From: Notoacmeibacter ruber
GTDB taxonomy: Bacteria; Pseudomonadota; Alphaproteobacteria; Rhizobiales; Rhizobiaceae
Assembly (NCBI RefSeq): GCF_003668555.1
Contig: NZ_RCWN01000001.1
Location: 434,001 to 498,000, forward strand
Length of the DNA: 64,000 nucleotides
Direction: 5' to 3'
Positions 1-64,000 of this stretch are shown here, piece by piece. The first letter of the stretch is position 1. Each line of letters opens with the position of its first letter. Below the pieces are notes generated by a model, which saw only the letters and a list, made by a program, of their open reading frames with translations, made no database searches and was not told the DNA's origin. Position numbers and translations under genes: made by a program.

Positions 1-440
1 AGAAAGCGGGCCGCTGGCAGAAGATACGGCCGGGTGAAGATCAGGGAACGCCTGTTTTCTGCCGTGGCCGGCAAGCCCGCTATAATTGCGTCGCCATTGC
101 CCTCCTGAAGCGTCGAAATGAGCTCCTCGAACGGCAGCGCCTGAATCTGGCACCGCTCGGCAATGTTGAGTTCCTCGCAAATCGCGCGAACCAGATCGAC
201 GTGAAGGCCGGCCAGCTTTCCGAACTTGTCCAGAAATGAAAATGGCGGATCGTCCAGAACGGTCAGAAAACGCAGGCGCTGAACGGAAGATGCATCGACC
301 CTGTCGACACGCTCGGTCTCGTCCCAAAGGCGCGGTTGCGTCGGTGGTGCCTGCTGGGCTTGCAGGTCTCCGGTGACAGCCAAAACGAGGCAGGCCGGTA
401 TCACCCAGAAGAGCAGGAAGAGACTACGTACGCGTTTCAA
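1..440 (-). CDS. Periplasmic substrate-binding protein, SBP_bac_3 family (partial, C-terminus outside window)
   Basis: Reading the minus strand from a TTG at 440 gives about 146 residues that run off the left edge. The first 29 residues look like a Sec signal peptide (basic KRVR, a hydrophobic run ending in LAVTGDLQAQ). After a linker comes the usual start of a family-3 solute-binding domain: RLRFLTVLDDPPFSF, then GLHVDLVRAICEELN and a GDAIIAGLPAT segment, as in polar amino-acid ABC receptors. No upstream ATG lies in frame, so TTG is the likely start although the SD is weak. The gene is divergent from the glycosyltransferase. Ligand and partner permease are unknown because the rest of the gene is missing. 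Confidence 0.75.
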   Translation of the reverse strand, partial: MKRVRSLFLLFWVIPACLVLAVTGDLQAQQAPPTQPRLWDETERVDRVDASSVQRLRFLTVLDDPPFSFLDKFGKLAGLHVDLVRAICEELNIAERCQIQALPFEELISTLQEGNGDAIIAGLPATAENRRSLIFTRPYLLPAARF

Positions 441-602
441 CGGATCACCATCAGTATTGGCGCGTCTGCATAACAGATTGGTTTGAGTGCAGCCAGCGAG
501 CAGGCTGCCCAATTTTGTCCTTGTTTTGAATCTTACTTTACGTAACTCGCGAGGGAGCGAAGTAGGGCGCCTGGCATGGACCGGCGCGAAGGGGGCAGTT
601 CA

Positions 603-2636
603 ATGACAATAACAGCAAGCCGGCGAAGGCTGGCTGGCGACGTGTATTTGCCGGTTTCCGACTTCGGCCGTGTGACGGAGAAAATCGCGCCTGTCGCGGT
701 GCCGGGCGCAGCCTCTCCCCGTGCCACGCTTCTGCTCCACCCTGCCGCCCGGCGACCTTTCGAGAAATGCGACCATCGGGACAAGCTCATCATTCGGGTG
801 CTTATCCGTATGAGTTGGGAGCCTGCCGATTTACGGGATGTGATCCATCTGGCACGGCGCGAGCACGTTACTCTGGAAGAGGCCGTGCTCTCCTCTTCCG
901 GACTTGAACGTCAGCGCTGGTCCGCGACGCTTGCGGAAGAAAGCGGCCTGCCGCTCGTGGCGGGGATCGACCCGGCAAGGCTCGTCCTCCCATCGGATGA
1001 TATCAATTCGCTCCTCGCCGTCTCTTGGAGCGAGATAGCCGTCGGATATCGTCTGCCTGACGGTCGCTATGTGCGGCTTGTGCCCGATAGTGTCGCTTGT
1101 GCCTTTCGGCTGCCCGGCGAGGGAGAGGACGATGTCTGCATGGTCGCGGGTCCTTCGCTCCGCAAGGCATTGATCGAGCGTTTGGCAGAGCGGATGGACC
1201 GACGCGCCCGACTGGGCCTGTTCTCCAGAACGCCGGAATACTCGGCCCGCCAATTGACCAATGCATGGCAATCCTTCCTGCTTGGCGCCTTCGCCGTCTT
1301 TGCCGCGCTAGGACTGCTCTTTTGGCCTCTCCTGGTCTTGATGACGGTTCATGTCCTGTCTTCTTCCTTCTTTCTCAGTTGCATGGTCCTGCGGATCATG
1401 GCGATTCCGTATGCGGGAACTCGAGAGGTCAGGGTCAACCGTATGGCCGAGGGGGCGGACGTCCCTGTCTATACCGTGCTCGTCGCGCTCTATCGCGAAG
1501 CCGATATGATCGGCCAGCTACTGACAGCGCTCGGTCGCTTGCATTGGCCGCGAGGTCGGCTTGAAATCCGGCTCGTCTGCGAAGCGGATGACCGAGAAAC
1601 GATCGAAGCCATTCACGCCCTTCGCCCGCCTGCCCATGTCGAAGTAATCGAAGTGCCGTCGGGCTTCCCGCGCACCAAGCCCCGAGCTCTTAATTTCGCT
1701 CTCCAGACCTGCCGTGGCGAGTATGTCTGCCTCTACGACGCCGAGGACCGGCCTCATCCCGACCAGTTGATCGAAGCATGGCAGGCATTCCGACAAAGTG
1801 CGCCTGATGTGGCCTGCCTACAGGCGCCGCTGATCGTCACGAATGGTGGCGATCATTGGCTCGCCAGGCAGTTTGCTTTCGAATACGCAGCGCTCTTCAG
1901 GGGCGTGCTGCGTTTTCTGGCAGCCACACGGACCGTGCTTCCGCTTGGCGGGACTTCCAATCATTTTCGACGTTCCGTTCTCGACGAGGTCGGTGGTTGG
2001 GATCCGCACAATGTGACCGAAGATGCTGATCTCGGCATGCGAATGGCCAGACACGGATACCGGAGCGGCGTCATCAATGCGCCGACGCTTGAGGACGCCC
2101 CGGACCGGTTTCGCGATTGGCTGCCTCAGCGAACGCGCTGGATAAAGGGCTGGATGGTTTGCTGGCTCGTCCACAACAGAAACCCGCTTCGCCTTTGGCG
2201 TGAGCTTGGTCCTCGTTCATTTCTTGTATCGCAGATATTCCTTTCGGGGATTCCCGGCGCCGCGCTTCTGCTACCGATCATGCTGGCGAGCTTCTTCATC
2301 ATGTCGGTCGGCATGGTCGCCGGCTCGGACTGGCTGAACTCCTTTCAGATCGCTCTTTTCGGCGTGGATTTCATGAATTTCGCGCTCTGCATGGGGGCTT
2401 TCCTCATCTTGGGCGCGCGAGCGGCCAGTTGGCGGGAACGGGGGGCGGTCATGGCGGTCTTGCCATCGCTTTGCGTCTACTGGCTGATACAGTCCTGGGC
2501 CGCCTGGCGCGGGCTTTTCCAACTGACCGGCCGTACGCCCCACAAATGGGAGAAGACAAGCCATAAACCGGCCGTAGAGCGTCTCAAGGGTAAAGTGACT
2601 AGCGTTTCGCCGCCAGAAAGGTTGCCGCATCCTTGA
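603..2636 (+). CDS. Membrane glycosyltransferase, family 2 (processive type)
   Basis: Integral-membrane GT2 enzyme of about 677 residues, probably polymerising or exporting a surface polysaccharide from a nucleotide sugar. After a soluble N-terminal part (residues about 60-190) that distantly recalls the N-terminal domain of GspE-like ATPases, there is a hydrophobic pair near 225-265. The GT-A core has YTVLVALYRE, a YDAED acidic motif near 380, TED near 472 and QRTRW near 510, the D,D,D,Q..RW pattern of cellulose- and PgaC-type synthases. More membrane segments follow at the C-terminus. ATG 603 is preferred over ATG 576 because GAAGGGGG lies at SD distance. The 3' end overlaps ppk2 by 38 bp, tail to tail. 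The sugar is unknown. Confidence 0.8.
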   Translation: MTITASRRRLAGDVYLPVSDFGRVTEKIAPVAVPGAASPRATLLLHPAARRPFEKCDHRDKLIIRVLIRMSWEPADLRDVIHLARREHVTLEEAVLSSSGLERQRWSATLAEESGLPLVAGIDPARLVLPSDDINSLLAVSWSEIAVGYRLPDGRYVRLVPDSVACAFRLPGEGEDDVCMVAGPSLRKALIERLAERMDRRARLGLFSRTPEYSARQLTNAWQSFLLGAFAVFAALGLLFWPLLVLMTVHVLSSSFFLSCMVLRIMAIPYAGTREVRVNRMAEGADVPVYTVLVALYREADMIGQLLTALGRLHWPRGRLEIRLVCEADDRETIEAIHALRPPAHVEVIEVPSGFPRTKPRALNFALQTCRGEYVCLYDAEDRPHPDQLIEAWQAFRQSAPDVACLQAPLIVTNGGDHWLARQFAFEYAALFRGVLRFLAATRTVLPLGGTSNHFRRSVLDEVGGWDPHNVTEDADLGMRMARHGYRSGVINAPTLEDAPDRFRDWLPQRTRWIKGWMVCWLVHNRNPLRLWRELGPRSFLVSQIFLSGIPGAALLLPIMLASFFIMSVGMVAGSDWLNSFQIALFGVDFMNFALCMGAFLILGARAASWRERGAVMAVLPSLCVYWLIQSWAAWRGLFQLTGRTPHKWEKTSHKPAVERLKGKVTSVSPPERLPHP

Positions 2637-3516
2637 CGATACGGCTGTCCGGCTCGCCGATGATCTCGGGGTCGCGACCTTCGTAATCCGCTGTCAGCAG
2701 CACTTGCCGTATGGCTTCAATCCGAGCGCGCCTCTTGTCGTTCGAACGGATCACCGTCCATGGCGCATGCGCCGTGTGCGTCGCTTCGAACATGCGGTTG
2801 CGGTAGTCGGTATATCGGTCCCAAAGACTGATGCCCTTGAGGTCGATAGACGAGAATTTCCAGTATTTGAGAGGATCATGAACACGGTCGTGAAACCGTT
2901 CGAGCTGCATCTCGCGTCCGATATTGAGCCAGAACTTGAAGAACCGGATACCGTCGTCCACCAGGAGTTTCTCGAAGGGGTTCACCGCGTTCAGAAACGC
3001 TTCGTATTCGGCTTCTGTACAAAAGCCCATGACCGGTTCGACAACGGCACGATTATACCATGAACGGTCAAACAGCACGATCTCTCCCGATGTCGGCAGG
3101 TGCTGGATATAGCGCTGGAAATACCACTGGCCCTGTTCGGTCTCCGTCGGTTTGGAGAGGGCGACAACGCGGGCCTGGCGAGGATTGAGATGGCCTCGAA
3201 ACCGGCTGATTGTGCCGCCCTTGCCGGCTGCATCGCGCCCCTCGAAAAGAACAACGAGGCGCTCGCCCGTCTTCTGCATATGGGCATGCAGTTTGACCAA
3301 TTCGCCCTGCAGCGCTTCGAGCGTGTCCTCGTAGTCCTTGCGCTTGAGTTTGTCGTCATAGGGGTAATCGCCCGACGAGAAAGCATTCTCCTCGATCCAT
3401 TTCGGAAGCTTCGGTTCGGCAATATCGAAATGGCGGGTCTTGCCATGCAGATCGAGGTCCAGCGGCTGAAGCTGCATTTCTGCCAGATGCTCGGCGACCT
3501 GCTTTGTTTCGCTCAT
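2599..3516 (-). CDS. ppk2: Polyphosphate kinase 2 (class I PPK2)
   Basis: Cytoplasmic enzyme that phosphorylates a nucleoside diphosphate (ADP or GDP) with inorganic polyphosphate. The 305 residues match one-domain PPK2 proteins of rhizobia in length. Visible motifs are Walker A GRDAAGKGG (93-101), the lid region near 121-131 (SKPTETEQGQW), and Walker B DRSWYNR (150-156), followed by the conserved FFKFWLNI and RFHDRVHDPLKYWK segments. Class I versus II cannot be proved by eye, but size and domain count fit class I. It stands alone and its 3' end overlaps the glycosyltransferase gene. The upstream neighbour gcrA reads in the same direction but has its own terminator between. Confidence 0.93.
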   Translation of the reverse strand: MSETKQVAEHLAEMQLQPLDLDLHGKTRHFDIAEPKLPKWIEENAFSSGDYPYDDKLKRKDYEDTLEALQGELVKLHAHMQKTGERLVVLFEGRDAAGKGGTISRFRGHLNPRQARVVALSKPTETEQGQWYFQRYIQHLPTSGEIVLFDRSWYNRAVVEPVMGFCTEAEYEAFLNAVNPFEKLLVDDGIRFFKFWLNIGREMQLERFHDRVHDPLKYWKFSSIDLKGISLWDRYTDYRNRMFEATHTAHAPWTVIRSNDKRRARIEAIRQVLLTADYEGRDPEIIGEPDSRIVKDAATFLAAKR

Positions 3517-3597
3517 TCGTCAAACCCCGATATTGCCGTACGTCAAAGCTGATCATGGATGGCTCAGGCCAACAAGCGCGGAATGCGCAGCCACGCA

Positions 3598-3630
3598 ACA
3601 AAAAAGCGCCCGCCATGGAGACGGGCGCTC
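3598..3630 (-). terminator. Rho-independent terminator of gcrA
   Basis: On the minus strand a perfect 7-bp GC stem (GCGCCCG at 3628-3622 pairing with CGGGCGC at 3612-3606, 9-nt loop) is followed by six T residues (3605-3600). It lies 24 bp beyond the gcrA stop codon and before the ppk2 start, so it should separate the two genes. Confidence 0.85.
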
Positions 3631-3651
3631 GAAGTTCATGTGCGTTGCAAA

Positions 3652-4206
3652 TCAGCGGTTGCGCCGTCGCTCCGTATTCTGCTGATAAGCAAGCTGGGCA
3701 TGGCCCTGACAATAGGGTGTACCCTCGCCGCTATCATTTCCGCAAAAATGAAAATCCTCGGTGAGAGGGTCGCCCACGGGCCATTTGCAGGTTCGTTCCG
3801 TCAGCTCCAGCAGCGAAAGGCGGCGGCTCATCGGCACGACGACTTCTTCTGCCGGCTGGAAAACGGGTTCCGCAACCTCGTCGATCGCGTAGTCGGCTTT
3901 CAGAGCGGTGGCGCCGGCAGAGCTCGTCCGGGGCATGGACTGGCTGGCAACGACGCTTGAAACGCTCGGCCGCTGAGATGCGGTTGCTGTGCCGGTCCGC
4001 GCCGACGGCTGTCGGGGTGCGGAGGGCTTCTTCGGGCGTGCCGGCTTCTGGCTGGCGCGTCCGCGGCTGGAAAGCTTCAGCCGGTGGACCTTGCCGATAA
4101 CCGCATTGCGGCTGACGCCCCCAAGCTGGTTTGCAATCTGGCTCGCGCTAAGGCCGTCGGCCCAGAGTTTCTTGAGCAGTTCGACCCGCTCATCCGTCCA
4201 ACTCAT
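3652..4206 (-). CDS. gcrA: GcrA cell cycle regulator
   Basis: Alphaproteobacterial transcription factor that works with sigma-70 at promoters carrying GANTC sites methylated by CcrM, and so couples replication to gene expression. The first 50 residues are the diagnostic helix-turn-helix (MSWTDERVELLKKLWADG, then SASQIANQLGG and VSRNAVIGKVHRL). A Pro/Ala/Ser-rich linker (about 50-130) leads to the conserved C-terminal RNA-polymerase-binding part with LLELTERTCKWPVGDP and FHFCGN, YCQGHAQLAYQ. At 184 residues it has the normal length. It is divergent from the arg operon, and the intergenic region holds three GANTC sites, consistent with methylation-dependent control of gcrA itself. Confidence 0.96.
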   Translation of the reverse strand: MSWTDERVELLKKLWADGLSASQIANQLGGVSRNAVIGKVHRLKLSSRGRASQKPARPKKPSAPRQPSARTGTATASQRPSVSSVVASQSMPRTSSAGATALKADYAIDEVAEPVFQPAEEVVVPMSRRLSLLELTERTCKWPVGDPLTEDFHFCGNDSGEGTPYCQGHAQLAYQQNTERRRNR

Positions 4207-4352
4207 TGGTTGTTCTCCTCGTTTGCCGCATCGCTTCGCGAATCCATCAGCCCTGCAAGCAAAAGCTTCGCTCGCAGTTGGAAAAACCGACCGTATTGGG
4301 TTCGCCGCCAGAGACTTTTTATCTCTATTGGGAGCAAGCTACGCTGCCCCCC

Positions 4353-4429
4353 GACTCGCTGTCCAGCACCCGCTGGCCTCGTTGATTCGCTTTTGTCTGT
4401 TTTCCCCAAATTTGGGACAGAAATGAGTC
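4353..4429. promoter_or_regulatory. Cluster of three GANTC (CcrM) sites upstream of gcrA
   Basis: GACTC at 4353-4357, GATTC at 4384-4388 and GAGTC at 4425-4429 lie within 77 bp, where about 0.3 would be expected by chance. GANTC is the CcrM methylation target in alphaproteobacteria and GcrA responds to it. The sites lie 147-223 bp upstream of the gcrA start codon and on the far side from argD, so control of gcrA is more likely than control of argD. Confidence 0.55.
4405..4416. promoter_or_regulatory. Perfect 12-bp palindrome CCCAAATTTGGG
   Basis: A perfect dyad sits between the second and third GANTC sites in the gcrA-argD intergenic region. CTGT (4397-4400) and ACAG (4417-4420) nearby extend the symmetry imperfectly. 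It has the shape of a dimeric regulator's operator; the protein is unknown. Confidence 0.35.
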
Positions 4430-4515
4430 GGGCGTTGATTAAATACCTTTTTTGGAAGGATTGCCGCGAACCGTTCCGCAAAGCCGTGCGTCATCTCTGC
4501 CGCACCAGGGAAACA

Positions 4516-4586
4516 TTGACTTTCGCGTTAGGGAACGTGATAAACCTGAAAAGCCGCCTCGGCATGCGAGGCGGCTTTTCCTTTTT
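4516..4586 (+). promoter_or_regulatory. Probable sigma-70 promoter of argD-argF-hslO with terminator-like 5' hairpin
   Basis: TTGACT (4516-4521), a 17-bp spacer and GATAAA (4539-4544) form a good housekeeping promoter. The expected start near 4551 falls just before a 9-bp hairpin (4553-4561 with 4567-4575, loop GCATG) followed by TTTTCCTTTTT. The hairpin is therefore at the extreme 5' end of the mRNA. It also has four T residues on the opposite strand and could stop transcription coming the other way. No plus-strand gene lies upstream that would need this terminator. Confidence 0.55.
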
Positions 4587-4643
4587 GGCGTTCCGGTTTG
4601 CATGCTGCACCGGCAAGGGCCCTCTGGTCCGGGAGATGAGACA

Positions 4644-5852
4644 ATGGGCGGTTCGGCGCTCTTCGACACCTTTGCGCGCGCGTCGCTGTCTTTCGACCGC
4701 GGCGAAGGCGCATGGGTCTGGACGACTGACGGCGAGAAATATCTCGATTTCGCCTCCGGCGTCGCGGTCAACGCGCTTGGTCATGCCAATCCGCGTCTTC
4801 GAGAAGCGCTTGCTGCGCAGGCCGACAAGCTCTGGCATGTCTCCAATCTCTACGAAATTCCGGTTCAGCGTGAGCTCGCCGAGCTGCTTTGCGCCAATTC
4901 GTTCGCCGACCGGGTATTCTTCTGCAATTCTGGCGCGGAAGCGATCGAGGCCGCGATCAAGACGGCGCGGCGCTATCATTATGGGCGGGGCGAGACGGAG
5001 CGCGTGGATATCGTGACCGTCGAGGGTGCGTTCCACGGTCGGACGCTTGCGACCATCGCCGCTGGCGGCCAGGAAAAATACCTCGAAGGCTTTGGTCCGA
5101 AAGCGCCGGGTTTCGTGCAGATTCCGTTCGAGGATCGCGAGGCGCTGAAGGAGGTCATGGTGGCGCCGACCACGGCCGCGGTCCTCATTGAGCCACTCCA
5201 GGGAGAAGGCGGTGTCCGGCCTTTCAGTACAGCGTGGCTGAAGGAAGTTCGGAGCCTGTGCGACGATCACGGCGTCCTTCTCATCTTCGACGAAGTGCAG
5301 ACGGGGATCGGGCGCACCGGGCGCCTGTTCGCTCATGAATGGGCTGATGTCACGCCGGATATTCTGGCTGTGGCGAAGGGGCTCGGCGGCGGCTTTCCCG
5401 TCGGCGCGTGTCTGGCGACCGATGAGGCCGCTGCAGCGATGACTGCGGGGTCGCATGGATCGACATTCGGCGGCAATCCGCTTGCCATGGCGGTCGGAAA
5501 GGCCGTTGTCGAAACCGTTCTCGAAGATGGATTTCTCGACGAGGTCAAACGCAAGGCGCTCCTGCTCAAGCAAGGTCTTGCAGCCGTCGTCGACAGCTAT
5601 CCCGACTTGTTTGAAACGGTGCGCGGCGCTGGTCTTCTTATCGGCTTGAAGTGCCGTCTCCCCGCCAGCATGATCCTTTCCGCAGTCCGCGATGAGCACC
5701 TTCTTCTGGTGCCTGCGGGCGATAATGTATTGCGCTTTCTTCCGCCGCTGAATGTCGAGGACGATGACATTCGCGCGGCGCTGGAAGCGCTCGACCGGGC
5801 AGCGCGCGAACTGACGCTGAGCGCTACCCAAACCGATGGACAATCGATGTGA
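4644..5852 (+). CDS. argD: Acetylornithine aminotransferase
   Basis: PLP enzyme of arginine synthesis that converts N-acetylglutamate semialdehyde to N-acetylornithine; homologues often also serve in lysine synthesis. The 402-residue protein shows the class-III aminotransferase pattern: [15 protein letters not shown] near 95, GAFHGRT near 128, [12 protein letters not shown] with Asp216, and Lys245 in [14 protein letters not shown] as the Schiff-base lysine. The open frame extends upstream to 4452, but the ATG at 4644 follows GGGAGATGAG and matches the usual family start. The stop overlaps the argF start by 4 nt (GTGA), so the two are translationally coupled. Confidence 0.95.
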
Positions 5853-6763
5853 CCCGCCATTTTCTCGATCTTGCTGAAACATCTCCCGAAACGCTGAGGA
5901 CCATTCTCGACGACGCTCGCCTTATGAAGGAAAAGCGTCAGGCCGGCGAATGCGTCAAGCCGCTCGCCGGCAAGACGCTGGCCATGATCTTCGAGAAGCC
6001 CTCGACCCGTACCCGCGTCTCGTTCGAGGTCGGTATGCGCCATCTGGGCGGCGAGACCGTTGTGCTGACGGGCACTGAAATGCAGCTCGGCCGCTCGGAA
6101 ACGATCGCCGATACCGCGCGCGTTCTCTCCCGTTACGTCGACATCATCATGGTGCGGACGCTCGAGCATCAGCGTCTTCTTGAACTGGCTGGTGCCGCAA
6201 CCGTTCCGGTTATCAACGGTCTTACCGATGATACCCATCCATGCCAGATCATGGCCGATATACTGACCTTCGAAGAGCACCGGGGACCGGTGGAGGGCAA
6301 GAAGTTTGCTTGGACCGGCGACGGCAACAACGTCACCCATTCGCTGATCGAAGGCGCCGCGCAGTTCGGCTATGCGCTCTCGATCGCGACCCCCGAAGGG
6401 TCCGAGCCGGATATGAAGTTCGTCGACTGGGCGCGTCAGCAGGGGGCGGATGTTCAATTGACGACCGACCCGGCCGTAGCGGCCAGCGGAGCCGACTGTC
6501 TCATCACCGATACATGGGTTTCGATGAATCAGGAACATCGTGCGCGTGGCCATAACGTCTTCCAGAGCTATCAGGTGAATGAGAAGCTGATGGCGCATGC
6601 CAAGGACGATGCCCTTTTCATGCATTGCCTCCCGGCTCACCGCGGAGAAGAGGTGACCGACGAGATTCTGGACGGCCCACAAAGCGTGGTTTTCGACGAA
6701 GCGGAAAACCGGATGCATGCCCAGAAGGCCATTCTCAACTGGTGTCTCGGTGGGGCCGGCTGA
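5849..6763 (+). CDS. argF: Ornithine carbamoyltransferase, anabolic
   Basis: Makes citrulline from ornithine and carbamoyl phosphate in arginine synthesis. The 304 residues hold the carbamoyl-phosphate loop [13 protein letters not shown] (near 48-60), the HPCQ motif (near 131), and the ornithine-binding [10 protein letters not shown] segment with its cysteine near 269. The GTG start at 5849 overlaps the argD stop by 4 nt; no separate SD is needed if translation is coupled. hslO begins one base after its stop. The argD-argF-hslO order is common in rhizobia and suggests one transcript. Confidence 0.96.
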
Positions 6764-6764
6764 C

Positions 6765-7748
6765 ATGAGCGAAGCGAACCAGCCAGCCCTTGGCGAATAT
6801 GGACATGCGGGCGACGACCATGTCGTGCCGTTTCAGGTCGAGAGTCTCGATGCGCGTGGGCGCGTCGTGCAGATGGGGCCTGAACTCGATGCCATACTGA
6901 GTCGCCACGGCTATCCCGAGCCAGTCAGCCGTCTATTGGCAGAGGTCGTCGTTCTGGTGGCTCTGCTCGGAACATCGTTGAAATTCAATGGCAAGTTCAT
7001 CGTGCAGACGCAGACCGACGGGCCGGTCGACATGCTGGTGGCCGATCTCAATGTTCCCGGCTCCCTTCGCGCTTATGCCAAATTCGACGAAGAGCGGCTG
7101 AAGGTTGCGACAGAGGCCGGTGAAACCAAGCCGGAACAGTTGCTCGGCAATGGCATCCTCGCCCTGACGATCGATCAGGGCGCGCAAATGCAGCGCTATC
7201 AGGGCGTGGTGCCTCTGGACGGCTCGTCGCTTGAAGAGGTCGCCCGTACTTATTTTCGTCAGTCCGAACAGATCCCGACCGATCTGCGACTCGCGGCAGG
7301 CCAGCAGGTGTTGCCGGGTGGCGAAACGGTGTGGCGTGCCGGTGGGCTTCTCGCGCAGTTCCTTCCAGATGCACCCGAGCGGATGAGAATGGGCGATCTG
7401 CCCGGCGGTGATGGCGACGAAACCGATGCCGATGCGCTGGTCGATGACGCCTGGCACGAAACGCGGCTTCTGGTCGCCACGGTAGAGGATCTGGAACTGG
7501 TCGATCCGACCGTTGGCTCCGAGCGTCTGCTCAACAGGCTGTTCCACGAGCATGGCGTACGCGTCTATGAAGGTGTTGCGCTCAAGGACGATTGCTCCTG
7601 CTCGCGCGAAAAGATCGAGACCGTTCTGGAAAACCTCTCTGATGAGGAACGGGCCGCTTCCATCGAGGATGGCCAGATCAAGGTGCGGTGCGAGTTCTGC
7701 TCCACCGAATATGCGTTCGACCCCGCCGAGTTTTCGAACGACGCCTGA
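6765..7748 (+). CDS. hslO: Redox-regulated holdase chaperone Hsp33
   Basis: Cytoplasmic chaperone switched on by oxidation: four zinc-bound cysteines form disulfides and expose the client-binding surface. The 327 residues include the folded N-terminal domain (residues about 20-240) and the C-terminal redox switch with CSC (277-279) and CEFC (309-312), the CXC plus CXXC pattern of the family. An in-frame ATG upstream at 6717 lies inside argF; ATG 6765 follows the argF stop directly and is the natural start. It is the third gene of the arg operon. It ends one base before the convergent PACE gene. Confidence 0.95.
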   Translation: MSEANQPALGEYGHAGDDHVVPFQVESLDARGRVVQMGPELDAILSRHGYPEPVSRLLAEVVVLVALLGTSLKFNGKFIVQTQTDGPVDMLVADLNVPGSLRAYAKFDEERLKVATEAGETKPEQLLGNGILALTIDQGAQMQRYQGVVPLDGSSLEEVARTYFRQSEQIPTDLRLAAGQQVLPGGETVWRAGGLLAQFLPDAPERMRMGDLPGGDGDETDADALVDDAWHETRLLVATVEDLELVDPTVGSERLLNRLFHEHGVRVYEGVALKDDCSCSREKIETVLENLSDEERAASIEDGQIKVRCEFCSTEYAFDPAEFSNDA

Positions 7749-7749
7749 T

Positions 7750-8190
7750 TTAACCGTGCTCGCGAGACGTGCGCGGGAGCGTCACCATATCCCAGGCCCA
7801 GTTGAAGACGAACGCGTAGGCGAGGTAGAAAAGCGCCATCGCCACGTCGATTATCAACGCCTCCATGATGCCGATGTCGAGATACCATGCGACGAAGGGC
7901 AGCGTGACCAGCAGCAATCCCAGTTCAAAAAGGATGGCATGCAGCACGCGCTGCCAGACCGATTTGCGGATCGAGCCGTACCAGCGCGCCATCAACTGGT
8001 CGAACAGCAGGTTGTAAAGATAGTTCCAGCCGGTCGCGACGAGCGAAAGGCTGATCACCACCACAGCCGTATCGCCGGCCTCTATGCCGAAGCCGAAGGC
8101 GCTGAGCGGAACCACCATCGCAAGGCCGATCAGCTCGAACAGAACGGCATGCATGATGCGGGCGCGAGCCGAACGGGCCTCCATTTGCAT
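7750..8190 (-). CDS. PACE-family multidrug efflux transporter (AceI-like)
   Basis: Small inner-membrane protein of 146 residues with four predicted helices arranged as two repeats of the bacterial transmembrane pair domain. Each repeat begins with the signature R-x-x-HA-x-x-FE (RIMHAVLFE at 11-19, RVLHAILFE near 80). WNYLYN and FNWAWD close the repeats. The glutamate of the first motif is the proton-coupling residue in AceI. PACE proteins export chlorhexidine and related biocides or polyamines by proton antiport; the natural substrate here is unknown. apaG lies just upstream in the same direction (11 bp), so cotranscription is possible. Confidence 0.85.
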   Translation of the reverse strand: MQMEARSARARIMHAVLFELIGLAMVVPLSAFGFGIEAGDTAVVVISLSLVATGWNYLYNLLFDQLMARWYGSIRKSVWQRVLHAILFELGLLLVTLPFVAWYLDIGIMEALIIDVAMALFYLAYAFVFNWAWDMVTLPRTSREHG

Positions 8191-8201
8191 TGCTACCGTC
8201 T

Positions 8202-8594
8202 TCAGTTGAGAGTGCGCTGGTTTTCCGGTAGGTCGAGCGAAAAGGCCGGAATGGCAATATCGAACCGCTCGCCGCTATCGGACTGCATCGTGTAATGGCC
8301 TTGCATCATGCCGGACGGTACGGTCAACGGGCAGCCGGACGTATAGGTATAGCTTTCGCCCGGCAGAAGACGCGGTTCTTCCCCGACGACACCGGCTCCC
8401 TCCACCTCTTGCACGCGGCCGGCACCGTCGGTGATCTTCCAGTAGCGCCATCGCAGTTGTACCGGCCGATCGGAACCGTTTTCGATGCTGACGCGATAGG
8501 CCCAGACGAAGTGATTACGGTCCGGCTCCGAATGGTCCGGCAGGAAAAATGGCTCCACTTCCACCACGATATCGTCTGTAACGGCGCGGTACAT
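8202..8594 (-). CDS. apaG: ApaG domain protein (Co2+/Mg2+ efflux-associated)
   Basis: Immunoglobulin-like single-domain protein of 130 residues. The family is linked to cobalt/magnesium resistance in enterobacteria, but its biochemical role is not settled. The conserved blocks are all present: [37 protein letters not shown] and IPAFSL. ATG 8594 is chosen over an ATG at 8621 because AAGGAG sits at SD distance and the resulting length equals rhizobial ApaG. It is divergent from the CDP-alcohol phosphotransferase, with 65 bp between starts. Confidence 0.93.
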
Positions 8595-8659
8595 GCTGTC
8601 GATCTCCTTGTCAGAGGCCATATTGGGTCGGGCAGAACGATGGTCAAACGAGGGACGGC

Positions 8660-9262
8660 ATGATCGACGGATGGGGAAGGCGAAAGCTCGCGCCGCTGAT
8701 CGATGGAATGGCGGATCGGGCTCTGGCCGTCGGTCTGTCGGCGAATGCGATGACGCTTATCGCTTTCGGCGTCGGTCTTCTTGCCGCCATTTGCGTCGCA
8801 GCAGGCTATACGCTTCTGGCCGTGCCTCTTCTTCTGCTGTCGCGTCTTGGCGACGGGCTGGACGGCGCGATTGCGCAGCGAACGAAAGCGACTGACTTTG
8901 GAGGATTTCTGGATATCGTTCTGGACTTCGCCTTCTATGGGGCGATCCCACTGGCGTTCGTCCTCCTCGATCCGGCCCGCAATGGCATCGCAGGATCGAT
9001 CCTGCTGCTGGCCTTCTACGTCAACGGAGCCAGCTTTCTCGCCTATGCCGTGATGGCCGAGAAGCGAGGTGCGAAGAGTACGGCGCGCGGCGAAAAGTCA
9101 CTGTTCTTTACCACCGGACTGGCAGAAGCCGGCGAGACGCTTTTCGTTTTTGTTCTCGCCTGCCTCTTCCCGTCCTGGTTTCCGCTAATTGCCATCCTCT
9201 TCGCCGGCGTGACGGCCTATACGACCCTGAGCCGGATCATGCTGGCACACAGAGACCTCTAG
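8660..9262 (+). CDS. CDP-alcohol phosphatidyltransferase family membrane enzyme
   Basis: Integral-membrane enzyme of 200 residues that should transfer a phosphoalcohol from a CDP-linked donor in phospholipid synthesis. The signature segment near residues 64-90 reads [12 protein letters not shown]...GGFLDIVLD, keeping the D-x2-D-G, G-x3-D and D-x3-D acidic residues that bind metals. The arginine of the usual A-R step appears as A-Q-R. Several hydrophobic helices follow. A GAGGGAC SD precedes the ATG. The alcohol acceptor cannot be read from the sequence. Its 3' end overlaps metZ by 4 nt, tail to tail. Confidence 0.85.
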
Positions 9263-10449
9263 CGGCCGACGCCGTTCAGAGCCTGGTCCAGATCGGCGAC
9301 CAGATCGTCGGCATGTTCCAGACCGATCGAAAGGCGCACCGTGCCCGGTCCAATGCCCTGTTCCAGACGGGCGTCCTCACTCAGATTCTTGTGCGTCGTC
9401 GTGGCCGGGTGAGTGATGAGGCTTTTGGCATCGCCGAGATTGTTGGAGACGCGAATGATCTCCAGGGCGTTTTCCATAGCAAAAGCCGCGTCCTTACCGC
9501 CTTTCAGGTCGAAGCAGATCATCGTCGAACCGCCCTTCATCTGCGCTTTCGCCAGCGGGGCCTGAGGATGGTCGTCCCGACCAGGATAGATGACCTGCGC
9601 CACACTGTCGTGATTGGAAAGCCAGTCGGCGACCTGTCCGGCATTCGCGGTCTGCTTTTCAACCCGAAGGGACAGGGTCTCGAGACCCTTGAGGAGCGTC
9701 CAGGCGTTGAACGGGCTCATCGAGGGGCCGGTGTGACGGAAATAATCGTGCAGGTTCTCGTCGATCCATTCCTTGGATGACAGGACGATACCGCCGAGGC
9801 AACGGCCCTGGCCGTCGATATGTTTCGTCGCAGAATAGCAGACCACGTCGATGCCAAGCTCGATCGGCTTTTGCAGGACGGGCGTCGCGAACACATTGTC
9901 GATCACGGTCGTGATGCCGCGCGCTTTGGCGATCTTCGAGACGGCGGCGATATCGATCAGTGCCAGTGTCGGGTTGGTCGGACTTTCGAAGAAGAAGACC
10001 TTTGTATTGGCCTTGCAGGAGGCCTCCCACTCATCGGTGTTGGTGCCATCGATCAACGTGGTTTCGATGCCGTATTTCGGGGCAAGAGTTTCCACCACCC
10101 AACGGCAGGAGCCGAAAAGCTGCCTGGCCGCGACGATATGGTCGCCGGCCTGAAGCTGACAGAGAAGCGCCGCCGACACGGCCGCCATGCCCGATGCCAT
10201 TGCCCGCGCATCTTCCGCGCCTTCCAGCAGGCACATGCGCTTTTCGAACATGTCGACGGTGGGGTTGGCGTAGCGCGAATAGATGAAGCCGGGCTCTTCG
10301 CCCTTGAAGCGCGCTTCTGCCGCTTCCGCGCTGGGATAGACAAAGCCCTGTGTCAGGAAAAGCGCTTCCGAGGTCTCGCCATAAGCGCTGCGATTGATGC
10401 CGCCCTGCACCAGCTGGGTTTCGGGGTGGAGCTTCGAAAGATCGGCCAT
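9259..10449 (-). CDS. metZ: O-succinylhomoserine sulfhydrylase
   Basis: Cytoplasmic PLP enzyme of the Cys/Met-metabolism family that makes homocysteine directly from O-succinylhomoserine and sulfide in methionine synthesis. The 396 residues carry YSRYANPTVD near 57, the MASGMAA phosphate-binding turn near 84-90, and the PLP lysine K209 in SATKHIDGQGR, followed by the conserved TGPSMSPFNAW segment typical of MetZ rather than MetB. The ATG at 10449 follows GAGAAG. The leader contains a SAM-II riboswitch and an intrinsic terminator, so expression should fall when S-adenosylmethionine is plentiful. Acyl preference (succinyl against acetyl) is inferred from similarity. Confidence 0.93.
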   Translation of the reverse strand: MADLSKLHPETQLVQGGINRSAYGETSEALFLTQGFVYPSAEAAEARFKGEEPGFIYSRYANPTVDMFEKRMCLLEGAEDARAMASGMAAVSAALLCQLQAGDHIVAARQLFGSCRWVVETLAPKYGIETTLIDGTNTDEWEASCKANTKVFFFESPTNPTLALIDIAAVSKIAKARGITTVIDNVFATPVLQKPIELGIDVVCYSATKHIDGQGRCLGGIVLSSKEWIDENLHDYFRHTGPSMSPFNAWTLLKGLETLSLRVEKQTANAGQVADWLSNHDSVAQVIYPGRDDHPQAPLAKAQMKGGSTMICFDLKGGKDAAFAMENALEIIRVSNNLGDAKSLITHPATTTHKNLSEDARLEQGIGPGTVRLSIGLEHADDLVADLDQALNGVGR

Positions 10450-10460
10450 TTCTTCTCACC

Positions 10461-10510
10461 AAAACAAAAAACCGGCCGCGATAAGTCGCGCCCGGTCCGG
10501 ATCGCGGCCC
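10461..10510 (-). terminator. Intrinsic terminator between SAM-II aptamer and metZ
   Basis: On the minus strand GGCCGCGAT (10509-10501) pairs perfectly with ATCGCGGCC (10482-10474) and is followed by GG and then TTTTTTGTTTT (10471-10461). The apical loop contains further GC pairing. It lies directly downstream of the riboswitch and 11 bp before the metZ start, the position of a transcriptional expression platform. Confidence 0.8.
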
Positions 10511-10562
10511 CTTTAGCGACTTGTTTAACGTGGCTGCAAGCCGGCCGGCCAAATCACCACGA
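10509..10562 (-). promoter_or_regulatory. SAM-II riboswitch (metA element)
   Basis: The minus strand shows the SAM-II consensus in order: CGTGGTGATTTGGCC, then a GC-rich loop, GGCTTGCAGCCACG, TTAAACAAGTCGCTAAAGG. P1 forms between CGTGG (10561-10557) and CCACG (10533-10529), and the pseudoknot between GGCTTG and CAAGTC. These conserved bases are nearly invariant in alphaproteobacterial met leaders. S-adenosylmethionine binding is expected to reduce metZ expression. The adjoining terminator suggests control of transcription, although many SAM-II elements act on translation. Confidence 0.93.
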
Positions 10563-10570
10563 TGGAGGGT

Positions 10571-10602
10571 GCCTTACGCCCCGATCGTCCGGGACGCAAG
10601 GC
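10571..10602 (-). terminator. Strong hairpin after the 5'-nucleotidase gene
   Basis: Thirteen nearly continuous pairs (10571-10583 with 10590-10602, two G-T wobbles, 6-nt loop) lie 9 bp beyond the nucleotidase stop and just upstream of the SAM-II aptamer. No T-run follows, so it is a weak terminator at best. It could be a 3' stability hairpin or the start of the metZ leader. Confidence 0.4.
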
Positions 10603-10610
10603 TTAATCGA

Positions 10611-12128
10611 TCAGTTGATCGTGATGCGTGTGCCCTCGGGGGCCTTCACGTCGCCGATTTCACGAATATAGACCATCACATCGTTGGCCATCAGCTTGCC
10701 GCTTATCGAGTCGACCAGCACCTTGCCTTCGCTCATCACGGAATAGCCGTCGCCGCCACCGGCCATGTAGTCATTCGTGGCGACCTTGTAGTTGGCGCTT
10801 TCGTCGAGATCTTTGCCGTCGACTTTCACATCGGAAATGCGCGCCCCCGCTTCGGCGCTGGAGTCCACGCTGAAGGTGAGGCCCGAAACCTGCGGAAAGC
10901 GGCCGGCGCCTTCCTCGATCTGGCCAACCCCGTTCTCCAGTGCCTCCTTCACCTGCGCTCCGGTCATTTCCAGAAGCACAGTACGGTTGCCGAAGGGCAG
11001 TTCGGAGAGGACGTCGCGACGGGTGAGGGTAGAGCCGGCCGGGTAGGTTTTGTCCCCACGAATGCCGCCTCCATTGGTAATGGCGATATCCGCGCCGGTT
11101 GCCTTCTTCATCGCGTCGGCGATCAGGCTGCCCATGATCGTTTCCTGGCTGCGGACGGATGCGCGGCGGCTGTCGAGTTCCACGGAGGTGGTCCCGACAT
11201 CGACGTCGAGTTCCTTGTCGAGCGTGGCTTCATATTCCGCAACCTTTGCGGCGACGTCCGCATCCGGCTCGACATCCATCGTGTCGGTAAAGCGAAAGCT
11301 CGGTGTCCAGTCGACCTCGCGCGTCCCTTCTTCTTCGGTCACATCGAAGGTGACATCGACAGTGCCGATCCACATGGCATCATGACCGGATTCCAGCCCG
11401 GCGGAGCGGCCATTATAGTAGCTCCAGACCACGTGATTGTGTCCGGAGAGAACCAGGTCGACTGTTCCTTCCCGCACCATCTGCTCATTGAGCGGCAGGG
11501 CATTATGGCTGATCGCGACCACGAAATCCGCGCCCTGCGAACGCAGCGTCTCGGCCTGCTTTTCCGCCGCTGCCACGGGATCGGTGAAGGTGATCTCGTC
11601 GCCGGGGCTGGAAAGCTCTCCAGTGGTCAGTTCGGCCAGTCCGATGAAGCCGACCTTCACCGGGCCGAACTCCTTCATCATCGTCGGTTCGAAATCCTCG
11701 AACGGTGTTCCGTCGGCATTTTCGATATTGGCTGCCAGAAAGGGAAAGTCGGCCTTCGATAGCTGCGACATGGCGTTTTCGGAACCGAAATCATATTCAT
11801 GATTGCCCGGCGCCGCGACATCGAAACCGGCCATGTTGGCCAGTTCGATGATGTGCTCGCCCTTGTCGAAGCCCGACAGCAGCGAGGGCGATAGCATATC
11901 GCCGGCATGGACGACGACCGTATTGGGGTTGTCTCCGCGCTCCTTCTTGAAAACGCTGGCCATCTTGGCGAAGCCGCCGCGGCCATCATCATCGGGTGCC
12001 ATCTTGTCGCTGTCATTGACAAGGACGAAGGTGACTTCGGTGGTTTCGGCAAGGGCGATGCCGCCTGGCAGAAGGGTGGCGACGGCCATGCCGAGAACCG
12101 CACGGCGAGTAAGGGACATAAGAGACAT
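10611..12128 (-). CDS. Exported 5'-nucleotidase / metallophosphatase
   Basis: Periplasmic bifunctional phosphoesterase of 505 residues, likely 5'-nucleotidase or 2',3'-cyclic phosphodiesterase, that recovers phosphate and nucleosides. The N-terminus MSLMSLTRRAVLGM with a following hydrophobic stretch to ALAE looks like a Tat signal (TRRAVLG). The N-terminal calcineurin-like domain shows VVHAGDMLSPS, PGNHEYDFG and SGHNHVV. The C-terminal substrate domain shows ITNGGGIRGD and ATNDYMAGGGDGY. Some in-frame starts lie further upstream (to 12176), but ATG 12128 has GGAG at SD distance and places the signal peptide at the start. It reads toward metZ, with the riboswitch leader between. Confidence 0.9.
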   Translation of the reverse strand: MSLMSLTRRAVLGMAVATLLPGGIALAETTEVTFVLVNDSDKMAPDDDGRGGFAKMASVFKKERGDNPNTVVVHAGDMLSPSLLSGFDKGEHIIELANMAGFDVAAPGNHEYDFGSENAMSQLSKADFPFLAANIENADGTPFEDFEPTMMKEFGPVKVGFIGLAELTTGELSSPGDEITFTDPVAAAEKQAETLRSQGADFVVAISHNALPLNEQMVREGTVDLVLSGHNHVVWSYYNGRSAGLESGHDAMWIGTVDVTFDVTEEEGTREVDWTPSFRFTDTMDVEPDADVAAKVAEYEATLDKELDVDVGTTSVELDSRRASVRSQETIMGSLIADAMKKATGADIAITNGGGIRGDKTYPAGSTLTRRDVLSELPFGNRTVLLEMTGAQVKEALENGVGQIEEGAGRFPQVSGLTFSVDSSAEAGARISDVKVDGKDLDESANYKVATNDYMAGGGDGYSVMSEGKVLVDSISGKLMANDVMVYIREIGDVKAPEGTRITIN

Positions 12129-12262
12129 AGAGGGCTCCACACCATTGGGGGACATTATGCGGGCACAGGGCAGCACATCCCTTCCTCTTGGACAAGCTCT
12201 ATTGAGGCTTGTATCGGTCCGTCGTGACGGGCATGTGAAGCAGATGCAGGGAGAAGCGACCT

Positions 12263-13357
12263 ATGCCGGACCGTAAGACGGGCATCTTGCCAGACCGCGA
12301 CATTTTCACGCTGATGGAAAATGGCGCGCTTCAACTGTCTGAAGACATGGCGGAGCGGCAGTTGCAGCCCGCCAGCCTGGACCTGCGCCTCGGCAAGGTG
12401 GCCTATCGCGTTCGCGCGTCCTTCCTGCCGGGCCCGGAAGCCACGGTGGAAGATAAGCTGGAGCGCCTGGTTCTTCACGAGATCGATCTGACGAAGGGCG
12501 CGGTGCTGGAAACCGGCTGTGTCTATGTCGTTCCGCTTCTGGAGAAGCTGGCCCTGCCGGATGATATCTCCGCTTCGGCCAATCCGAAAAGTTCGACCGG
12601 TCGCCTCGACATCTTCACGCGTGTCATGGTCAATCGCGGCCCCGAATTCGACAAGATACCGGCCGGCTATCGGGGACCGCTTTGGATGGAGGTCTCGCCG
12701 CGGACTTTCCCGATCGTGGTACGCACGGGATCGCGACTGTCGCAGATCCGGTTTCGCATCGGCCAGGCCATATTGTCCGAGAGCGAACTGCAGGAACTGC
12801 ACGACGCGGAAACGCTCGTCGCTGCCGAAAAGCCGAACATCTCGGGCGGCGGTATCGCCTTGTCGGTCGATCTGCGAGGCACCGGCGAGGGGCCGATCGG
12901 CTATCGGGCAAAGCATCACACCGGCCTCGTCGACGTCGATCGGCCGGGCGGTTACGACCGGATCGACTATTGGGAGCCGCTACCGCGAACGGGGCAGGGC
13001 GAACTGGTTCTCGATCCCGACGAATTCTATATTCTCGTGAGCCGCGAGGCGGTTCACGTGCCACCGCGCCATGCCGCTGAAATGACGCCCTTCGATCCGC
13101 TCGTCGGTGAGTTCCGCGTGCATTATGCGGGCTTCTTCGATCCCGGCTTCGGTCATACGGATGCGGGAGGGCAGGGCGCGCGCGCCGTGCTCGAAGTGCG
13201 CAGTCATGAAGTCCCCTTCATCCTCGAACATGGGCAGATCGTCGGTCGGTTGATCTATGAACACATGAAGAGCTTGCCCGATGCGCTTTATGGACAAGAC
13301 CTTGCCAGCAATTATCAGGGCCAGGGCCTGAAGCTCAGCAAGCATTTCCGCTCGTAA
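12263..13357 (+). CDS. dcd: dCTP deaminase, double-length alphaproteobacterial form
   Basis: Supplies dUTP for thymidylate synthesis by deaminating dCTP. At 364 residues it is about twice the length of the enterobacterial enzyme. The N-terminal half carries QLQPASLDLRLG (near 33-44), SANPKSSTGRLDIF (near 105-118) and the PLWMEVSPRTFPI region, the dUTPase-like fold. The C-terminal half repeats the fold (FRVHYAGFFDPGFG, EVRSHEVPFILEHGQIVGRLIYE). This two-domain form is usual in rhizobia. It is followed by tRNA-Gly. There is no obvious operon partner. Confidence 0.93.
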   Translation: MPDRKTGILPDRDIFTLMENGALQLSEDMAERQLQPASLDLRLGKVAYRVRASFLPGPEATVEDKLERLVLHEIDLTKGAVLETGCVYVVPLLEKLALPDDISASANPKSSTGRLDIFTRVMVNRGPEFDKIPAGYRGPLWMEVSPRTFPIVVRTGSRLSQIRFRIGQAILSESELQELHDAETLVAAEKPNISGGGIALSVDLRGTGEGPIGYRAKHHTGLVDVDRPGGYDRIDYWEPLPRTGQGELVLDPDEFYILVSREAVHVPPRHAAEMTPFDPLVGEFRVHYAGFFDPGFGHTDAGGQGARAVLEVRSHEVPFILEHGQIVGRLIYEHMKSLPDALYGQDLASNYQGQGLKLSKHFRS

Positions 13358-13405
13358 GACTGCTTGACAGACGGCGCGCGCCGGTCGATCAATCGGCGCT
13401 GCGTC

Positions 13406-13479
13406 GCGGGTGTAGCTCAATGGTAGAGCAGTAGCTTCCCAAGCTAACGACGAGGGTTCGATTCCCTTCACCCGCTCCA
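13406..13479 (+). tRNA. tRNA-Gly (anticodon CCC)
   Basis: The cloverleaf is complete: acceptor GCGGGTG pairs with CACCCGC, the D-arm is GCTC..GAGC, the anticodon loop is TTCCCAA, the T-arm is GAGGGTTCGATTCCCTT, and CCA is encoded. The outermost anticodon-stem pair is G-A, leaving four pairs. The tRNA reads GGG codons. Confidence 0.97.
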
Positions 13480-13552
13480 GATTCCTTCCGAACCTGACTT
13501 GCGACTTGAATGCGCCCCCTTTGCTGCGTATCTGCGGAGCCGTAGAATCGCG

Positions 13553-13849
13553 ATGACGAAACAGACGGAGTACGTGGAGATGGCCGGGTCGGTGCAGAGA
13601 TTTCTGGGTGATTCGCCGCTGCGGGTCGCGCTCAAGCTCATCATCATCTCGTTCATCGTCGGCGTGTTCATGAGCTATTTCGACATCACCCCGCTCGAGG
13701 TGATCGACCGTTTCATAGGCATGATTGAATGGGCGTGGCAGAACGGCTACGAGGCGCTTTCCGGCTTCGCGTCTTATTTCGTGATCGGCGCGATCGTGGT
13801 GGTACCGATCTTCCTGATCAGTCGGCTTGTCACCTACCGGCGCGGCTAG
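13553..13849 (+). CDS. Small membrane protein, DUF6460 type
   Basis: Protein of 98 residues with two clear membrane helices (near 28-45 and 75-93) and a short conserved motif VQRFLGDSPLRVALKLIIIS near the start, found in small rhizobial membrane proteins of unknown function. Between the helices lies a region rich in acidic and aromatic residues (ITPLEVIDRFIGMIEWAW). An in-frame ATG at 13499 would add 18 residues without family resemblance; ATG 13553 is preferred. The stop overlaps the convergent deacetylase gene by 4 nt. Function is unknown. Confidence 0.75.
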   Translation: MTKQTEYVEMAGSVQRFLGDSPLRVALKLIIISFIVGVFMSYFDITPLEVIDRFIGMIEWAWQNGYEALSGFASYFVIGAIVVVPIFLISRLVTYRRG

Positions 13850-14754
13850 ACCAATTCTTCGGCCACACCGAAGACGATGGCGTGACGCCGCCCGAGACTT
13901 TCCATATTGCGGCTGTAGCCGCCGCCCAGAACGCAGGCGACGGGAATGCCTCGCTCACGAAGGAACGTCAGCGCCATGCGATCGCGGCGGGCCAGCCCTT
14001 CGTCCGTGAGCGACAAGCGACCCAGACGGTCCTCCTCATGCGGATCGACACCGGCCAGATAAAAGGCAAGATCCGGCTGGGGAAAGAAATGGATGGCGCG
14101 CTTTAGTCCATCGTCGAGGTGTTCCAGATAGGCTTCATCCTCCGTGCCGTCCGGCAGGTCGATATCGAGATCGCTTTTCGCCTTTATCAAAGGATAGTTC
14201 TTTGCTCCGTGTATGGAGAGGGTGAAGACGTTCGGCTCATCAGCGAAGATCATGGCGGTGCCATCGCCCTGATGAACATCGACATCGACGATCAGAATGC
14301 GCCGCGCTTCGCCACCGGCTCGCAGAACTTCCGCGGCGACCGCTACATCGTTGAAGACGCAGAAGCCCGCGCCGTGTTCACGCCGGGCGTGATGGCTGCC
14401 GCCGGCCGTGTTGCAGGCGAGCCCTTCCTCCAGAGCCAGCCTGCCTGTCAGAACTGTTCCGGCGCAGGCCAGGGCAGAGCGGCGCGCGACCCTTTCATTG
14501 ACCTCAAAGCCGATCATGCGCTCGATCTCCCGTGGGACGCTCTGATTGACGACGCGGTCGACATAGCCCCGCTGGTGAGCGAGGCCGAGCCAGGCCGCGG
14601 GGGCAGGCCCGGGCCTGTGAAGTGAAGCACGTTCCACGATGCCGCGTTCCGTCAGCGCCTTCATCAGCAGCGTATATTTGCCCATCGGAAACCGGTGCAC
14701 CGGCGAAAACCGCGCGTCGTAATCCGGATGGTGAACGATGGGGAGCCGCGTCAT
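13846..14754 (-). CDS. Histone deacetylase family protein (acetoin utilisation/HDAC fold)
   Basis: Zinc-dependent amidohydrolase of about 302 residues with the arginase/deacetylase fold. Visible catalytic elements are the tandem histidines in AGGSHHARREHGAGFC, the FNDVAVAA segment, the zinc ligands in IVDVDVHQGDGT, SIHGAKNYP, and the glycine-rich GGGYS near the end. Bacterial members act on acetylpolyamines or acetyl-lysine; the substrate here is not evident. ATG 14754 is chosen over an upstream TTG at 14796, which adds 14 low-complexity residues. No strong SD is visible for either. It is divergent from the MATE gene. Confidence 0.88.
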   Translation of the reverse strand: MTRLPIVHHPDYDARFSPVHRFPMGKYTLLMKALTERGIVERASLHRPGPAPAAWLGLAHQRGYVDRVVNQSVPREIERMIGFEVNERVARRSALACAGTVLTGRLALEEGLACNTAGGSHHARREHGAGFCVFNDVAVAAEVLRAGGEARRILIVDVDVHQGDGTAMIFADEPNVFTLSIHGAKNYPLIKAKSDLDIDLPDGTEDEAYLEHLDDGLKRAIHFFPQPDLAFYLAGVDPHEEDRLGRLSLTDEGLARRDRMALTFLRERGIPVACVLGGGYSRNMESLGRRHAIVFGVAEELV

Positions 14755-14923
14755 CGGGGTGGAGGGTAGGGGAACGAAACGCCCAGGCAATGACAATCAA
14801 ATTGATCGCCAAAGCTTGCGCTAACCCGAGCAGGATTGTCTCCCGCACATCATTCGGCTTTTGCAATCGCTGATCCCCCCTGTAGAGGGATAAGGAAGAA
14901 GCGAGAACGCAAGGCCGAAACAA

Positions 14924-16288
14924 TTGACGCATCCGACAGACAACGCCGGGATGCCCACTCGTCTGACCCACGGGGCGGTCTTCGCTATCGCTCTGCCGAC
15001 AACGCTGGCCTTCATGACGACGCCACTGATCGGCATCGTCGATACGGCGGTTGTCGGGCGGCTGGGGCAGGCGGCCCCGCTCGGCGGTCTGGCTGCCGGT
15101 GCGATCGTTTTCGATCTCGTCTTCGGATCGTTCAACTTTCTCCGATCCGGAACGACAGGCCTTGTTGCGCAGGCGAGCGGCAGAAACGATGCTCTGGAAG
15201 AACAGGCGATCCTCGTTCGGGCGCTTTTGATTGGCCTTGCTTTCGGTCTTGTCATCGCGATTGCAGGCCCTCTGATCGGTTGGGCGGGCCGGGCCTTCAT
15301 GAGCGCCGAGCCGGCCGTATCCGTTGCGATGACCGACTATATTCTGATCCGTGCGCTGTCCGCGCCGTTCGCGCTCGGCAATTATTCGCTGCTCGGCACG
15401 CTGCTGGGGCGTGGCCAGTCCGGCGCGGCGCTCGGCCTCCAGATTATCGTCAATGGGAGCAATATCGTGCTTTCGATCCTGCTGGGCCTCGTCTTCGGAT
15501 GGGGGCTGGAAGGTGTGGCGCTCGGAACCGTATTCGGTGAAATGATCGGCTTTGCCGCCGGCCTGGCGCTGATGGCTCGGATCTACCGGACGAATGGCCG
15601 CCCTTCGCTGGCGCGGATCATGGACCGCCCTGCATTCGGTCGGCTTCTGGCTCTCAATCGCGACATCATGATCCGGACCTTTGCCCTTTTGAGCGTCTTC
15701 GCGCTCTTTACCCGCGCGGGTGCCGGCATCGGAACCGTTCAGTTGGCGGCCAATGCCATTTTGCTCAACTTCTTCATGTTCGGCAGCTACCTGCTGGACG
15801 GGTTTGCGACGGCGGCCGAGCGTTTCGTAGGCCATGCCATCGGCGCCCGCCATCGTGAACCATTTCTGCGCGCCATAAAGCTCACCGCGCTCTGGGGCTT
15901 TGTCTTCGCCTTCGGCGTGGCGGCTGTGTTCTATCTTGCCGGAGATGAAATCATCGCCCTGATGACGACCGCGCCGGATGTGCGCCGCGTGGCGGGCATA
16001 TGGCTTCCGCTTGCTGCACTGACCCCGATCTCGGGCGTCCTCGCCTTTCAAATGGATGGGGCCTTCATTGGCGCCACCTGGGGCGCGGCCATGCGAAACA
16101 TGATGCTCGTCGCTCTCGCGCTTTTTCTCGGTGCGCTTTTTCTGATCGTTCCATCGTTCGGCAATGGCGCGCTCTGGGCTGCCCTTCACATATTTCTGCT
16201 GGCGCGGGGACTTCTCCTCCTGGCCATTCTGCCGATGATGATGAACCGGGAGTTCAGCCCACCAAAGGACGCTCGGCCCATTCCGTGA
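14924..16288 (+). CDS. MATE-family efflux transporter (DinF-like)
   Basis: Inner-membrane antiporter with about 12 predicted helices over 454 residues, exporting drugs or toxic metabolites with Na+ or H+. The opening LPTTLAFMTTPLIGIVDTAVVGRLG and the following LGGLAAGAIVFDLVF are characteristic of the DinF/NorM group, and a second pseudo-repeat begins near residue 235. The frame opens with TTG at 14924; an ATG at 14951 (residue 10) is an alternative. The substrate is unknown. The 3' end overlaps pyrD by 35 bp, tail to tail. Confidence 0.88.
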   Translation: MTHPTDNAGMPTRLTHGAVFAIALPTTLAFMTTPLIGIVDTAVVGRLGQAAPLGGLAAGAIVFDLVFGSFNFLRSGTTGLVAQASGRNDALEEQAILVRALLIGLAFGLVIAIAGPLIGWAGRAFMSAEPAVSVAMTDYILIRALSAPFALGNYSLLGTLLGRGQSGAALGLQIIVNGSNIVLSILLGLVFGWGLEGVALGTVFGEMIGFAAGLALMARIYRTNGRPSLARIMDRPAFGRLLALNRDIMIRTFALLSVFALFTRAGAGIGTVQLAANAILLNFFMFGSYLLDGFATAAERFVGHAIGARHREPFLRAIKLTALWGFVFAFGVAAVFYLAGDEIIALMTTAPDVRRVAGIWLPLAALTPISGVLAFQMDGAFIGATWGAAMRNMMLVALALFLGALFLIVPSFGNGALWAALHIFLLARGLLLLAILPMMMNREFSPPKDARPIP

Positions 16289-17351
16289 CGCTTTGATCTC
16301 TAATGGACCGGACCGTCTCACCCTGGGCTTTCAGCTTGGCATCCATCTGGCGCAGCAACCGGATCGGAAAGCGCGGACCCTCATAGACCATGACGGAATA
16401 GAGCTGCACCAGATCGGCTCCGGCCCGGATCTTCTCCAGAGCGCTGTCGGCGCTATGCACGCCACCGACACCGATCAGCGGCATGGCCGCGCCAACGCGC
16501 TGGCGCATCTTTGCAAGGACGGTGGTGGAAAGGTCGAAAAGCGGCTTGCCGGACAACCCGCCTGCTTGTGCGCCGGCCTCGCGATTCAGCAGTGGCGCAC
16601 GGGAAAGCGTGGTATTGGAAACAATCAGCCCATCGAGTCCGTATTGTTCGGCGGCCGCTGCGATATGGTCGAGGTCGGCTTCCTGCAGGTCGGGGGCTAT
16701 CTTCAGGAAGACGGGAATGGAGCGGCCTGCGTCTTCGGCGGCCGCATCCCGCGCCGCCATGACGCGCGCCAGCAGGTCCGAAAGGTTTTCGGCGCTTTGC
16801 AGATCTCGCAGTCCGGGCGTGTTTGGCGAGGAAATATTCACCGTGAAATAAGAGGCATAAAGGGCAAAGGTGGTGATGCCTAGGGCATAATCCGCTGCCC
16901 GGTCCTCACTGTCCTTGTTGGCGCCGATATTGACGCCGACCAGTCCACCCCGGTGACGCCGCTTCATCAAACGAAGCAGCGCCGCCTCATGGCCCTCATT
17001 ATTGAAACCGAGGCGGTTGATAACGCCCCTCTCGTTCGGCAAACGAAAGATACGGGGCTGCGGATTGCCCGATTGCGGTCGGGGGGTGACGGTGCCGACC
17101 TCGACGAAACCGAAGCCAAGCGCAAGCAGAGGATCGGGCACTTCGGCGTTCTTGTCGTAACCTGCTGCCATGCCGAGTGGATTGGGAAATGTAAGACCGG
17201 CAACGGTCGCCTTGAGTCTGGGAGACTGGTGCGGCGCGCCCGGACCGAGCATACGGCCCGCACCCGCCTTGAGCGCCGTGATGGAAAGGCCATGCGCCTT
17301 CTCCGCCTCAATGGACATCAGAGGCATCGTCGTCAGGCTGGTCGCTTTCAT
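16254..17351 (-). CDS. pyrD: Dihydroorotate dehydrogenase (quinone), class 2
   Basis: Membrane-associated FMN enzyme that oxidises dihydroorotate to orotate in pyrimidine synthesis and passes electrons to quinone. The 365-residue length and the N-terminal amphipathic extension (EAEKAHGLSITALKAG) mark class 2. Conserved blocks are NPLGMAAGYDKNAE, VEVGTVTPRPQ, NRLGFNNEG, the catalytic-serine region VNISSPNTPGLRDLQ, and VSNTT and GVGGV with ADLVQLYS for FMN binding. The ATG at 17351 overlaps the stop of the DUF952 gene (ATGA), so the two are coupled. The in-frame extension to 17411 lies inside DUF952 and was rejected. Confidence 0.96.
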   Translation of the reverse strand: MKATSLTTMPLMSIEAEKAHGLSITALKAGAGRMLGPGAPHQSPRLKATVAGLTFPNPLGMAAGYDKNAEVPDPLLALGFGFVEVGTVTPRPQSGNPQPRIFRLPNERGVINRLGFNNEGHEAALLRLMKRRHRGGLVGVNIGANKDSEDRAADYALGITTFALYASYFTVNISSPNTPGLRDLQSAENLSDLLARVMAARDAAAEDAGRSIPVFLKIAPDLQEADLDHIAAAAEQYGLDGLIVSNTTLSRAPLLNREAGAQAGGLSGKPLFDLSTTVLAKMRQRVGAAMPLIGVGGVHSADSALEKIRAGADLVQLYSVMVYEGPRFPIRLLRQMDAKLKAQGETVRSIRDQSVTEWAERPLVG

Positions 17352-17701
17352 GTGCAGCGCTCCGGAAGATGATGCTGTCCGTCGGGCCCCATAGACAGCG
17401 CTTCCACCCATGCAACCTTGTCACATCGCAGCGCGGCGTGGAGGTGAGGGAAGAGTGCGCCGCCGCGCGACACTTCCCAGCGCAGGTCTCCGCCCAGATC
17501 ATCGGCCTTGATCGCGACAAGCAGAAGGTCTTGCTGACCCGCAAAATGTTTCGCCAGCGTTTCGGGGAGCTGCTCCGCCGTTGAAAAATGGATGAAACCA
17601 TCCGCGAGATCGACCGGGGCGCCCGTCCACTGGTCTCTGCTCTTGGCCTCTTGCCACATTGGCGCCGGCACGGCCTTGTAGATCATTCTTGCCATGGGCA
17701 T
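17348..17701 (-). CDS. DUF952 family protein
   Basis: Small cytoplasmic protein of about 117 residues that recalls the ADP-ribosyltransferase-like DUF952 family. Visible conserved elements are MIYKAVPAPMWQEA at the start, the DGFIHFSTAEQLPETLAKHFAG block with its FIHFST motif, LLVAIKADDLGGDLRWE and RGGALFPHLHAAL. No biochemical role is firmly known. ATG 17701 or 17695 fits the family start; longer in-frame starts lack similarity. The stop overlaps pyrD by 4 nt, the usual rhizobial arrangement. It is divergent from the small exported protein at 17796. Confidence 0.85.
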   Translation of the reverse strand: MPMARMIYKAVPAPMWQEAKSRDQWTGAPVDLADGFIHFSTAEQLPETLAKHFAGQQDLLLVAIKADDLGGDLRWEVSRGGALFPHLHAALRCDKVAWVEALSMGPDGQHHLPERCT

Positions 17702-17795
17702 GGCGTAGCGAAAATTGGCTGCCGTGCCTAGCTGAACGCGCGGGGCGGCCGGCAATGTAAACCGGTTTTTCTGAAATAACGGGAGGAGCGAGCCA

Positions 17796-18221
17796 ATGAT
17801 AAGCACGCGCAAATTGACGGTCGGGGGTCTGATGATGATGCTCGGTGGAAGCGCCCTCCATGCGCAGGAGAGCATCGATCGCTACGTCATGGACCGGACG
17901 GAGGACGGATGGGTTCGCATGGACGGTCAGACCGGTGAAATAACGGTCTGCCGCCAGGCCGGCCGCAACCTTTCCTGCGAGAGGAACGGCCCCGCGAACA
18001 ACCCGGTGGCGGGTGAGGCCGACCGCATGGCTCGCCTCGAAGAGCGCGTTGAAGCACTGGAACGGCAGCTCGAGCTCGGAAAAGAGGGCGCGGAGAAAGA
18101 GAGCCTGCCCTCCGAAGAGGAGTTTGATCAGGCCCTCGGCTATATGCGCCGCTTCTTCGAAGCCTTCCGCGATATGGTTCGCGAGTTTCAGGCCGAAGAT
18201 GAGACCAACGGCACGCTTTAA
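17796..18221 (+). CDS. Small exported protein with coiled coil, unknown function
   Basis: Protein of 141 residues with a signal peptide (basic STRKLTVGG, hydrophobic core, cleavage expected after ALHA near residue 23). The mature part begins with a short conserved-looking domain (DRTEDGWVRMDGQTGEITVCRQAG, with two cysteines that could pair), followed by a charged helix near 70-100 (EADRMARLEERVEALERQLEL) likely to form a coiled coil, and an acidic tail. I do not recognise a function. AGGAGCG precedes the ATG. The stop overlaps the convergent symporter-like gene by 4 nt. Confidence 0.75.
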   Translation: MISTRKLTVGGLMMMLGGSALHAQESIDRYVMDRTEDGWVRMDGQTGEITVCRQAGRNLSCERNGPANNPVAGEADRMARLEERVEALERQLELGKEGAEKESLPSEEEFDQALGYMRRFFEAFRDMVREFQAEDETNGTL

Positions 18222-19828
18222 GCAGGCTGAGTGACGTTGGTAAGAAGCCTCGGTTCATCCGCCAGCGCCGTCGTGGACTCCGTCTCCATCATCAGGGCGG
18301 CAGCATGCCGCGCGTCCTGGCGGGGTGAAACAAGCAAACTGACGGCGATGGTCACGATCATGCCGGCAAGGCCGGCGACCACGCCATAGGCCCCGCCTTC
18401 TGGCGAGCCGAATGGAAGGATCGTCGCGCCCGACAGAAAAAGCGCGATCTGGGCGAGCAGTGCGACGATGACGCCGGTCAATGTTCCGATGCCGCTGACG
18501 CGACTCCAGAGGAGAGCGGGGATTAGCCCGGCGATCGCGATGGCGACGAACAGAGGCAGGGCGGCATCTCTCAGCGCGATCCATGATCGGCCTTGCTGGG
18601 GATCGATAAGCATGAAGGCTGTAAGGGCGATCGTCGCACCGATCATGGCAAAGCGCAGCCAAGCCAGATGCCGCCCCTGGACAAGGGGTTCTTCGGCGAC
18701 AAGACAAAGGATGAGATCGTCGATCAGGCAGATGGAAAGGGAGAGCAGGAGGAGGCCCCCGGCGATGACAAGCGCCGCGAGACCAGCGATATCGACGAGA
18801 ATGGGCGGAAGGTCGCTGCGCGTCAGCGTCGCGGCTTCTACGTCTCCATCAGTCATGCCGGGCACGCCGACCATGTAGATGATCGCGGCGACCACTACCG
18901 CCAGCAAAATGAGCCAGCCTGCCGTGCGATAACTGGAACGAGGCGTGGAGAGACTGCCGACGATCGGCAAGAGTGCGGGGGTCAGCAGGGCGGCGCAAAA
19001 GCCGATGAGCAGCGGTTCGATGAGGGAGCGATCCCACTGAAGCGGAAACAGAGACAGACCTGCCGCGGCACTGCCGACCAGAAACCGGTCGACCGCGAGG
19101 GCGGTGATGACGGCCGCCACGCCGAATGCCAGCACCACTCGTGCCAGGCGGAGGAGGGCGACCGTTCCGCCGGCCCACGCCGGCAGGAAAACGAGTAGCG
19201 CAGCGGCGACAATGCCTGTGCTGCGGCCAAAGCCCAGCTCGGCCGAGAAATGTTCGGCCAGAATGCCCAGCACGCGAAAGAGCAGGCCACTGAGAACAGC
19301 CGACGCCACCAAGCCGAAGATCAGGCGGAGAGGCAGAGATTCCCAGTCAGAAAAGCGCTGCTGGATTAGCCGGCCCGGGCTTGTCGCTCCCAGCCGCCTC
19401 ATGCGCGGGCCAAGAACAAAGAGCTGCAGAAGAAAAGCCGAAAGGCCGCCGAGAAGGATGACTCCGGACGCCGCGGCATGGCGATCGGCCAGCGCCCAGG
19501 CTAGCCCTATGGCGAGCAATGCAAGGCCGGGCACCGCGCTGACACCACGCACCCGACGCCCTGCCCGTTGCCAGCGTCCGTCTTCCACGATCAGGGAGAA
19601 GAGGCCGAATATGAGGACGGTGCCGAGCACAAGTACCGTCATAAGAAACCGCAAAATGCCAACCGGTACGCCAGCTCGTTCCGCAACGAAGGAAAGAGCC
19701 GTCAATCCGAGAGCCGCAAAGCCGAGCAGAAACGCAACCCAAGCACTGCCAAATGCACTTCGCTTCGCCTGCACCGATATCTCCAACTCGCTAAATTCGA
19801 TTGGGTTGTCATAAAATCGACTGCGCAT
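18218..19828 (-). CDS. Sodium:solute symporter-like membrane protein (divergent SSS family)
   Basis: Polytopic membrane protein of about 536 residues with roughly 13-14 hydrophobic helices. The overall helix layout and segments such as GATSPGRLIQQRFSDW recall the acetate/proline symporter (SSS) family, but the usual sodium-site motifs are not obvious by eye and the sequence looks strongly diverged. Start ATG 19828 (MRSRFYDNP) is chosen; the frame remains open upstream to 19915 inside the neighbouring regulator. It lies divergent to a CrbR-like regulator and close to a CrbS-like symporter-kinase, suggesting a role in acetate or similar uptake and sensing. That role is inference from context. 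Confidence 0.6.
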   Translation of the reverse strand: MRSRFYDNPIEFSELEISVQAKRSAFGSAWVAFLLGFAALGLTALSFVAERAGVPVGILRFLMTVLVLGTVLIFGLFSLIVEDGRWQRAGRRVRGVSAVPGLALLAIGLAWALADRHAAASGVILLGGLSAFLLQLFVLGPRMRRLGATSPGRLIQQRFSDWESLPLRLIFGLVASAVLSGLLFRVLGILAEHFSAELGFGRSTGIVAAALLVFLPAWAGGTVALLRLARVVLAFGVAAVITALAVDRFLVGSAAAGLSLFPLQWDRSLIEPLLIGFCAALLTPALLPIVGSLSTPRSSYRTAGWLILLAVVVAAIIYMVGVPGMTDGDVEAATLTRSDLPPILVDIAGLAALVIAGGLLLLSLSICLIDDLILCLVAEEPLVQGRHLAWLRFAMIGATIALTAFMLIDPQQGRSWIALRDAALPLFVAIAIAGLIPALLWSRVSGIGTLTGVIVALLAQIALFLSGATILPFGSPEGGAYGVVAGLAGMIVTIAVSLLVSPRQDARHAAALMMETESTTALADEPRLLTNVTQPA

Positions 19829-19893
19829 TACAAGCAAAAAAGCGCGCCGCGGTCGGTCAAGGGAGGGTCTTGTCAGCCGCGGGGGGAGGGTAA

Positions 19894-20568
19894 ATGCAGT
19901 CCGACGACAATACACTGAATATTCTGATCGCGGACGACCATCCGCTTTTCCGCGGTGCGTTGCGCCAGGTTCTCTCCGGCCTTCCGAACGCGTGCGAGAT
20001 CCATGAAGCGGGTGATTTCGCCGGCGCCAAACGGCTCGTCGAGGAGGGGGAGGATTATGATCTGATCCTACTCGATCTCAATATGCCGGGCTCGTCGGGC
20101 CATTCTGCGATTGTCGGTCTCTCCGCCGTGCAGTCAAACATCCCGATCATCGTGGTTTCGGCATCGGAATCACCAGAGACGATCCGGCGTGCCATTGAGC
20201 TTGGAGCTTCCGGCTATATCGCAAAATCAGCGTCCATGGAGACGATACGCGAAGCCATCGAGCGTGTGCTTGAAGGGCAGGTATGGGTTCCCCCACATAT
20301 CGAGCTGGGCGTGGAAACCGATCCCGAGATTTCTGAGCTTATCGAAAGGCTTGGCACGCTGACGCCCCAGCAGACCCGCGTTCTGACGATGATCGGCGAA
20401 GGTCTTCTGAACAAGCAGATCGCCTATGAGCTCGGTGTCTCGGAGGCGACCATCAAGGCTCATGTTTCCGCTGTCCTGACAAAATTGAATGTCGACAGCC
20501 GCACGCAGGCCGTCATCCTCTTGTCGAAACTGAGCGCCAATAGTCCCGCATTGTCCCTGCGCGGTTAG
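19894..20568 (+). CDS. LuxR-type response regulator (CrbR/ErdR-like)
   Basis: DNA-binding response regulator of 224 residues. The receiver has the acidic pair in IADDHPLF, phosphoacceptor Asp in LILLDLNMPG (near 56), and Lys in AKSAS. The LuxR/NarL HTH near 155-215 reads LTPQQTRVLTMIGEGLLNKQIAYELGVSEATIKAHVSAVL. It lies 6 bp from, and convergent with, a symporter-fused histidine kinase, the partner arrangement of CrbS/CrbR (MxtR/ErdR), which activate acetyl-CoA synthetase and acetate use in gammaproteobacteria. Pairing is inferred from neighbourhood and family. Confidence 0.88.
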   Translation: MQSDDNTLNILIADDHPLFRGALRQVLSGLPNACEIHEAGDFAGAKRLVEEGEDYDLILLDLNMPGSSGHSAIVGLSAVQSNIPIIVVSASESPETIRRAIELGASGYIAKSASMETIREAIERVLEGQVWVPPHIELGVETDPEISELIERLGTLTPQQTRVLTMIGEGLLNKQIAYELGVSEATIKAHVSAVLTKLNVDSRTQAVILLSKLSANSPALSLRG

Positions 20569-20574
20569 AGCCTC

Positions 20575-23500
20575 TTACTCCGCTGCCGTTCTGATCGCTT
20601 TTTTCTGGCGGCTCATGACCAGCCTGAGGCGCGCCGGCTTGACCGGCTTGTTGAGCACGGGAATGTCCCGTTCCAACGCGTCGCCCATCACCGATTTCGA
20701 TCTGTCGGCCGTCACGAGAACGGCAGGAATACTGTGCCCGAAACGACTGCGTGCCGTCTGGATGGCCGTGAAGCCGGTTTCACCATTGAGATGATAATCG
20801 GCAAGGATCATTTCCGGCGCATCGTCTCCGGGAAGTGCCTCGATCGCTGCGGAGCCGGTCGCGCGTAACACGCTGCAGCCCCAACCGGTCAACAGAAGCT
20901 CCATACCGTCCAGAATGTCGGGCTCATTGTCGATAATGAGGACGGTCAGGTTCTCCATGTCCGCGGCAATGGCAGGGGTGGGCATAGCAAGCCGGGTCTC
21001 GCTTGTTGTTTTTGCGGCGCTGACCGGCAGCCGGACGCTGAAACACGTGCCTTGGCCATGCCGGGAGCGAACGGAAACGTCCAGACCGAGAACGCGGGCG
21101 ATCCGGTCGACGATGGACAGTCCAAGGCCGAGCCCTTCCGCTTCAAGGGCGCCCTCTTCGAGTCGCGCAAATTCATCGAAGATCTCTGTCAGCTGATCCG
21201 CCGCCATGCCGATCCCGGTGTCGAAAACCTGGATGTCGACGAATGCTCCTCTTCGTCTCACCCCGAGCAGGATCCGGCCTTGACGGGTATACTTCACCGC
21301 ATTCGACAGAAGATTCTGCACAAGACGGCGCAGCAGGTTGATGTCGGTTTCGACGACCACCGACGATGGCAGCACCCGCAGTTCGACGCCTTTCGCCTCG
21401 GCCAAGGGTGCCAGAGCGGTGCCGACCTGTCGCAGAACGCCGCCGAGCTGGAAGGTGCTGAGGCTGGGCGTCATGGCACCGGTGTCGAGGCGGGAAATGT
21501 CGAGTACGGCGGAAAGAATGTTCTCCACGGCGTCGAGAGACGCATCGATGCGTCCGACGGTCTCCGTCAAATCGCCGCTCTTTTCCGTGCCTTCCTTGCC
21601 CATCCGTTCGCCCGCCGCCGAGCAATAGAGCCGAGCCGCGTTGAGGGGCTGCAGAATGTCATGTCCCACGGCAGCCAGAAAGCGGGTCTTTCCGAGATTG
21701 GCTTCCTCGGCCGCGCGGCGCGCGTCGACCAGTTCGCCATTGACGTTGAGAAGTTCGTGCGTGCGCGCTGCAACGGCCGCTTCAAGGCCTTCATTGGCCC
21801 GTTTGAGCGCACGGTCGGCTTCGACCTGAGAAGTGATATCGGTATAGGTTCCGACCACTCCGCCCTCTGGCATGGGCTGCGTGCGCATCTCGATGATCCG
21901 TCCGGACTGGCGAAGCTCCAACTCCCATGGCGGCAGGGAGCGCGCCAGCCGGTCGATAATGGATTCGACTTCGGCCTGTTCGATCTCTCCCTGTCGAGCC
22001 AGATGTTCGACAACGTCCGACAGGGGCGTTCCGACCTCGCCCAGCGCTTCCGGCAGGTTGAAGAGGGTGCGAAAGCGCCTATTCCAGCAGGTCAGGCGAA
22101 GATCCTGATCGAAGACGGTGATCCCTTGCTCCATCTGGTCGAGCGCGATCTGTAGGAGGCCGCGATTTTGCTGAAGCGCTTCGGTCGCATCGTCCAGAAG
22201 CGAATAGGCGAAGCTGGCATTGGTGTCGTACCGCTCCAGAAGAAGTGACAGGATCAACCGCGCCGAAGACGAGCCGACGGCGCTGCCGAGCAGACTTTCG
22301 GAAAAACGCAAGATCTGGCCATTGGCGATATCGCTTGGCTCAAAGGTAATATTCTCGCGGCGCTGCCAGGATTCGAAGCTCCGCGCCGTTCGTTCGTGTC
22401 CGAGATAGCGACCGATCGTGGTCTGCAGTTCTCCGACCGTCAGCTCCGTTTTGATCTTGCGGGGAAAGGGCGGACGACCGGCGCCGCGCGGCACGAACAA
22501 GGCCGCCTGGATCCTTTCACGCGGATAGGCCCGCCTGGATAGCGAGCATGCGATAAAAGCGAGCGTGTTGGCAGCCAACGAGACGAGTGTGCCATGTTCG
22601 AGTGGCGGCAGATTCAGGCCGAAAAGGGCTTGAGGCCGCAGAAATGTCAGGCCGAAAGGCCCCTCCGCCAGAAACGCGATATCCTGAGGCAGAATGCTGG
22701 GGAGGAGAAGAGTGTAAAACCAGGCGCTGATGCCGACCAGCATGCCGGCGATCGCACCGCGACCATTGGCGTTGCGCCAGAGAAGTCCGCCCAAAAAGGC
22801 GGGCAGGAACTGCGCAATCGCCGCGAAGGACAAAAGGCCGATCGATGCGAGAAGCGCCTCGTTCTCGATCGAACGGTAGTAGAAGTAGCCGGCCGCGAGC
22901 AAGGCCGCGATCGCAAGGCGCCTGATGAAGAGGATGGTTCGCGACCAGTCCTCATGATCGGCCCAGCGCATGCCGAGCGTCCTGTGAAGCACGACCGGCA
23001 TGATGAGATCGTTCGAGATCATGATGGAAAGGGCAACCGAGGCCATGATCACCATGGCGGTCGCCGCCGACAGGCCGCCGACAAGGGCCACGATCGAGAG
23101 CCATTCATTGCCCGCGAGAAGGGGAATGGAAAGAACATAGAGATCGGGCGTCGTCTGGCCGCCAACGGTGGTCAGGCCGACCAGCGCAATCGGCAGCACG
23201 AAGATGTTGATTGCGACGAGATAGAGCGGGAAGAGCCAGCGGGCGCGCTCCACCTCCTTCTCCGACCGGTTCTCTACCACCATGACGTAGAACTGGCGGG
23301 GCAGGAGCAGGATGGCGGAGCCGGACAGAACCGTCATCGTGATCCAGCCGATCATCGGCGTATCATTGGAGAGGCTGTTCCATACCGCCGGATGGTTGCT
23401 GACCTGCTCCCACAGGCTTGTGGGTTCGAAAAGCAGGAACGAGACGCTGAAGCCGACGATGAGAAATGCGGCGAGTTTGACGACGGATTCGATGGCAATG

Positions 23501-24087
23501 GCGAAGACCAGCCCGTCCTGGTGCTCCGTCGCATCGGTCTGACGCGTGCCGAACAGCATGGCGAAGATGGCCAGCAGCACGGTCACCCAGAATGCGATAC
23601 CGCCGACACCGATGGGCATGGGGAGGGCGGCTGCCCCGACACCGCGCGTTTCGGCCATCAAGGTGACTGCGGCCGCGATCGCTTTCAGTTGCAGGGCAAT
23701 ATAAGGGACCACCCCGACCGTCGCGATCAGTGTTGCGATTGAAGCGATGGAGAAGCTCTTGCCGTAGCGCGATGCCAGAAAGTCCGCCACCGACGTAATC
23801 CGCTCGGCCTTTGACAGGCGGGTGATGCGCTTCAGGAATGGCGTTGCGAGAATGAAGACCAGCGCCGGCCCGATATAGATCGCCAGAAATTGCAGTCCGT
23901 TATTGGCGGCCACGCCAACCGAGCCGAAAAAGGTCCACGAGGTGCAGTAGACCGCAAGCGACAGCGCGTAGCGGATGGGGCGGGCACGGCGATCACGGCT
24001 CTTCTGCGCTCTGTCACCGAGGGCTGCAACCACGAACAGCACCGTGAGGTAGCTGAGCGCGACGAGCGAAATGACCCATCCGTTCAT
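20575..24087 (-). CDS. Hybrid histidine kinase with N-terminal sodium:solute symporter domain (CrbS-like)
   Basis: Giant 1170-residue sensor. Residues 1 to about 500 form an SLC5/SSS transporter with 12-13 helices. A linker and a PAS domain near 640-760 (MEQGITVFDQDLRLTCWNRRF) follow, then a coiled coil, a HisKA domain with His809 in VGHDILQPLNAARLY, a HATPase with NLLSNAVKYT and GLGLGLSIV, and a C-terminal receiver whose phosphoacceptor is Asp1096 in ILADYHL. This architecture matches CrbS/MxtR, which couple a solute (acetate) to expression of acs. It is convergent with the LuxR-type regulator. The ligand is inferred, not seen. Confidence 0.9.
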   Translation of the reverse strand: MNGWVISLVALSYLTVLFVVAALGDRAQKSRDRRARPIRYALSLAVYCTSWTFFGSVGVAANNGLQFLAIYIGPALVFILATPFLKRITRLSKAERITSVADFLASRYGKSFSIASIATLIATVGVVPYIALQLKAIAAAVTLMAETRGVGAAALPMPIGVGGIAFWVTVLLAIFAMLFGTRQTDATEHQDGLVFAIAIESVVKLAAFLIVGFSVSFLLFEPTSLWEQVSNHPAVWNSLSNDTPMIGWITMTVLSGSAILLLPRQFYVMVVENRSEKEVERARWLFPLYLVAINIFVLPIALVGLTTVGGQTTPDLYVLSIPLLAGNEWLSIVALVGGLSAATAMVIMASVALSIMISNDLIMPVVLHRTLGMRWADHEDWSRTILFIRRLAIAALLAAGYFYYRSIENEALLASIGLLSFAAIAQFLPAFLGGLLWRNANGRGAIAGMLVGISAWFYTLLLPSILPQDIAFLAEGPFGLTFLRPQALFGLNLPPLEHGTLVSLAANTLAFIACSLSRRAYPRERIQAALFVPRGAGRPPFPRKIKTELTVGELQTTIGRYLGHERTARSFESWQRRENITFEPSDIANGQILRFSESLLGSAVGSSSARLILSLLLERYDTNASFAYSLLDDATEALQQNRGLLQIALDQMEQGITVFDQDLRLTCWNRRFRTLFNLPEALGEVGTPLSDVVEHLARQGEIEQAEVESIIDRLARSLPPWELELRQSGRIIEMRTQPMPEGGVVGTYTDITSQVEADRALKRANEGLEAAVAARTHELLNVNGELVDARRAAEEANLGKTRFLAAVGHDILQPLNAARLYCSAAGERMGKEGTEKSGDLTETVGRIDASLDAVENILSAVLDISRLDTGAMTPSLSTFQLGGVLRQVGTALAPLAEAKGVELRVLPSSVVVETDINLLRRLVQNLLSNAVKYTRQGRILLGVRRRGAFVDIQVFDTGIGMAADQLTEIFDEFARLEEGALEAEGLGLGLSIVDRIARVLGLDVSVRSRHGQGTCFSVRLPVSAAKTTSETRLAMPTPAIAADMENLTVLIIDNEPDILDGMELLLTGWGCSVLRATGSAAIEALPGDDAPEMILADYHLNGETGFTAIQTARSRFGHSIPAVLVTADRSKSVMGDALERDIPVLNKPVKPARLRLVMSRQKKAIRTAAE

Positions 24088-24252
24088 CTGAACATTGTCC
24101 CTTCGACCCTCCCAAGCCGTTGCCGATTTTGATCCTAGACGAGCCCGGCACGCTCCGAAAGCCGGTCATGGTTAACCATTGGTGGCATTTGGTATGGATT
24201 TGCCGGGCGCGAGGCAGCAAAGCTGTCGAGACACGATCAGTAGGAGAGCCCG

Positions 24253-24696
24253 ATGGCGGTTTATCAGGAATTCAAGGAGTTTATTGCCAAGGGTAACGTG
24301 ATCGACCTGGCGGTGGGCGTCATTATCGGTGGTGCGTTCAGCGGAATCGTGAAATCGCTGACCGACGACATCATCATGCCGATTGCCGGTGCGATTTTCG
24401 GCGGGTTCGATTTCTCGAACTACTTCCTGCCCCTCGCCGGGGGTGTCGAGGCCGAGACGCTGGACGCAGCAAGAGACCAGGGCGCGGTTCTGGCCTATGG
24501 CAGCTTCGTAACGGTCATTCTCAACTTCTTGATCCTTGCCTTCATCGTCTTCCTGATGGTCAAGGCGGTGAACAATCTGCGCCGCAAGGAGAACAAGGAA
24601 AAAGAGGTCGCTCCGGCCGCGCCGCCGGCGGATATCCAGCTTTTGACGGAAATTCGCGACGCGCTGGTCCATAAGGATGCAACGGGGCCACGCTGA
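24253..24696 (+). CDS. mscL: Large-conductance mechanosensitive channel
   Basis: Pentameric inner-membrane channel that opens under turgor to release solutes on hypo-osmotic shock. The 147 residues show the N-terminal amphipathic helix ([23 protein letters not shown]), TM1 with the glycine-rich gate, the GGFDFSNYF periplasmic start, TM2 ([22 protein letters not shown]) and the charged C-terminal bundle (RRKENKEKE). GTAGGAGAG precedes the ATG. It stands alone, divergent from the CrbS-like gene and followed by a small hairpin. Confidence 0.97.
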
Positions 24697-24700
24697 AGCC

Positions 24701-24720
24701 GGCAAGCAATGCTTGCCTTT
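24701..24720 (+). terminator. Short hairpin after mscL
   Basis: GGCAAGC (24701-24707) pairs with GCTTGCC (24711-24717) over a 3-nt loop and is followed by TTT. It begins 4 bp after the mscL stop. The short T-run makes it a weak intrinsic terminator. Confidence 0.5.
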
Positions 24721-24790
24721 GCGGCATTGCAGCACAATTGTCCGGCAGGGCCCGCAAGGGCAGTAGACAGGCAAAAGAGCGGAGGGCCAG

Positions 24791-25585
24791 ATGGCCGACC
24801 AGAAATCTCTCGATGGCAATGTGGCAGTGATCACCGGCGCCGGCTCCGGCATTGGTCAGGCGATTGCAAGAGGCATGGCTGCCGAAGGTGCCAAGATCGC
24901 CATTTGCGACATCGATATGGATGGCGCGGAAGAAACCGCGCGGATGTTGAAGGATGAGTTCGGCACCGAAAGCATGACGGTCAACATGAACGTGATCGAC
25001 GAGGAGGCCGTCAATTCCGGGATGGGCAAGATCGCCGACAAGTTCGGCCGCATCGACACGCTCGTTTCCAATGCCGGCATCCAGATCGTACATCTGATCG
25101 AGGATTTTCCGTACGATCAGTTCAGGAAGGTGGTCTCCATCCATCTCGACGGCTCGTTTCTGACCACCAAGGCCGCCGTCAAATACATGTATCCGCAAAA
25201 GAGGGGATCGCTGATCTATATGGGCTCGGTCCACAGCCATGAGGCTTCGACGCAGAAGGCGGCCTATGTCGCGGCTAAGCACGGCATTCTCGGTCTCTCG
25301 CGCGTGATGGCCAAGGAAGGCGCAAAGCACGGCGTTCGCTCCAATGTGATCTGCCCGGGCTTCGTGAAAACGCCTCTGGTGGAAAAGCAGATCCCCGAAC
25401 AGGCGAAGAATCTCGACATTTCCGAGGAGAAAGTCGTCAACGAGATCATGCTCGGCAACACGGTCGATCAGGAATTCACCACCATGGAAGACGTCTCCGA
25501 TGTGGCTGTTTTTCTGGCCTCATTCCGCTCCAACGCGTTGACCGGCCAGTCGATCGTGGTCAGCCATGGTTGGGCGATGCGTTAA
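24791..25585 (+). CDS. bdhA: 3-hydroxybutyrate dehydrogenase, SDR family
   Basis: Cytoplasmic NAD-dependent dehydrogenase interconverting 3-hydroxybutyrate and acetoacetate in polyhydroxybutyrate and ketone-body use. The 264 residues have the SDR cofactor motif TGAGSGIGQ near 17-25, NAGIQ near 97, and the Ser-Tyr-Lys triad (SVHSHEA, YVAAKHG). The blocks HSHEAS..KAAYVAAKHG and CPGFVKTPLV..QIPEQAK are typical of BdhA rather than other SDRs. AGCGGAGGG lies upstream of the ATG. No partner gene is adjacent, so substrate assignment rests on sequence alone. Confidence 0.85.
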   Translation: MADQKSLDGNVAVITGAGSGIGQAIARGMAAEGAKIAICDIDMDGAEETARMLKDEFGTESMTVNMNVIDEEAVNSGMGKIADKFGRIDTLVSNAGIQIVHLIEDFPYDQFRKVVSIHLDGSFLTTKAAVKYMYPQKRGSLIYMGSVHSHEASTQKAAYVAAKHGILGLSRVMAKEGAKHGVRSNVICPGFVKTPLVEKQIPEQAKNLDISEEKVVNEIMLGNTVDQEFTTMEDVSDVAVFLASFRSNALTGQSIVVSHGWAMR

Positions 25586-25614
25586 GCGAAACAGACCCGG
25601 CCATAGGGTTCGAA

Positions 25615-25649
25615 CCATGCTTCGATAGATAATTTCAATCGAAGCATGG
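25615..25649. promoter_or_regulatory. Perfect 12-bp inverted repeat upstream of the formaldehyde operon
   Basis: CCATGCTTCGAT (25615-25626) and ATCGAAGCATGG (25638-25649) are perfect reverse complements separated by 11 bp. A degenerate third copy of the arm (CCATGCTTGAAG) begins at 25656. No T-run follows, so a terminator for bdhA is unlikely. The position 74 bp before the adhI start suits an operator. Confidence 0.5.
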
Positions 25650-25722
25650 GGTCGCCATGCTTGAAGATTCATGGTCATTTCGCCTAGGCCTGAAACGAAA
25701 TTGCATCGACGGAGGGAATGCC

Positions 25723-26832
<1,110 letters not shown>

Positions 26833-26835
26833 TCG

Positions 26836-27594
26836 ATGGCGGAGCGCGATACGCCTCTGCTGGCCGTCCTGATCGACGCCGACAATACGACGCCCAAAGC
26901 TGCCAAAGCGATCTTTGACGAGATCGCCAGCTTGGGCGAGGCGGCGGTGCGCCGGCTGTATGGGGACTTTTCCTCGCCGCGCATGAAAGGCTGGCTCGAT
27001 ATCATTGCTGGTCTGGCAATCATTCCGCATCAGCAGTCCGCCAATACGACCGGCAAGAACGCGTCCGATATCGCACTTGTGATCGACGCGATGGATCTGC
27101 TTCATTCCGATCGCTTCGACGGCTTCGTTCTGGTCTCGTCCGACAGCGACTTCACCCGTCTGGCCAGCCGCATCCGTGAGCAGGGCTACGACGTGTACGG
27201 TATCGGTGAGCGCAAGACACCGGAGGCATTTCGGCGGGCCTGCAAGCGGTTTCTGTTCATCGAGAACATTGTCGAGGCCTCTTCGGAAGAAGGCTCTGAA
27301 AAAGAGCCGGATCCATCAGCCAACCTGTCACCACCGACGGCCGCCATACCCAAGATTCGAGCAGCGCTTTCGGCGCTTGGCGAAGATCCGAAGAAGCACA
27401 ATCTGAGTCTTCTCGGAAAGCAGTTGATCGCCAGTGATCCGGACTTCGATCCTCGAAATTTCGGCAGTCCCAAGCTGAGCCATCTTATAGAACGGACTGG
27501 CTATTACATCATTGATCGCGACGTCTCCCCGTGGCGTATCCTGGAAAAGAAAGGCGCGACCACGCAACGGAAGCGCGCACCCGTCAAGCAGTGA
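26836..27594 (+). CDS. NYN-domain nuclease with C-terminal OST-HTH/LOTUS domain
   Basis: Protein of 252 residues. Residues 5-150 are a PIN-like NYN domain with its conserved acidic residues in VLIDADNTT (D14, D16), SDIALVIDAMD and SSDSDFTRLA, followed by GIGERKTPEAFRRAC, the pattern of LabA/MARF1-type putative ribonucleases. Residues about 170-245 form a winged-helix OST-HTH domain (IRAALSALGED through WRILEKKG) that binds RNA in relatives. The gene starts 3 bp after adhI and ends 7 bp before fghA, inside the formaldehyde detoxification operon. Its role there is unknown; target RNAs cannot be read from the sequence. Confidence 0.88.
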   Translation: MAERDTPLLAVLIDADNTTPKAAKAIFDEIASLGEAAVRRLYGDFSSPRMKGWLDIIAGLAIIPHQQSANTTGKNASDIALVIDAMDLLHSDRFDGFVLVSSDSDFTRLASRIREQGYDVYGIGERKTPEAFRRACKRFLFIENIVEASSEEGSEKEPDPSANLSPPTAAIPKIRAALSALGEDPKKHNLSLLGKQLIASDPDFDPRNFGSPKLSHLIERTGYYIIDRDVSPWRILEKKGATTQRKRAPVKQ

Positions 27595-27601
27595 GATTGC
27601 A

Positions 27602-28444
27602 ATGGAAATCCTGAGCCAGAATCGCAGCCATGGCGGCACGCAATATGTCTGCCGTCACGAAAGCACCGAAACTAAGACGGACATGACGTTTGCGGTCTTC
27701 GTGCCGGACCATGCGGAGGGTGCGCTACTGCCTGCGGTCTGGTACCTTTCCGGTCTCACCTGCACCCATGCCAATGTCATGGAAAAGGGCGAATACCGGA
27801 AAGCCTGCGCCGAACTCGGTCTCATCTTCATCGCACCGGATACATCGCCGCGTGGCGAGGGCGTTCCCGACGATCCGGACGGGGCCTATGATTTCGGCCT
27901 CGGAGCGGGGTTCTATGTCGATGCGACCGATGAGCCCTATGCCGAGAATTATCGCATGTGGTCCTATGTCACGAAGGAGCTGCCGGTTCTTGTCGCCGAG
28001 CATTTCCCGATGGACGCCTCCAGCCAGTCGATCATGGGCCATTCCATGGGCGGCCACGGCGCGTTGACCATCGGTCTTTCCCATCCGGACCGTTTCAAGG
28101 CGGTGTCGGCATTCGCGCCCATCGTCGCGCCGAGCCAGGTGCCTTGGGGTCACAAGGCCCTGCCGGCCTATCTTGGCGATGACAAAGGCGCTTGGCGCAA
28201 GCATGATGCCGTCGCGCTGATCGAGGATGGCGCGCATGTACCGGCGCTTCTGGTCGATCAGGGTACCGACGACAATTTCCTGAAGGAGCAACTGAAGCCG
28301 GAATTGCTGGCGGATGCCTGCGAGAGAGCGGGTATCGATCTGACGCTGCGCCTCCAGCATGGCTACGATCACAGCTATTACTTCATCTCGACCTTCATGG
28401 ACGATCACCTCCGCTGGCATGCGCAGCGCTTCGCCGGCGTTTGA
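27602..28444 (+). CDS. fghA: S-formylglutathione hydrolase
   Basis: Alpha/beta-hydrolase that splits S-formylglutathione to formate and glutathione, the step after AdhI. The 280 residues contain WYLSGLTCTHANVMEKGEY near 47, the nucleophile Ser148 in GHSMGGHGA, Asp224 in GTDDNFL and His257 in HGYDHSYY. The ATG at 27602 (MEILSQNRSHGG) is the family start; the frame runs back into the NYN gene but without similarity. It is the last gene of the three-gene operon. Confidence 0.95.
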   Translation: MEILSQNRSHGGTQYVCRHESTETKTDMTFAVFVPDHAEGALLPAVWYLSGLTCTHANVMEKGEYRKACAELGLIFIAPDTSPRGEGVPDDPDGAYDFGLGAGFYVDATDEPYAENYRMWSYVTKELPVLVAEHFPMDASSQSIMGHSMGGHGALTIGLSHPDRFKAVSAFAPIVAPSQVPWGHKALPAYLGDDKGAWRKHDAVALIEDGAHVPALLVDQGTDDNFLKEQLKPELLADACERAGIDLTLRLQHGYDHSYYFISTFMDDHLRWHAQRFAGV

Positions 28445-28570
28445 AAGCCCGAGCGGCTGCACAGCGGCAGACTTCTGCGCAGCTCTGCCGTGCGGGGCGG
28501 ATAAAGCGTTGTGGAATGGGTACGCACAGCCGGCCCATGGCCGCAGCGAGAACGTGAAATGTCGAGGAGA

Positions 28571-28645
<75 letters not shown>

Positions 28646-28787
28646 GGAACGCGTAAAAGAAGGCCGCCTCGAATGGCGGCGCGCGAACGCGGCGGGTATT
28701 GCCATAACCTCCGGGGCTTGGCAAGCAGTGGAGAAAGCAAATTTTCGGCGGACGGGACCGTCTCCGAAAAAGGGAGTGCAGGGACCG

Positions 28788-28976
28788 GTGTCGGAAAAGG
28801 AAAGAAAAGACCGCCTGGCTGAGCAACTGCGCGCCAATATCAGACGACGTAAGGCGCAATCGCATGCCATGCGCGGCGGCAAGGCCGATAGACGGACAGG
28901 TCTGCCCGCCTTGGACGAGGAGACGCGCGAGCAGGCGGGAGATGGTCTCCCAGCAGGCCCGGAACGCGATTCTTGA
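28788..28976 (+). CDS. Small basic protein upstream of murA, unknown function
   Basis: Reading frame of 62 residues from GTG 28788, preceded by an AGGGAG-like SD. The N-terminal half SEKERKDRLAEQLRANIRRRKAQ is a strongly charged, probably helical segment of a kind seen in short rhizobial proteins near murA. The C-terminal half is rich in Gly, Glu and Arg and likely disordered. The frame is open back to 28728, but the extra residues look non-coding. Function is unknown, and it may be a regulator or nucleic-acid binder given the charge; that is a guess. Confidence 0.5.
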   Translation: MSEKERKDRLAEQLRANIRRRKAQSHAMRGGKADRRTGLPALDEETREQAGDGLPAGPERDS

Positions 28977-29085
28977 ACGTTCTGCCAACTTCGTCTAGAG
29001 GAACGCGCCAGTTTCAAGCTGATGCAAACCGGCTGCGCAGGCCCTTTTTTGAATGAGGCGCTGCAGACAGCCCCGAGGATAATTG

Positions 29086-30375
29086 ATGGATCGTATTCGC
29101 ATTGTGGGCGGCCAGCCTCTTATTGGCACCATTCCCATTTCGGGCGCCAAGAATGCGGCCCTGCCGCTGATGATCGCCTCGCTTCTGACAGATGATCAAC
29201 TGACACTTGAGAATGTGCCCTACCTGAACGATGTGGAGCAGCTGATCCGCATTCTCGGCAATCACGGCGTCGACTATTCGGTCGCGGGCAAGCGCCGCGG
29301 GCAAAATGAGGGGCACGCCCGCACCATTCATTTCACGGCGCGCAACATTGTGGATACGACCGCGCCCTACGATCTCGTTTCCAAAATGCGTGCGAGCTTC
29401 TGGGTGATCGGCCCGCTGCTGGCCCGAATGAGAAAGGCACGTGTTTCGCTGCCCGGTGGCTGTGCCATCGGCACGCGCCCTGTCGATCTCTTCCTCGACG
29501 GGCTACGGCATCTCGGCGCGCAGATCGAGGTCGATAGCGGCTATGTCAACGCCAGCACGGATGGCCGCCTCAAAGGGGGGCGTTACGTTTTTCCGAAGGT
29601 CTCTGTTGGTGCGACCCACGTGCTCATGATGGCGGCCACACTGGCCCGGGGCACCACCGAACTGGAAAATGCGGCCCGCGAGCCTGAAGTGGTCAATCTG
29701 GCCGAGTGCCTCATCGCGATGGGCGCGAAGATTTCCGGTCATGGCACCTCGACAATCACTATCGAGGGTGTCGATCAGCTTTCCGGTGCGCGTCACGCGG
29801 TCGTCCCCGATCGTATCGAGACCGGAACATATGCCATGGCAGTGGCCATGACGGGCGGAGACGTGCTTCTGGCCGGCGCGAAGGCCGATCTTCTTCAGGC
29901 TGCGCTGGAGAAGATCCGTGAAACCGGCGCCGAGGTGACGGAGGAGGCCGGCGGAATCCGGGTGGTCAAGAATGGCGCGGAGATTGCGCCGGTCGATGTG
30001 ACAACAGAGGTCTTTCCGGGCTTTCCGACGGATCTCCAGGCCCAGTTCATGGGGCTGATGACCCGCTCCAGCGGAACCTCGCGTATTGTCGAGACGATTT
30101 TCGAGAATCGTTTCATGCACGTGCAGGAACTGGCTCGACTGGGCGCCAATATTACCCTTTCCGGCCAGACGGCCGTTGTCGAGGGTGTGCAATCGCTGCG
30201 CGGTGCGCCGGTGATGGCAACCGATCTGAGAGCCTCTTCGGCTCTCGTGATCGCCGGTCTTGCCGCCGAGGGGACGACCGAGGTCAATCGTGTCTATCAC
30301 CTTGATCGTGGCTTCGAGCGGCTTGAAGAGAAACTGGCAGCCTGCGGAGCGCAGATCGAGCGCGTCGCGGGCTGA
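29086..30375 (+). CDS. murA: UDP-N-acetylglucosamine 1-carboxyvinyltransferase
   Basis: First committed enzyme of peptidoglycan synthesis: transfers enolpyruvate from PEP to UDP-GlcNAc in the cytoplasm. The 429 residues form the EPSP-synthase fold, with K22 in [12 protein letters not shown]-rich PEP site residues, and the catalytic cysteine C126 in [15 protein letters not shown] (so fosfomycin-sensitive by motif). [16 protein letters not shown] and the C-terminal [16 protein letters not shown] are also present. TTG 29083 directly precedes ATG 29086; ATG is preferred. In rhizobia murA usually leads a cluster with DUF2948 and hisD, here interrupted by a SulP gene. Confidence 0.97.
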
Positions 30376-30488
30376 AAGCCCGCGTCTGGCGGTGCGTTGT
30401 TGCGCTATCGCAGCACCGCCTTGGATCGTCCCGTGTTTGCGGGGCAGGGTGCCCCGACGAGAATGACAAGGGCGGCTGAAGGCGACCA

Positions 30489-31754
30489 ATGCGCCAACCG
30501 AAAATCCTGACGACGATCCGAACCTATAGCTGGTCACAGTTTGTCGCCGATCTGCTGGCCGGTATCACGGTGGCGATGGTGGCGCTGCCGCTGAGCCTCG
30601 CCATTGCGATCGCTTCGGGCGCCGACCCCGGCCAGGGACTGGTCACAGCCATCGTTGCAGGATTCTTCATCTCGCTTCTCGGCGGAAGCCGCGTTCAGAT
30701 CGGCGGGCCGACCGGGGCGTTTATCGTGGTGGTCTATGGCGTGATCGCCGACCACGGATATGACGGGCTGGTCCTGGCGACCTTCATGGCCGGCTTCATC
30801 CTGCTCATCGCCGGCTATTTTCGGGCGGGCAATCTGATCGCCTTCATTCCGGAAGCCGTCATCAACGGTTTTACCATCGGTATCGGGGTGATCATCGCGA
30901 CCAGTCAGTTGAAGGACTTCTTCGGCCTGACCGTGGGCGAGGTGCCGGCGGATATGGTCGAAAAGCTGCCGGTCCTGTGGTCGGCGCGGGAGACGGTTGT
31001 CTGGCCAGCCTTCGCCATCGCTGTTGTCACGATGGTTCTGATCGTCGTGTTGCGGCGGGCGGCGCCGCGCTTTCCCGGTCTGCTTCTGGCCGTTGCCGCC
31101 ACATCCTTTGCCGTTGCCTGGTTCGCCCTGCCGGTCGATACGCTGGGTTCCCGCTTCGGCGAACTTCCCAGTCGGCTTCCCGTGCCTGCCTTGCCGGAGT
31201 TATCCTGGTCTCGGGTGAGCGAACTCTTCCCTTCCGCTCTCGTCATCGCATTCCTGGCGGGGGTGGAATCTCTGTTGTCCGCGATGGTGGCCGACCGCAT
31301 GATCGAGGGTCACCACCGGCCCAATGCGGAACTGACAGCGCAAGGGGTGGCCAACATTGCGTCGAGCCTGTTCGGTGGCCTTCCCGCTACCGGAGCGATC
31401 GCCAGAACCGCAACCAACATCAAGGCAGGAGGGCGGACGCCCGTTGCCGGGCTGGTTCACGCCGCGGTGATCCTGCTCGTCATGCTGCTGATCGCATCCT
31501 GGGCCAGCTATCTGGCTATGCCGGCTCTGGCTGCCCTTCTTCTCATTACCGCATGGAACATGAGCGAGCCGCACAGATGGGCCGATTACGCGCGCGGACC
31601 GCGCAGCGAGACCGTTCTGCTGGTGGTCACGCTCGTTTTGACGGTGCTGGTCGACCTCACCGTCGCCATCGGCGTCGGGGTCTCGATCGGCCTTGCCATG
31701 CGTCTTTCCCATCGCCGATCCGTCGAAAGCGACTGGACACCGCCCGATCGGTGA
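30489..31754 (+). CDS. SulP-family anion transporter lacking a STAS domain
   Basis: Inner-membrane SLC26/SulP protein of 421 residues with 10-12 helices. Family marks are DLLAGITVAMVALPLSLAIAIASG at the start, GGSRVQIGGPTGAFIVVV near 64-82, AGVESLLSAMVADRM near 258 and NIASSLFGGLPATGAIARTATNIKAGGRTPVAGL near 288-320. Typical SulP proteins carry a C-terminal cytoplasmic STAS domain of about 120 residues; this one stops soon after the last helix. Possible substrates are sulfate, bicarbonate or dicarboxylates; none is indicated. It sits between murA and DUF2948, genes that are usually adjacent. Confidence 0.88.
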   Translation: MRQPKILTTIRTYSWSQFVADLLAGITVAMVALPLSLAIAIASGADPGQGLVTAIVAGFFISLLGGSRVQIGGPTGAFIVVVYGVIADHGYDGLVLATFMAGFILLIAGYFRAGNLIAFIPEAVINGFTIGIGVIIATSQLKDFFGLTVGEVPADMVEKLPVLWSARETVVWPAFAIAVVTMVLIVVLRRAAPRFPGLLLAVAATSFAVAWFALPVDTLGSRFGELPSRLPVPALPELSWSRVSELFPSALVIAFLAGVESLLSAMVADRMIEGHHRPNAELTAQGVANIASSLFGGLPATGAIARTATNIKAGGRTPVAGLVHAAVILLVMLLIASWASYLAMPALAALLLITAWNMSEPHRWADYARGPRSETVLLVVTLVLTVLVDLTVAIGVGVSIGLAMRLSHRRSVESDWTPPDR

Positions 31755-31794
31755 CAATGTTCATCAGAACGCTCATCCACGCATGGAATGGTTT

Positions 31795-32235
31795 ATGGAC
31801 GCGCTGAAACTTGCCGCTCTCGACATAGACGATCTCGTCATCCTTTCTGCCCATACGCAGGATGCGCTCGTCAAACCGGTCGAGGCATCCTACGACCGTA
31901 GAACACGTACGTTTCTACTGCCTCTGCGGCGCTATGCCTGGGAAAAGAAACGCCGGTTCCTCGGTCGGGGCGAACGGCGCCTTTCGGCACTTTCGGTTTC
32001 GGGTGTCACGGCCGTCCGCTCAACCGGCATCGATCGATCCGCTGAAGAGGCCGTGCTCAATCTTCTGGCGCTCCGCTTTACCCCCTCAGACGCGCAGGAC
32101 GATCCGGGCGGCGCGATCGAACTGACATTCTCCGGTGACGCAACGATCGCCCTAGAGGTGGAGTGTCTGGAACTGCGGCTTGCCGATCTCGGCGCGGCAT
32201 GGCAGACGGAGAACCGTCCCGCTCACGAACTTTAG
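31795..32235 (+). CDS. DUF2948 family protein
   Basis: Cytoplasmic protein of 146 residues found in rhizobia between murA and hisD. The family start MDALKLAALDIDDLVILSAHTQDA and the middle LLPLRRYAWEK are recognisable, as is the acidic C-terminal segment GAIELTFSGDATIALEVECLELRLADLG. ATG 31795 matches that start; an ATG at 31783 and longer in-frame forms back to 31693 do not. Function is unknown. It precedes hisD by 66 bp and is probably in the same transcript. Confidence 0.85.
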   Translation: MDALKLAALDIDDLVILSAHTQDALVKPVEASYDRRTRTFLLPLRRYAWEKKRRFLGRGERRLSALSVSGVTAVRSTGIDRSAEEAVLNLLALRFTPSDAQDDPGGAIELTFSGDATIALEVECLELRLADLGAAWQTENRPAHEL

Positions 32236-32301
32236 GTGTGGGAGGCGCGTCGCCGACGCTGCCGTCCCCATCAGGCCGAACCAGGAACGCAAACGCCAGC
32301 C

Positions 32302-33612
32302 ATGGCCATCACACACTCGACCGCTTCCACCGACTTCGAGGACCGTTTTGCAGCGCTTCTGGCGATGAAGCGTGAAACATCGTCGGATGTGGATCAGGCT
32401 GTGGCCGAGATCATCAGCGCTGTCCGCAAGGACGGCGACCGGGCGCTGGCGGACTATACGCGCCGTTTCGATCACTTCGACGTTGGCAAGGCTGGCGGGC
32501 TGGCTTTTACCGCCCAACAGATCGAAGACGCTTTCCAGCGCGTTGATCAAAAGACGCTGGACGCTTTGACGCTCGCGCGTGATCGCATCCGTTCACATCA
32601 CGAACGGCAATTGCCGAAGAACGATCGATACACGGATGCCCTCGGTGTCGAACTGGGGAGCCGGTGGACGGCGGTCGAGGCCGTCGGACTCTATGTGCCG
32701 GGCGGTACGGCGTCCTATCCTTCGTCCGTTCTGATGAATGCGCTGCCGGCTGCCGTGGCAGGGGTGGAGCGGATCGCGATGGTCGTTCCGACGCCGGACG
32801 GGAAGGTCAATCCACTCGTTCTGGTGGCTGCGAAGCTGGCGGGGGTTCGGGAAATATACCGCGTGGGCGGTGCGCAGGCCGTGGCCGCCCTCGCTTATGG
32901 GACGGAAACGATCTCGCCTGTCGCGAAGATTGTCGGCCCCGGCAATGCCTATGTGGCGGCAGCGAAGCGCCGGGTTTTCGGTACCGTTGGGATCGACATG
33001 ATCGCCGGCCCGTCGGAAGTTCTCGTTCTTGCCGACGCGAACAACAATCCGGACTGGATCGCGGCCGACCTTCTTGCTCAGGCCGAACATGACGAAGCCG
33101 CGCAATCCATTCTGGTGACGAATGACGAGGCCTTTGGCGACGCGGTTCGCGCAGCGGTCGAACGCCAGCTTCAGACCCTGCCTCGCGGCGAGATCGCCCG
33201 CGCCTCGTGGAATGATTTCGGTGCGATCATCACTGTCTCGGATTTCGACGAAGCCCTGCCGCTCGTCGACCGGATCGCCGCAGAGCACCTGGAACTCGCC
33301 TTCGAAGGCGCCGAGAGTTATGTCGAGCGCGTCCGCAATGCCGGTGCCATCTTTATCGGATCCTACACGCCGGAAGTGATCGGCGATTACGTGGGTGGCT
33401 CGAACCACGTGCTGCCGACGGCGCGATCCGCGCGCTTCTCCTCGGGTCTCGGCGTCCTCGATTACATGAAGCGGACGAGCCTTCTCAAATGCGGGCCGGA
33501 GCAGCTTCGCGCTCTGGGGCCCTCGGCTGTAGCGCTGGCCGAAGCGGAGGGGCTCGGGGCTCATGCCCGTTCGGTCTCGATACGGTTGAATCCGGGAGAC
33601 GCCGATGGCTGA
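32302..33612 (+). CDS. hisD: Histidinol dehydrogenase
   Basis: Zinc enzyme carrying out the last two oxidations of histidine synthesis, histidinol to histidine with NAD. The 436 residues are full length. Key blocks are [22 protein letters not shown] near 128-150, [61 protein letters not shown] (with the zinc-binding Gln-His), AEHLEL and [12 protein letters not shown] 32302 gives the usual rhizobial start. It overlaps the UPF0262 gene by 8 nt. Confidence 0.96.
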
Positions 33613-34084
33613 ACAGCCGAAAAACCGGCTGATCGATGTGGTGCTGGACGAATCGATCGGCCGCTCCACACCCGATGTGGAGCATGAGCGCGAAGTCGCA
33701 ATCTTCGATCTGATCGAGGAGAACAGCTTTCACCCGGTCGGCGACGATGAGGGCGGCCCATATCGACTGCGCCTGGGCGTCCGCGACAACAAACTGGTCT
33801 TCGCCATCTCCAGGGAAGATGGCGAGCAGGTTGTGACCAATATACTCTCCCTGACGCCGTTCCGCCGGATCGTGAAGGAGTACTTCATGATCTGCGAAAG
33901 TTATTATGAAGCGATCCGCAGCGCTTCCTCTGCACAGATCGAGGCCATTGATATGGGGCGTCGGGGGCTCCATAATGAAGGCAGTCAAACCTTGCAGGAT
34001 CGTCTCGCCGGAAAGATCGATGTCGATTTCGATACGGCGCGGCGTCTATTCACCCTTGTTTGCGTTCTGCACTGGCGTGGTTAA
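33605..34084 (+). CDS. UPF0262 family protein
   Basis: Conserved alphaproteobacterial protein of 159 residues with no established function. Conserved segments include RLIDVVLDE near 8, [56 protein letters not shown] and the C-terminal [12 protein letters not shown]. It overlaps hisD by 8 nt, the usual rhizobial order, and is probably translated in a coupled way. In several rhizobia a low-molecular-weight phosphatase gene follows before infA; here infA follows directly after 120 bp. Confidence 0.9.
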
Positions 34085-34204
34085 AAGCAAGCATCATCAT
34101 GAAGAAGCGCGGGCGAAGGGCTGTTCCCTTACGCCTGCTCTTCCTATAGGTTCCGCGCGCGCCGCACCTTGGTGGCCGCGCACCGCAATGGAAAAAGGCG
34201 AATA

Positions 34205-34423
34205 ATGGCCAAAGAAGAAGTCCTCGAATTTCCCGGTGTCGTGACGGAGTTGCTCCCAAACGCCATGTTCCGGGTGAAATTGGAAAACGATCACGAGATC
34301 ATTGCTCACACGGCGGGCCGCATGCGCAAAAACCGCATCCGTGTGCTGACGGGCGACAAGGTTCTTGTCGAGATGACGCCCTATGATCTGACGAAGGGCC
34401 GGATCACCTATCGCTTCAAGTAA
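34205..34423 (+). CDS. infA: Translation initiation factor IF-1
   Basis: Essential 72-residue OB-fold protein that occupies the ribosomal A site during initiation. The sequence [24 protein letters not shown] through [28 protein letters not shown] is nearly that of other alphaproteobacteria. The ATG at 34205 follows AAAAAGGCGAATA; an in-frame ATG 36 bp upstream is not used in the family. maf follows 33 bp downstream. Confidence 0.98.
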
Positions 34424-34456
34424 GCCGCCCGGCGAAGGCAGAAGGGCGGAGAGGCC

Positions 34457-35089
34457 ATGAGTGTCTTGCAGAAACTGATCCTCGCCTCCGGCTCGCCGCG
34501 GCGTGTAGAACTCTTACAGCAGGCCGGTATTGAACCGGACGCCTTGCTGCCGACCGATATTGATGAAACGCCGAAACGCGCCGAACATCCGCGCTCGCTC
34601 GCCAAAAGGCTGGCGGTGCAGAAAGCTGAAGCCGCGTATAAGACGCAGCGTGATGTCGCCGCACAGCAGCGTTCCTTCCTCCTGGCCGCCGACACCGTGG
34701 TTTCGGTCGGGCAGCGCATCTTGCCGAAGGCCGAGATGGTGGATGAAGCGTCCGCGGCCCTGCGGCTTCTGTCGGGGCGGAGCCATCGCGTTCACACCGG
34801 CATCTGCCTCGTCACGCCCAAAGGGCATTTTCGTCAAAAGGTTGTCGAAAGCCGCGTCCGCTTCAAGCGCCTCGGCGGCGAAGAACTGGATGCGTATCTG
34901 GCCAGCGGCGAATGGCGCGGAAAGGCTGGCGGTTACGCCATCCAGGGCCTCGCCGGGACATTTGTCGTCAAACTCGTCGGTAGCTATTCCAATGTGGTCG
35001 GCTTGCCGCTCTACGAGACCGTTTCTCTTCTCGTGGGCGAGGGCTTTCACGTGCACCAGTCTTGGCTCGGACAGCCCGGTCGCGTTTGA
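34457..35089 (+). CDS. maf: Maf-type nucleoside triphosphate pyrophosphatase
   Basis: House-cleaning enzyme that hydrolyses non-canonical or excess nucleoside triphosphates (dTTP/UTP class or 7-methyl-GTP) to monophosphates. The 210 residues carry the signature [11 protein letters not shown] (near 10-20), a TDIDETP segment, [11 protein letters not shown], the AADTVV motif, [10 protein letters not shown] and [14 protein letters not shown] weakly conserved C-terminus follows. GGAGAGGCC precedes the ATG. The infA-maf-yacG order is typical of rhizobia. Confidence 0.94.
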
Positions 35090-35177
35090 TCTCTTTCGGT
35101 CTTGAACCGCGCGGCCTGCCTCACAAGATGAGAAGGAGCCGATGCGATTGCCGCCCCGAACCGATGGAAGCTGAATA

Positions 35178-35378
35178 GTGCCACCCGACAACGTTACGCC
35201 GCTTCGTCCGGCCCGGCCGTGCCCGGAATGCGGCCGCCCGAGCGCCCGCGAACATTTCCCCTTCTGCTCCCCGCGATGCAAGGATGTCGACCTGTCCCGA
35301 TGGCTTACCGGCGCCTATGCGATTCCGGTGACGGAAGAGGAAGAAAATGTGGAGGAAACCGCCGAACGCGGCGATTAA
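35178..35378 (+). CDS. yacG: DNA gyrase inhibitor YacG (zinc-binding)
   Basis: Small zinc-finger protein of 66 residues whose E. coli homologue binds GyrB and inhibits gyrase. The four zinc cysteines are in CPECGRPS and [15 protein letters not shown], the family signature. The C-terminal tail is acidic ([14 protein letters not shown]). It starts with GTG, 88 bp after maf, and is followed by tRNA-Phe. Confidence 0.93.
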
Positions 35379-35502
35379 TCAATGAACTGAAAAAAGCGCC
35401 CGCCGACCGCTTGCCACGTGCCGGGTGCGTCGCTATAACCCGCCCGTTTCCGGACGTTGGAACACCAAGCCGCGTCGGCCCGATAGGGCAAATTTCCGGA
35501 AT

Positions 35503-35578
35503 GCCCAGGTAGCTCAGTTGGTAGAGCATGCGACTGAAAATCGCAGTGTCGGTGGTTCGATTCCGCCCCTGGGCACCA
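35503..35578 (+). tRNA. tRNA-Phe (anticodon GAA)
   Basis: Complete cloverleaf: the acceptor GCCCAGG pairs with CCTGGGC, the D-arm is GCTC..GAGC, the anticodon stem GCGAC/ATCGC carries a loop with GAA, and the T-arm is GGTGGTTCGATTCCGCC; encoded CCA ends the gene. It is followed at once by a small hairpin. Confidence 0.97.
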
Positions 35579-35579
35579 T

Positions 35580-35601
35580 CGTTCTTGGATATTCAAGAAC
35601 G
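35580..35601 (+). terminator. Hairpin downstream of tRNA-Phe
   Basis: CGTTCTTG (35580-35587) pairs perfectly with CAAGAACG (35594-35601), with a 6-nt loop. It begins 1 bp after the tRNA CCA. No T-run follows, so it may aid 3' processing or act as a weak terminator. Confidence 0.45.
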
Positions 35602-35663
35602 TCGATATGATAAGCCAGATCGTCGACTGATGAGAACCCGAGTGATACAAGCGGGTGATCCAA

Positions 35664-35795
35664 ATGGCGTTGAGAATGGCTCAACCTTGGCCTCATCTCA
35701 CCGATAGCGGACGCGCATTGCAGCGTGAAGCCGAGCTGATGGTCAAGACTCTCGACGAAGCCATTTTTGAAACGGCATCCGATCTAGCGCGTTGA
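35664..35795 (+). other. Short reading frame after tRNA-Phe, possible integrase N-terminal remnant
   Basis: Within the 416-bp stretch 35579-35994 the only coding-like item is a 43-codon frame from ATG 35664 to TGA 35795. Its first residues MALRMAQPWPHL recall the opening of some tyrosine recombinases (DUF6538 type), which often integrate at tRNA genes, but the rest does not match what I know of them. No duplicated tRNA end was found nearby. It may be a degraded fragment or chance. Confidence 0.2.
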
Positions 35796-35994
35796 GTGCG
35801 AACCTCTAGGAAAGCGGACGTTTTGGAGGCTCTTCTTTCCTTGACGCGGCCGCGGCCTAACTCCGTGCGTTGCGACCGGCCGGTCCAGCGGTGCTTTGAG
35901 GGAGAGGCAAGACGTTCGCTGCGCCCAGTCCTATAGTCGGTGCATTTCCACGCAACAGCGGGAAAGCGATAGAGGTCCCAAAGAGTCTCACCGT

Positions 35995-37458
35995 TCAGGC
36001 AGCGCTGGAATTGCCGAGGTCCTTTTTCCGTTTGGAGGCGTAATATTCCTGTTTGCGGGCGTACATCAGGAGGTCAGCGCGACCGACCACGGCCTCCATG
36101 CTGTCGCCCTCCTCGCTAACGGCAGCGCCAATCGATATTGAGATCGGTGTGGAAGAATAGAACTTGTTGTTGATCTTCAGTAGCTTCTCGATGTTTTCCG
36201 TCATCGTGGCGACCTTCATCCAGTCGCCTCCCGGCATGAGAATGGCAAACTCGTCGCCACCGATCCTGGCAGCGCAGTTGGGCGCAACGACGGCTTCGTT
36301 GAGAACCTCCCCCAGCCGGCGCAGTACGCCGTCGCCGGCCTCGTGTCCGAGGCTGTCATTGGTTTCCTTCAGCCCGTTCAAATCGATGATGATGGCAGCG
36401 ACCGGCCTCAACGGCTTCCTATCAAGCCGGTTCAGTTCTTCCGTATAGAAGGCGCGATTGTGCAGTCGCGTCAGCACGTCGTGCTTGCCGAGATATTCAA
36501 GATAGGCTTCCGCCTTCTTGCGCGCGGTAATGTCTGTCAGCGAGACCTGAACGAGATTCCAATCGTTCTCATGGCCGGGTAACACGGCAAGCTGCAGCAG
36601 GACGTGGCGCTCGGTGCCGTCAAGCGCATAGTTCAACACTTCCCGGCTGTGGACCAGATTGCCGTTCCAGAGTTCGACAAGCTGCTCACGGAAGTGCTTC
36701 TCCATGTCGCCGCGAAAGATCTCCTGCTGGTTCTGAAGCAGGCTCTGGCGATCAGGCGCACCGAACAGTTCGAGCGTCGCGTTGTTGACTGCCAGGACGC
36801 GGATCTCGCTCATGCACTGGCGCACGAATTCCGGATGAACGTCGGTAAAGACGCAAAAATCGGTGATTCCTCTTTCCCGGACGCCGTCCAGAAGCATCTT
36901 TATCCCGCTGAAATCTTCGACCCACAGCGATACCGGGGAATGCTCGAAGATCCCTTCCGCGTAACGGCGCTGCTCTTCCTCGCGCCGGCGCGCCGCCTCG
37001 CGCTCGGTCACGTCCTCCGTCGTCAAGAGAAGCCGGTCCATTGTCTCTTCGTGTCCGGGCATGATCGAGCCGCGCAACTGGATGTCGAGGCGACGGCCGG
37101 TCAGTGTGTAATTGACGGCATTGCTTGAAAATTCCCGCTTGCCTTCAAAGAGCTGCGCCAGTTCCTCAATATGGGTGGTCAGCATGTCATCACGGAAAAC
37201 GCGATCAAGATTTGCGACCAGATCTTCATGGTTCTCCGCCTCGAATAGCTCCAGCGTTCTGCGGTTCACCCGCAATACGCGGATCGCGCTGGAACATTCG
37301 ATCACCCGGGAAACGTCTTCCTTCAACCAGGCGCGGAGATCTTCAACTCCCTCGGAGCGCCAGTGATCGAACAACAGTTTCACACCGCTGAAATCCTCGA
37401 TCCACATGGCCACAGGCGCAAGCTCAAAAACTTGCCCTTCATCGAAAGAGATGTTCAC
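35995..37458 (-). CDS. Diguanylate cyclase with two tandem PAS-like sensor domains
   Basis: Cytoplasmic c-di-GMP synthase of 487 residues. Two homologous PAS-like domains (14-150 and 174-312) each start with PVxxWxEDFSGxKxLxD and end with a DVTER/DITAR linker, a clear internal duplication. The GGDEF domain carries IIIDLNGLKETND for metal and GTP binding and an intact active site GGDEF at 400-404, so it should be active. No RxxD inhibitory site is seen five residues upstream, so product inhibition may be absent. No membrane segment is evident. A 7-bp inverted repeat (AAGCGTT/AACGCTT, near 37512-37536) lies upstream of its start. The signal is unknown. Confidence 0.9.
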   Translation of the reverse strand: MNISFDEGQVFELAPVAMWIEDFSGVKLLFDHWRSEGVEDLRAWLKEDVSRVIECSSAIRVLRVNRRTLELFEAENHEDLVANLDRVFRDDMLTTHIEELAQLFEGKREFSSNAVNYTLTGRRLDIQLRGSIMPGHEETMDRLLLTTEDVTEREAARRREEEQRRYAEGIFEHSPVSLWVEDFSGIKMLLDGVRERGITDFCVFTDVHPEFVRQCMSEIRVLAVNNATLELFGAPDRQSLLQNQQEIFRGDMEKHFREQLVELWNGNLVHSREVLNYALDGTERHVLLQLAVLPGHENDWNLVQVSLTDITARKKAEAYLEYLGKHDVLTRLHNRAFYTEELNRLDRKPLRPVAAIIIDLNGLKETNDSLGHEAGDGVLRRLGEVLNEAVVAPNCAARIGGDEFAILMPGGDWMKVATMTENIEKLLKINNKFYSSTPISISIGAAVSEEGDSMEAVVGRADLLMYARKQEYYASKRKKDLGNSSAA

Positions 37459-37702
37459 GTTTCATTCTCGCATTTGGTTATGCAGTTAATCTTGCGCGTA
37501 AATAGTATCCAAGCGTTTAAGCCGAACACAACGCTTAAGATGAGGATGGGCTAGCGATTGGAGAAACCCGCCGACGAGCATATTCAGCATGAAGCCGGGA
37601 CCGTCGTCCAACAAACCTTCCGATCCGAGTGCTCGTGCCTTTATCTCCGTATTGTCGTCGCTGATCGCACCACGTTCCTTGCGACTGGAAAGCCGTGTGA
37701 GG

Positions 37703-38377
37703 CTACGCCGACGTGAGCGGGCCTGAGGCGTTCCGGTGAATCATGTTGCGCAGGCCTTCCCCCTGGAAGATCAGGTGAGCGCGCATTTCTTCGGCGGCGA
37801 TGCGCTCGTCACGCATCTTGATCGCTTCCAATACGCCGTCATGCTCGGCCGAGGAGTTGGCAAGGCGGCCTGGTAGTCGCCCTTGGGCAATGCGAAGAAA
37901 CGAGAGCGTATCGCGGAGCGCCATGGTCTGTTTTCGCAGAAATGCGTTCCCAGCCGCATTGTAGATCGCTTCATGGAAAACGCAGTTCGCCGCATAGTAG
38001 CGCTCGGTATCGGACTGCGCCGCGAAGCGACGGCATTCGGCCTGGGCGGCTTCCATCTTTTCGAGATCGTCAGACGTCCGTCGGCGGCAGGCCAGACGGG
38101 CACAGGACGCCTCCAGTTCGGCCATGCATTCGAATTGGTCGAGCATCTCGACGACTGTCAGTCCGCGCACAACGGCGCGTTGGCGTGGGCGAAGTGTAAC
38201 AAGGCCCGCGGCGGCAAGGCTTCGGATCGCTTCACGTACCGGTGTTCGGGAGACGCCGAAGCGATCAGCAAGCCGGCTTTCGGACAAATAATCGCCCGGC
38301 TGGATCCGCCCGAGCAGGATGTCTTCCTCCAGACCATTCCTTACCTGTTCGCTTTGGAGACGACTCTGATCTGACAC
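37703..38377 (-). CDS. GntR-family transcriptional regulator, FCD subfamily
   Basis: DNA-binding regulator of 224 residues. The winged HTH (residues about 8-75) reads LEEDILLGRIQPGDYLSESRLADRFGVSRTPVREAIRSLAAAGLVTLRPR, the GntR hallmark. The FCD effector domain follows with the histidines of a metal site (FHEAIYNAAG, EHDGVLEAI, MRAHLIFQGE). FCD regulators usually sense carboxylates. It lies near a TRAP transporter and a MatB-like ligase, as MatR does in rhizobial malonate loci, though an aldo/keto reductase gene separates them. Malonate sensing is therefore a hypothesis. Confidence 0.9.
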   Translation of the reverse strand: MSDQSRLQSEQVRNGLEEDILLGRIQPGDYLSESRLADRFGVSRTPVREAIRSLAAAGLVTLRPRQRAVVRGLTVVEMLDQFECMAELEASCARLACRRRTSDDLEKMEAAQAECRRFAAQSDTERYYAANCVFHEAIYNAAGNAFLRKQTMALRDTLSFLRIAQGRLPGRLANSSAEHDGVLEAIKMRDERIAAEEMRAHLIFQGEGLRNMIHRNASGPLTSA

Positions 38378-38487
38378 GCGGTTTTGCCTCGAACATTCAA
38401 TTTTGTAAGGGCGCTTTGCCCTTGCTCCTCTCTACACAGCGAATCGCGCGGGTTGAAGCATGGAGCGAAAATTGCTGTCGCTTCCCC

Positions 38488-39492
38488 TCATCGCAGATGC
38501 CTTCCATCGGGCGGATATTTCGGGTCGAAGGCACCGGGCGCGGCGCTCTTGCCGGGGATGCAGAGGCTGCTCAGCATCTCTTCATCGGCGCTGTCATAGC
38601 GGGTTTTCAGCGCCTCGAGATAGCCCTCGATCTGGGAGACCGTTCTCGGTCCTGCGAGCACGGACGTTACCGCATCATTCGCCAGAACCCAGCGGATGGC
38701 GAGATGAGCCGGATTTCGGCCGCTCTCGCGTGCGTATTCGGCGGCTGCCGCAGCCTGTTGAAGCGTTTCTGGACGAAACTCGGTTTGCAGGATTCGTTTG
38801 TCGCCGCGCCCTGCACGCGAACCTGGAGGCGGCGCGCCGTCGGTGGCATATTTGCCGGTCAGCACGCCGCGCGCCAGTGGTGAATAGCTCACGACGGACA
38901 TACCGAAATGGCGGCATGCCGGGATGAAGCCGGCTTCCGCCTCGCGGTTGAGCATATGGTAGAGCGGTTGCGCTGCGACCGGCCGGTCGACGCCGGCAGC
39001 ATCGGCTAGACGCACCAGCTCGGCAATTTTCCAAGCCGGAAAATTGGAGAAGCCCCAGGCCCGGATGCGGTGGTCGGCGAGCAGTTCGCCGAGAGCATCG
39101 ATCGTCGCTGCGAGATCCTGAGAGGGATCATCCAGATGAAGATAGTAGAGGTCGATCTGTTTGCGTTCGAGCCGGTCCAGAGAGCGCGCCGCGGCCTCGC
39201 GTATCCAGTCAGGGGACAAGCCGCCGCTTCGCTCATCGGAGCCGACACGGTTGCCGACCTTCGTCGCTATAATTGTGCCTTCGGGGAGGCGGCTACTGAG
39301 CCGTCCGAGCATCGCTTCCGAGGCTCCGGCCGAATACATGTCGGCGGTATCGACGAAATTGCCCCCGGCGGTGAAATAGCGATCGAGGATCTCGGACGCT
39401 TCGTCTTCATCGGTCTGATCGCCAAACATCATGGTGCCGAGGCAAAGTTCGGATACTGAAGGCCCTTCAGGCCAGAGAGGACGCTTTTTCAC
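38488..39492 (-). CDS. Aldo/keto reductase
   Basis: NADPH-dependent oxidoreductase of 334 residues with the TIM-barrel AKR fold. The catalytic tetrad is visible as Asp and Tyr in NFVDTADMYSAGASE (near 46-58), Lys in IIATKVG and His in YYLHLDDP. The cofactor loop RPVAAQPLYHMLNREAE, SYSPLARGVLTGKY and AIRWVLANDAVTSVLAGPR are also present. It belongs to the subgroup around YajO/YghZ-like proteins. The substrate is unknown. It is 87 bp downstream of the TRAP binding-protein gene in the same direction and could be cotranscribed. Confidence 0.9.
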   Translation of the reverse strand: MKKRPLWPEGPSVSELCLGTMMFGDQTDEDEASEILDRYFTAGGNFVDTADMYSAGASEAMLGRLSSRLPEGTIIATKVGNRVGSDERSGGLSPDWIREAAARSLDRLERKQIDLYYLHLDDPSQDLAATIDALGELLADHRIRAWGFSNFPAWKIAELVRLADAAGVDRPVAAQPLYHMLNREAEAGFIPACRHFGMSVVSYSPLARGVLTGKYATDGAPPPGSRAGRGDKRILQTEFRPETLQQAAAAAEYARESGRNPAHLAIRWVLANDAVTSVLAGPRTVSQIEGYLEALKTRYDSADEEMLSSLCIPGKSAAPGAFDPKYPPDGRHLR

Positions 39493-39579
39493 GGTTTCAG
39501 CTCCTGTCGGAGTGGCAGCGGGCGCCGTACCCTTGGTCGGCGCCCGCCTGAGGTCTGTTCAGGCGATCATTCGCCATGA

Positions 39580-40572
39580 TCACTTTTCGCTGTTGGTCAC
39601 CTTCTGCCAGATATCCATCAGCTTCTGTGCGTCTTCGCCATTATCGTCGGTGTAGCTCTTATAAATCGGCTGCATCTGCTCGCGCAGCGAAGCCTGCTCT
39701 TCAGCGCTTACCTCGACAACTGTCTCGGCCTGGGTTTTCACCTTCTCCAGAAGCGAGCTCTGCTCTTCTTCGAAATTTTCGCGCGACCATTCCACCGTGC
39801 GGCGGACGGCTTCGTCGACGCTCTGCTTCTGTTCGTCGCTGAGGGAGTCGTATTTCGCCGCATTCATCAGCAGCAGGTAAGGGGCGCGAACAACCGTCGC
39901 GGCGAGATAGGTCGGTGCCACATCGGCCAGGCCATAGTTGATGTAGGACGACCAGGTCGTGGAAATGCCATCGACCGTGCCGGTCTGGAGTGCGAGGAAC
40001 TGCTCGGCGGCGCTGAGCAGAACCACCGACGCCCCAAGCTCCCGGAGCGCCTCGTCAGACAGACCGCCGGCACCGCGGAGCTTCAGACCGGAAATGCCGG
40101 AGACAGATTCGACGGGACTGCTCAAGAAGAGCTGAGCCGGACCGGAGGAATTGATGACACCGAGATATTTCACGCCGAACTGCGCGAACGTCTTGTCGAG
40201 GATGGAGACGACTTCGGGGTCCAACGCCATCTCGTACATGGCGGCGTCATCATAGGATTCCGGCGGAAATGGCAGCGAGAAGACGTTGATCAGCGGCACC
40301 TGGCCGGAAAGATATCCGGCATAGACCGAATAGATGTCCACGACGCCCTGCGATGTGGCCTGAAGAGCCTCGCGGCCTTTCACGAGCGACTCGTTCGGAA
40401 ATACGTTGACCGTAATGTCCTCATCGATTTCCTGAAGCTGATCGGCGAAATACTGCGCCGTCTTGCCCCGGAAATCTTCCGTCGCGAAATAGTGTCCGAG
40501 TTTCAGGTCTTGCGCCGAGACGACGCTTGTCCCGCCGATAATCACGGCAAGCGCGGTTAGAACTTTCAGCAT
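39580..40572 (-). CDS. dctP: TRAP transporter solute-binding protein, DctP type
   Basis: Periplasmic receptor of 330 residues delivering a carboxylate ligand to the DctQM permease. The signal peptide is MLKVLTALAVIIGGTSVVSAQ. Conserved DctP features follow: LKLGHYFATED, VFPNESLVKGREALQATSQGVVDIY, GLKLRGAG with the arginine expected to bind the ligand carboxylate, and LQTGTVDGISTTWSSY. The frame runs on to 41202 antisense to nothing relevant, but ATG 40572 follows GGGAGAGAGAAGA and starts the signal peptide. The gene is third in a dctQ-dctM-dctP transcript. Malonate-type ligands are suggested by the neighbouring MatB-like ligase. Confidence 0.9.
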   Translation of the reverse strand: MLKVLTALAVIIGGTSVVSAQDLKLGHYFATEDFRGKTAQYFADQLQEIDEDITVNVFPNESLVKGREALQATSQGVVDIYSVYAGYLSGQVPLINVFSLPFPPESYDDAAMYEMALDPEVVSILDKTFAQFGVKYLGVINSSGPAQLFLSSPVESVSGISGLKLRGAGGLSDEALRELGASVVLLSAAEQFLALQTGTVDGISTTWSSYINYGLADVAPTYLAATVVRAPYLLLMNAAKYDSLSDEQKQSVDEAVRRTVEWSRENFEEEQSSLLEKVKTQAETVVEVSAEEQASLREQMQPIYKSYTDDNGEDAQKLMDIWQKVTNSEK

Positions 40573-40586
40573 TCTTCTCTCTCCCA

Positions 40587-41849
40587 TTAGTAGACAATCA
40601 GTTGCGGAAACACGCAAAGCGCCACGAGGACGACGATGTACATCGCCATCAGCGGCGCAGTCCCCCGGATGACATCGCCAAGCGAAATCTCCGGTGAGCA
40701 GGCGTTCACCACGTAGAGGCAGAGACCGACCGGCGGCGTGACGACGGCAAGGCTCATATTCACCATCAGGACGATGGCGAACCAGATCGGGTCGAACCCG
40801 AGTGCAAGAACGGTTGGAAAGATCACCGGCATGGTGATCAGAATGATCGACGTGACTTCCAGGAACATGCCGAGGACGAAGTAGGCGATCATGATCAGCG
40901 CGAAGACGACCCAGGGCGAAACGTCCATCCCAACGACGAAAGCTGTCAGTTCCTGAGGCATCTGCGTGACGCCGAGCAGGTAGCCGAACAGCATCGCCCC
41001 CATCAGAACGAAGAGCAGCATGGCGCTGGTCCGGGCGGTCGAAAGGAGGACGGCCTTGACGTTCTGAAGTGTCAGCCTGCGCTGTACGCCTGCGATGATG
41101 AAGGCGCCTATGGCTCCGACGCCGGCCGCCTCCGTCGGGGTTGCGATGCCGAGATAGATCGAACCGATCACGAGAGCGACGAGAATGAGAACCGGCAGAC
41201 AAAGAACGAGTGATTCAAGCCGTCCGACGTGACTGGCCGAAATGGTGTCTTTGTCTGACTTTCGAACCATGAAGCTGACAAGGATGCAGCAGAGGAGTGT
41301 AATGAGGATGCCGGGCAGGATACCGGCCAGAAACAGCGAAGCAATGGGTGTCTCGGTCACGACGCCGTAGATGATAAGGGGAAGGCTCGGCGGAATGATC
41401 ATGCCGAGCGGGCTGGCGCCTGCAACCGATCCTGCCGCCACTGTCTTGGGGTAATTGCGCTTCAGCATCTCCGGCACGGCAACCGCGCCGATCACCGCCG
41501 CCACGCCGACCGCCGTGCCGCTCACCGCGCCAAAGACCGCGCTCGCGACGATAGCTGCTATGGCTTGTCCGCCCCCGATGCGACCGAGCCAGCGCTCGAC
41601 GGCCGCAAAGAGATCCTTGCCGATGCCGGTGGCGCCGATGATCTCGCTCATGAGGACAAAGAGAGGGATGGCCGTCAGCACGAATTCGGAGGTGGTCCCC
41701 CATGCAATGTTCGACATCGCGCTGATCGACGACAATCCGCCTGTCATGAGAAGGCCCAGAAGGGTGGTTCCGGCAAGCGCGAACGCGACGGGCACACCGA
41801 TCACGATGGCGAAAAGCAGGATCGCCAGAAAAACGAAACCGAGGATCAT
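40587..41849 (-). CDS. dctM: TRAP transporter large permease, DctM type
   Basis: Twelve-helix inner-membrane subunit of 420 residues using a sodium gradient to import the ligand. Family marks include GVPVAFALAG near 20, SEFVLTAIPLFVLMSEII, VASAVFGAVSGTAVGVAAVIGAVAVPEM, ASPLGMIIPPSLPLIIYG, IYLGIATPTEAAGVGAIGAFI and VTPPVGLCLYVVN. Its start overlaps the dctQ stop by 4 nt, and dctP begins 14 bp downstream of its stop, so the three genes form one transcript with the small permease. Confidence 0.94.
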   Translation of the reverse strand: MILGFVFLAILLFAIVIGVPVAFALAGTTLLGLLMTGGLSSISAMSNIAWGTTSEFVLTAIPLFVLMSEIIGATGIGKDLFAAVERWLGRIGGGQAIAAIVASAVFGAVSGTAVGVAAVIGAVAVPEMLKRNYPKTVAAGSVAGASPLGMIIPPSLPLIIYGVVTETPIASLFLAGILPGILITLLCCILVSFMVRKSDKDTISASHVGRLESLVLCLPVLILVALVIGSIYLGIATPTEAAGVGAIGAFIIAGVQRRLTLQNVKAVLLSTARTSAMLLFVLMGAMLFGYLLGVTQMPQELTAFVVGMDVSPWVVFALIMIAYFVLGMFLEVTSIILITMPVIFPTVLALGFDPIWFAIVLMVNMSLAVVTPPVGLCLYVVNACSPEISLGDVIRGTAPLMAMYIVVLVALCVFPQLIVY

Positions 41850-42352
41850 GCCCGTTCCTCGCTTTCATAGCGCCGACCGCTGATCGTATCAGCCAGTCCG
41901 ACCAGCGACTCCAAAAGGAGCGCTATGCAGCTCAAAGGGATCAGCGCCTGGGGTATCCAGAGCGGTGTTGCGAGAAGGGTGGATGCCCGCCAGCCGAAGC
42001 GGAAGGACGCCAGAGCCATCTGCCAGCCGGTCCATAGAAGGACGACCGCGACGATCGCGGCGACCACGAACATGCAGATATCCGAGAAACGGCGGCCAGC
42101 ACGGCCTCCCGTCTCGCCGATAAGATCCATGCGGATGTGGCCGCCCACCCGCAAGGTCCAGGCTGCGCCGAGAAAGGCTGTCGCGACGAGCGTGTAACTC
42201 GACAGCTCGGAAACCCAGATTGTCGGACTGCCGAGCAGATAACGCGCCATCACCTCGTAGGTGACGGCCAGGGCCATGAACATGACGCCCGCTGCGCACA
42301 CCACAAACAAGCCGAAACTAAAGGCTCCGCTAGCACGCCGTAGAGTGCTCAT
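41846..42352 (-). CDS. dctQ: TRAP transporter small permease, DctQ type
   Basis: Four-helix inner-membrane subunit of 168 residues that pairs with DctM. The membrane helices lie near 15-35, 50-68, 90-112 and 130-152. The motif ATAFLGAAWTLRVGGHIRMDLIGE near 52-75 is diagnostic of DctQ. The start at 42352 (MSTLRRASG) follows GGGAGGTGTAG. It is the first gene of the TRAP transcript, divergent from the crotonase gene across a 163-bp regulatory region. Confidence 0.9.
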   Translation of the reverse strand: MSTLRRASGAFSFGLFVVCAAGVMFMALAVTYEVMARYLLGSPTIWVSELSSYTLVATAFLGAAWTLRVGGHIRMDLIGETGGRAGRRFSDICMFVVAAIVAVVLLWTGWQMALASFRFGWRASTLLATPLWIPQALIPLSCIALLLESLVGLADTISGRRYESEERA

Positions 42353-42398
42353 GAGCTACACCTCCCAGACGATCGGCAAACGAAATTCGGCTGCCAAT

Positions 42399-42449
42399 CT
42401 TGTATCCTCCATAATTTACGGTACACACTAATTTTAAATCTGTATACTG
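42399..42449. promoter_or_regulatory. Candidate FCD/GntR operator region between TRAP and ligase transcripts
   Basis: CTGTATACTG (42440-42449) agrees at 7 of 10 positions with TTGTATACAA, the site I recall for rhizobial MatR. CTTGTATCC (42399-42407) and GGTACACAC (42420-42428) are related half-sites. All lie in an AT-rich divergent promoter region between dctQ and the crotonase gene, so a single regulator could control both transcripts. Confidence 0.4.
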
Positions 42450-42515
42450 TTTTCTCAAAAATGGGCGAAGGCGGCCGGAGAGCAGGCTTCGTTTTAACGG
42501 TGGAGGAGAGTGAGA

Positions 42516-43337
42516 GTGGAAGAGGAAATATCCGAGCAGAGCGCCGCGCAGCAAAGCCCGGCGGTCGAAATGACGTTGAAGGACGGCATTGCACGTATTG
42601 TCTTGTGCAACCCCGTTCGTCGTAATGCGATAACGCGGGAAATGTGGGCCGGGCTGACGGAGGCAGCCAAGTCTCTGCAGGATGATGAGGATTTGCGCGT
42701 CGTCCTGATCAGGGGGCAGGGGCAGAAAGCCTTCGCTTCCGGGGCCGATATCAGCGAATTCGGCGAAGCGCGCCGTAGCAGCGAACAGGCTGAAGCGTAC
42801 ACTCAGACCGTGCAGGCTGCCGTGGAGGCGATCGAATTGATCCCGGTGCCGGTCGTTGCGCTGGTGCATGGGTTCTGCATCGGGGCGGGCACCGCAATCG
42901 CGCTCGCATGCGACATGCGCTATCTGGACGACCAGGCCCGTTTTGCAGTCCCCGCTGCTCGCCTCGGCATCGGCTACAGTCCGAAATGGATCAAGCGGCT
43001 CGTCGACGTTGTCGGCAAGGGCTATGCGTCCGAGATCCTGATGACCGGAAGCCAGTTGGATGCCGACGCTGCGCTTCGTTGTCAGTTTGCAAATGCCGTC
43101 CGCCCGGCCGCCGAGCTGGACGAGTTCGTTGAGGATCGACTCCAGCGCATGAGCCGAAACGCACCCCTTTCGATGAGAGCGTCGAAGGCGGCGATCCGCG
43201 AGTGTATGGCCTTCGACCGCGATCGCGACTGGCAACTCCCTTTCGACCTTTCAGATCGCTGCGCATCGAGCCGCGACTATGAGGAGGCGCTGGATGCCTT
43301 TGCAAACAAGCGCTCACCGGACTTCCACGGGCGATAG
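42516..43337 (+). CDS. Crotonase-superfamily protein, possible (methyl)malonyl-CoA decarboxylase
   Basis: Cytoplasmic CoA-thioester enzyme of about 273 residues. The crotonase oxyanion-hole segments are present: AFASGADISEF near 75 and HGFCIGAGTAIALACDMRY near 115. The first catalytic Glu of enoyl-CoA hydratase (PE in the P-E-I-x-L-G motif) is replaced: the segment reads PAARLGIGYSPKW. So ordinary hydratase activity is doubtful. A tyrosine occupies this loop, as in E. coli ScpB (YgfG), a crotonase-fold methylmalonyl-CoA decarboxylase. GTG 42516 is preferred over 42510 for SD spacing after GGAGGAG. The MatB-like ligase follows after 10 bp. Decarboxylase activity is inference. Confidence 0.7.
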   Translation: MEEEISEQSAAQQSPAVEMTLKDGIARIVLCNPVRRNAITREMWAGLTEAAKSLQDDEDLRVVLIRGQGQKAFASGADISEFGEARRSSEQAEAYTQTVQAAVEAIELIPVPVVALVHGFCIGAGTAIALACDMRYLDDQARFAVPAARLGIGYSPKWIKRLVDVVGKGYASEILMTGSQLDADAALRCQFANAVRPAAELDEFVEDRLQRMSRNAPLSMRASKAAIRECMAFDRDRDWQLPFDLSDRCASSRDYEEALDAFANKRSPDFHGR

Positions 43338-43347
43338 GAGACCCATC

Positions 43348-44853
43348 ATGATCGACACCTCCGGAACCCTTTATGATTCATTGGCCCGGCACGCGGAAAA
43401 CCAGCCATCCGCGCCCGCCATCGTGCTCTTCGATGGCACGACCTACGATTTCGCCTATCTCAAGCGGCAGGCCGACCGTATCGCGGCGGCGCTCCGGTCG
43501 AAAGGCGTACAGCCGGGAGACCGCGTCGCCGTCAAGCTGGAAAAGTCGATCGAGGCGCTCGCAGCGCTGTTCGGCGTTTTTCGAGCGGGTGCGATCTTCC
43601 TGCCGATCAATACGCAGTATTCGCGCCGCGAAGTCACCGATATCGCCGAGGATGCGGAGCCTCGGCTGATGATCGGCTCTCAAGAAGGCGCGGCCGATGT
43701 CGATGGTTTGCCGTTTGTCTCTCTTGATCTGGGTTCCCCGGATGGCGAGGACCTTTTGGAAGCCACCCCTCTGGATGCAACGCCAGACGATCAGCCGCCG
43801 GGCCCGAGCGATCTTGCCGCCATGCTCTATACGTCCGGCACCACAGGGCGACCAAAGGGCGCTCCGCTCTCGCACGGCAATCTCACCGCAAACCTTTCCG
43901 CTTTGGCCCAGTTCTGGAAGATCGGCGCCAATGACCGGGTTCTGCACATCCTGCCGATGTTTCATGCGCATGGTCTGTTTCTCGCGGCAGCCATGCCGCT
44001 CGGTGTTGGAGGCAGCCTGATACTGGTTGAAAAGTTCACCACCGAGGCAACGCTTGCGAAAATTCCGGAGGCCACGGTCCTGATGGCGGTCCCGGCGATC
44101 TACTCCAGATTGCTGGCCGATCCGGCCTTCAATGCTGAGACATGTCGCAACCTGCGGCTGGCGACCTCTGGGTCCGCGCCTCTCTCGCCCGAACTATTCG
44201 ATGCCATTGCGCAACGCAGCGGTCTGAATATCGTCGAGCGCTACGGATCGACCGAGACCTGCATCATCACCAGCAATCCGCTGGAGGGGCAGCGGAAGGT
44301 CGGCTCTGTCGGTGTGCCACTTCCCAATATCGACGTTCGGATCGTCGATAGGAACGGAAGGCCGGTCGAACAGGGGGAGGTCGGCCGCGTCCAGATCAAT
44401 AGTCCGGCGACGATTTCCGGATACTGGCAGAGGCCTGACCTCACGGATGAATGGACCAGCGACGGCTACTTCGATGTCGGCGATCTCGGAAAGCTCGATG
44501 AGGATGGCTATCTCTATCTCGTCGGTCGCAGCAAGGAACTCATCATCTCTGGTGGCTACAACGTCTATCCCCGCGAGGTGGAAATCGTCGTCGCCAATTT
44601 GGACGGCGTCAGGGAGGCGGCTGTCTTCGGGGCGCCGCATCCCGATTTTGGAGAGGGCGTCGTTTGCGCCGTCACCTTGTCCAGCGGAGAGGCTGTAGAC
44701 GAGAATGAGATAGCGGCGGCGATCAAACCCGATCTCGCAGCCTACAAGCGACCGAAAAAGATCGTGATACTCGATGAGTTTCCCCGCAATGCCATGGGCA
44801 AGATTCTGAAGAACGACCTGAAAGATCGTTACGCATCGATCTTCAATTCCTAG
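43348..44853 (+). CDS. matB: Acyl-CoA synthetase, MatB-like (malonyl-CoA synthetase family)
   Basis: Adenylate-forming ligase of 501 residues joining CoA to a carboxylic acid with ATP. Motifs are YTSGTTGRPKGAPLSHGNL (P-loop, near 168-186), FHAHGLF, SGSAPLSPELF, ERYGSTETCIITSNPLEGQRKVGSVGVPLP, the DGYFDVGDLGKLDEDGYLYLVGRSKELIISGGYNVYPREVE hinge region, and the catalytic Lys in PRNAMGKILKN. The ERYG-TET..TSNP-EG-R stretch is close to rhizobial MatB, so malonate or methylmalonate is the likely substrate. TAGGAG precedes ATG 43348. It shares a transcript with the crotonase. Confidence 0.85.
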   Translation: MIDTSGTLYDSLARHAENQPSAPAIVLFDGTTYDFAYLKRQADRIAAALRSKGVQPGDRVAVKLEKSIEALAALFGVFRAGAIFLPINTQYSRREVTDIAEDAEPRLMIGSQEGAADVDGLPFVSLDLGSPDGEDLLEATPLDATPDDQPPGPSDLAAMLYTSGTTGRPKGAPLSHGNLTANLSALAQFWKIGANDRVLHILPMFHAHGLFLAAAMPLGVGGSLILVEKFTTEATLAKIPEATVLMAVPAIYSRLLADPAFNAETCRNLRLATSGSAPLSPELFDAIAQRSGLNIVERYGSTETCIITSNPLEGQRKVGSVGVPLPNIDVRIVDRNGRPVEQGEVGRVQINSPATISGYWQRPDLTDEWTSDGYFDVGDLGKLDEDGYLYLVGRSKELIISGGYNVYPREVEIVVANLDGVREAAVFGAPHPDFGEGVVCAVTLSSGEAVDENEIAAAIKPDLAAYKRPKKIVILDEFPRNAMGKILKNDLKDRYASIFNS

Positions 44854-44891
44854 TCTGAGGTTGGGACTGGCGCATGCGCCCTGCCTCAGAC
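44853..44891 (+). terminator. Nested hairpin after matB
   Basis: GTCTGAGG (44853-44860) pairs with CCTCAGAC (44884-44891), enclosing a second palindrome GGCGCATGCGCC (44869-44880). It begins at the matB stop codon. There is no T-run, so termination would need Rho or the element stabilises the 3' end. Confidence 0.45.
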
Positions 44892-44984
44892 ATGTGCCGT
44901 CTGACTGCGCGGGAAGGATGTTTCGGACAGGGCCAGGGGAGGCGATACGATTGCAGTCTCTCGGCCTTAACGGCGAGGATGGCC

Positions 44985-46115
44985 TTATCGGGCTGTGCGC
45001 GCGTCGAATTCGATCGTCACGGCAAGGCCGTTCGAGCCATCCGTTTCGATACCGGCATTCAGCTTGCGGACGCAGCCCTGAATGATCTTCCAGCCGAGGG
45101 AACGGGACTGGCGGAGGACCTTTTCGGCGTCCTTCAGTCCAGGCCCGTTGTCCCGCACCGTCAGGCGAATCTTGTTGTCGGTCTGCGACGCATCGATCCA
45201 GACCTTCCGCTTCGTCTTGTCGTCACCGGACGCATGTTTGACAGCATTCGTCAGAAGTTCGTTGACGATCAGGCCGATCTCGGTCGCCGTATCAAAGGAA
45301 ACCGACAGCGGCTCACTGTTGACTTCGATGGTCACTCCACTCTGATCGAATGCCAGTCGCAGCCGTTCGGCGAGCGTCTCGATATGTTGCTCCAGATCGA
45401 CATGGGTAACGTCATCGGCCTGATGGAGCAGGTTGTGCGCATTGGCGAAGGCTTGGATTCGTCCGGTAAAATCGTTCAGCGCATTTCGCGTTTCTTCCTG
45501 GTTCGACTGCCGGGCCTGCATCAGCGCGAGTGATTGAATGATCGCCAGATTATTCTTGGTCCGGTGATGCATCTCGCGCAGAAGAAACTGTTGCTCAGCC
45601 AGGGCATCGCGAAGGGCGCGGTTCTGCTCGCCAAGCTCTTCTATCGGCGATCCGTGTGTCGCTTTCACAAGTGCCTCGGCGGCCACCTGCGCCAGGTCGG
45701 CGGAGGCAAGATCCGTCTTGAGGTTGAGCGCCAAATCGACCGTGGTCCCGGCCTCGCTGGTGTCCACCGAGAAGTTGTCGACCAGCTTCTGCGACCCTGA
45801 AAGGCCCAGACCGGGGCCCTTGTGCGACTGGTGGCGGTTGCGCAGCAGCCCACCGATTCCCTCGATGCCGCCGCCATGGTCCTGAACGCGCGCGACGAGG
45901 CAGATGTGATGCTTGCCTTCGGTGAAGGAAAATTCGGCAACGCCGTCCTTGCCATATTGCAGGGCGTTTCGGGCGATCTCCGATACGGCGGTGGCAAAGC
46001 GTATCTGGTCCCGGCTCGGTGCTCCGCCAACCTTGGCGATCAGGCGGGCCGTTCGGCGCGTGTGCGACACGTCACCGTCCTGCTCGAGCGCGATTGACGT
46101 CACAACGGATTTCAC
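44985..46115 (-). CDS. RsbT-like ATPase fused to HWE/HisKA_2 histidine kinase
   Basis: Soluble two-part kinase of 376 residues. Residues about 10-135 are an RsbT-like GHKL ATPase (VSEIARNALQYG N-box near 44-55, RVQDHGGGIEG, GPGLGLSGSQKLVDNF). Residues about 165-376 form a HisKA_2 histidine kinase with EMHHRTKNNLAIIQSLALMQ (His near 183) and a HATPase (LIVNELLTNAVKHA, RDNGPGL). The GTG start at 46115 overlaps the phosphatase stop by 4 nt; a TTG at 46145 also lies in frame. It is the last gene of the stressosome operon and could turn stressosome state into phosphotransfer. Its receiver partner is not proven. Confidence 0.85.
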   Translation of the reverse strand: MKSVVTSIALEQDGDVSHTRRTARLIAKVGGAPSRDQIRFATAVSEIARNALQYGKDGVAEFSFTEGKHHICLVARVQDHGGGIEGIGGLLRNRHQSHKGPGLGLSGSQKLVDNFSVDTSEAGTTVDLALNLKTDLASADLAQVAAEALVKATHGSPIEELGEQNRALRDALAEQQFLLREMHHRTKNNLAIIQSLALMQARQSNQEETRNALNDFTGRIQAFANAHNLLHQADDVTHVDLEQHIETLAERLRLAFDQSGVTIEVNSEPLSVSFDTATEIGLIVNELLTNAVKHASGDDKTKRKVWIDASQTDNKIRLTVRDNGPGLKDAEKVLRQSRSLGWKIIQGCVRKLNAGIETDGSNGLAVTIEFDARTAR

Positions 46116-47110
46116 GGGCGCGCCCTCGCTATGAGAACTCCGCAATCGTCCGTTCCGCGCCGTCGAATTTTGTAAAGCGCGGCGGCAATGATCTCTGCGC
46201 CGCGAAAGAAGAGGGAAGGCGGCTCCGCAATCGCCGGGCTCGTCTTCAAACCATCCGTGGCCAGAATAAGGACGGCGCCTTCGGGCCAGTCATGCTCAGT
46301 CACCCGCGCGCGTCGGGAGGACGCTCCGACAATGCCGGGCTGCGAGGGTATTCCGTGACGGCGGCCATCCCGGTGGAGAATGTCGCCTTTGATATTTCCA
46401 ATTCCCATGCATCTCACCATTCCGGCTTCATGGGGAATTTCGACCAAAAGAGCGGCAGCACCACGGCTGCCGGCCAGAGCGTCTGCCACCATCGCCTCTG
46501 TCTCTTCCAAAGAGGCGTTTCCGGCGCGGCGAAAGGCATCGGCGCCGGTGGCGGCGTCGCGCGCTGCCTTCGGCCCATGCCCGAGCACATCCATCAACAT
46601 GACAATGGTCGAATGTTTGCCGACATTCACGCCAAAGGTGTCGCCGCCCTCTTCGAAGCCCGGTTTCGGGACAATCAGGCCGGCAATATCGTAAACCCTC
46701 CTGGCGGGGCGCTGCTTGCCGACTTTCGCAATAACGACGGTCCCGGATGGGCTGCTATAAATTTCGAAGTCGTCCGCCAGCCTCTCCATCGAGCCGAGAC
46801 CGCCGCCAATGCCGTGAGGCTTTTCTTTCGAGGTGGTGAAGCCGTCGACCATGGCGGCTTCGACATTCGAGATGCCTGGCCCGCCATCGAGGGCTGCCAG
46901 AGTCACCTGTCGCGTGTCTCCACTGCCCTCGATGCCGATCAGCAATTCACCGTTATGGGCGTGCCGGGCGAGGTTCGTGCCGGCCTCCGTGACGATGATC
47001 GCCAGCCGGTCGACTTCTTCGGCAGAAAGGCCGGCGTTCTTGGCTTCCTGCGTGGCTGCGCGCCGCGCCGTGCCGATCTGGCTCTCGTCTTCGATCTGTA
47101 TGGAAATCAT
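46112..47110 (-). CDS. RsbT-like ATPase fused to SpoIIE/RsbX-type PP2C phosphatase
   Basis: Cytoplasmic 332-residue protein. The N-terminal 130 residues are an RsbT/RsbW-type ATPase (AIIVTEAGTNLARHAHNG N-box, LDGGPGISN, GGGLGSMERLADD). The rest is a PP2C phosphatase of the SpoIIE/RsbX kind: a metal-binding MDVLGHGPKAARDA, ILATDGLKT and DDCGVLI carry the acidic metal ligands. RsbX resets stressosomes by dephosphorylating RsbR and RsbS. ATG 47110 overlaps the rsbT stop by 4 nt. The fusion means kinase-like and phosphatase-like activities may sit in one chain. Confidence 0.87.
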   Translation of the reverse strand: MISIQIEDESQIGTARRAATQEAKNAGLSAEEVDRLAIIVTEAGTNLARHAHNGELLIGIEGSGDTRQVTLAALDGGPGISNVEAAMVDGFTTSKEKPHGIGGGLGSMERLADDFEIYSSPSGTVVIAKVGKQRPARRVYDIAGLIVPKPGFEEGGDTFGVNVGKHSTIVMLMDVLGHGPKAARDAATGADAFRRAGNASLEETEAMVADALAGSRGAAALLVEIPHEAGMVRCMGIGNIKGDILHRDGRRHGIPSQPGIVGASSRRARVTEHDWPEGAVLILATDGLKTSPAIAEPPSLFFRGAEIIAAALYKIRRRGTDDCGVLIARARP

Positions 47111-47511
47111 CGGGCACCACATTCGAGAGTGACCCGTGTTCCGCTTCGCAAGGACGATACGATCTCGAACCGGTCCACCAGCCGTTTGGCGCCGCCAAGG
47201 CCGAGTCCAAGGCTCTTTCCTGTGGTGAAGCCGTCCTTCAGCGCGGCATCGACGTCATTGATGCCGGGTCCGCGATCTTCGCAGATCGCGACGACACGGC
47301 GTTGTCCTGCGGGGCCTACCTGCTCGAAAGTGATGATGCCACCTCGTCCATAAATCACGGCGTTTCTTGCAATCTCCGAGACCGCCGTGACGAATTTCGT
47401 CCGTTTGATGGGGGATGCGTTGATCGCCGCCATCGCTTTGGCGGCAGCCTGTCTGGCGAAAGCGACATCGTTGGAAGTGCGCAACGCCACGGAGGCAGCC
47501 CTCTCTTTCAC
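47107..47511 (-). CDS. rsbT: RsbT serine kinase of the stressosome
   Basis: Stand-alone GHKL serine/threonine kinase of 134 residues that phosphorylates RsbS and RsbR and leaves the stressosome on activation. Motifs are KFVTAVSEIARNAVIYGRGG (N-box, near 39-58), CEDRGPGINDVDAALKDGFTTG (G1) and SLGLGLGGAKRLVD (G2). The ATGA overlap with the gene before (rsbS stop) and the gene after point to tight coupling. There is no RsbU phosphatase or sigma-B gene nearby, so its downstream partner must differ from Bacillus. Confidence 0.92.
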   Translation of the reverse strand: MKERAASVALRTSNDVAFARQAAAKAMAAINASPIKRTKFVTAVSEIARNAVIYGRGGIITFEQVGPAGQRRVVAICEDRGPGINDVDAALKDGFTTGKSLGLGLGGAKRLVDRFEIVSSLRSGTRVTLECGAR

Positions 47512-47903
47512 GACTCTTTCGTGCGGTCGCCCGTAATGGTGTCGATCGCCCGGTCCGCGTTCAGTGCTGTCTCGACGCCATCAAGCGTCATGCCCAGTTC
47601 GACCAGCGTCATGGCGACGGCCGGGCGCATGCCAACGATGATTGTTCGCGCATTCATCACGCGCGCCATCTGCGCCATGGCTGCGAGCATTCGGCCCGCA
47701 AAGGTGTCGACGATCTCAAGGCTCGAGATGTCGATCACGACGCCATGGGCGCTCCGGCGGGCCACTTCCTCGACGAGCTGGTCCTGTAACGAAACGATCT
47801 CCTGATCATCGAGATCGTCTCGTATCGCCACGATAACGCAGCCATTGATCGTCATTATGGGGACAGGGCTGGCGTTGTCGTACAATGGCTTATCGCTTCC
47901 CAA
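47508..47903 (-). CDS. rsbS: RsbS stressosome scaffold (STAS domain)
   Basis: Single STAS domain of 131 residues forming the core of the stressosome with RsbR. The segment GVVIDISSLEIVDTFAGRMLAAMAQMARVMNARTIIVGMRPAVAMTLVELGM matches RsbS, including the DxSSLEIVD turn that holds the serine phosphorylated by RsbT. Its start overlaps the rsbR gene by 14 nt, and its stop overlaps rsbT by 4 nt. Order R-S-T is that of canonical stressosome operons. Confidence 0.92.
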   Translation of the reverse strand: MGSDKPLYDNASPVPIMTINGCVIVAIRDDLDDQEIVSLQDQLVEEVARRSAHGVVIDISSLEIVDTFAGRMLAAMAQMARVMNARTIIVGMRPAVAMTLVELGMTLDGVETALNADRAIDTITGDRTKES

Positions 47904-48750
47904 CTGAAACGCCGATGCGGTCGAAAGCGTAGGCGAGGCCGCTCTCCAGATCGACGCGCGTCACGATGTTCGGCAGTTCTACGCCTAGATTGACAACGGT
48001 CTGCGCAATCTTGGGGCTTATGCCACAAATGACGCATTCCGCGCCCATCAGGCGAACGGCCGAAGCTGTCTTCAGGAGGTGCTGGGCCACCATCGTATCG
48101 ACGGTCGAGACACCGGTGATGTCGATAATGGCGACTTCGGCCTCCCATTGAACGATCGCATCGAGAAGGTTCTCCATGACCGTCTGCGATCGGAACGAAT
48201 CCAGCGTGCCGATAAGGGGAACCGTCACGATGCGGTTCCAGATCTTCACCACGGGAGCGGAGACTTCCGTCATCTCGGCGCGCTGGCGCTCGATAATCGC
48301 TTCGCGCTTTTCGACCAGCGTCTCAATCGCATGCAGGCTGATCTGATCGACGAGACGCGTCGCATTCCACGTTTCGCGCATCAGAACGCGCGGCTTTTCG
48401 GACAGCTCGCTTTGCAGGATTTCGAAGAAGGGCTGCTTCAACGATGCGATGAACCACCCCATCTCGGTGGTGGAAACGCCTCTTTGCGTCCGGTTGTCCG
48501 CAATCTCTTCCAGCGCGTCGCGGACCGGCTCCCATTCGGGATTCGTCAGATCGAGACTGTCGTCGGTCGCCACTTCCGGAAGGACCTTCGTCATGGCTGT
48601 CAGAAGTTCACGACTTTGTTGTTCGGACTCCTTGCCGGAAACAAGATCGGTGCGCTTGACACCTTCCTTCGACTGAACCTTCAGCCATCCGTTCAGAACG
48701 CGGTCGTAATCATCGGTTAGGATCGATGCAATCGTCACGTCATTAGGCAT
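47890..48750 (-). CDS. rsbR: RsbR-type stressosome sensor (RsbRD N-terminal + STAS)
   Basis: Sensor subunit of 286 residues. The N-terminal 1-150 is helical and resembles the RsbT co-antagonist domain RsbRD_N (WLKVQSKEGVKRTDL, LSEKPRVLMRETWNATRLVDQ). A linker helix leads to a C-terminal STAS domain near 165-280 with VPLIGTLDSFRSQTVMENLL and IDITGVSTVDTMVAQHLLKTASAVRLMGA. Both positions phosphorylated in B. subtilis RsbR appear to be threonine here. No heme-globin or PAS sensor is seen, so the input signal is unknown. It is the first gene of the five-gene operon. Confidence 0.92.
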   Translation of the reverse strand: MPNDVTIASILTDDYDRVLNGWLKVQSKEGVKRTDLVSGKESEQQSRELLTAMTKVLPEVATDDSLDLTNPEWEPVRDALEEIADNRTQRGVSTTEMGWFIASLKQPFFEILQSELSEKPRVLMRETWNATRLVDQISLHAIETLVEKREAIIERQRAEMTEVSAPVVKIWNRIVTVPLIGTLDSFRSQTVMENLLDAIVQWEAEVAIIDITGVSTVDTMVAQHLLKTASAVRLMGAECVICGISPKIAQTVVNLGVELPNIVTRVDLESGLAYAFDRIGVSVGKR

Positions 48751-49150
48751 GTTTTGCTTTCGCTTTCTACTCGTCCGGCCTGTCTATGTAGGAGGACGCG
48801 GCATTTGGCAAACGGAACCGATGAGCGAAATGCCGAACCCGTTATCATGTTCCCTCTCTTGATTTGCCATGCGTGCATGCGCCGCCTGACGAAGGCGGCA
48901 GGCGGGCCGGTCGTGAAACCCAGCCTCCCAATATCCGTTGCGCGCTCTGCCTCTGCGCGAGGCCCAATCCTGAACTGGCGGGCAGCGGAGCCGCGAGGCT
49001 GAAGGTCCAAAGAATAGTGCGACTACCCGAATGCACCGCCGTAAACTTCTTCTGAACGATTTTTACTCACTCTTCCGATGTGACAATCGGCTTGGTGGGC
49101 GATGACGACGTTGTTGCCCGGCATGACTTGTCACCGGGAGGGCGCGGCTC
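48751..49150. promoter_or_regulatory. Divergent intergenic region of rsbR and the 5TMR kinase gene, with inverted repeats
   Basis: This 400-bp stretch has no convincing gene. It holds an 8-bp inverted repeat (CGGCATTT 48799-48806, AAATGCCG 48828-48835) upstream of rsbR, a 7-bp hairpin (GCCGCCT 48881-48887, AGGCGGC 48893-48899), and a 7-bp repeat pair GTGACAA (49080-49086)/TTGTCAC (49128-49134) just before the kinase start. A GGAAC..CGTT pair is present near 48814, but its spacing does not fit the alphaproteobacterial EcfG promoter. Confidence 0.4.
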
Positions 49151-51211
49151 ATGGATTCCATCATCGCGATGATCGAAGGCGGCTCAGTTATTGTTGTTGC
49201 CGTTCTTTGCTGCATCTTTTTCGGCGCCACTTTGAAGCGATCCTTTTGGCTGGGCGGTCTCGTCTACGGGGTTGTATTCGCGGTGACGGGCGCCATCGTG
49301 ATGTCCAACTCCATCGAGATCATACCCGGCGTGAGAACAGATCCGCGCAATGCGGTGGCGGCTCTTTCCGGTGCCATTGGCGGTCCCTTGAGCGCGTTGA
49401 TCAGCGCGGCGGTGATGATGCTGATCCGCCTTAGCTACGGCGGTATGGGCGCCGTTCCCGGAGCCGCCGCCATCGGTTCGGCGGCTGTCGCATCCGTTCT
49501 TCTGTGGGGCTGGTGGGCCATGTGGCGCGGCCGCGAGCCATCGAAAGAATATATTTTCTATCAGGCGCTGGCTGCTGCGACTGTGCCGACCCTGACGATC
49601 TTTTTCCTCAGTTCCGTGCCGATGGATGTGTTCATACGCTCCGCCAGCCTGTTTGCGCCGACCAACTTCCTGGCGGTCCTTCTTCTCGGCGGGCTCATCG
49701 TCTCCGAGCAGCAGCGCCGTTGGGCAATCGGCTCCAATGCGGAAAAGGAAGCACAACTTGTTGCTGTCGCAAACAATGCGCCGGGCATGCTTTTCCAGCT
49801 CACGCTCGATCCGCAAGGCCGGCTTCACTTTCTCTACGTTTCCGGCGGCAGTCGGCGCGTCTTCGGCATTCCCCGTGAGACGTTCCTCGCCTCGCCGAAT
49901 TTCCTCTACACCCTTCTCGGGGAGGAGGATGGCCAGCGGCTTAGAACATTACTTGCCACCTCTGCGGAGACCGGCAATCGCTGGTCATTGGAGGTGACGT
50001 ATATTCATCCGCTCAATCATCGCGTTTGGCTGCAACTTACCGCTGAGCCCCGTCTCGACAGCCAGGAGAGGCTGGTCTGGGACGGCAGTATCTTCGATAT
50101 CACCAACCAGAAACGCAACGAAGCGATGAAGAACGAGTTCGTGGCAACGGTCAGCCATGAGCTTCGTACACCGCTGACCTCGATTCATGGTGCCCTGAGC
50201 CTTCTTTCGAGTGGCGCTCAGGGCGACCTACCCGCTCCGACCAGACGGCTTCTTTCGCTGGCCCTTCACAACAGCGAGAGATTGAAGAATCTGATCAACG
50301 ATATTCTCGACATCGAGAAGATCGAGAGCGGCTCGATGCCTTTCATGATCAGTTCACACCCGCTGGATCCACTGATCGTGCAGGCTATCGAGGCCAATGC
50401 GAACTTCGGTACAGCGGAGGGGGTCGATGTCCGGTTCGAAAACGGCGCGCCGGGCGCGGCCGCCCTGATCGACCCGGAGCGCTTCAATCAGATCATCGAT
50501 AACCTTCTGTCCAACGCGCTCAAATTCTCTCCGGCAGGGGGAAGGGTTGTTGTCGGGCTCAAACGCGATGGACACCGGGTCAGGATATCGGTTTCCGACG
50601 ATGGCCCCGGTATTCCCGCCTCCTTCCAGCCACGGCTCTTCGAGAAATTCGAACAGCTGGAATCCGTCGACAATCGTTCGAAAGGCGGGACAGGTCTGGG
50701 CCTCAGCATCTGCAAGGCTCTGGTTGAACGTATGGACGGCTCAATCACGTTTGAAACGCAACCGGGAAAAGGAACAACCTTCATCGTCGAATTCCCTGCG
50801 GTCGAGGCGCTGCCGCAACGAGACGAAGCAGAGAGACGCTCAGCCGGTCTTGCAGGCACGTCCTTTCAGGTTCTCTGTATCGGCACCAGCGCCGACTTCA
50901 GTGTCGGGATCAACGAACCGGTTTCTGCCGGCACGGTGATTGAGCAGGTTTGCTCGCAGGAGGCTGCGCTGAACAAACTGAGCAGCACCGACTTCGACCT
51001 GGTGGTTCGCGGCGCCGGCTTCTCCGAGCAGGCGTGGGAGAGTGTTCAGCCAGCAATCCCGGACAGTACGGTCGTCGTGGAACTCTCGGCCCGAGGCCAT
51101 TCGTGCGATCTTACGGATATCCTTGCGACAGTGCTGAAGCAGAAAATCACGGACGGGGCGGAAGATGACCGCCAGGAGCCTTTAGGGAAAATTCAAGCTA
51201 CTCAGGTTTAA
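49151..51211 (+). CDS. Membrane histidine kinase with LytS-like 5TMR, PAS and degenerate receiver
   Basis: Sensor kinase of 686 residues. Residues 1-190 form about six helices resembling the 5TMR-LYT module, with the PRNAVAALSGAIGGPLSALIS signature near 65-85. A PAS domain follows (205-320), then HisKA with His336 in VSHELRTPLTSIHG, and HATPase (NLLSNALKFS, DDGPGIP, TGLGLSICKAL). Residues about 580-665 have receiver-like spacing (FQVLCIGTSADFSVG, FDLVVRGAGF) but lack the acidic pocket and the phosphoacceptor Asp. It is divergent from the stressosome operon and followed 32 bp later by a stand-alone receiver, its likely partner. Confidence 0.87.
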   Translation: MDSIIAMIEGGSVIVVAVLCCIFFGATLKRSFWLGGLVYGVVFAVTGAIVMSNSIEIIPGVRTDPRNAVAALSGAIGGPLSALISAAVMMLIRLSYGGMGAVPGAAAIGSAAVASVLLWGWWAMWRGREPSKEYIFYQALAAATVPTLTIFFLSSVPMDVFIRSASLFAPTNFLAVLLLGGLIVSEQQRRWAIGSNAEKEAQLVAVANNAPGMLFQLTLDPQGRLHFLYVSGGSRRVFGIPRETFLASPNFLYTLLGEEDGQRLRTLLATSAETGNRWSLEVTYIHPLNHRVWLQLTAEPRLDSQERLVWDGSIFDITNQKRNEAMKNEFVATVSHELRTPLTSIHGALSLLSSGAQGDLPAPTRRLLSLALHNSERLKNLINDILDIEKIESGSMPFMISSHPLDPLIVQAIEANANFGTAEGVDVRFENGAPGAAALIDPERFNQIIDNLLSNALKFSPAGGRVVVGLKRDGHRVRISVSDDGPGIPASFQPRLFEKFEQLESVDNRSKGGTGLGLSICKALVERMDGSITFETQPGKGTTFIVEFPAVEALPQRDEAERRSAGLAGTSFQVLCIGTSADFSVGINEPVSAGTVIEQVCSQEAALNKLSSTDFDLVVRGAGFSEQAWESVQPAIPDSTVVVELSARGHSCDLTDILATVLKQKITDGAEDDRQEPLGKIQATQV

Positions 51212-51243
51212 AAGCTCCTTTTGAACGATATGGAATCGGACAG

Positions 51244-51630
51244 ATGGAGAAGATGCGCGTCCTTTACGTCGATGACGAGCCCGATATCCGTGAGATCGCC
51301 GTTATCTCCTTGGAGATCGGAGAACAGTTCGAGGTCAAATCCTGCTCGTCGGGCGAGGAAGCAGTGCCATTCGCGAAACAATGGCGCCCCGAGGTCATCC
51401 TTCTCGATGTGATGATGCCAGTGATCGACGGACCGGAAACGCTGCGTCGCTTGCGGAGCCAGCCGGAGACGGCGGCTATCCCCATCATTTTCGTGACCGC
51501 GCGGACCCAGAAGCAGGAAGTCGACCGCTATTTCGAGCTCGGGGCCCAAGGCGTCATTCCGAAGCCTTTCCGTCCGATGGAATTGGTCGATGATGTGAAG
51601 CGTATACTGGCCGGCACAGCGACGCCCTAA
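51244..51630 (+). CDS. Single-domain response regulator (receiver only)
   Basis: Receiver of 128 residues with YVDDEPDIRE acidic pocket, phosphoacceptor Asp55 in VILLDVMMP, Thr in FVTARTQ and Lys in PKPFRPMELV. It has no output domain, so it should act by protein contact or pass phosphate to Hpt. It is close kin to the receiver at 58126-58533 (shared LDVMMP-DGP, MTARTQ/VTARTQ and KPF-PM segments). It follows the 5TMR kinase by 32 bp and is probably cotranscribed with it. A second ATG lies at residue 4. Confidence 0.9.
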   Translation: MEKMRVLYVDDEPDIREIAVISLEIGEQFEVKSCSSGEEAVPFAKQWRPEVILLDVMMPVIDGPETLRRLRSQPETAAIPIIFVTARTQKQEVDRYFELGAQGVIPKPFRPMELVDDVKRILAGTATP

Positions 51631-51660
51631 GGCGTTGAGCCAGCGTGTCGAAGCACCGTC

Positions 51661-52845
51661 TCAAACGAATTCGACCCCGCATTCGCGGCCTCGCTGCCAG
51701 CGCAGCACCACCGGCCTCTTCTCGCCTGTCTCCGCAAGATAGATGCTGAAGTTCGAAACGAGCGGGGCGTATTGTTCAAGCCTTAAACGCATGCCGAGAT
51801 CGGATGTATCCCTGACGACACAATCAATGGTCGAGGGTCCGATCAGAATCTTCGCAGCCTTGAGAACGCGATTGCGGCGTTCGCGGCGGCGTTCCACCTG
51901 CTCTGGCTCGGCGTTGGCTTCTTCCTGAGGCACGCTCTTCGGCCCTTCGGCACCGGCTTGTGTGACAGGCTGGGCTGCAATCTCGCCGAATTGGTCAAGC
52001 TGCTCGGAAAGGGAGGCTGTCTCGTCTGAAGTGTCCAGAACGCTCGTCTCGGGATGCGCTTCCATCGTCGCGGAGCCGACCCGGAAGACGAATGTCAGAG
52101 CTTCGGTGAGGGCATTGAGGCGGTCACGCAGTTTCGCCCGGTCCGAGATGGCGGAGGGAAGGCATGCGAATGCCCCACCTGAGATCCGACCCCAGATATC
52201 CTCCGGGTCCGAGCAGTCTCGCATCCGCTTGACCGTCTCACGTAAGAAGGTGTCGGCCTGTTTCTGGCCAAAGCGTTGCAGGGCCTCGGCGTAAAAGCGG
52301 TTCATCGAGGCGACGATAACAAGCTGCGGCGAGGCCGCGGTGGCGCGTCCGGCGCGGAGCCGTTTTTCAAACTCCTTCCGGCTGAACGTGCCGGTTACGA
52401 TATCGATCGCCCGCTCCTGGCGCAGGCGCTCCAGTTCATACTGCTCGGAAAGGCTTCGCCGCTTGTCTTCGATTGCTTTTCGGATCACGTTGCCAAGGTC
52501 TCGAAAACCAAGGCTGGTCTTGGGCAGAAAATCGGAGACCCCTGACCGGAAAGCCTTGATCGCTACACTCTGTTCCTGAGAGGCAGTCATCATGATGACC
52601 GGCGCATCCGCATTGGCTGAGCCCGACAGGACATCCATCACGTGAAAGGCTGTTTCTCCATCCAGCCTGTAGTCCAGAAGCACGCAATCGAATTCGCTAG
52701 AGTCGACGAAACCGCGCAACTCCTCCGTGTTGGTCGCCTCGATCGTCTGGAAGTTGTTGCGCCGAAGAACACCACTCAGGATTTCTCTGAAATCGGGGTC
52801 GTCATCGACGATAAGGATGATGGGCCCATCGGCGGAAGCCGTCAC
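51661..52845 (-). CDS. Response regulator with degenerate GGDEF and C-terminal PilZ domain
   Basis: Protein of 394 residues in three parts. The receiver (8-125) has VDDDPDF, phosphoacceptor Asp58 in CVLLDYRLDGE and Lys in LPKTS. The middle (140-260) is GGDEF-like, but the active site reads SGGAF (222-226), so synthesis of c-di-GMP is unlikely. The last 80 residues are a PilZ domain with the arginine-rich switch RRRERRNR (319-326) and DTSDLG (346-351), the two motifs that bind c-di-GMP. It looks like a phosphorylation-gated c-di-GMP effector. It is convergent with the neighbouring receiver gene and divergent from the diguanylate cyclase. Confidence 0.85.
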   Translation of the reverse strand: MTASADGPIILIVDDDPDFREILSGVLRRNNFQTIEATNTEELRGFVDSSEFDCVLLDYRLDGETAFHVMDVLSGSANADAPVIMMTASQEQSVAIKAFRSGVSDFLPKTSLGFRDLGNVIRKAIEDKRRSLSEQYELERLRQERAIDIVTGTFSRKEFEKRLRAGRATAASPQLVIVASMNRFYAEALQRFGQKQADTFLRETVKRMRDCSDPEDIWGRISGGAFACLPSAISDRAKLRDRLNALTEALTFVFRVGSATMEAHPETSVLDTSDETASLSEQLDQFGEIAAQPVTQAGAEGPKSVPQEEANAEPEQVERRRERRNRVLKAAKILIGPSTIDCVVRDTSDLGMRLRLEQYAPLVSNFSIYLAETGEKRPVVLRWQRGRECGVEFV

Positions 52846-53029
52846 GATCGTTTCTCCTCACAGTACGAGTTCATATTATTCGCCGCTTTCGCTTCCAAAA
52901 TACTAACAAAGCGGCCTGACACACGCTGAAAGGCAAAGTCATTAAGACTTTCTACAGCCGGTACACGAATTATGGGGGACTACGCCCCGGCTTTGTTCTT
53001 CTCTGCAAAGACCCAGAATTGGAGAAGCC

Positions 53030-54316
53030 ATGCAGAACGCTATTACGGCCGAAGGAAGCCGTGGAACGATCCTCATCTTTGATGAAGGCTTGTCCCTCGC
53101 TCAGGTCTCGGCCGTCGTCAGCGAACTCCGTTTTACGCCGGTACCCGCACTTGTCGACGTGCCGCTGGATTTTGACCTCTTGCCGCCGGTCTACCTCGCC
53201 ATTGTCAACGAGGCCGCTGCTGGAGCGCTGGAGCAGTGGAGCGCGACGCCGTGTGATGCGCCGACCATCAAGATCGCAGGAGGCGGGTCCTTCGAGGCGC
53301 GACTACAGGCGGCACGTGAAGGTATCGCCGGTATCGTGGATGCACCTTTGTCGAGCGAGGATCTGACAAGCTGGGTCCGCCATTTTTATACGCTTGAGGC
53401 GACCCGTCAGTCGCATGTCCTGATTGTCGATGATGATCAGATGACCCGCGAGATCGGCGCGCAAGCGCTGCGGAGCGAAGACATGAGCGTTGGCGAGGTC
53501 GAAAGCGCGCGTGAGGCGTTCAAATATCTACAGAACCATACTGTCGACGCGATACTGCTTGATCTGCAGATGCCCGATGTCGATGGCCTGGAACTGGCGC
53601 GCATCATCCGCCAGGACCAGCAGAATCTGTCTTTGCCGATCATCTTCCTTTCCGGTGAGCGGGATCCTCTGCGGCAGCTTCAGGCGCGTCGTCTGGGTGG
53701 TGACGACTTCATCATGAAGCCAATCATGCCGAGCCGGCTGCGCGAGATTGTCCAGATGCGCCTGGAAAGGGCGGGGGCCCTCAAGAGCCTGATCGAACGG
53801 GACAGTTTGACGGGCTTGCTCAATCATGCGCGGTTTCACGCCCATCTGGAAAGCGAGATCGGGCGAAGCTCCCGTACGGATGCGGAAATCAGTGTCGCCC
53901 TGATCGATCTCGATCACTTCAAGTCCGTCAACGATACCTACGGTCATCAGGTTGGCGATCGTGTGATCCGTTCGCTGGCCACGCTTCTGTCGACGGCTCT
54001 TCGAAAGACCGACCTTATCGGGCGACTGGGCGGCGAAGAGTTCGGCGTCGTCCTTCTCGACACCGATCTTGAGTCAGCCGCGCATGTTGTCGACAGGCTT
54101 CGTGAAACCTTTGAAGCCTCTGCTTTCGAAGTGGATAACGACACGTTCAAAGCGTCGTTCAGCGCAGGCGTCAGCACCTTCAGAAAGGGCAGGTCGCCGG
54201 CCGATATGGTCCGGTTTGCCGATGCGGCGCTCTACCAGGCAAAAGCACAGGGGCGAGGGAGGACCGTCACGGAAGCCGACGAGGTCTTCGACCCGCCCAT
54301 AAAGGTCCGTGCCTGA
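53030..54316 (+). CDS. Response regulator diguanylate cyclase with pseudo-receiver (PleD-like)
   Basis: Protein of 428 residues. The first 115 residues look like a receiver fold without phosphoacceptor (ILIFDEGLSL). The true receiver follows (near 128-245) with VDDDQMTRE, Asp178 in AILLDLQMPDVDG and Lys in MKPIMP. The GGDEF domain has ALIDLDHFKSVNDTYGHQVGD, active site GGEEF at 334-338, and an intact RKTD inhibitory site at 325-328. This is the PleD arrangement (Rec-Rec-GGDEF), so phosphorylation should drive dimerisation and c-di-GMP synthesis. An Hpt gene follows after 27 bp. Confidence 0.9.
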   Translation: MQNAITAEGSRGTILIFDEGLSLAQVSAVVSELRFTPVPALVDVPLDFDLLPPVYLAIVNEAAAGALEQWSATPCDAPTIKIAGGGSFEARLQAAREGIAGIVDAPLSSEDLTSWVRHFYTLEATRQSHVLIVDDDQMTREIGAQALRSEDMSVGEVESAREAFKYLQNHTVDAILLDLQMPDVDGLELARIIRQDQQNLSLPIIFLSGERDPLRQLQARRLGGDDFIMKPIMPSRLREIVQMRLERAGALKSLIERDSLTGLLNHARFHAHLESEIGRSSRTDAEISVALIDLDHFKSVNDTYGHQVGDRVIRSLATLLSTALRKTDLIGRLGGEEFGVVLLDTDLESAAHVVDRLRETFEASAFEVDNDTFKASFSAGVSTFRKGRSPADMVRFADAALYQAKAQGRGRTVTEADEVFDPPIKVRA

Positions 54317-54343
54317 TTTTCGATAATTGGAGGACAGTTTGGG

Positions 54344-54691
54344 ATGAATGCCGGTGGTTTCGATCAGGAAGCGTTCGATGAGCTGCTTGAGATTTTCCCT
54401 GCCGATCGAATAGAGATGTTCGTCTCCAACCTCAGGCAGCTCTCGTCGGAGTTGCAGCAGTGCGACGTCGCAGCCGTTGATGTGATCGAGGCGCGTGCGC
54501 ACAAGCTCGTCTCCCGCGCCGGAATTCTTGGCTGTTCGCGTCTGTCGGAACTCGCAATGGCCCTCGAAACGGCCTGCCGGGAGGGGCAGGACGTCGCCGG
54601 GCCGCTGTCTGCCGTCAGCGATGAAGCCAAGGCTGTTGAAGGCCGCTTCGCCTCTCTCATGGCCTCAGCGGCCCAGCATTCACCGGGCTAG
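54344..54691 (+). CDS. Histidine-containing phosphotransfer (Hpt) protein
   Basis: Helical protein of 115 residues. The phosphorylatable histidine is His53 in EARAHKLVSRAGILGCSRLSELAMALE, the Hpt pattern. The rest is predicted alpha-helical. It lies between a receiver-diguanylate cyclase and a membrane kinase, 27 bp after the first and 12 bp before the second, so all three are probably cotranscribed. It would let phosphate move among the several receivers of this region. Specific partners are not shown by the sequence. Confidence 0.82.
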   Translation: MNAGGFDQEAFDELLEIFPADRIEMFVSNLRQLSSELQQCDVAAVDVIEARAHKLVSRAGILGCSRLSELAMALETACREGQDVAGPLSAVSDEAKAVEGRFASLMASAAQHSPG

Positions 54692-54703
54692 GTCGCTTAC
54701 GCC

Positions 54704-57700
54704 ATGAAGCCTCCCCAGATTCCCTATCTTCTGAAGCTCGCCATGGTTGCCGTCGCTTATCCGGCGATGGGGCTGATCGGTCTGGCCTTGACGCAGCCGG
54801 CGCACTTCGAAATCTCTATCTGGCCGCAGGCGGGCCTTGCCATTGCGCTTCTCATCCTGTGGGGCATGAAGCCGTGGCCCGGCATATTCATCGGCTCTAT
54901 CTTTCTGTCGTTCGGCATCGGTGTTTCGTCGGGAATGACAGCCGATCTCTGGCGCCTCTTCACCAGTATCCCCTTCGCCGTCGGCCCGACGCTGCAGGCG
55001 GTCGCAGCCGCGTGGATCACCAGAAAGCTCTTCGGCAATCCGCTACGGTTTGGAAGTTTCATCGATATCGGCCTCTTGCTCCTCATCTGCGGGCCGCTGA
55101 TATGCGCCATAGCGCCGACGCTCGGTTTCGCCTGGATCATGGCCAAAAACGGCGTGACGGCCGCCGAGGTCCCGCTTAGCTGGTCAGGGTGGTGGTTCGG
55201 TCAGGTTCTCGGCGTCATCGTCTTCCTGCCGATCGGGCTGATCGGCCCATGGCGTCCCTGGACGCTTACGTTGAAAGGCAGCCCGGCAACGGGCTTTACC
55301 CGTTTGACGGTCAGCATCCTCGCTTTGTCGCTTTGCCTGACCTTCGTCGCATCGGGGATCACCGAACGCACCGCCGTCGAGCGTAACGAGAAGGCGTTCG
55401 AATCCCTTGTGAACGATCACCAGTTCGCTCTTCGTCAGCGGCTGGAAAGCTATGAACAGATACTCGATGCTGCGGTCGGTCTCTTCAAGAGTTCGGATGA
55501 GGTCACGCCGGAGGAATGGGAAACCTTCATCCAGCAAGTAACGAAGAACACCGCGCTGGAGCAGTCATACGATATCGGGGTCATCAAGCGGGTGCCGGAA
55601 AATTCTCCCGCCCGGCAATTCTCCATCGGCAACTACCACCTTTCGCATGTCTGGGGCCGGGATAGCTGGAGCACCCCGCTCACCACAGAATATTTCTCCG
55701 TTTCGCGATCGGAGCCATCGGATTGGACACCCAATCCGGAGTGGCAGGCCGGCCGAAATGGCGCTGCGCTCCATGCCCGTGACACCGGCAGCAGCGCGAT
55801 CAGCCGACAGCTTGGGCAAAATACCCCCGAACCGGGCTTTCTGATTTTTACACCGCTCTATGCCGGAGGGGCCGTGTCGCTCACGGTCGCCCAGCGGCAG
55901 GAGGCGTTCGAAGGCTGGGTCTATATCCAGGTGACCGGTCAGGCTTTGATGACCAGCCTGACAAAGAGCCAGGGCGTCAGCCTGGACTTCTCGGTCTATG
56001 AGGGTCCGGAGGCACAGCCTGCGCGCCTGATTTACACGACCATTTCGAACGTGCCGCGATCCGAAGAGTTTCGGATCGAGAAGACATTGCCGGTCATGGA
56101 GCGCTCATGGACGATCATCTGGCGGAGCACGCCTGATTTTCACTCGGTGATCAGTGCCCATGAGGGAATTTACGTCCTGACGGGCGGTCTTCTGCTGACG
56201 TTCCTGCTGAGCCTCTTCTTGCTTGCTCTGGATCGCCGGCAAGAAGCGATCAGACAAATGGTCGAGCGAAAAACCCGGGAAGTCCTGGCTGTCGAGCAGG
56301 AGAACCGCTCGATTATCGAGACGGCGGTTGTCGGCATCGTGGTCCTGGACCGTGCGGGGCAAATTCTCCGATATAACCAGGCGGTCAATCGCCTAGCAGG
56401 CGGTCCCTCAACCGACGCGGAACTGCAGTCGTTTCTTGAGCAACTCAACCTTCTCGACAGGCAAGACGGAGGGACCGACCACGAAGTGAGGTCGGTCCAT
56501 TGGCGTGGCGAGACCATGCACTTGACCGTCCAGTTGAACAGCTGGACAGGCGAAAACGACGAGCCACGCTATACAGCGATCATTCGCGATATTACCGGAG
56601 AGATCCAGGCCAAGCGTACGCTGGAGGAAACCGAGGAACGATGGAAGATGGCGCTCGAAGGTGCCAATCTCGGCGTTTTCGACATCGATTTGCCCAACGG
56701 CACATCGACTGTTTCGGAAACTTGGAAAACGATGCTTGGCTTTGCTCCAGATGCACAAATCGATCCGCAAGCCGAATGGCTCGACAGAGTGCACCCCGAC
56801 GATCTTCCGAAAGTGCAGGAAGAAGATCGCGCATGCATGGCACAGGAAAAAGCACGCTCGGTCATGGAGTATCGCATACGGCGTGCTGACGGTCGTTGGA
56901 TCTGGCTCCGTTCCGATGCGGTTATCACAGCCTACGATAGGGACGGGCGCCCCCTGCGCATGGTGGGAACGCAGACCGATGTCACCGAACTGAAAAACGC
57001 AGTTACGGCGCTGCAGGCCAACGAACAGAAGTTCCGCAATGCAATCGAAGATGCGCCTGTCGGTATGGCGCTGGTTACGCCCGGGCGGGAGTGGATCAAG
57101 GTCAACGCGGCGCTCTGCACATTGCTCGGCTATAGCGAGCAAGAGCTGTTGGGCCTCGATGTCAGCGATTTCGTCAACGCGGCTGATCTGGCGAGCCTCA
57201 ATGACGGAAAGCTGGAACAGGTTTTGCGAGGTGAGATCTCGACCTATCAGCGGGAGTTGAGGGTCTATCACAGGGATGGCCGCCTTCTGTGGGTTCTGAT
57301 CAGTGTCTCACTGGGCCGAGATCACGAAGGGTCCGATCATTTGATCGTGATCTTTCAGGATATCACGGAGCAGAAGGAGATGGAGCGGTTGAAGTCCGAG
57401 TTCGTGGCCAGCGTCAGTCACGAATTGCGCACGCCCCTGACCTCTATTCGCGGGTCGCTTGGCCTCATCATCGGATCGCTAAGTCACGAACTGTCTGACG
57501 GGGTGGAACGCTTGTTGACGATCGCCCACGCCAATTCGGAAAGACTGGTCCATCTCGTCAACGACATTCTCGACCTGGAGAAGATGTCGTCCGGAAAGAT
57601 GTCATTCGATATCGAGGAGGAATCCCTTGGCATCCTGATTCGCGACGCGGTCGAAGCCAATCAGGGGTTTGCGGATCAGCTTGGCATCGAACAGGATCTG

Positions 57701-58114
57701 GACGGAACGCCATTTGATGTCAGGGTCGAAGTCGATTCCAACCGATTCCATCAGGTGCTTGCCAACCTCTTGTCAAATGCCGTGAAATTCTCGCCGGAAG
57801 GCGGCACCGTGCGCGTTTTCGGCGAAATGCGGGGTGGCAATATACGGATCTACGTCAAAGATGACGGGCCGGGCATTGCACCACAATTTCGATCCCGCAT
57901 CTTTTCGCGCTTCGCACAGGCAGACTCTTCCGCCACGCGCAAAGCCAATGGGACCGGCCTCGGACTGCATCTTGCAAAGATGATGGTCGAGGAAATGGGT
58001 GGCCGGATCGGTTTCGAAAGCGACTACGGGGACGGCTCGACCTTCTGGATCGAACTGCCTGTCACAAACGCCGCCGGTGAAAATGCGTCCGGTCCGGAGA
58101 AGTCTTTCGGCTGA
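54704..58114 (+). CDS. Membrane histidine kinase with MASE1, CHASE and multiple PAS domains
   Basis: Sensor of 1136 residues. Residues 1-220 are a MASE1-like membrane domain (WPQAGLAIALLILWGMKPWPGIFIGS, about eight helices). A CHASE extracellular sensor lies near 230-480 and a closing helix near 490. PAS domains follow near 540-640, 645-770 and 775-895, then HisKA with His906 in VSHELRTPLTSIRGSLG, and HATPase (NLLSNAVKFS, DDGPGIA, GTGLGLHLAK). There is no receiver. The kinase core is a close relative of the one at 49151. A stand-alone receiver lies convergent 11 bp downstream, its likely target. Ligand unknown. Confidence 0.88.
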   Translation: MKPPQIPYLLKLAMVAVAYPAMGLIGLALTQPAHFEISIWPQAGLAIALLILWGMKPWPGIFIGSIFLSFGIGVSSGMTADLWRLFTSIPFAVGPTLQAVAAAWITRKLFGNPLRFGSFIDIGLLLLICGPLICAIAPTLGFAWIMAKNGVTAAEVPLSWSGWWFGQVLGVIVFLPIGLIGPWRPWTLTLKGSPATGFTRLTVSILALSLCLTFVASGITERTAVERNEKAFESLVNDHQFALRQRLESYEQILDAAVGLFKSSDEVTPEEWETFIQQVTKNTALEQSYDIGVIKRVPENSPARQFSIGNYHLSHVWGRDSWSTPLTTEYFSVSRSEPSDWTPNPEWQAGRNGAALHARDTGSSAISRQLGQNTPEPGFLIFTPLYAGGAVSLTVAQRQEAFEGWVYIQVTGQALMTSLTKSQGVSLDFSVYEGPEAQPARLIYTTISNVPRSEEFRIEKTLPVMERSWTIIWRSTPDFHSVISAHEGIYVLTGGLLLTFLLSLFLLALDRRQEAIRQMVERKTREVLAVEQENRSIIETAVVGIVVLDRAGQILRYNQAVNRLAGGPSTDAELQSFLEQLNLLDRQDGGTDHEVRSVHWRGETMHLTVQLNSWTGENDEPRYTAIIRDITGEIQAKRTLEETEERWKMALEGANLGVFDIDLPNGTSTVSETWKTMLGFAPDAQIDPQAEWLDRVHPDDLPKVQEEDRACMAQEKARSVMEYRIRRADGRWIWLRSDAVITAYDRDGRPLRMVGTQTDVTELKNAVTALQANEQKFRNAIEDAPVGMALVTPGREWIKVNAALCTLLGYSEQELLGLDVSDFVNAADLASLNDGKLEQVLRGEISTYQRELRVYHRDGRLLWVLISVSLGRDHEGSDHLIVIFQDITEQKEMERLKSEFVASVSHELRTPLTSIRGSLGLIIGSLSHELSDGVERLLTIAHANSERLVHLVNDILDLEKMSSGKMSFDIEEESLGILIRDAVEANQGFADQLGIEQDLDGTPFDVRVEVDSNRFHQVLANLLSNAVKFSPEGGTVRVFGEMRGGNIRIYVKDDGPGIAPQFRSRIFSRFAQADSSATRKANGTGLGLHLAKMMVEEMGGRIGFESDYGDGSTFWIELPVTNAAGENASGPEKSFG

Positions 58115-58125
58115 TAGGTGGGGTG

Positions 58126-58533
58126 CTAGGAGCCGGGAAACCGCGTCGGTCGGTCGACAGAGGCCGCATCGTCGCCGAGATAGCCGCGTGCTTCCGAAGC
58201 AAGGCTCATAGGATTGAAAGGTTTGGCGATCACGCCCCGTGCGCCGAGAGCAATGAATTGCTCCACTTCATGCCGCTGGGTTCTGGCGGTCATGAAGACC
58301 ACGGGAATATGGGTGGTTTCTGTCTCTTCGCGTAGGTGTGAGAGGACAGTCGGCCCGTCCATATTCGGCATCATCACGTCAAGCAGAATGAGGTCGGGTT
58401 TCCATTCCCGCGCGATCTCGAGGGCATCCTTGCCGTTATCGCTGCATTTCACGTCCAGTTCGGGGTCGAGTTGCAGCGACATTTCCGCAATCTCGCGAAT
58501 GTCGGCATCGTCATCGACGTAAAGAATGCGCAT
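58126..58533 (-). CDS. Single-domain response regulator (receiver only), paralogue of 51244-51630
   Basis: Receiver of 135 residues from ATG 58533, with YVDDDADIRE, phosphoacceptor Asp52 in LILLDVMMPNMDGP, FMTARTQ and Lys in AKPFNPMSL. The tail of about 15 residues has no domain. The frame is open to 58782, but those residues are non-coding in character. It is convergent with the MASE1/CHASE kinase. The close likeness to the other stand-alone receiver and of their two kinases suggests a duplicated kinase-receiver pair. Confidence 0.9.
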   Translation of the reverse strand: MRILYVDDDADIREIAEMSLQLDPELDVKCSDNGKDALEIAREWKPDLILLDVMMPNMDGPTVLSHLREETETTHIPVVFMTARTQRHEVEQFIALGARGVIAKPFNPMSLASEARGYLGDDAASVDRPTRFPGS

Positions 58534-58780
58534 GTCGAGCGTCTCCTGCTTCGGGCATACTACCTGAGAATGGATTTGGATGAACCCGCCAGCCTGTTGA
58601 TCGACAGCGATCGTGCTGAGGCCCCCGACTTCACCGGAAGCTGGCATTCTTTCCACGGAATGAAAGAGCGACACGATAAGTTGATCGCAGTCTGGAAGTT
58701 TTCCAGATTTCCGTCTTTGACTGCCCCTGCCGGGAGGAATATCAGCGCCTTGTCGAAGAACACGAAGAGCAGGGGCAACC

Positions 58781-60379
58781 ATGAGGAGAGGGAATTGTGC
58801 GCGTAAGGGGTGGATAGCGATTGTAGGGGCCGTCTTCGCTGCAATCGCTACGACCGGGTTGACCGGCGCCGAAGAAGAGGCGCTTCAAACACCTGACGGC
58901 GGGCAATTGCCGCCCTATGCGAACGTGACCGGTAGCCTCTCGGAACGCGATGATCTCTCGGCGGAGGACAAACAGCGCGTGGAACAGGTGACACGCCCCG
59001 TCACCACCTTCGATGAGCCGGAAGCATTCGAAGCGATGAGCGGTGGGGCAGCCACGTCAACCAAGTTCGTCAACCGCAACTCCTTCTCGCATTCCTCCGC
59101 CAACCTCACCTTTGCGGAAGAGGAGCGTTTCAAGCTTGGCAACGCGCTTTTTAGAAAGCTCTGGGTCGCCGCGCCCTCATCCACACAGGCCTCGGATGGT
59201 CTGGGACCACTCTTCAACGCGCGCGCCTGCCAGAACTGTCACCTGAAGGACGGCCGCGGCCATCCTCCCGCGCCGGGCGAACCGGCCGTTTCAATGCTGA
59301 TCCGTCTCGGCAAGCCTGCGGCGACCGACGAAGAACGTAAGATGCTGGAGAATTTTCTGGCGCCGGCTATTCCCGACGATACCTATGGCGGGCAGCTTCA
59401 GACGGCCGCAGTGCCGGCCTTGGCACCCGAAGGACAGGTCGAAATCCGCTATGAGGAAGTGCCCGTTACCCTGGCTGACGGGACCGAGGTCTCACTCCGC
59501 AAGCCGCATTATAGCCTGACCGAACTCGCCTACGGCTCCCTCGATGAGGGTCTCAGTCTTTCGCCCCGGATCGCCAATCCCATGATCGGCATGGGTCTTC
59601 TTCAAGCCATCCATCCCGCCGATCTGATGCGTCATGCCGATCCGGACGATGAAAATGGCGATGGTATTTCCGGTCGCATGGCCTGGGCTCGGGGGAGCCT
59701 GGAATCCAACGTGATCCCCGGCCGTTTCGGTTGGAAGGCTCAGAATGCGACGGTGCACGAACAGTCTTCTGAGGCCTTGGCTGGCGATATCGGAATCTCT
59801 TCGCCGCCCGTGCCCAAATCCTATGGCGATTGTACGGACGCTCAGACCGACTGTCTCGCCCAGCCGAATGGCGAACAGGAACGGCTTGGCCCGACCGAGG
59901 CGCCCGATCCGGTGATCGAGCTCATTGCATTCTATTCGGAGAACCTCGCCGTTCCCGAGCGCCGCGATGTGGATGATCCTGAGGTTCTGGCCGGGAAGGA
60001 AGCGTTCTACGCTGCCGGCTGCCCAAGCTGCCACAAGCCGAAATTCGTGACCCGGCGCGACGCCTCCAATAAAGCGCATGCGTTTCAGTTGATCTGGCCT
60101 TACTCGGACCTTCTCCTCCACGATATGGGGGAAGGCCTGGCGGACGGTCAGCAGGTCGGCCGCGCAAATGGCCGCGAATGGCGGACGCAGCCGCTTTGGG
60201 GTATCGGCCTGACGGAGGTGGTCTCGGGCCACACGCTCTTCCTTCACGACGGTCGCGCCCGCAATCTGGAAGAAGCCATCCTCTGGCATGGAGGCGAAGC
60301 TCAAGCCGCTCGCGATGCCTATGCCGCCATGGATAAATCACAGCGCGATGCGCTGATCACCTTTTTGGAATCGCTATGA
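58781..60379 (+). CDS. Di-heme oxidoreductase-like protein (DUF1111)
   Basis: Exported protein of 532 residues with an N-terminal signal (basic start, hydrophobic WIAIVGAVFAAIATTGLTGA) and two c-type heme motifs, CQNCH (150-154) and CPSCH (414-418). It belongs to the DUF1111 family (DHOR), distant from MauG-type peroxidases. RLGKPA, NGDGISGRMAW and HDGRARNLEEAILWHGGEA are further conserved stretches. It acts in the periplasm, probably in electron transfer. It overlaps the imelysin gene by 4 nt; DUF1111, imelysin and DUF1513 genes usually occur together, in settings linked to iron uptake. The exact reaction is unknown. Confidence 0.88.
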   Translation: MRRGNCARKGWIAIVGAVFAAIATTGLTGAEEEALQTPDGGQLPPYANVTGSLSERDDLSAEDKQRVEQVTRPVTTFDEPEAFEAMSGGAATSTKFVNRNSFSHSSANLTFAEEERFKLGNALFRKLWVAAPSSTQASDGLGPLFNARACQNCHLKDGRGHPPAPGEPAVSMLIRLGKPAATDEERKMLENFLAPAIPDDTYGGQLQTAAVPALAPEGQVEIRYEEVPVTLADGTEVSLRKPHYSLTELAYGSLDEGLSLSPRIANPMIGMGLLQAIHPADLMRHADPDDENGDGISGRMAWARGSLESNVIPGRFGWKAQNATVHEQSSEALAGDIGISSPPVPKSYGDCTDAQTDCLAQPNGEQERLGPTEAPDPVIELIAFYSENLAVPERRDVDDPEVLAGKEAFYAAGCPSCHKPKFVTRRDASNKAHAFQLIWPYSDLLLHDMGEGLADGQQVGRANGREWRTQPLWGIGLTEVVSGHTLFLHDGRARNLEEAILWHGGEAQAARDAYAAMDKSQRDALITFLESL

Positions 60380-61476
60380 GACGCCAGCCCATTCTTGCAG
60401 TTCTCGCCGTGTCCTGCGGGCTTTCTTTCCCTGGCGCAGCCTCTGCGCAGTCGGAAGAGCAAGACAAGGCCGGTGTGCGCGCGGTCCTATCCGCCGCAGT
60501 CGATGATTTCATCGTGCCGGAATATCGCGCACTGCAAGAACAGGCGAGGTCCCTTCAGGAAGCGGTCCAGAGCCTTTGCGAGGATCCGGGCACGGCGAAA
60601 CTGGATCAGGCGCGACAATCATTCGCCGAGGCCGTCACTGTATGGTCGCGCGTGGAGACCGTTCGCTTCGGCCCGATCCTCCGGCAGAACGCGGCCGAGC
60701 GGATCTATTTCTTCCCCGATCGTCGTGGGATTGGCCTTCGTCAGGTGCAAGGGGTTCTGGCGGAAGAAGATGCGACGGCGACCGACGCCGAGAGCCTTGC
60801 AGGAAAGAGCGTCGCGCTTCAGGGGCTCGGTACGCTGGAATTCCTTCTGTTCGGCACCGGTGCCGAAGTCCTTGCGGAAGAGGAAGGTGATTTCCGTTGC
60901 CGGTTTGCGGAAGCCGTCGCCGAGCGGATCGAGGTAACCGCCGCCGAAGTGACCGACGAATGGACCGAGCCGGATGGCATCGCGGCCCGCTTTGTCGATC
61001 CGGCATCATCCTATGCCGATTTCCAGACGCAGGAAGATTCGCTTCGCGCCTTGCTCGGGGTTTTCACCAACGGGTTGGAAATGATTGCCGATACGCGCAT
61101 CGCGCCATTTCTCGGCGAGGACGTGAACTCTGTTCGCCCGAAGGCGGCGGCGTGGTGGCGCGCCGGGCTGACCGGGCCGGCCATCCTCGCGAACCTCGAG
61201 GGACTCTCCGATCTGTTTCAACGGTCCGGCATGGCCAACCTCCTGCCGGAGGAAAACGGCAACCTGCCAGTCGAGATCGCCTTTGAGTTCGACAATGCCG
61301 AAAGGGCGCTGCAAAAGGTCGAGACACCCTTGTCCGAAGCTGTCGAGACAGCCGAAGGCCGCTCTCCCTTGGCCTATCTTCTCATCGTGACGCGCAGCCT
61401 GCGCAGTCTGTTTGCGGAGCGTTTTTCTGGCGCTATCGGGCTCGTCGCCGGCTTCTCATCTCTGGATGGAGACTGA
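60376..61476 (+). CDS. Imelysin family protein (variant lacking the conserved histidine)
   Basis: Exported protein of 366 residues with signal peptide ending ASAQS. It has the two-fold helical imelysin layout, with AVTVWSRVETVRFGPI near 88-103 and the C-terminal ARSL/TNGLEMI block. Imelysins carry a GxHxxE motif that may bind iron; here the matching place reads GLGTLEFLLFG, so the His is missing while the Glu remains. Family members take part in iron uptake at the outer membrane or periplasm, and despite the M75 label peptidase activity is doubtful. The start overlaps the DUF1111 gene by 4 nt. Confidence 0.85.
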   Translation: MRRQPILAVLAVSCGLSFPGAASAQSEEQDKAGVRAVLSAAVDDFIVPEYRALQEQARSLQEAVQSLCEDPGTAKLDQARQSFAEAVTVWSRVETVRFGPILRQNAAERIYFFPDRRGIGLRQVQGVLAEEDATATDAESLAGKSVALQGLGTLEFLLFGTGAEVLAEEEGDFRCRFAEAVAERIEVTAAEVTDEWTEPDGIAARFVDPASSYADFQTQEDSLRALLGVFTNGLEMIADTRIAPFLGEDVNSVRPKAAAWWRAGLTGPAILANLEGLSDLFQRSGMANLLPEENGNLPVEIAFEFDNAERALQKVETPLSEAVETAEGRSPLAYLLIVTRSLRSLFAERFSGAIGLVAGFSSLDGD

Positions 61477-61480
61477 CCCG

Positions 61481-62548
61481 ATGAGCGGATTTTCCCGCCG
61501 CACCATTCTTCAGGGTTTCGGTGCCCTGCTGGCTGGCTTTGGTTTGCCGGAGGCCGTCCATGCCGAAAAGGTCGGAAATCCGCTTTTCGCTACCGCCCTG
61601 ATGGAGGGCGAACAATACGGAATGGCCATCCTGGACAGTGATGGTGAAGTGCTGCGGCGCGTCGTTCTGCCGGGCCGTGGTCACGACGTGACCTGCGACA
61701 AGGGCGGGCGACATATCGTTGCGTTCGCCCGGCGACCGGGTACCTTTGCGCTGGCGATCGATCAGCAGCGCGACCGCGAGCCGGTGGTCTTTCATTCTCC
61801 GCCGAACCGGCACTTCTACGGCCATGGTGTCTTCATCCAGAACGACAAGCTTCTGGTGGCCACCGAAAACGATTTCGATAACGGGCGCGGTGTTCTCGGC
61901 CTCTACGACGTGACCGATGGTTTCCGCCGTATCGGCGAATGGTCCAGTCACGGGATCGGACCGCATGATCTGGCGCTTTCGCCGGATGGAAAGAGCCTCA
62001 TCATCGCCAATGGCGGCATGGACACGCACCCTGATTATGGCCGGGAGGTGCTGAATCTCGCCACCATGGAGCCTTCGCTGGTTTTCCTCGATCCGTCCGA
62101 TGGCTCGCTGAGGGAAAAGCATGCGCTTCCGAATGAATGGTCACGCCTTTCGACGCGGCACATGGATGTCGCAGCGGACGGCACCGTCTTTGTCGGCTGC
62201 CAATGGCAGGGCGTCGCTTCGGAATGCCCGCCGCTGCTCCTGTCGTTCCGGGCTGGCGAGGGGCGTCGCGATTATGAGCTTGGCGAACTGGCCACCCGCC
62301 TTCAAGGCTATGTCGGATCAGTGAGCGTCAATCGCGATGCGGAGCGCGTGGCCATCACATCGCCTCACGGCGATCTGGCGATCATGCTCGATACGCGCAC
62401 CGGCACGGTAACAGGCGTCGAAGAAGGGGTGGATCTGTGCGGCGCCGCCCCGCTCGCACAAGGCTTCATCACCTCGACGGGAACGGGTCGCTTCGGCCGA
62501 AACAACCTCCCGGGCCTCTCCTTCGACAACCACATATTGGCGCTCTAA
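61481..62548 (+). CDS. DUF1513 family exported protein, beta-propeller-like
   Basis: Protein of 355 residues with a Tat-type signal (MSGFSRRTILQGFGALLAGFGL, twin Arg at 6-7, cleavage near HAEK). The mature part has repeated short strands with HDVTCD, FYGHGVFIQNDKLLVATEND, GIGPHDLALSPDGKSLIIANGGMDTHPDYGRE and TRHMDVAADGTVFVGCQWQG, which fit a beta-propeller with possible metal-binding histidines. It follows the imelysin by 4 bp, and is probably cotranscribed. Family function is unknown; association with imelysins points to iron or electron transfer in the periplasm. Confidence 0.88.
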   Translation: MSGFSRRTILQGFGALLAGFGLPEAVHAEKVGNPLFATALMEGEQYGMAILDSDGEVLRRVVLPGRGHDVTCDKGGRHIVAFARRPGTFALAIDQQRDREPVVFHSPPNRHFYGHGVFIQNDKLLVATENDFDNGRGVLGLYDVTDGFRRIGEWSSHGIGPHDLALSPDGKSLIIANGGMDTHPDYGREVLNLATMEPSLVFLDPSDGSLREKHALPNEWSRLSTRHMDVAADGTVFVGCQWQGVASECPPLLLSFRAGEGRRDYELGELATRLQGYVGSVSVNRDAERVAITSPHGDLAIMLDTRTGTVTGVEEGVDLCGAAPLAQGFITSTGTGRFGRNNLPGLSFDNHILAL

Positions 62549-62550
62549 TC

Positions 62551-62607
62551 CTTTCCACACTGGAAGAATTGTAAACTAGAGTCTTTGACTCCACTGAAGG
62601 TGGAAAG
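62551..62607. promoter_or_regulatory. Intergenic repeats and paired GANTC sites before the unknown gene
   Basis: CTTTCCAC (62551-62558) and GTGGAAAG (62600-62607) are inverted repeats flanking GAGTC (62579-62583) and GACTC (62587-62591), two GANTC sites that themselves form a dyad around TTT. The region follows DUF1513 and may carry a promoter for the two genes downstream. No clear Irr, RirA or Fur box was recognised. Confidence 0.35.
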
Positions 62608-62644
62608 TAGGAAATAAAAGTCATCATTGCTGTTGAGGTGTTCC

Positions 62645-63187
62645 ATGCCGCGTTTCGATGATACGCGACACGATCGCGCTTGTGCCGCGGTAGACTACCT
62701 GTCCCGCCCTGCGGAACGTCTCGTGGTAGAAGGCTATCGCTCGAGCCTCAGCGGGTGCGCGGAACGCGACCCGAAGGCCTGGGCGGCCGCTTGGATGCTC
62801 TACCAGAACGAACTTGGCGAGATCGATGGCCGCATCGCATTCGACGGTCTGGTGGGACTGATCGGTACGCTGGGACGCTGCGCCACATGCCCGTTGCGGT
62901 TTTTCAGGCGGGATATTTCTCATCTTTGCCGGGATGAGGGCCTACTTCTCGCCCTCGTCGCCGCCGCACAGCATGGTGACGAACAGACCGGACAAATCGC
63001 GGCCGAAGCGCTGTCATGTCCGGCAAAATGCGGAGAATTGGCCATGGCCGCTGCCGAATATGGATTTCGGCTGCGAATGGTCGGCCGGACTCTCTTGCCC
63101 ATCTCCGCATCCTTTACGGCGTCGATCGCCGACAAGAAAGCACAGCCTGCGCGGGACGACCGGCCGGTTGCTGCGACATTACACTGA
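62645..63187 (+). CDS. Unknown cysteine-containing helical protein between DUF1513 and imelysin
   Basis: Protein of 180 residues from ATG 62645 (AGGTG upstream; TTG 62627 would add six residues). I do not recognise a family. It is mostly alpha-helical by composition and has seven cysteines, including CATC (79-82), Cys95 and CPAKC (125-129), which together could bind a metal or cofactor. No signal peptide is evident, so it is probably cytoplasmic, unlike its neighbours. It lies 17 bp before the imelysin gene and is likely cotranscribed with it, which links it to the iron cluster by position only. Confidence 0.7.
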   Translation: MPRFDDTRHDRACAAVDYLSRPAERLVVEGYRSSLSGCAERDPKAWAAAWMLYQNELGEIDGRIAFDGLVGLIGTLGRCATCPLRFFRRDISHLCRDEGLLLALVAAAQHGDEQTGQIAAEALSCPAKCGELAMAAAEYGFRLRMVGRTLLPISASFTASIADKKAQPARDDRPVAATLH

Positions 63188-63204
63188 ACATTGAAAGGAA
63201 CGTC

Positions 63205-64000
63205 ATGAGAAACAGCCACCCGATCCGTACTGGTCTTCTGGCCGCACTATTTGCCGGGGCCGCCATGCCCGCCCTCGCTGCGGACGAACTCGATCGCTCG
63301 GCGATCGTCGACAATTATGCCGACATTGCTCTTGCCGAATATACGGACTCGCTGGAATTGGCTCGCGACCTCGACGCCAAGATCGATGCTCTGGTTGAAG
63401 ATCCCTCCGAGGACACGCTTCAGGCCGCCAAGGATGCCTGGCTGGCCGCGCGTGTTCCCTATCAGCAGACCGAAGCCTACCGTTTTGGCAACGCCATCGT
63501 GGATGACTGGGAAGGCCGCGTGAATGCATGGCCGCTCGATGAAGGTCTGATCGATTATGTTGACGCCTCTTATGGCACCGAAAGCGACGCCAACACGGCC
63601 TACACCGCCAATGTGATTGCCAATCCGAGTTTCGAACTGAATGGCGAAACTGTCGATGCAAGCTCGATCACACCGGCGCTCCTTCAGGATACGCTGCAGG
63701 AAGCCGGTGGCGTGGAAGCCAACGTGGCGACCGGCTATCATGCGATCGAATTCCTTCTTTGGGGACAGGATCTGAACGGCACCGATGCCGGTGCAGGCGA
63801 TCGTCCGGCCACCGATTTCGCAACCGGTGATGACTGCACAGGCGACAATTGCGAGCGCCGCGCTGAATATCTTCAGGCCGCGTCCGACCTCCTCATCTCC
63901 GACCTGGAAGAGATGGTGGCGAACTGGGAAGAAGGCGGCGAAGCCCGCACGACCCTCACCGATGGCGCGCCGGAAGATGCATTCCGCACGATCCTGACCG
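63205..64000 (+). CDS. Imelysin family protein (partial, C-terminus outside window)
   Basis: Frame from ATG 63205 (preceded by AAAGGAACG) open to the window end, 265 residues seen. The signal peptide is MRNSHPIRTGLLAALFAGAAMPALA. The imelysin signature YHAIEFLLWGQDLNGTDAGAGDRPATDF (GxHxxE with the His intact) lies near 180-210, together with QQTEAYRFGN, VNAWPLDEGLIDYVD and DDCTGDNC. This resembles the iron-regulated imelysin (ICMP/IrpA-like) subgroup, in contrast to the variant at 60376. The C-terminal third is cut off. Confidence 0.92.
   Translation, partial: MRNSHPIRTGLLAALFAGAAMPALAADELDRSAIVDNYADIALAEYTDSLELARDLDAKIDALVEDPSEDTLQAAKDAWLAARVPYQQTEAYRFGNAIVDDWEGRVNAWPLDEGLIDYVDASYGTESDANTAYTANVIANPSFELNGETVDASSITPALLQDTLQEAGGVEANVATGYHAIEFLLWGQDLNGTDAGAGDRPATDFATGDDCTGDNCERRAEYLQAASDLLISDLEEMVANWEEGGEARTTLTDGAPEDAFRTILT

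Follow-up and report, generated by a model that had tools for sequence, protein, structure and literature searches.

In the marine bacterium Notoacmeibacter ruber, the five-gene operon rsbR-rsbS-rsbT-TX-TK encodes a known stressosome module in which, judged from its sequence, both the phosphatase (TX) and a HisKA_2 output kinase (TK) carry an RsbT-type tag, a combination that appears to be new here. Its relatives suggest that such an operon may switch on the alphaproteobacterial general stress response (GSR), not the c-di-GMP genes that adjoin it. We regard the five-gene operon as the functional unit, as part of an overall explanation that we hold at about even confidence.

The operon lies in a window of 64,000 nucleotides, the whole stretch of DNA that was analysed, whose positions are used throughout. 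We scanned 20 window proteins (39580-62548) with Pfam and found STAS, RsbRD_N, HATPase_c_2, SpoIIE, HisKA_2, HisKA, Response_reg, GGDEF and Hpt domains where an earlier note had placed them, together with PilZ, whose match (20.2 bits) falls just under the Pfam cut-off of 22.5 bits and whose RxxxR and DxSxxG motifs are present by eye. All twelve signalling genes that the note had named between 44985 and 58533 are thus borne out by domain and position. However, they form two units, not one. The first comprises five minus-strand genes (44985-48750): rsbR (47890..48750; an RsbRD_N sensor-like domain and STAS), rsbS (47508..47903; a single STAS domain), rsbT (47107..47511; a stand-alone HATPase_c_2 switch kinase), TX (46112..47122; a PP2C phosphatase of the RsbX/SpoIIE type that carries an RsbT-like domain) and TK (44985..46115; an RsbT-like domain, long helices, HisKA_2 and HATPase). 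The second comprises seven kinase and c-di-GMP genes (49151-58533) and starts divergently from the first. Because of this divergent transcription (48750 versus 49151), the two sets are not one operon, and the c-di-GMP genes stand outside the stressosome operon.

The second unit opens with a membrane histidine kinase (49151..51211, plus strand; 5TM-LYT, PAS, HisKA, HATPase), which has orthologs in both other Notoacmeibacter genomes and belongs to the genus-restricted half of the locus. It is followed by stand-alone receiver 1 (51244..51630, plus), a protein with a receiver, a degenerate GGDEF domain (SGGAF) and a PilZ-like domain (51661..52845, minus), a diguanylate cyclase with a degenerate receiver, a second receiver and GGEEF (53030..54316, plus), an Hpt phosphotransfer protein (54344..54691, plus), a second membrane histidine kinase (54704..58114, plus; MASE1, CHASE, PAS, HisKA, HATPase) and stand-alone receiver 2 (58126..58533, minus). 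The first receiver of the cyclase is not recognised by Pfam, and an RxxD motif is visible by eye upstream of GGEEF. Receivers 1 and 2 both carry LLDVMMP and are 50% identical.

The stressosome gene set is complete. RsbR combines an N-terminal sensor-type domain with STAS; its closest solved relatives are the RsbR entries 7b0u and 6qcm (E about 1e-32), and its orthologs in four relatives are 78-86% identical. RsbS is a single STAS domain most similar to the solved RsbS 6jhk (E 5e-26). As in the Bacillus and Listeria stressosomes, RsbR, RsbS and RsbT are all present and the regions of the phosphorylation sites align with solved RsbR and RsbS, where the positions compared are those that we take to be phosphorylated in the Bacillus and Listeria proteins. 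RsbR S185 and T219 align opposite T and T, and the threonine of the RsbS motif VDTF aligns opposite the serine of DSF, which places phosphorylatable residues at what are presumably the known sites. Domain content, gene order and tree agree that a stand-alone GHKL switch kinase lies between rsbS and the phosphatase gene: rsbT matches an anti-sigma F factor in the PDB (E 5e-6) and falls in the stand-alone RsbT group of an RsbT-domain tree. In the PDB, TX matches 3zt9 (E 7e-9), an entry for SpoIIE, as well as RsbX (E 3e-4), and the metal-site motifs of this RsbX-type PP2C phosphatase are intact by eye.

Among the 20 scanned proteins, STAS was matched only in RsbR and RsbS, and neither RsbU_N (up to E 0.1) nor sigma-70 was matched; a genome-wide search, which among the Rsb families covered STAS alone, gave five matches, of which the best two are rsbR and rsbS. 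These results support the earlier claim of a complete stressosome without adjacent sigma-B genes. In contrast to the sigma-B pathway of Bacillus and Listeria, the output is apparently a histidine kinase, and the proposed coupling to two-component signalling is likewise supported.

TK (start set by the 376-aa database form, P0001) carries the phosphoacceptor HHRTKN within a HisKA_2 domain (PF07568, 71 bits), and thus the HRxxN signature of GSR-activating kinases of the HWE/HisKA_2 family (PMC8103513, PMC5898713). Its H-box and both ATP sites are conserved in an alignment of 42 sequences picked from HisKA_2-type homologs. An AlphaFold2 model (mean pLDDT 82, pTM 0.49) gave 4r39 as the best Foldseek match, with Erythrobacter EL346 at ranks 1-5 and Brucella LOV-HK at ranks 17 and 18; by sequence, the best solved relatives of the transmitter are also blue-light-activated kinases. 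Brucella LOVHK phosphorylates PhyR, as described in part of PMC4438053. TK has a transmitter of the same type as the GSR kinases (Paks, PhyK, LOV-HK). Where they have a sensor it has an RsbT-type GHKL domain, so its input would come from the stressosome.

We propose a model, whose chances we put at roughly one half, in which the stressosome's feedback phosphatase and output kinase each have an RsbT-type domain of their own. In resting cells, TK would be held on the RsbR/RsbS shell through this domain. Upon stress, the shell would be phosphorylated and TK let go, and TX would take the phosphates off the shell to reset it. Freed TK would phosphorylate PhyR, and PhyR, by binding NepR, would release sigma-EcfG. 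A stressosome would here too act on a general stress response, but on that of Alphaproteobacteria in place of the sigma-B response, and the c-di-GMP phosphorelay next to it would be a module of its own, specific to the genus. That TK docks and is released, and that PhyR is its partner in N. ruber, is putative; phyR shares the operon in one genus.

The distribution of receivers across stressosome operons points to PhyR. Receivers, GGDEF genes and the four-gene tree described below were all assessed on the same 47 loci, in which R was recognised in 42, S in 43, and T and the phosphatase in 47. Domains were labelled with profiles that we built from proteins of the window and their matches, with some overlapping frames removed; near duplicates or cut loci (L050, L051, L052, L054, L056, L122), a further cut locus (L092), incomplete ones (L096, L128, L129) and L181 and L184 were left out. 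Where TK is of the HisKA type, a receiver lies inside or touches the operon in 13/13 cases (12 fused, 1 adjacent), including four TKs first labelled untypical and confirmed by Pfam (L084, L085, L086, L154). Where TK is of the HisKA_2 type, the count is 0/25 outside the phyR-bearing genus, one of these loci (L093) being cut within TK by a contig end, and 4/4 inside it, always PhyR. PhyR is thus the only receiver seen inside any HisKA_2 operon among the 47 loci. In this Skermanella-type genus, the operon begins with phyR in 5/5 genomes, and each of the five products is matched by both of the PhyR-specific Pfam models. In one of these genomes (G775), the operon-encoded PhyR is the best match of three PhyR-like proteins; no PhyR is encoded less than about 43 kb from the NepR-like/ECF pair there, whose NepR match is weak (E 5e-6). 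The TKs of G775 and N. ruber are only about 33% identical.

Whether the N. ruber kinase shares its ancestry with the phyR-linked ones depends on the tree. In a tree of rsbR, rsbS, rsbT and the phosphatase domains, without TK, all 29 HisKA_2 operons form a single clade (100/100), in which those that bear phyR are sister to the other 25. A single origin of the HisKA_2 operons is supported by this tree and contradicted by the RsbT domain of TK, whose tree does not bring all HisKA_2 TKs together, requires at least two label changes at its starred branches and places the phyR-linked TKs among HisKA-type TKs. A single origin is not recovered in a tree of the transmitter, nor is it rejected there (p-AU 0.27). 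With the RsbT-domain tree in conflict and the transmitter tree undecided, it is uncertain that the N. ruber TK inherited a link to PhyR.

The earlier note had joined scaffold, c-di-GMP maker and c-di-GMP reader into a single circuit leading to surface or motility control, and we consider it unlikely, at perhaps one chance in five, that the Notoacmeibacter stressosome drives the adjoining phosphorelay in this way. The two units do stand side by side in 3/3 genomes of the genus, with the operon's other flanking gene differing, and ties of stressosomes to c-di-GMP or motility have been proposed or shown elsewhere (parts of PMC9237108 and PMC10014275, and the Moorella cyclase in PMC4976288). This linkage holds inside Notoacmeibacter and fails outside it: by the note's own criterion of independent occurrence, the five-gene operon stands without the adjacent c-di-GMP set in many other Alphaproteobacteria, among them two further genera of the same family. 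The receiver-GGDEF-PilZ protein, the one member of the set searched genome-wide, occurs in 3/61 genomes, all Notoacmeibacter (E<=1e-20); four proteins in the protein database reach that threshold, and one relative is 32% identical. In favour of a link, a GGDEF gene lies within 3 kb of the operon at 6/47 loci, of which three belong to other genera (3/44: L019, overlapping and divergent, L125 and L127), a density of 6 per 268 kb near the operon versus 5 per 379 kb farther off. The architecture of the locus also argues against one circuit: the two units are divergent, the RsbU_N docking domain is in none of the 20 scanned proteins, both membrane kinases are of the HisKA type and are each paired with a receiver next to them, whereas TK is HisKA_2, and receivers 1 and 2 read DVMMP where PhyR reads ADIQLADG. 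A conserved circuit is thus not supported beyond one genus.

We rate no higher the chance that TK targets another receiver in trans, for instance a single-domain one like SdrG or MrrA, and affects the GSR only by an indirect route, if at all. Near two HisKA_2 operons (at 485 bp in Salipiger and at 2.7 kb in G135) there are short receivers with 37% mutual identity that have the LADG motif of PhyR, and GSR kinases also phosphorylate SdrG (PMC5898713, in part). However, PhyR is the sole receiver within a HisKA_2 operon, and among the 25 HisKA_2 loci outside the phyR-bearing genus a receiver within 3 kb was found only in Salipiger, G135 and the three Notoacmeibacter genomes. Least probable, and quite improbable in our view, is that the RsbT-like domain of TK does not dock on a stressosome and serves instead as a regulator within the protein or as an additional Ser/Thr kinase. 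These domains do form their own clade, separate from stand-alone RsbT (96/86), so binding may have changed, and at L128 (G866) TK stands without another recognised module gene in 14.8 kb. Against this, the ATP site of the domain is conserved, and TK follows TX wherever both occur, in Alphaproteobacteria, on the Deinococcus radiodurans MP1 plasmid and on a Paraburkholderia plasmid, although rsbR was not recognised on the latter.

As in the RsbRSTX modules of Gram-negative bacteria such as Vibrio vulnificus, described in part of Heinz 2022 (PMC9237108), rsbR-rsbS-rsbT of N. ruber occur with an RsbX-type phosphatase and linked two-component genes, sigma-B is absent and distribution is sporadic. 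In those modules, the PP2C RsbX consists of one domain, and the proteins downstream are reported both with RsbU_N and lacking it, while in N. ruber phosphatase and kinase are both RsbT-tagged; N. ruber RsbR has RsbRD_N in place of a globin coupled sensor, and its operon has a HisKA_2 kinase and no receiver. The stressosome of Moorella thermoacetica likewise feeds a signalling enzyme other than sigma-B, the diguanylate cyclase MtG, with RsbT acting on the cyclase's RsbU N-terminal domain (PMC4976288 and PMC12143880, in part), whereas in N. ruber the output enzyme itself contains the switch domain. A link between the stressosome or RsbR and PhyR is not proposed in the portions available of PMC3999984, PMC6530869 and PMC4598750.

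It is tempting to go a step further, at somewhat under even confidence, and to view the RsbT domain as a portable plug by which a phosphatase or a histidine kinase attaches to the stressosome: in Alphaproteobacteria, a plugged-in HisKA_2 kinase would let the stress hub of sigma-B bacteria switch on the unrelated PhyR-NepR-EcfG response, and phyR would have joined the Skermanella-type operon. If our model is right, one sensing hub can serve two general stress responses whose sigma factors are unrelated, the three RsbT-type domains per operon are accounted for, and a single operon with both a kinase and a response regulator offers a precise target.

In favour of the model, the N. ruber genome has phyR, nepR and ecfG together, with phyR about 1.3 Mb from the stressosome operon; against it, the genome has eight other HisKA_2 matches, one of which lies about 5 kb from phyR. 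We do not count co-occurrence as evidence: NepR, found in 15/16 HisKA_2-type genomes versus 9/12 other TK genomes (one of the latter, G607, with TK cut off), does not discriminate, and the PhyR_sigma2 model matched 21/21 TK genomes and is weak because it also hits sigma factors. The Mangrovicella operon (L049) has a gene for an EcfG-like sigma factor in its vicinity, which was set aside, since it lies 6.6 kb off behind unrelated genes. An EcfG promoter upstream of the stressosome operon was also rejected. The strict motif (from PMC3892343, in part) is absent upstream of the N. ruber operon, its sole match in the window lying elsewhere, and precedes none of the 25 HisKA_2 or five phyR-bearing operons; the relaxed motif precedes 1/25 HisKA_2 operons versus 1.07 expected. 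A strict match is present upstream of phyR in the N. ruber genome. Separately, among 11 HisKA-type operons examined, with 0.02 matches expected, one (L087) is preceded by a strict EcfG motif.

All twelve signalling genes listed for the island in the earlier note are present by translation and Pfam scans. They form two divergent units, in a host genome of 3.25 Mb. One unit is a minus-strand operon of five overlapping genes (48750 to 44985), and the other is a kinase/c-di-GMP unit lying mostly on the plus strand (49151 to 58533). The operon's RsbR and RsbS match the RsbR and RsbS of solved entries, and its RsbT, a HATPase_c_2 protein, stands alone. In the fourth gene (TX) an RsbT-like domain is joined to an RsbX-type phosphatase, and in the fifth (TK) to a HisKA_2 transmitter. 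The sequence adjoining the island (58781-62548) carries di-haem oxidoreductase, imelysin-type and DUF1513 genes; the first two also adjoin it in both other Notoacmeibacter genomes, the third was seen only at one of these loci, L017.

When the window TK was aligned with 41 of its 73 homologs, both ATP sites (in the first, the E/N, DxG and GxG residues) and the HHRxKN box were invariant or nearly so across the 42 sequences. Its AlphaFold2 model has a mean pLDDT of 82 and a pTM of 0.49, and the top five Foldseek matches are all the Erythrobacter EL346 kinase.

To survey the spread of such domains, we ran the RsbT domain of TK against genome samples, where some matches are stand-alone RsbT. Matches were found in 10/397 genomes of the window organism's order, 10/385 of its class and 30/398 of its phylum, as well as in 14/82 and 14/390 genomes of the orders of G775 (a Skermanella-type genome) and G758 (another sampled genome), respectively. 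Plasmid-borne operons occur in Sphingomonas aliaeris, Salipiger, Paraburkholderia (there without a recognised rsbR) and Deinococcus radiodurans. The five-gene module on the D. radiodurans MP1 plasmid (L157; NC_000958.1, 20086-36562) has a HisKA-receiver TK, and its genes are annotated merely as STAS, anti-sigma and ATP-binding proteins. In one scan, TK was read in four operons from beyond the class (L192-L195), and each is a HisKA TK with a receiver.

In a tree of 125 RsbT-like domains, phosphatase-fused (100/100) and kinase-fused (96/86) domains are set apart from stand-alone RsbT, with one exception (from L098), and the kinase-fused clade mixes HisKA_2 and HisKA transmitters. A tree of the R, S, T and phosphatase domains, with TK left out, places all 29 HisKA_2 operons in one clade (100/100, in all 200 bootstrap trees), within which the phyR-bearing operons are sister to the rest. 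Contrary to this tree, that of TK's own RsbT domain forces at least two label changes. In the transmitter tree, other kinds of HisKA_2 kinases are interspersed with TKs, and a single clade is not rejected (p 0.27). Recombination, or gain of the HisKA_2 transmitter more than once, is possible.

Receivers were counted at 47 loci. A receiver lies inside or touches all 13 HisKA-type operons, and lies within 1.2 kb of all five operons lacking TK. Outside the phyR-bearing genus, none of 25 HisKA_2 operons has a receiver inside or touching it, and a receiver is present within 3 kb of five of them, those of the three Notoacmeibacter genomes, of G135 and of Salipiger. The receiver is PhyR in all four operons of that genus in the set. 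Across all five of its sampled genomes (G775 and G885-G888), phyR stands immediately 5' of rsbR on the same strand, and each operon-borne PhyR scores above the cut-offs for PhyR_sigma2, PhyR_sigma-like and Response_reg. The G775 protein is 48% identical over 260 residues to the PhyR of the window genome. G775 encodes two further PhyR-like proteins, one under the PhyR_sigma-like cut-off and the other lacking a match to that model. A HisKA-receiver TK (P0168) is found in Methylorubrum extorquens, an organism used in studies of the PhyR response (PMC4814048). At L087, a HisKA-type operon, a strict EcfG-type promoter motif lies upstream of rsbR; shuffling predicts 0.02 such motifs among the 11 HisKA-type operons examined.

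In the known systems from which the parts derive, RsbT departs the stressosome upon stress and activates downstream proteins (PMC9237128). HRxxN kinases phosphorylate PhyR, which then binds NepR and frees EcfG (PMC5898713, PMC8103513). We propose that TK would dock via its own RsbT domain, be released by stress and phosphorylate PhyR. The genes phyR, nepR and ecfG are clustered in the window genome about 1.3 Mb from the operon. Another HisKA_2/HWE kinase is encoded about 5 kb from phyR, so TK would be just one input among several. In the accessible parts of the literature searched, with most subscription papers outside its scope, we found neither a proposed stressosome-PhyR link nor a description of an RsbT-tagged HisKA_2 kinase.

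A link from the stressosome to the c-di-GMP genes beside it is a less likely alternative to the PhyR route. Coupling of stressosomes to two-component and c-di-GMP genes has already been published (PMC9237108; PMC10014275). The earlier note suggested that the island is one circuit from stress sensing to surface or motility control. Within Notoacmeibacter, all three genomes retain the entire island; at L018 and L019, from two other genera of the family, the five-gene operon (TK identity 67-75%) has no such c-di-GMP set next to it. RsbR was detected in 5/41 genomes, one of them the window's. A search of 61 genomes gave the Rec-GGDEF-PilZ protein in three, all Notoacmeibacter, with only 31 candidates scored in most genomes. 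Among the database candidates sharing most words, four proteins matched it at E<=1e-20: itself, an entry at 63%, Notoacmeibacter sp. MSK16QG-6 (62%) and Hoeflea marina (32%). In the window, the operon's other flank carries an AMP-ligase gene (43279-44853); at the other Notoacmeibacter loci, L016 and L017, the 1.6-1.9 kb past TK showed no such gene. Both loci retain the junction between the halves despite this differing flank, which is modest evidence for a link between them within the genus.

At 6 of the 47 loci, the operon has a GGDEF gene within 3 kb. Three are Notoacmeibacter; the others are Pararhizobium mangrovi (L019:11504-12781, overlapping and divergent on the opposite strand), G885 (L125, 1.8 kb away) and G824 (L127:12502-14292, 0.3 kb away, divergent on the opposite strand). 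The density is 6 per 268 kb near operons versus 5 per 379 kb farther away, counts too few to demonstrate an association; they leave a c-di-GMP role as a possible reading. In family f231, a GGDEF protein is encoded downstream of stressosome genes in four genomes (L212:2444-3382, L213:2423-3340, L214 and L216). The N-terminal part of the L212 protein weakly resembles RsbT (1.8e-5), and may possibly be a degenerate RsbT domain joined to a cyclase.
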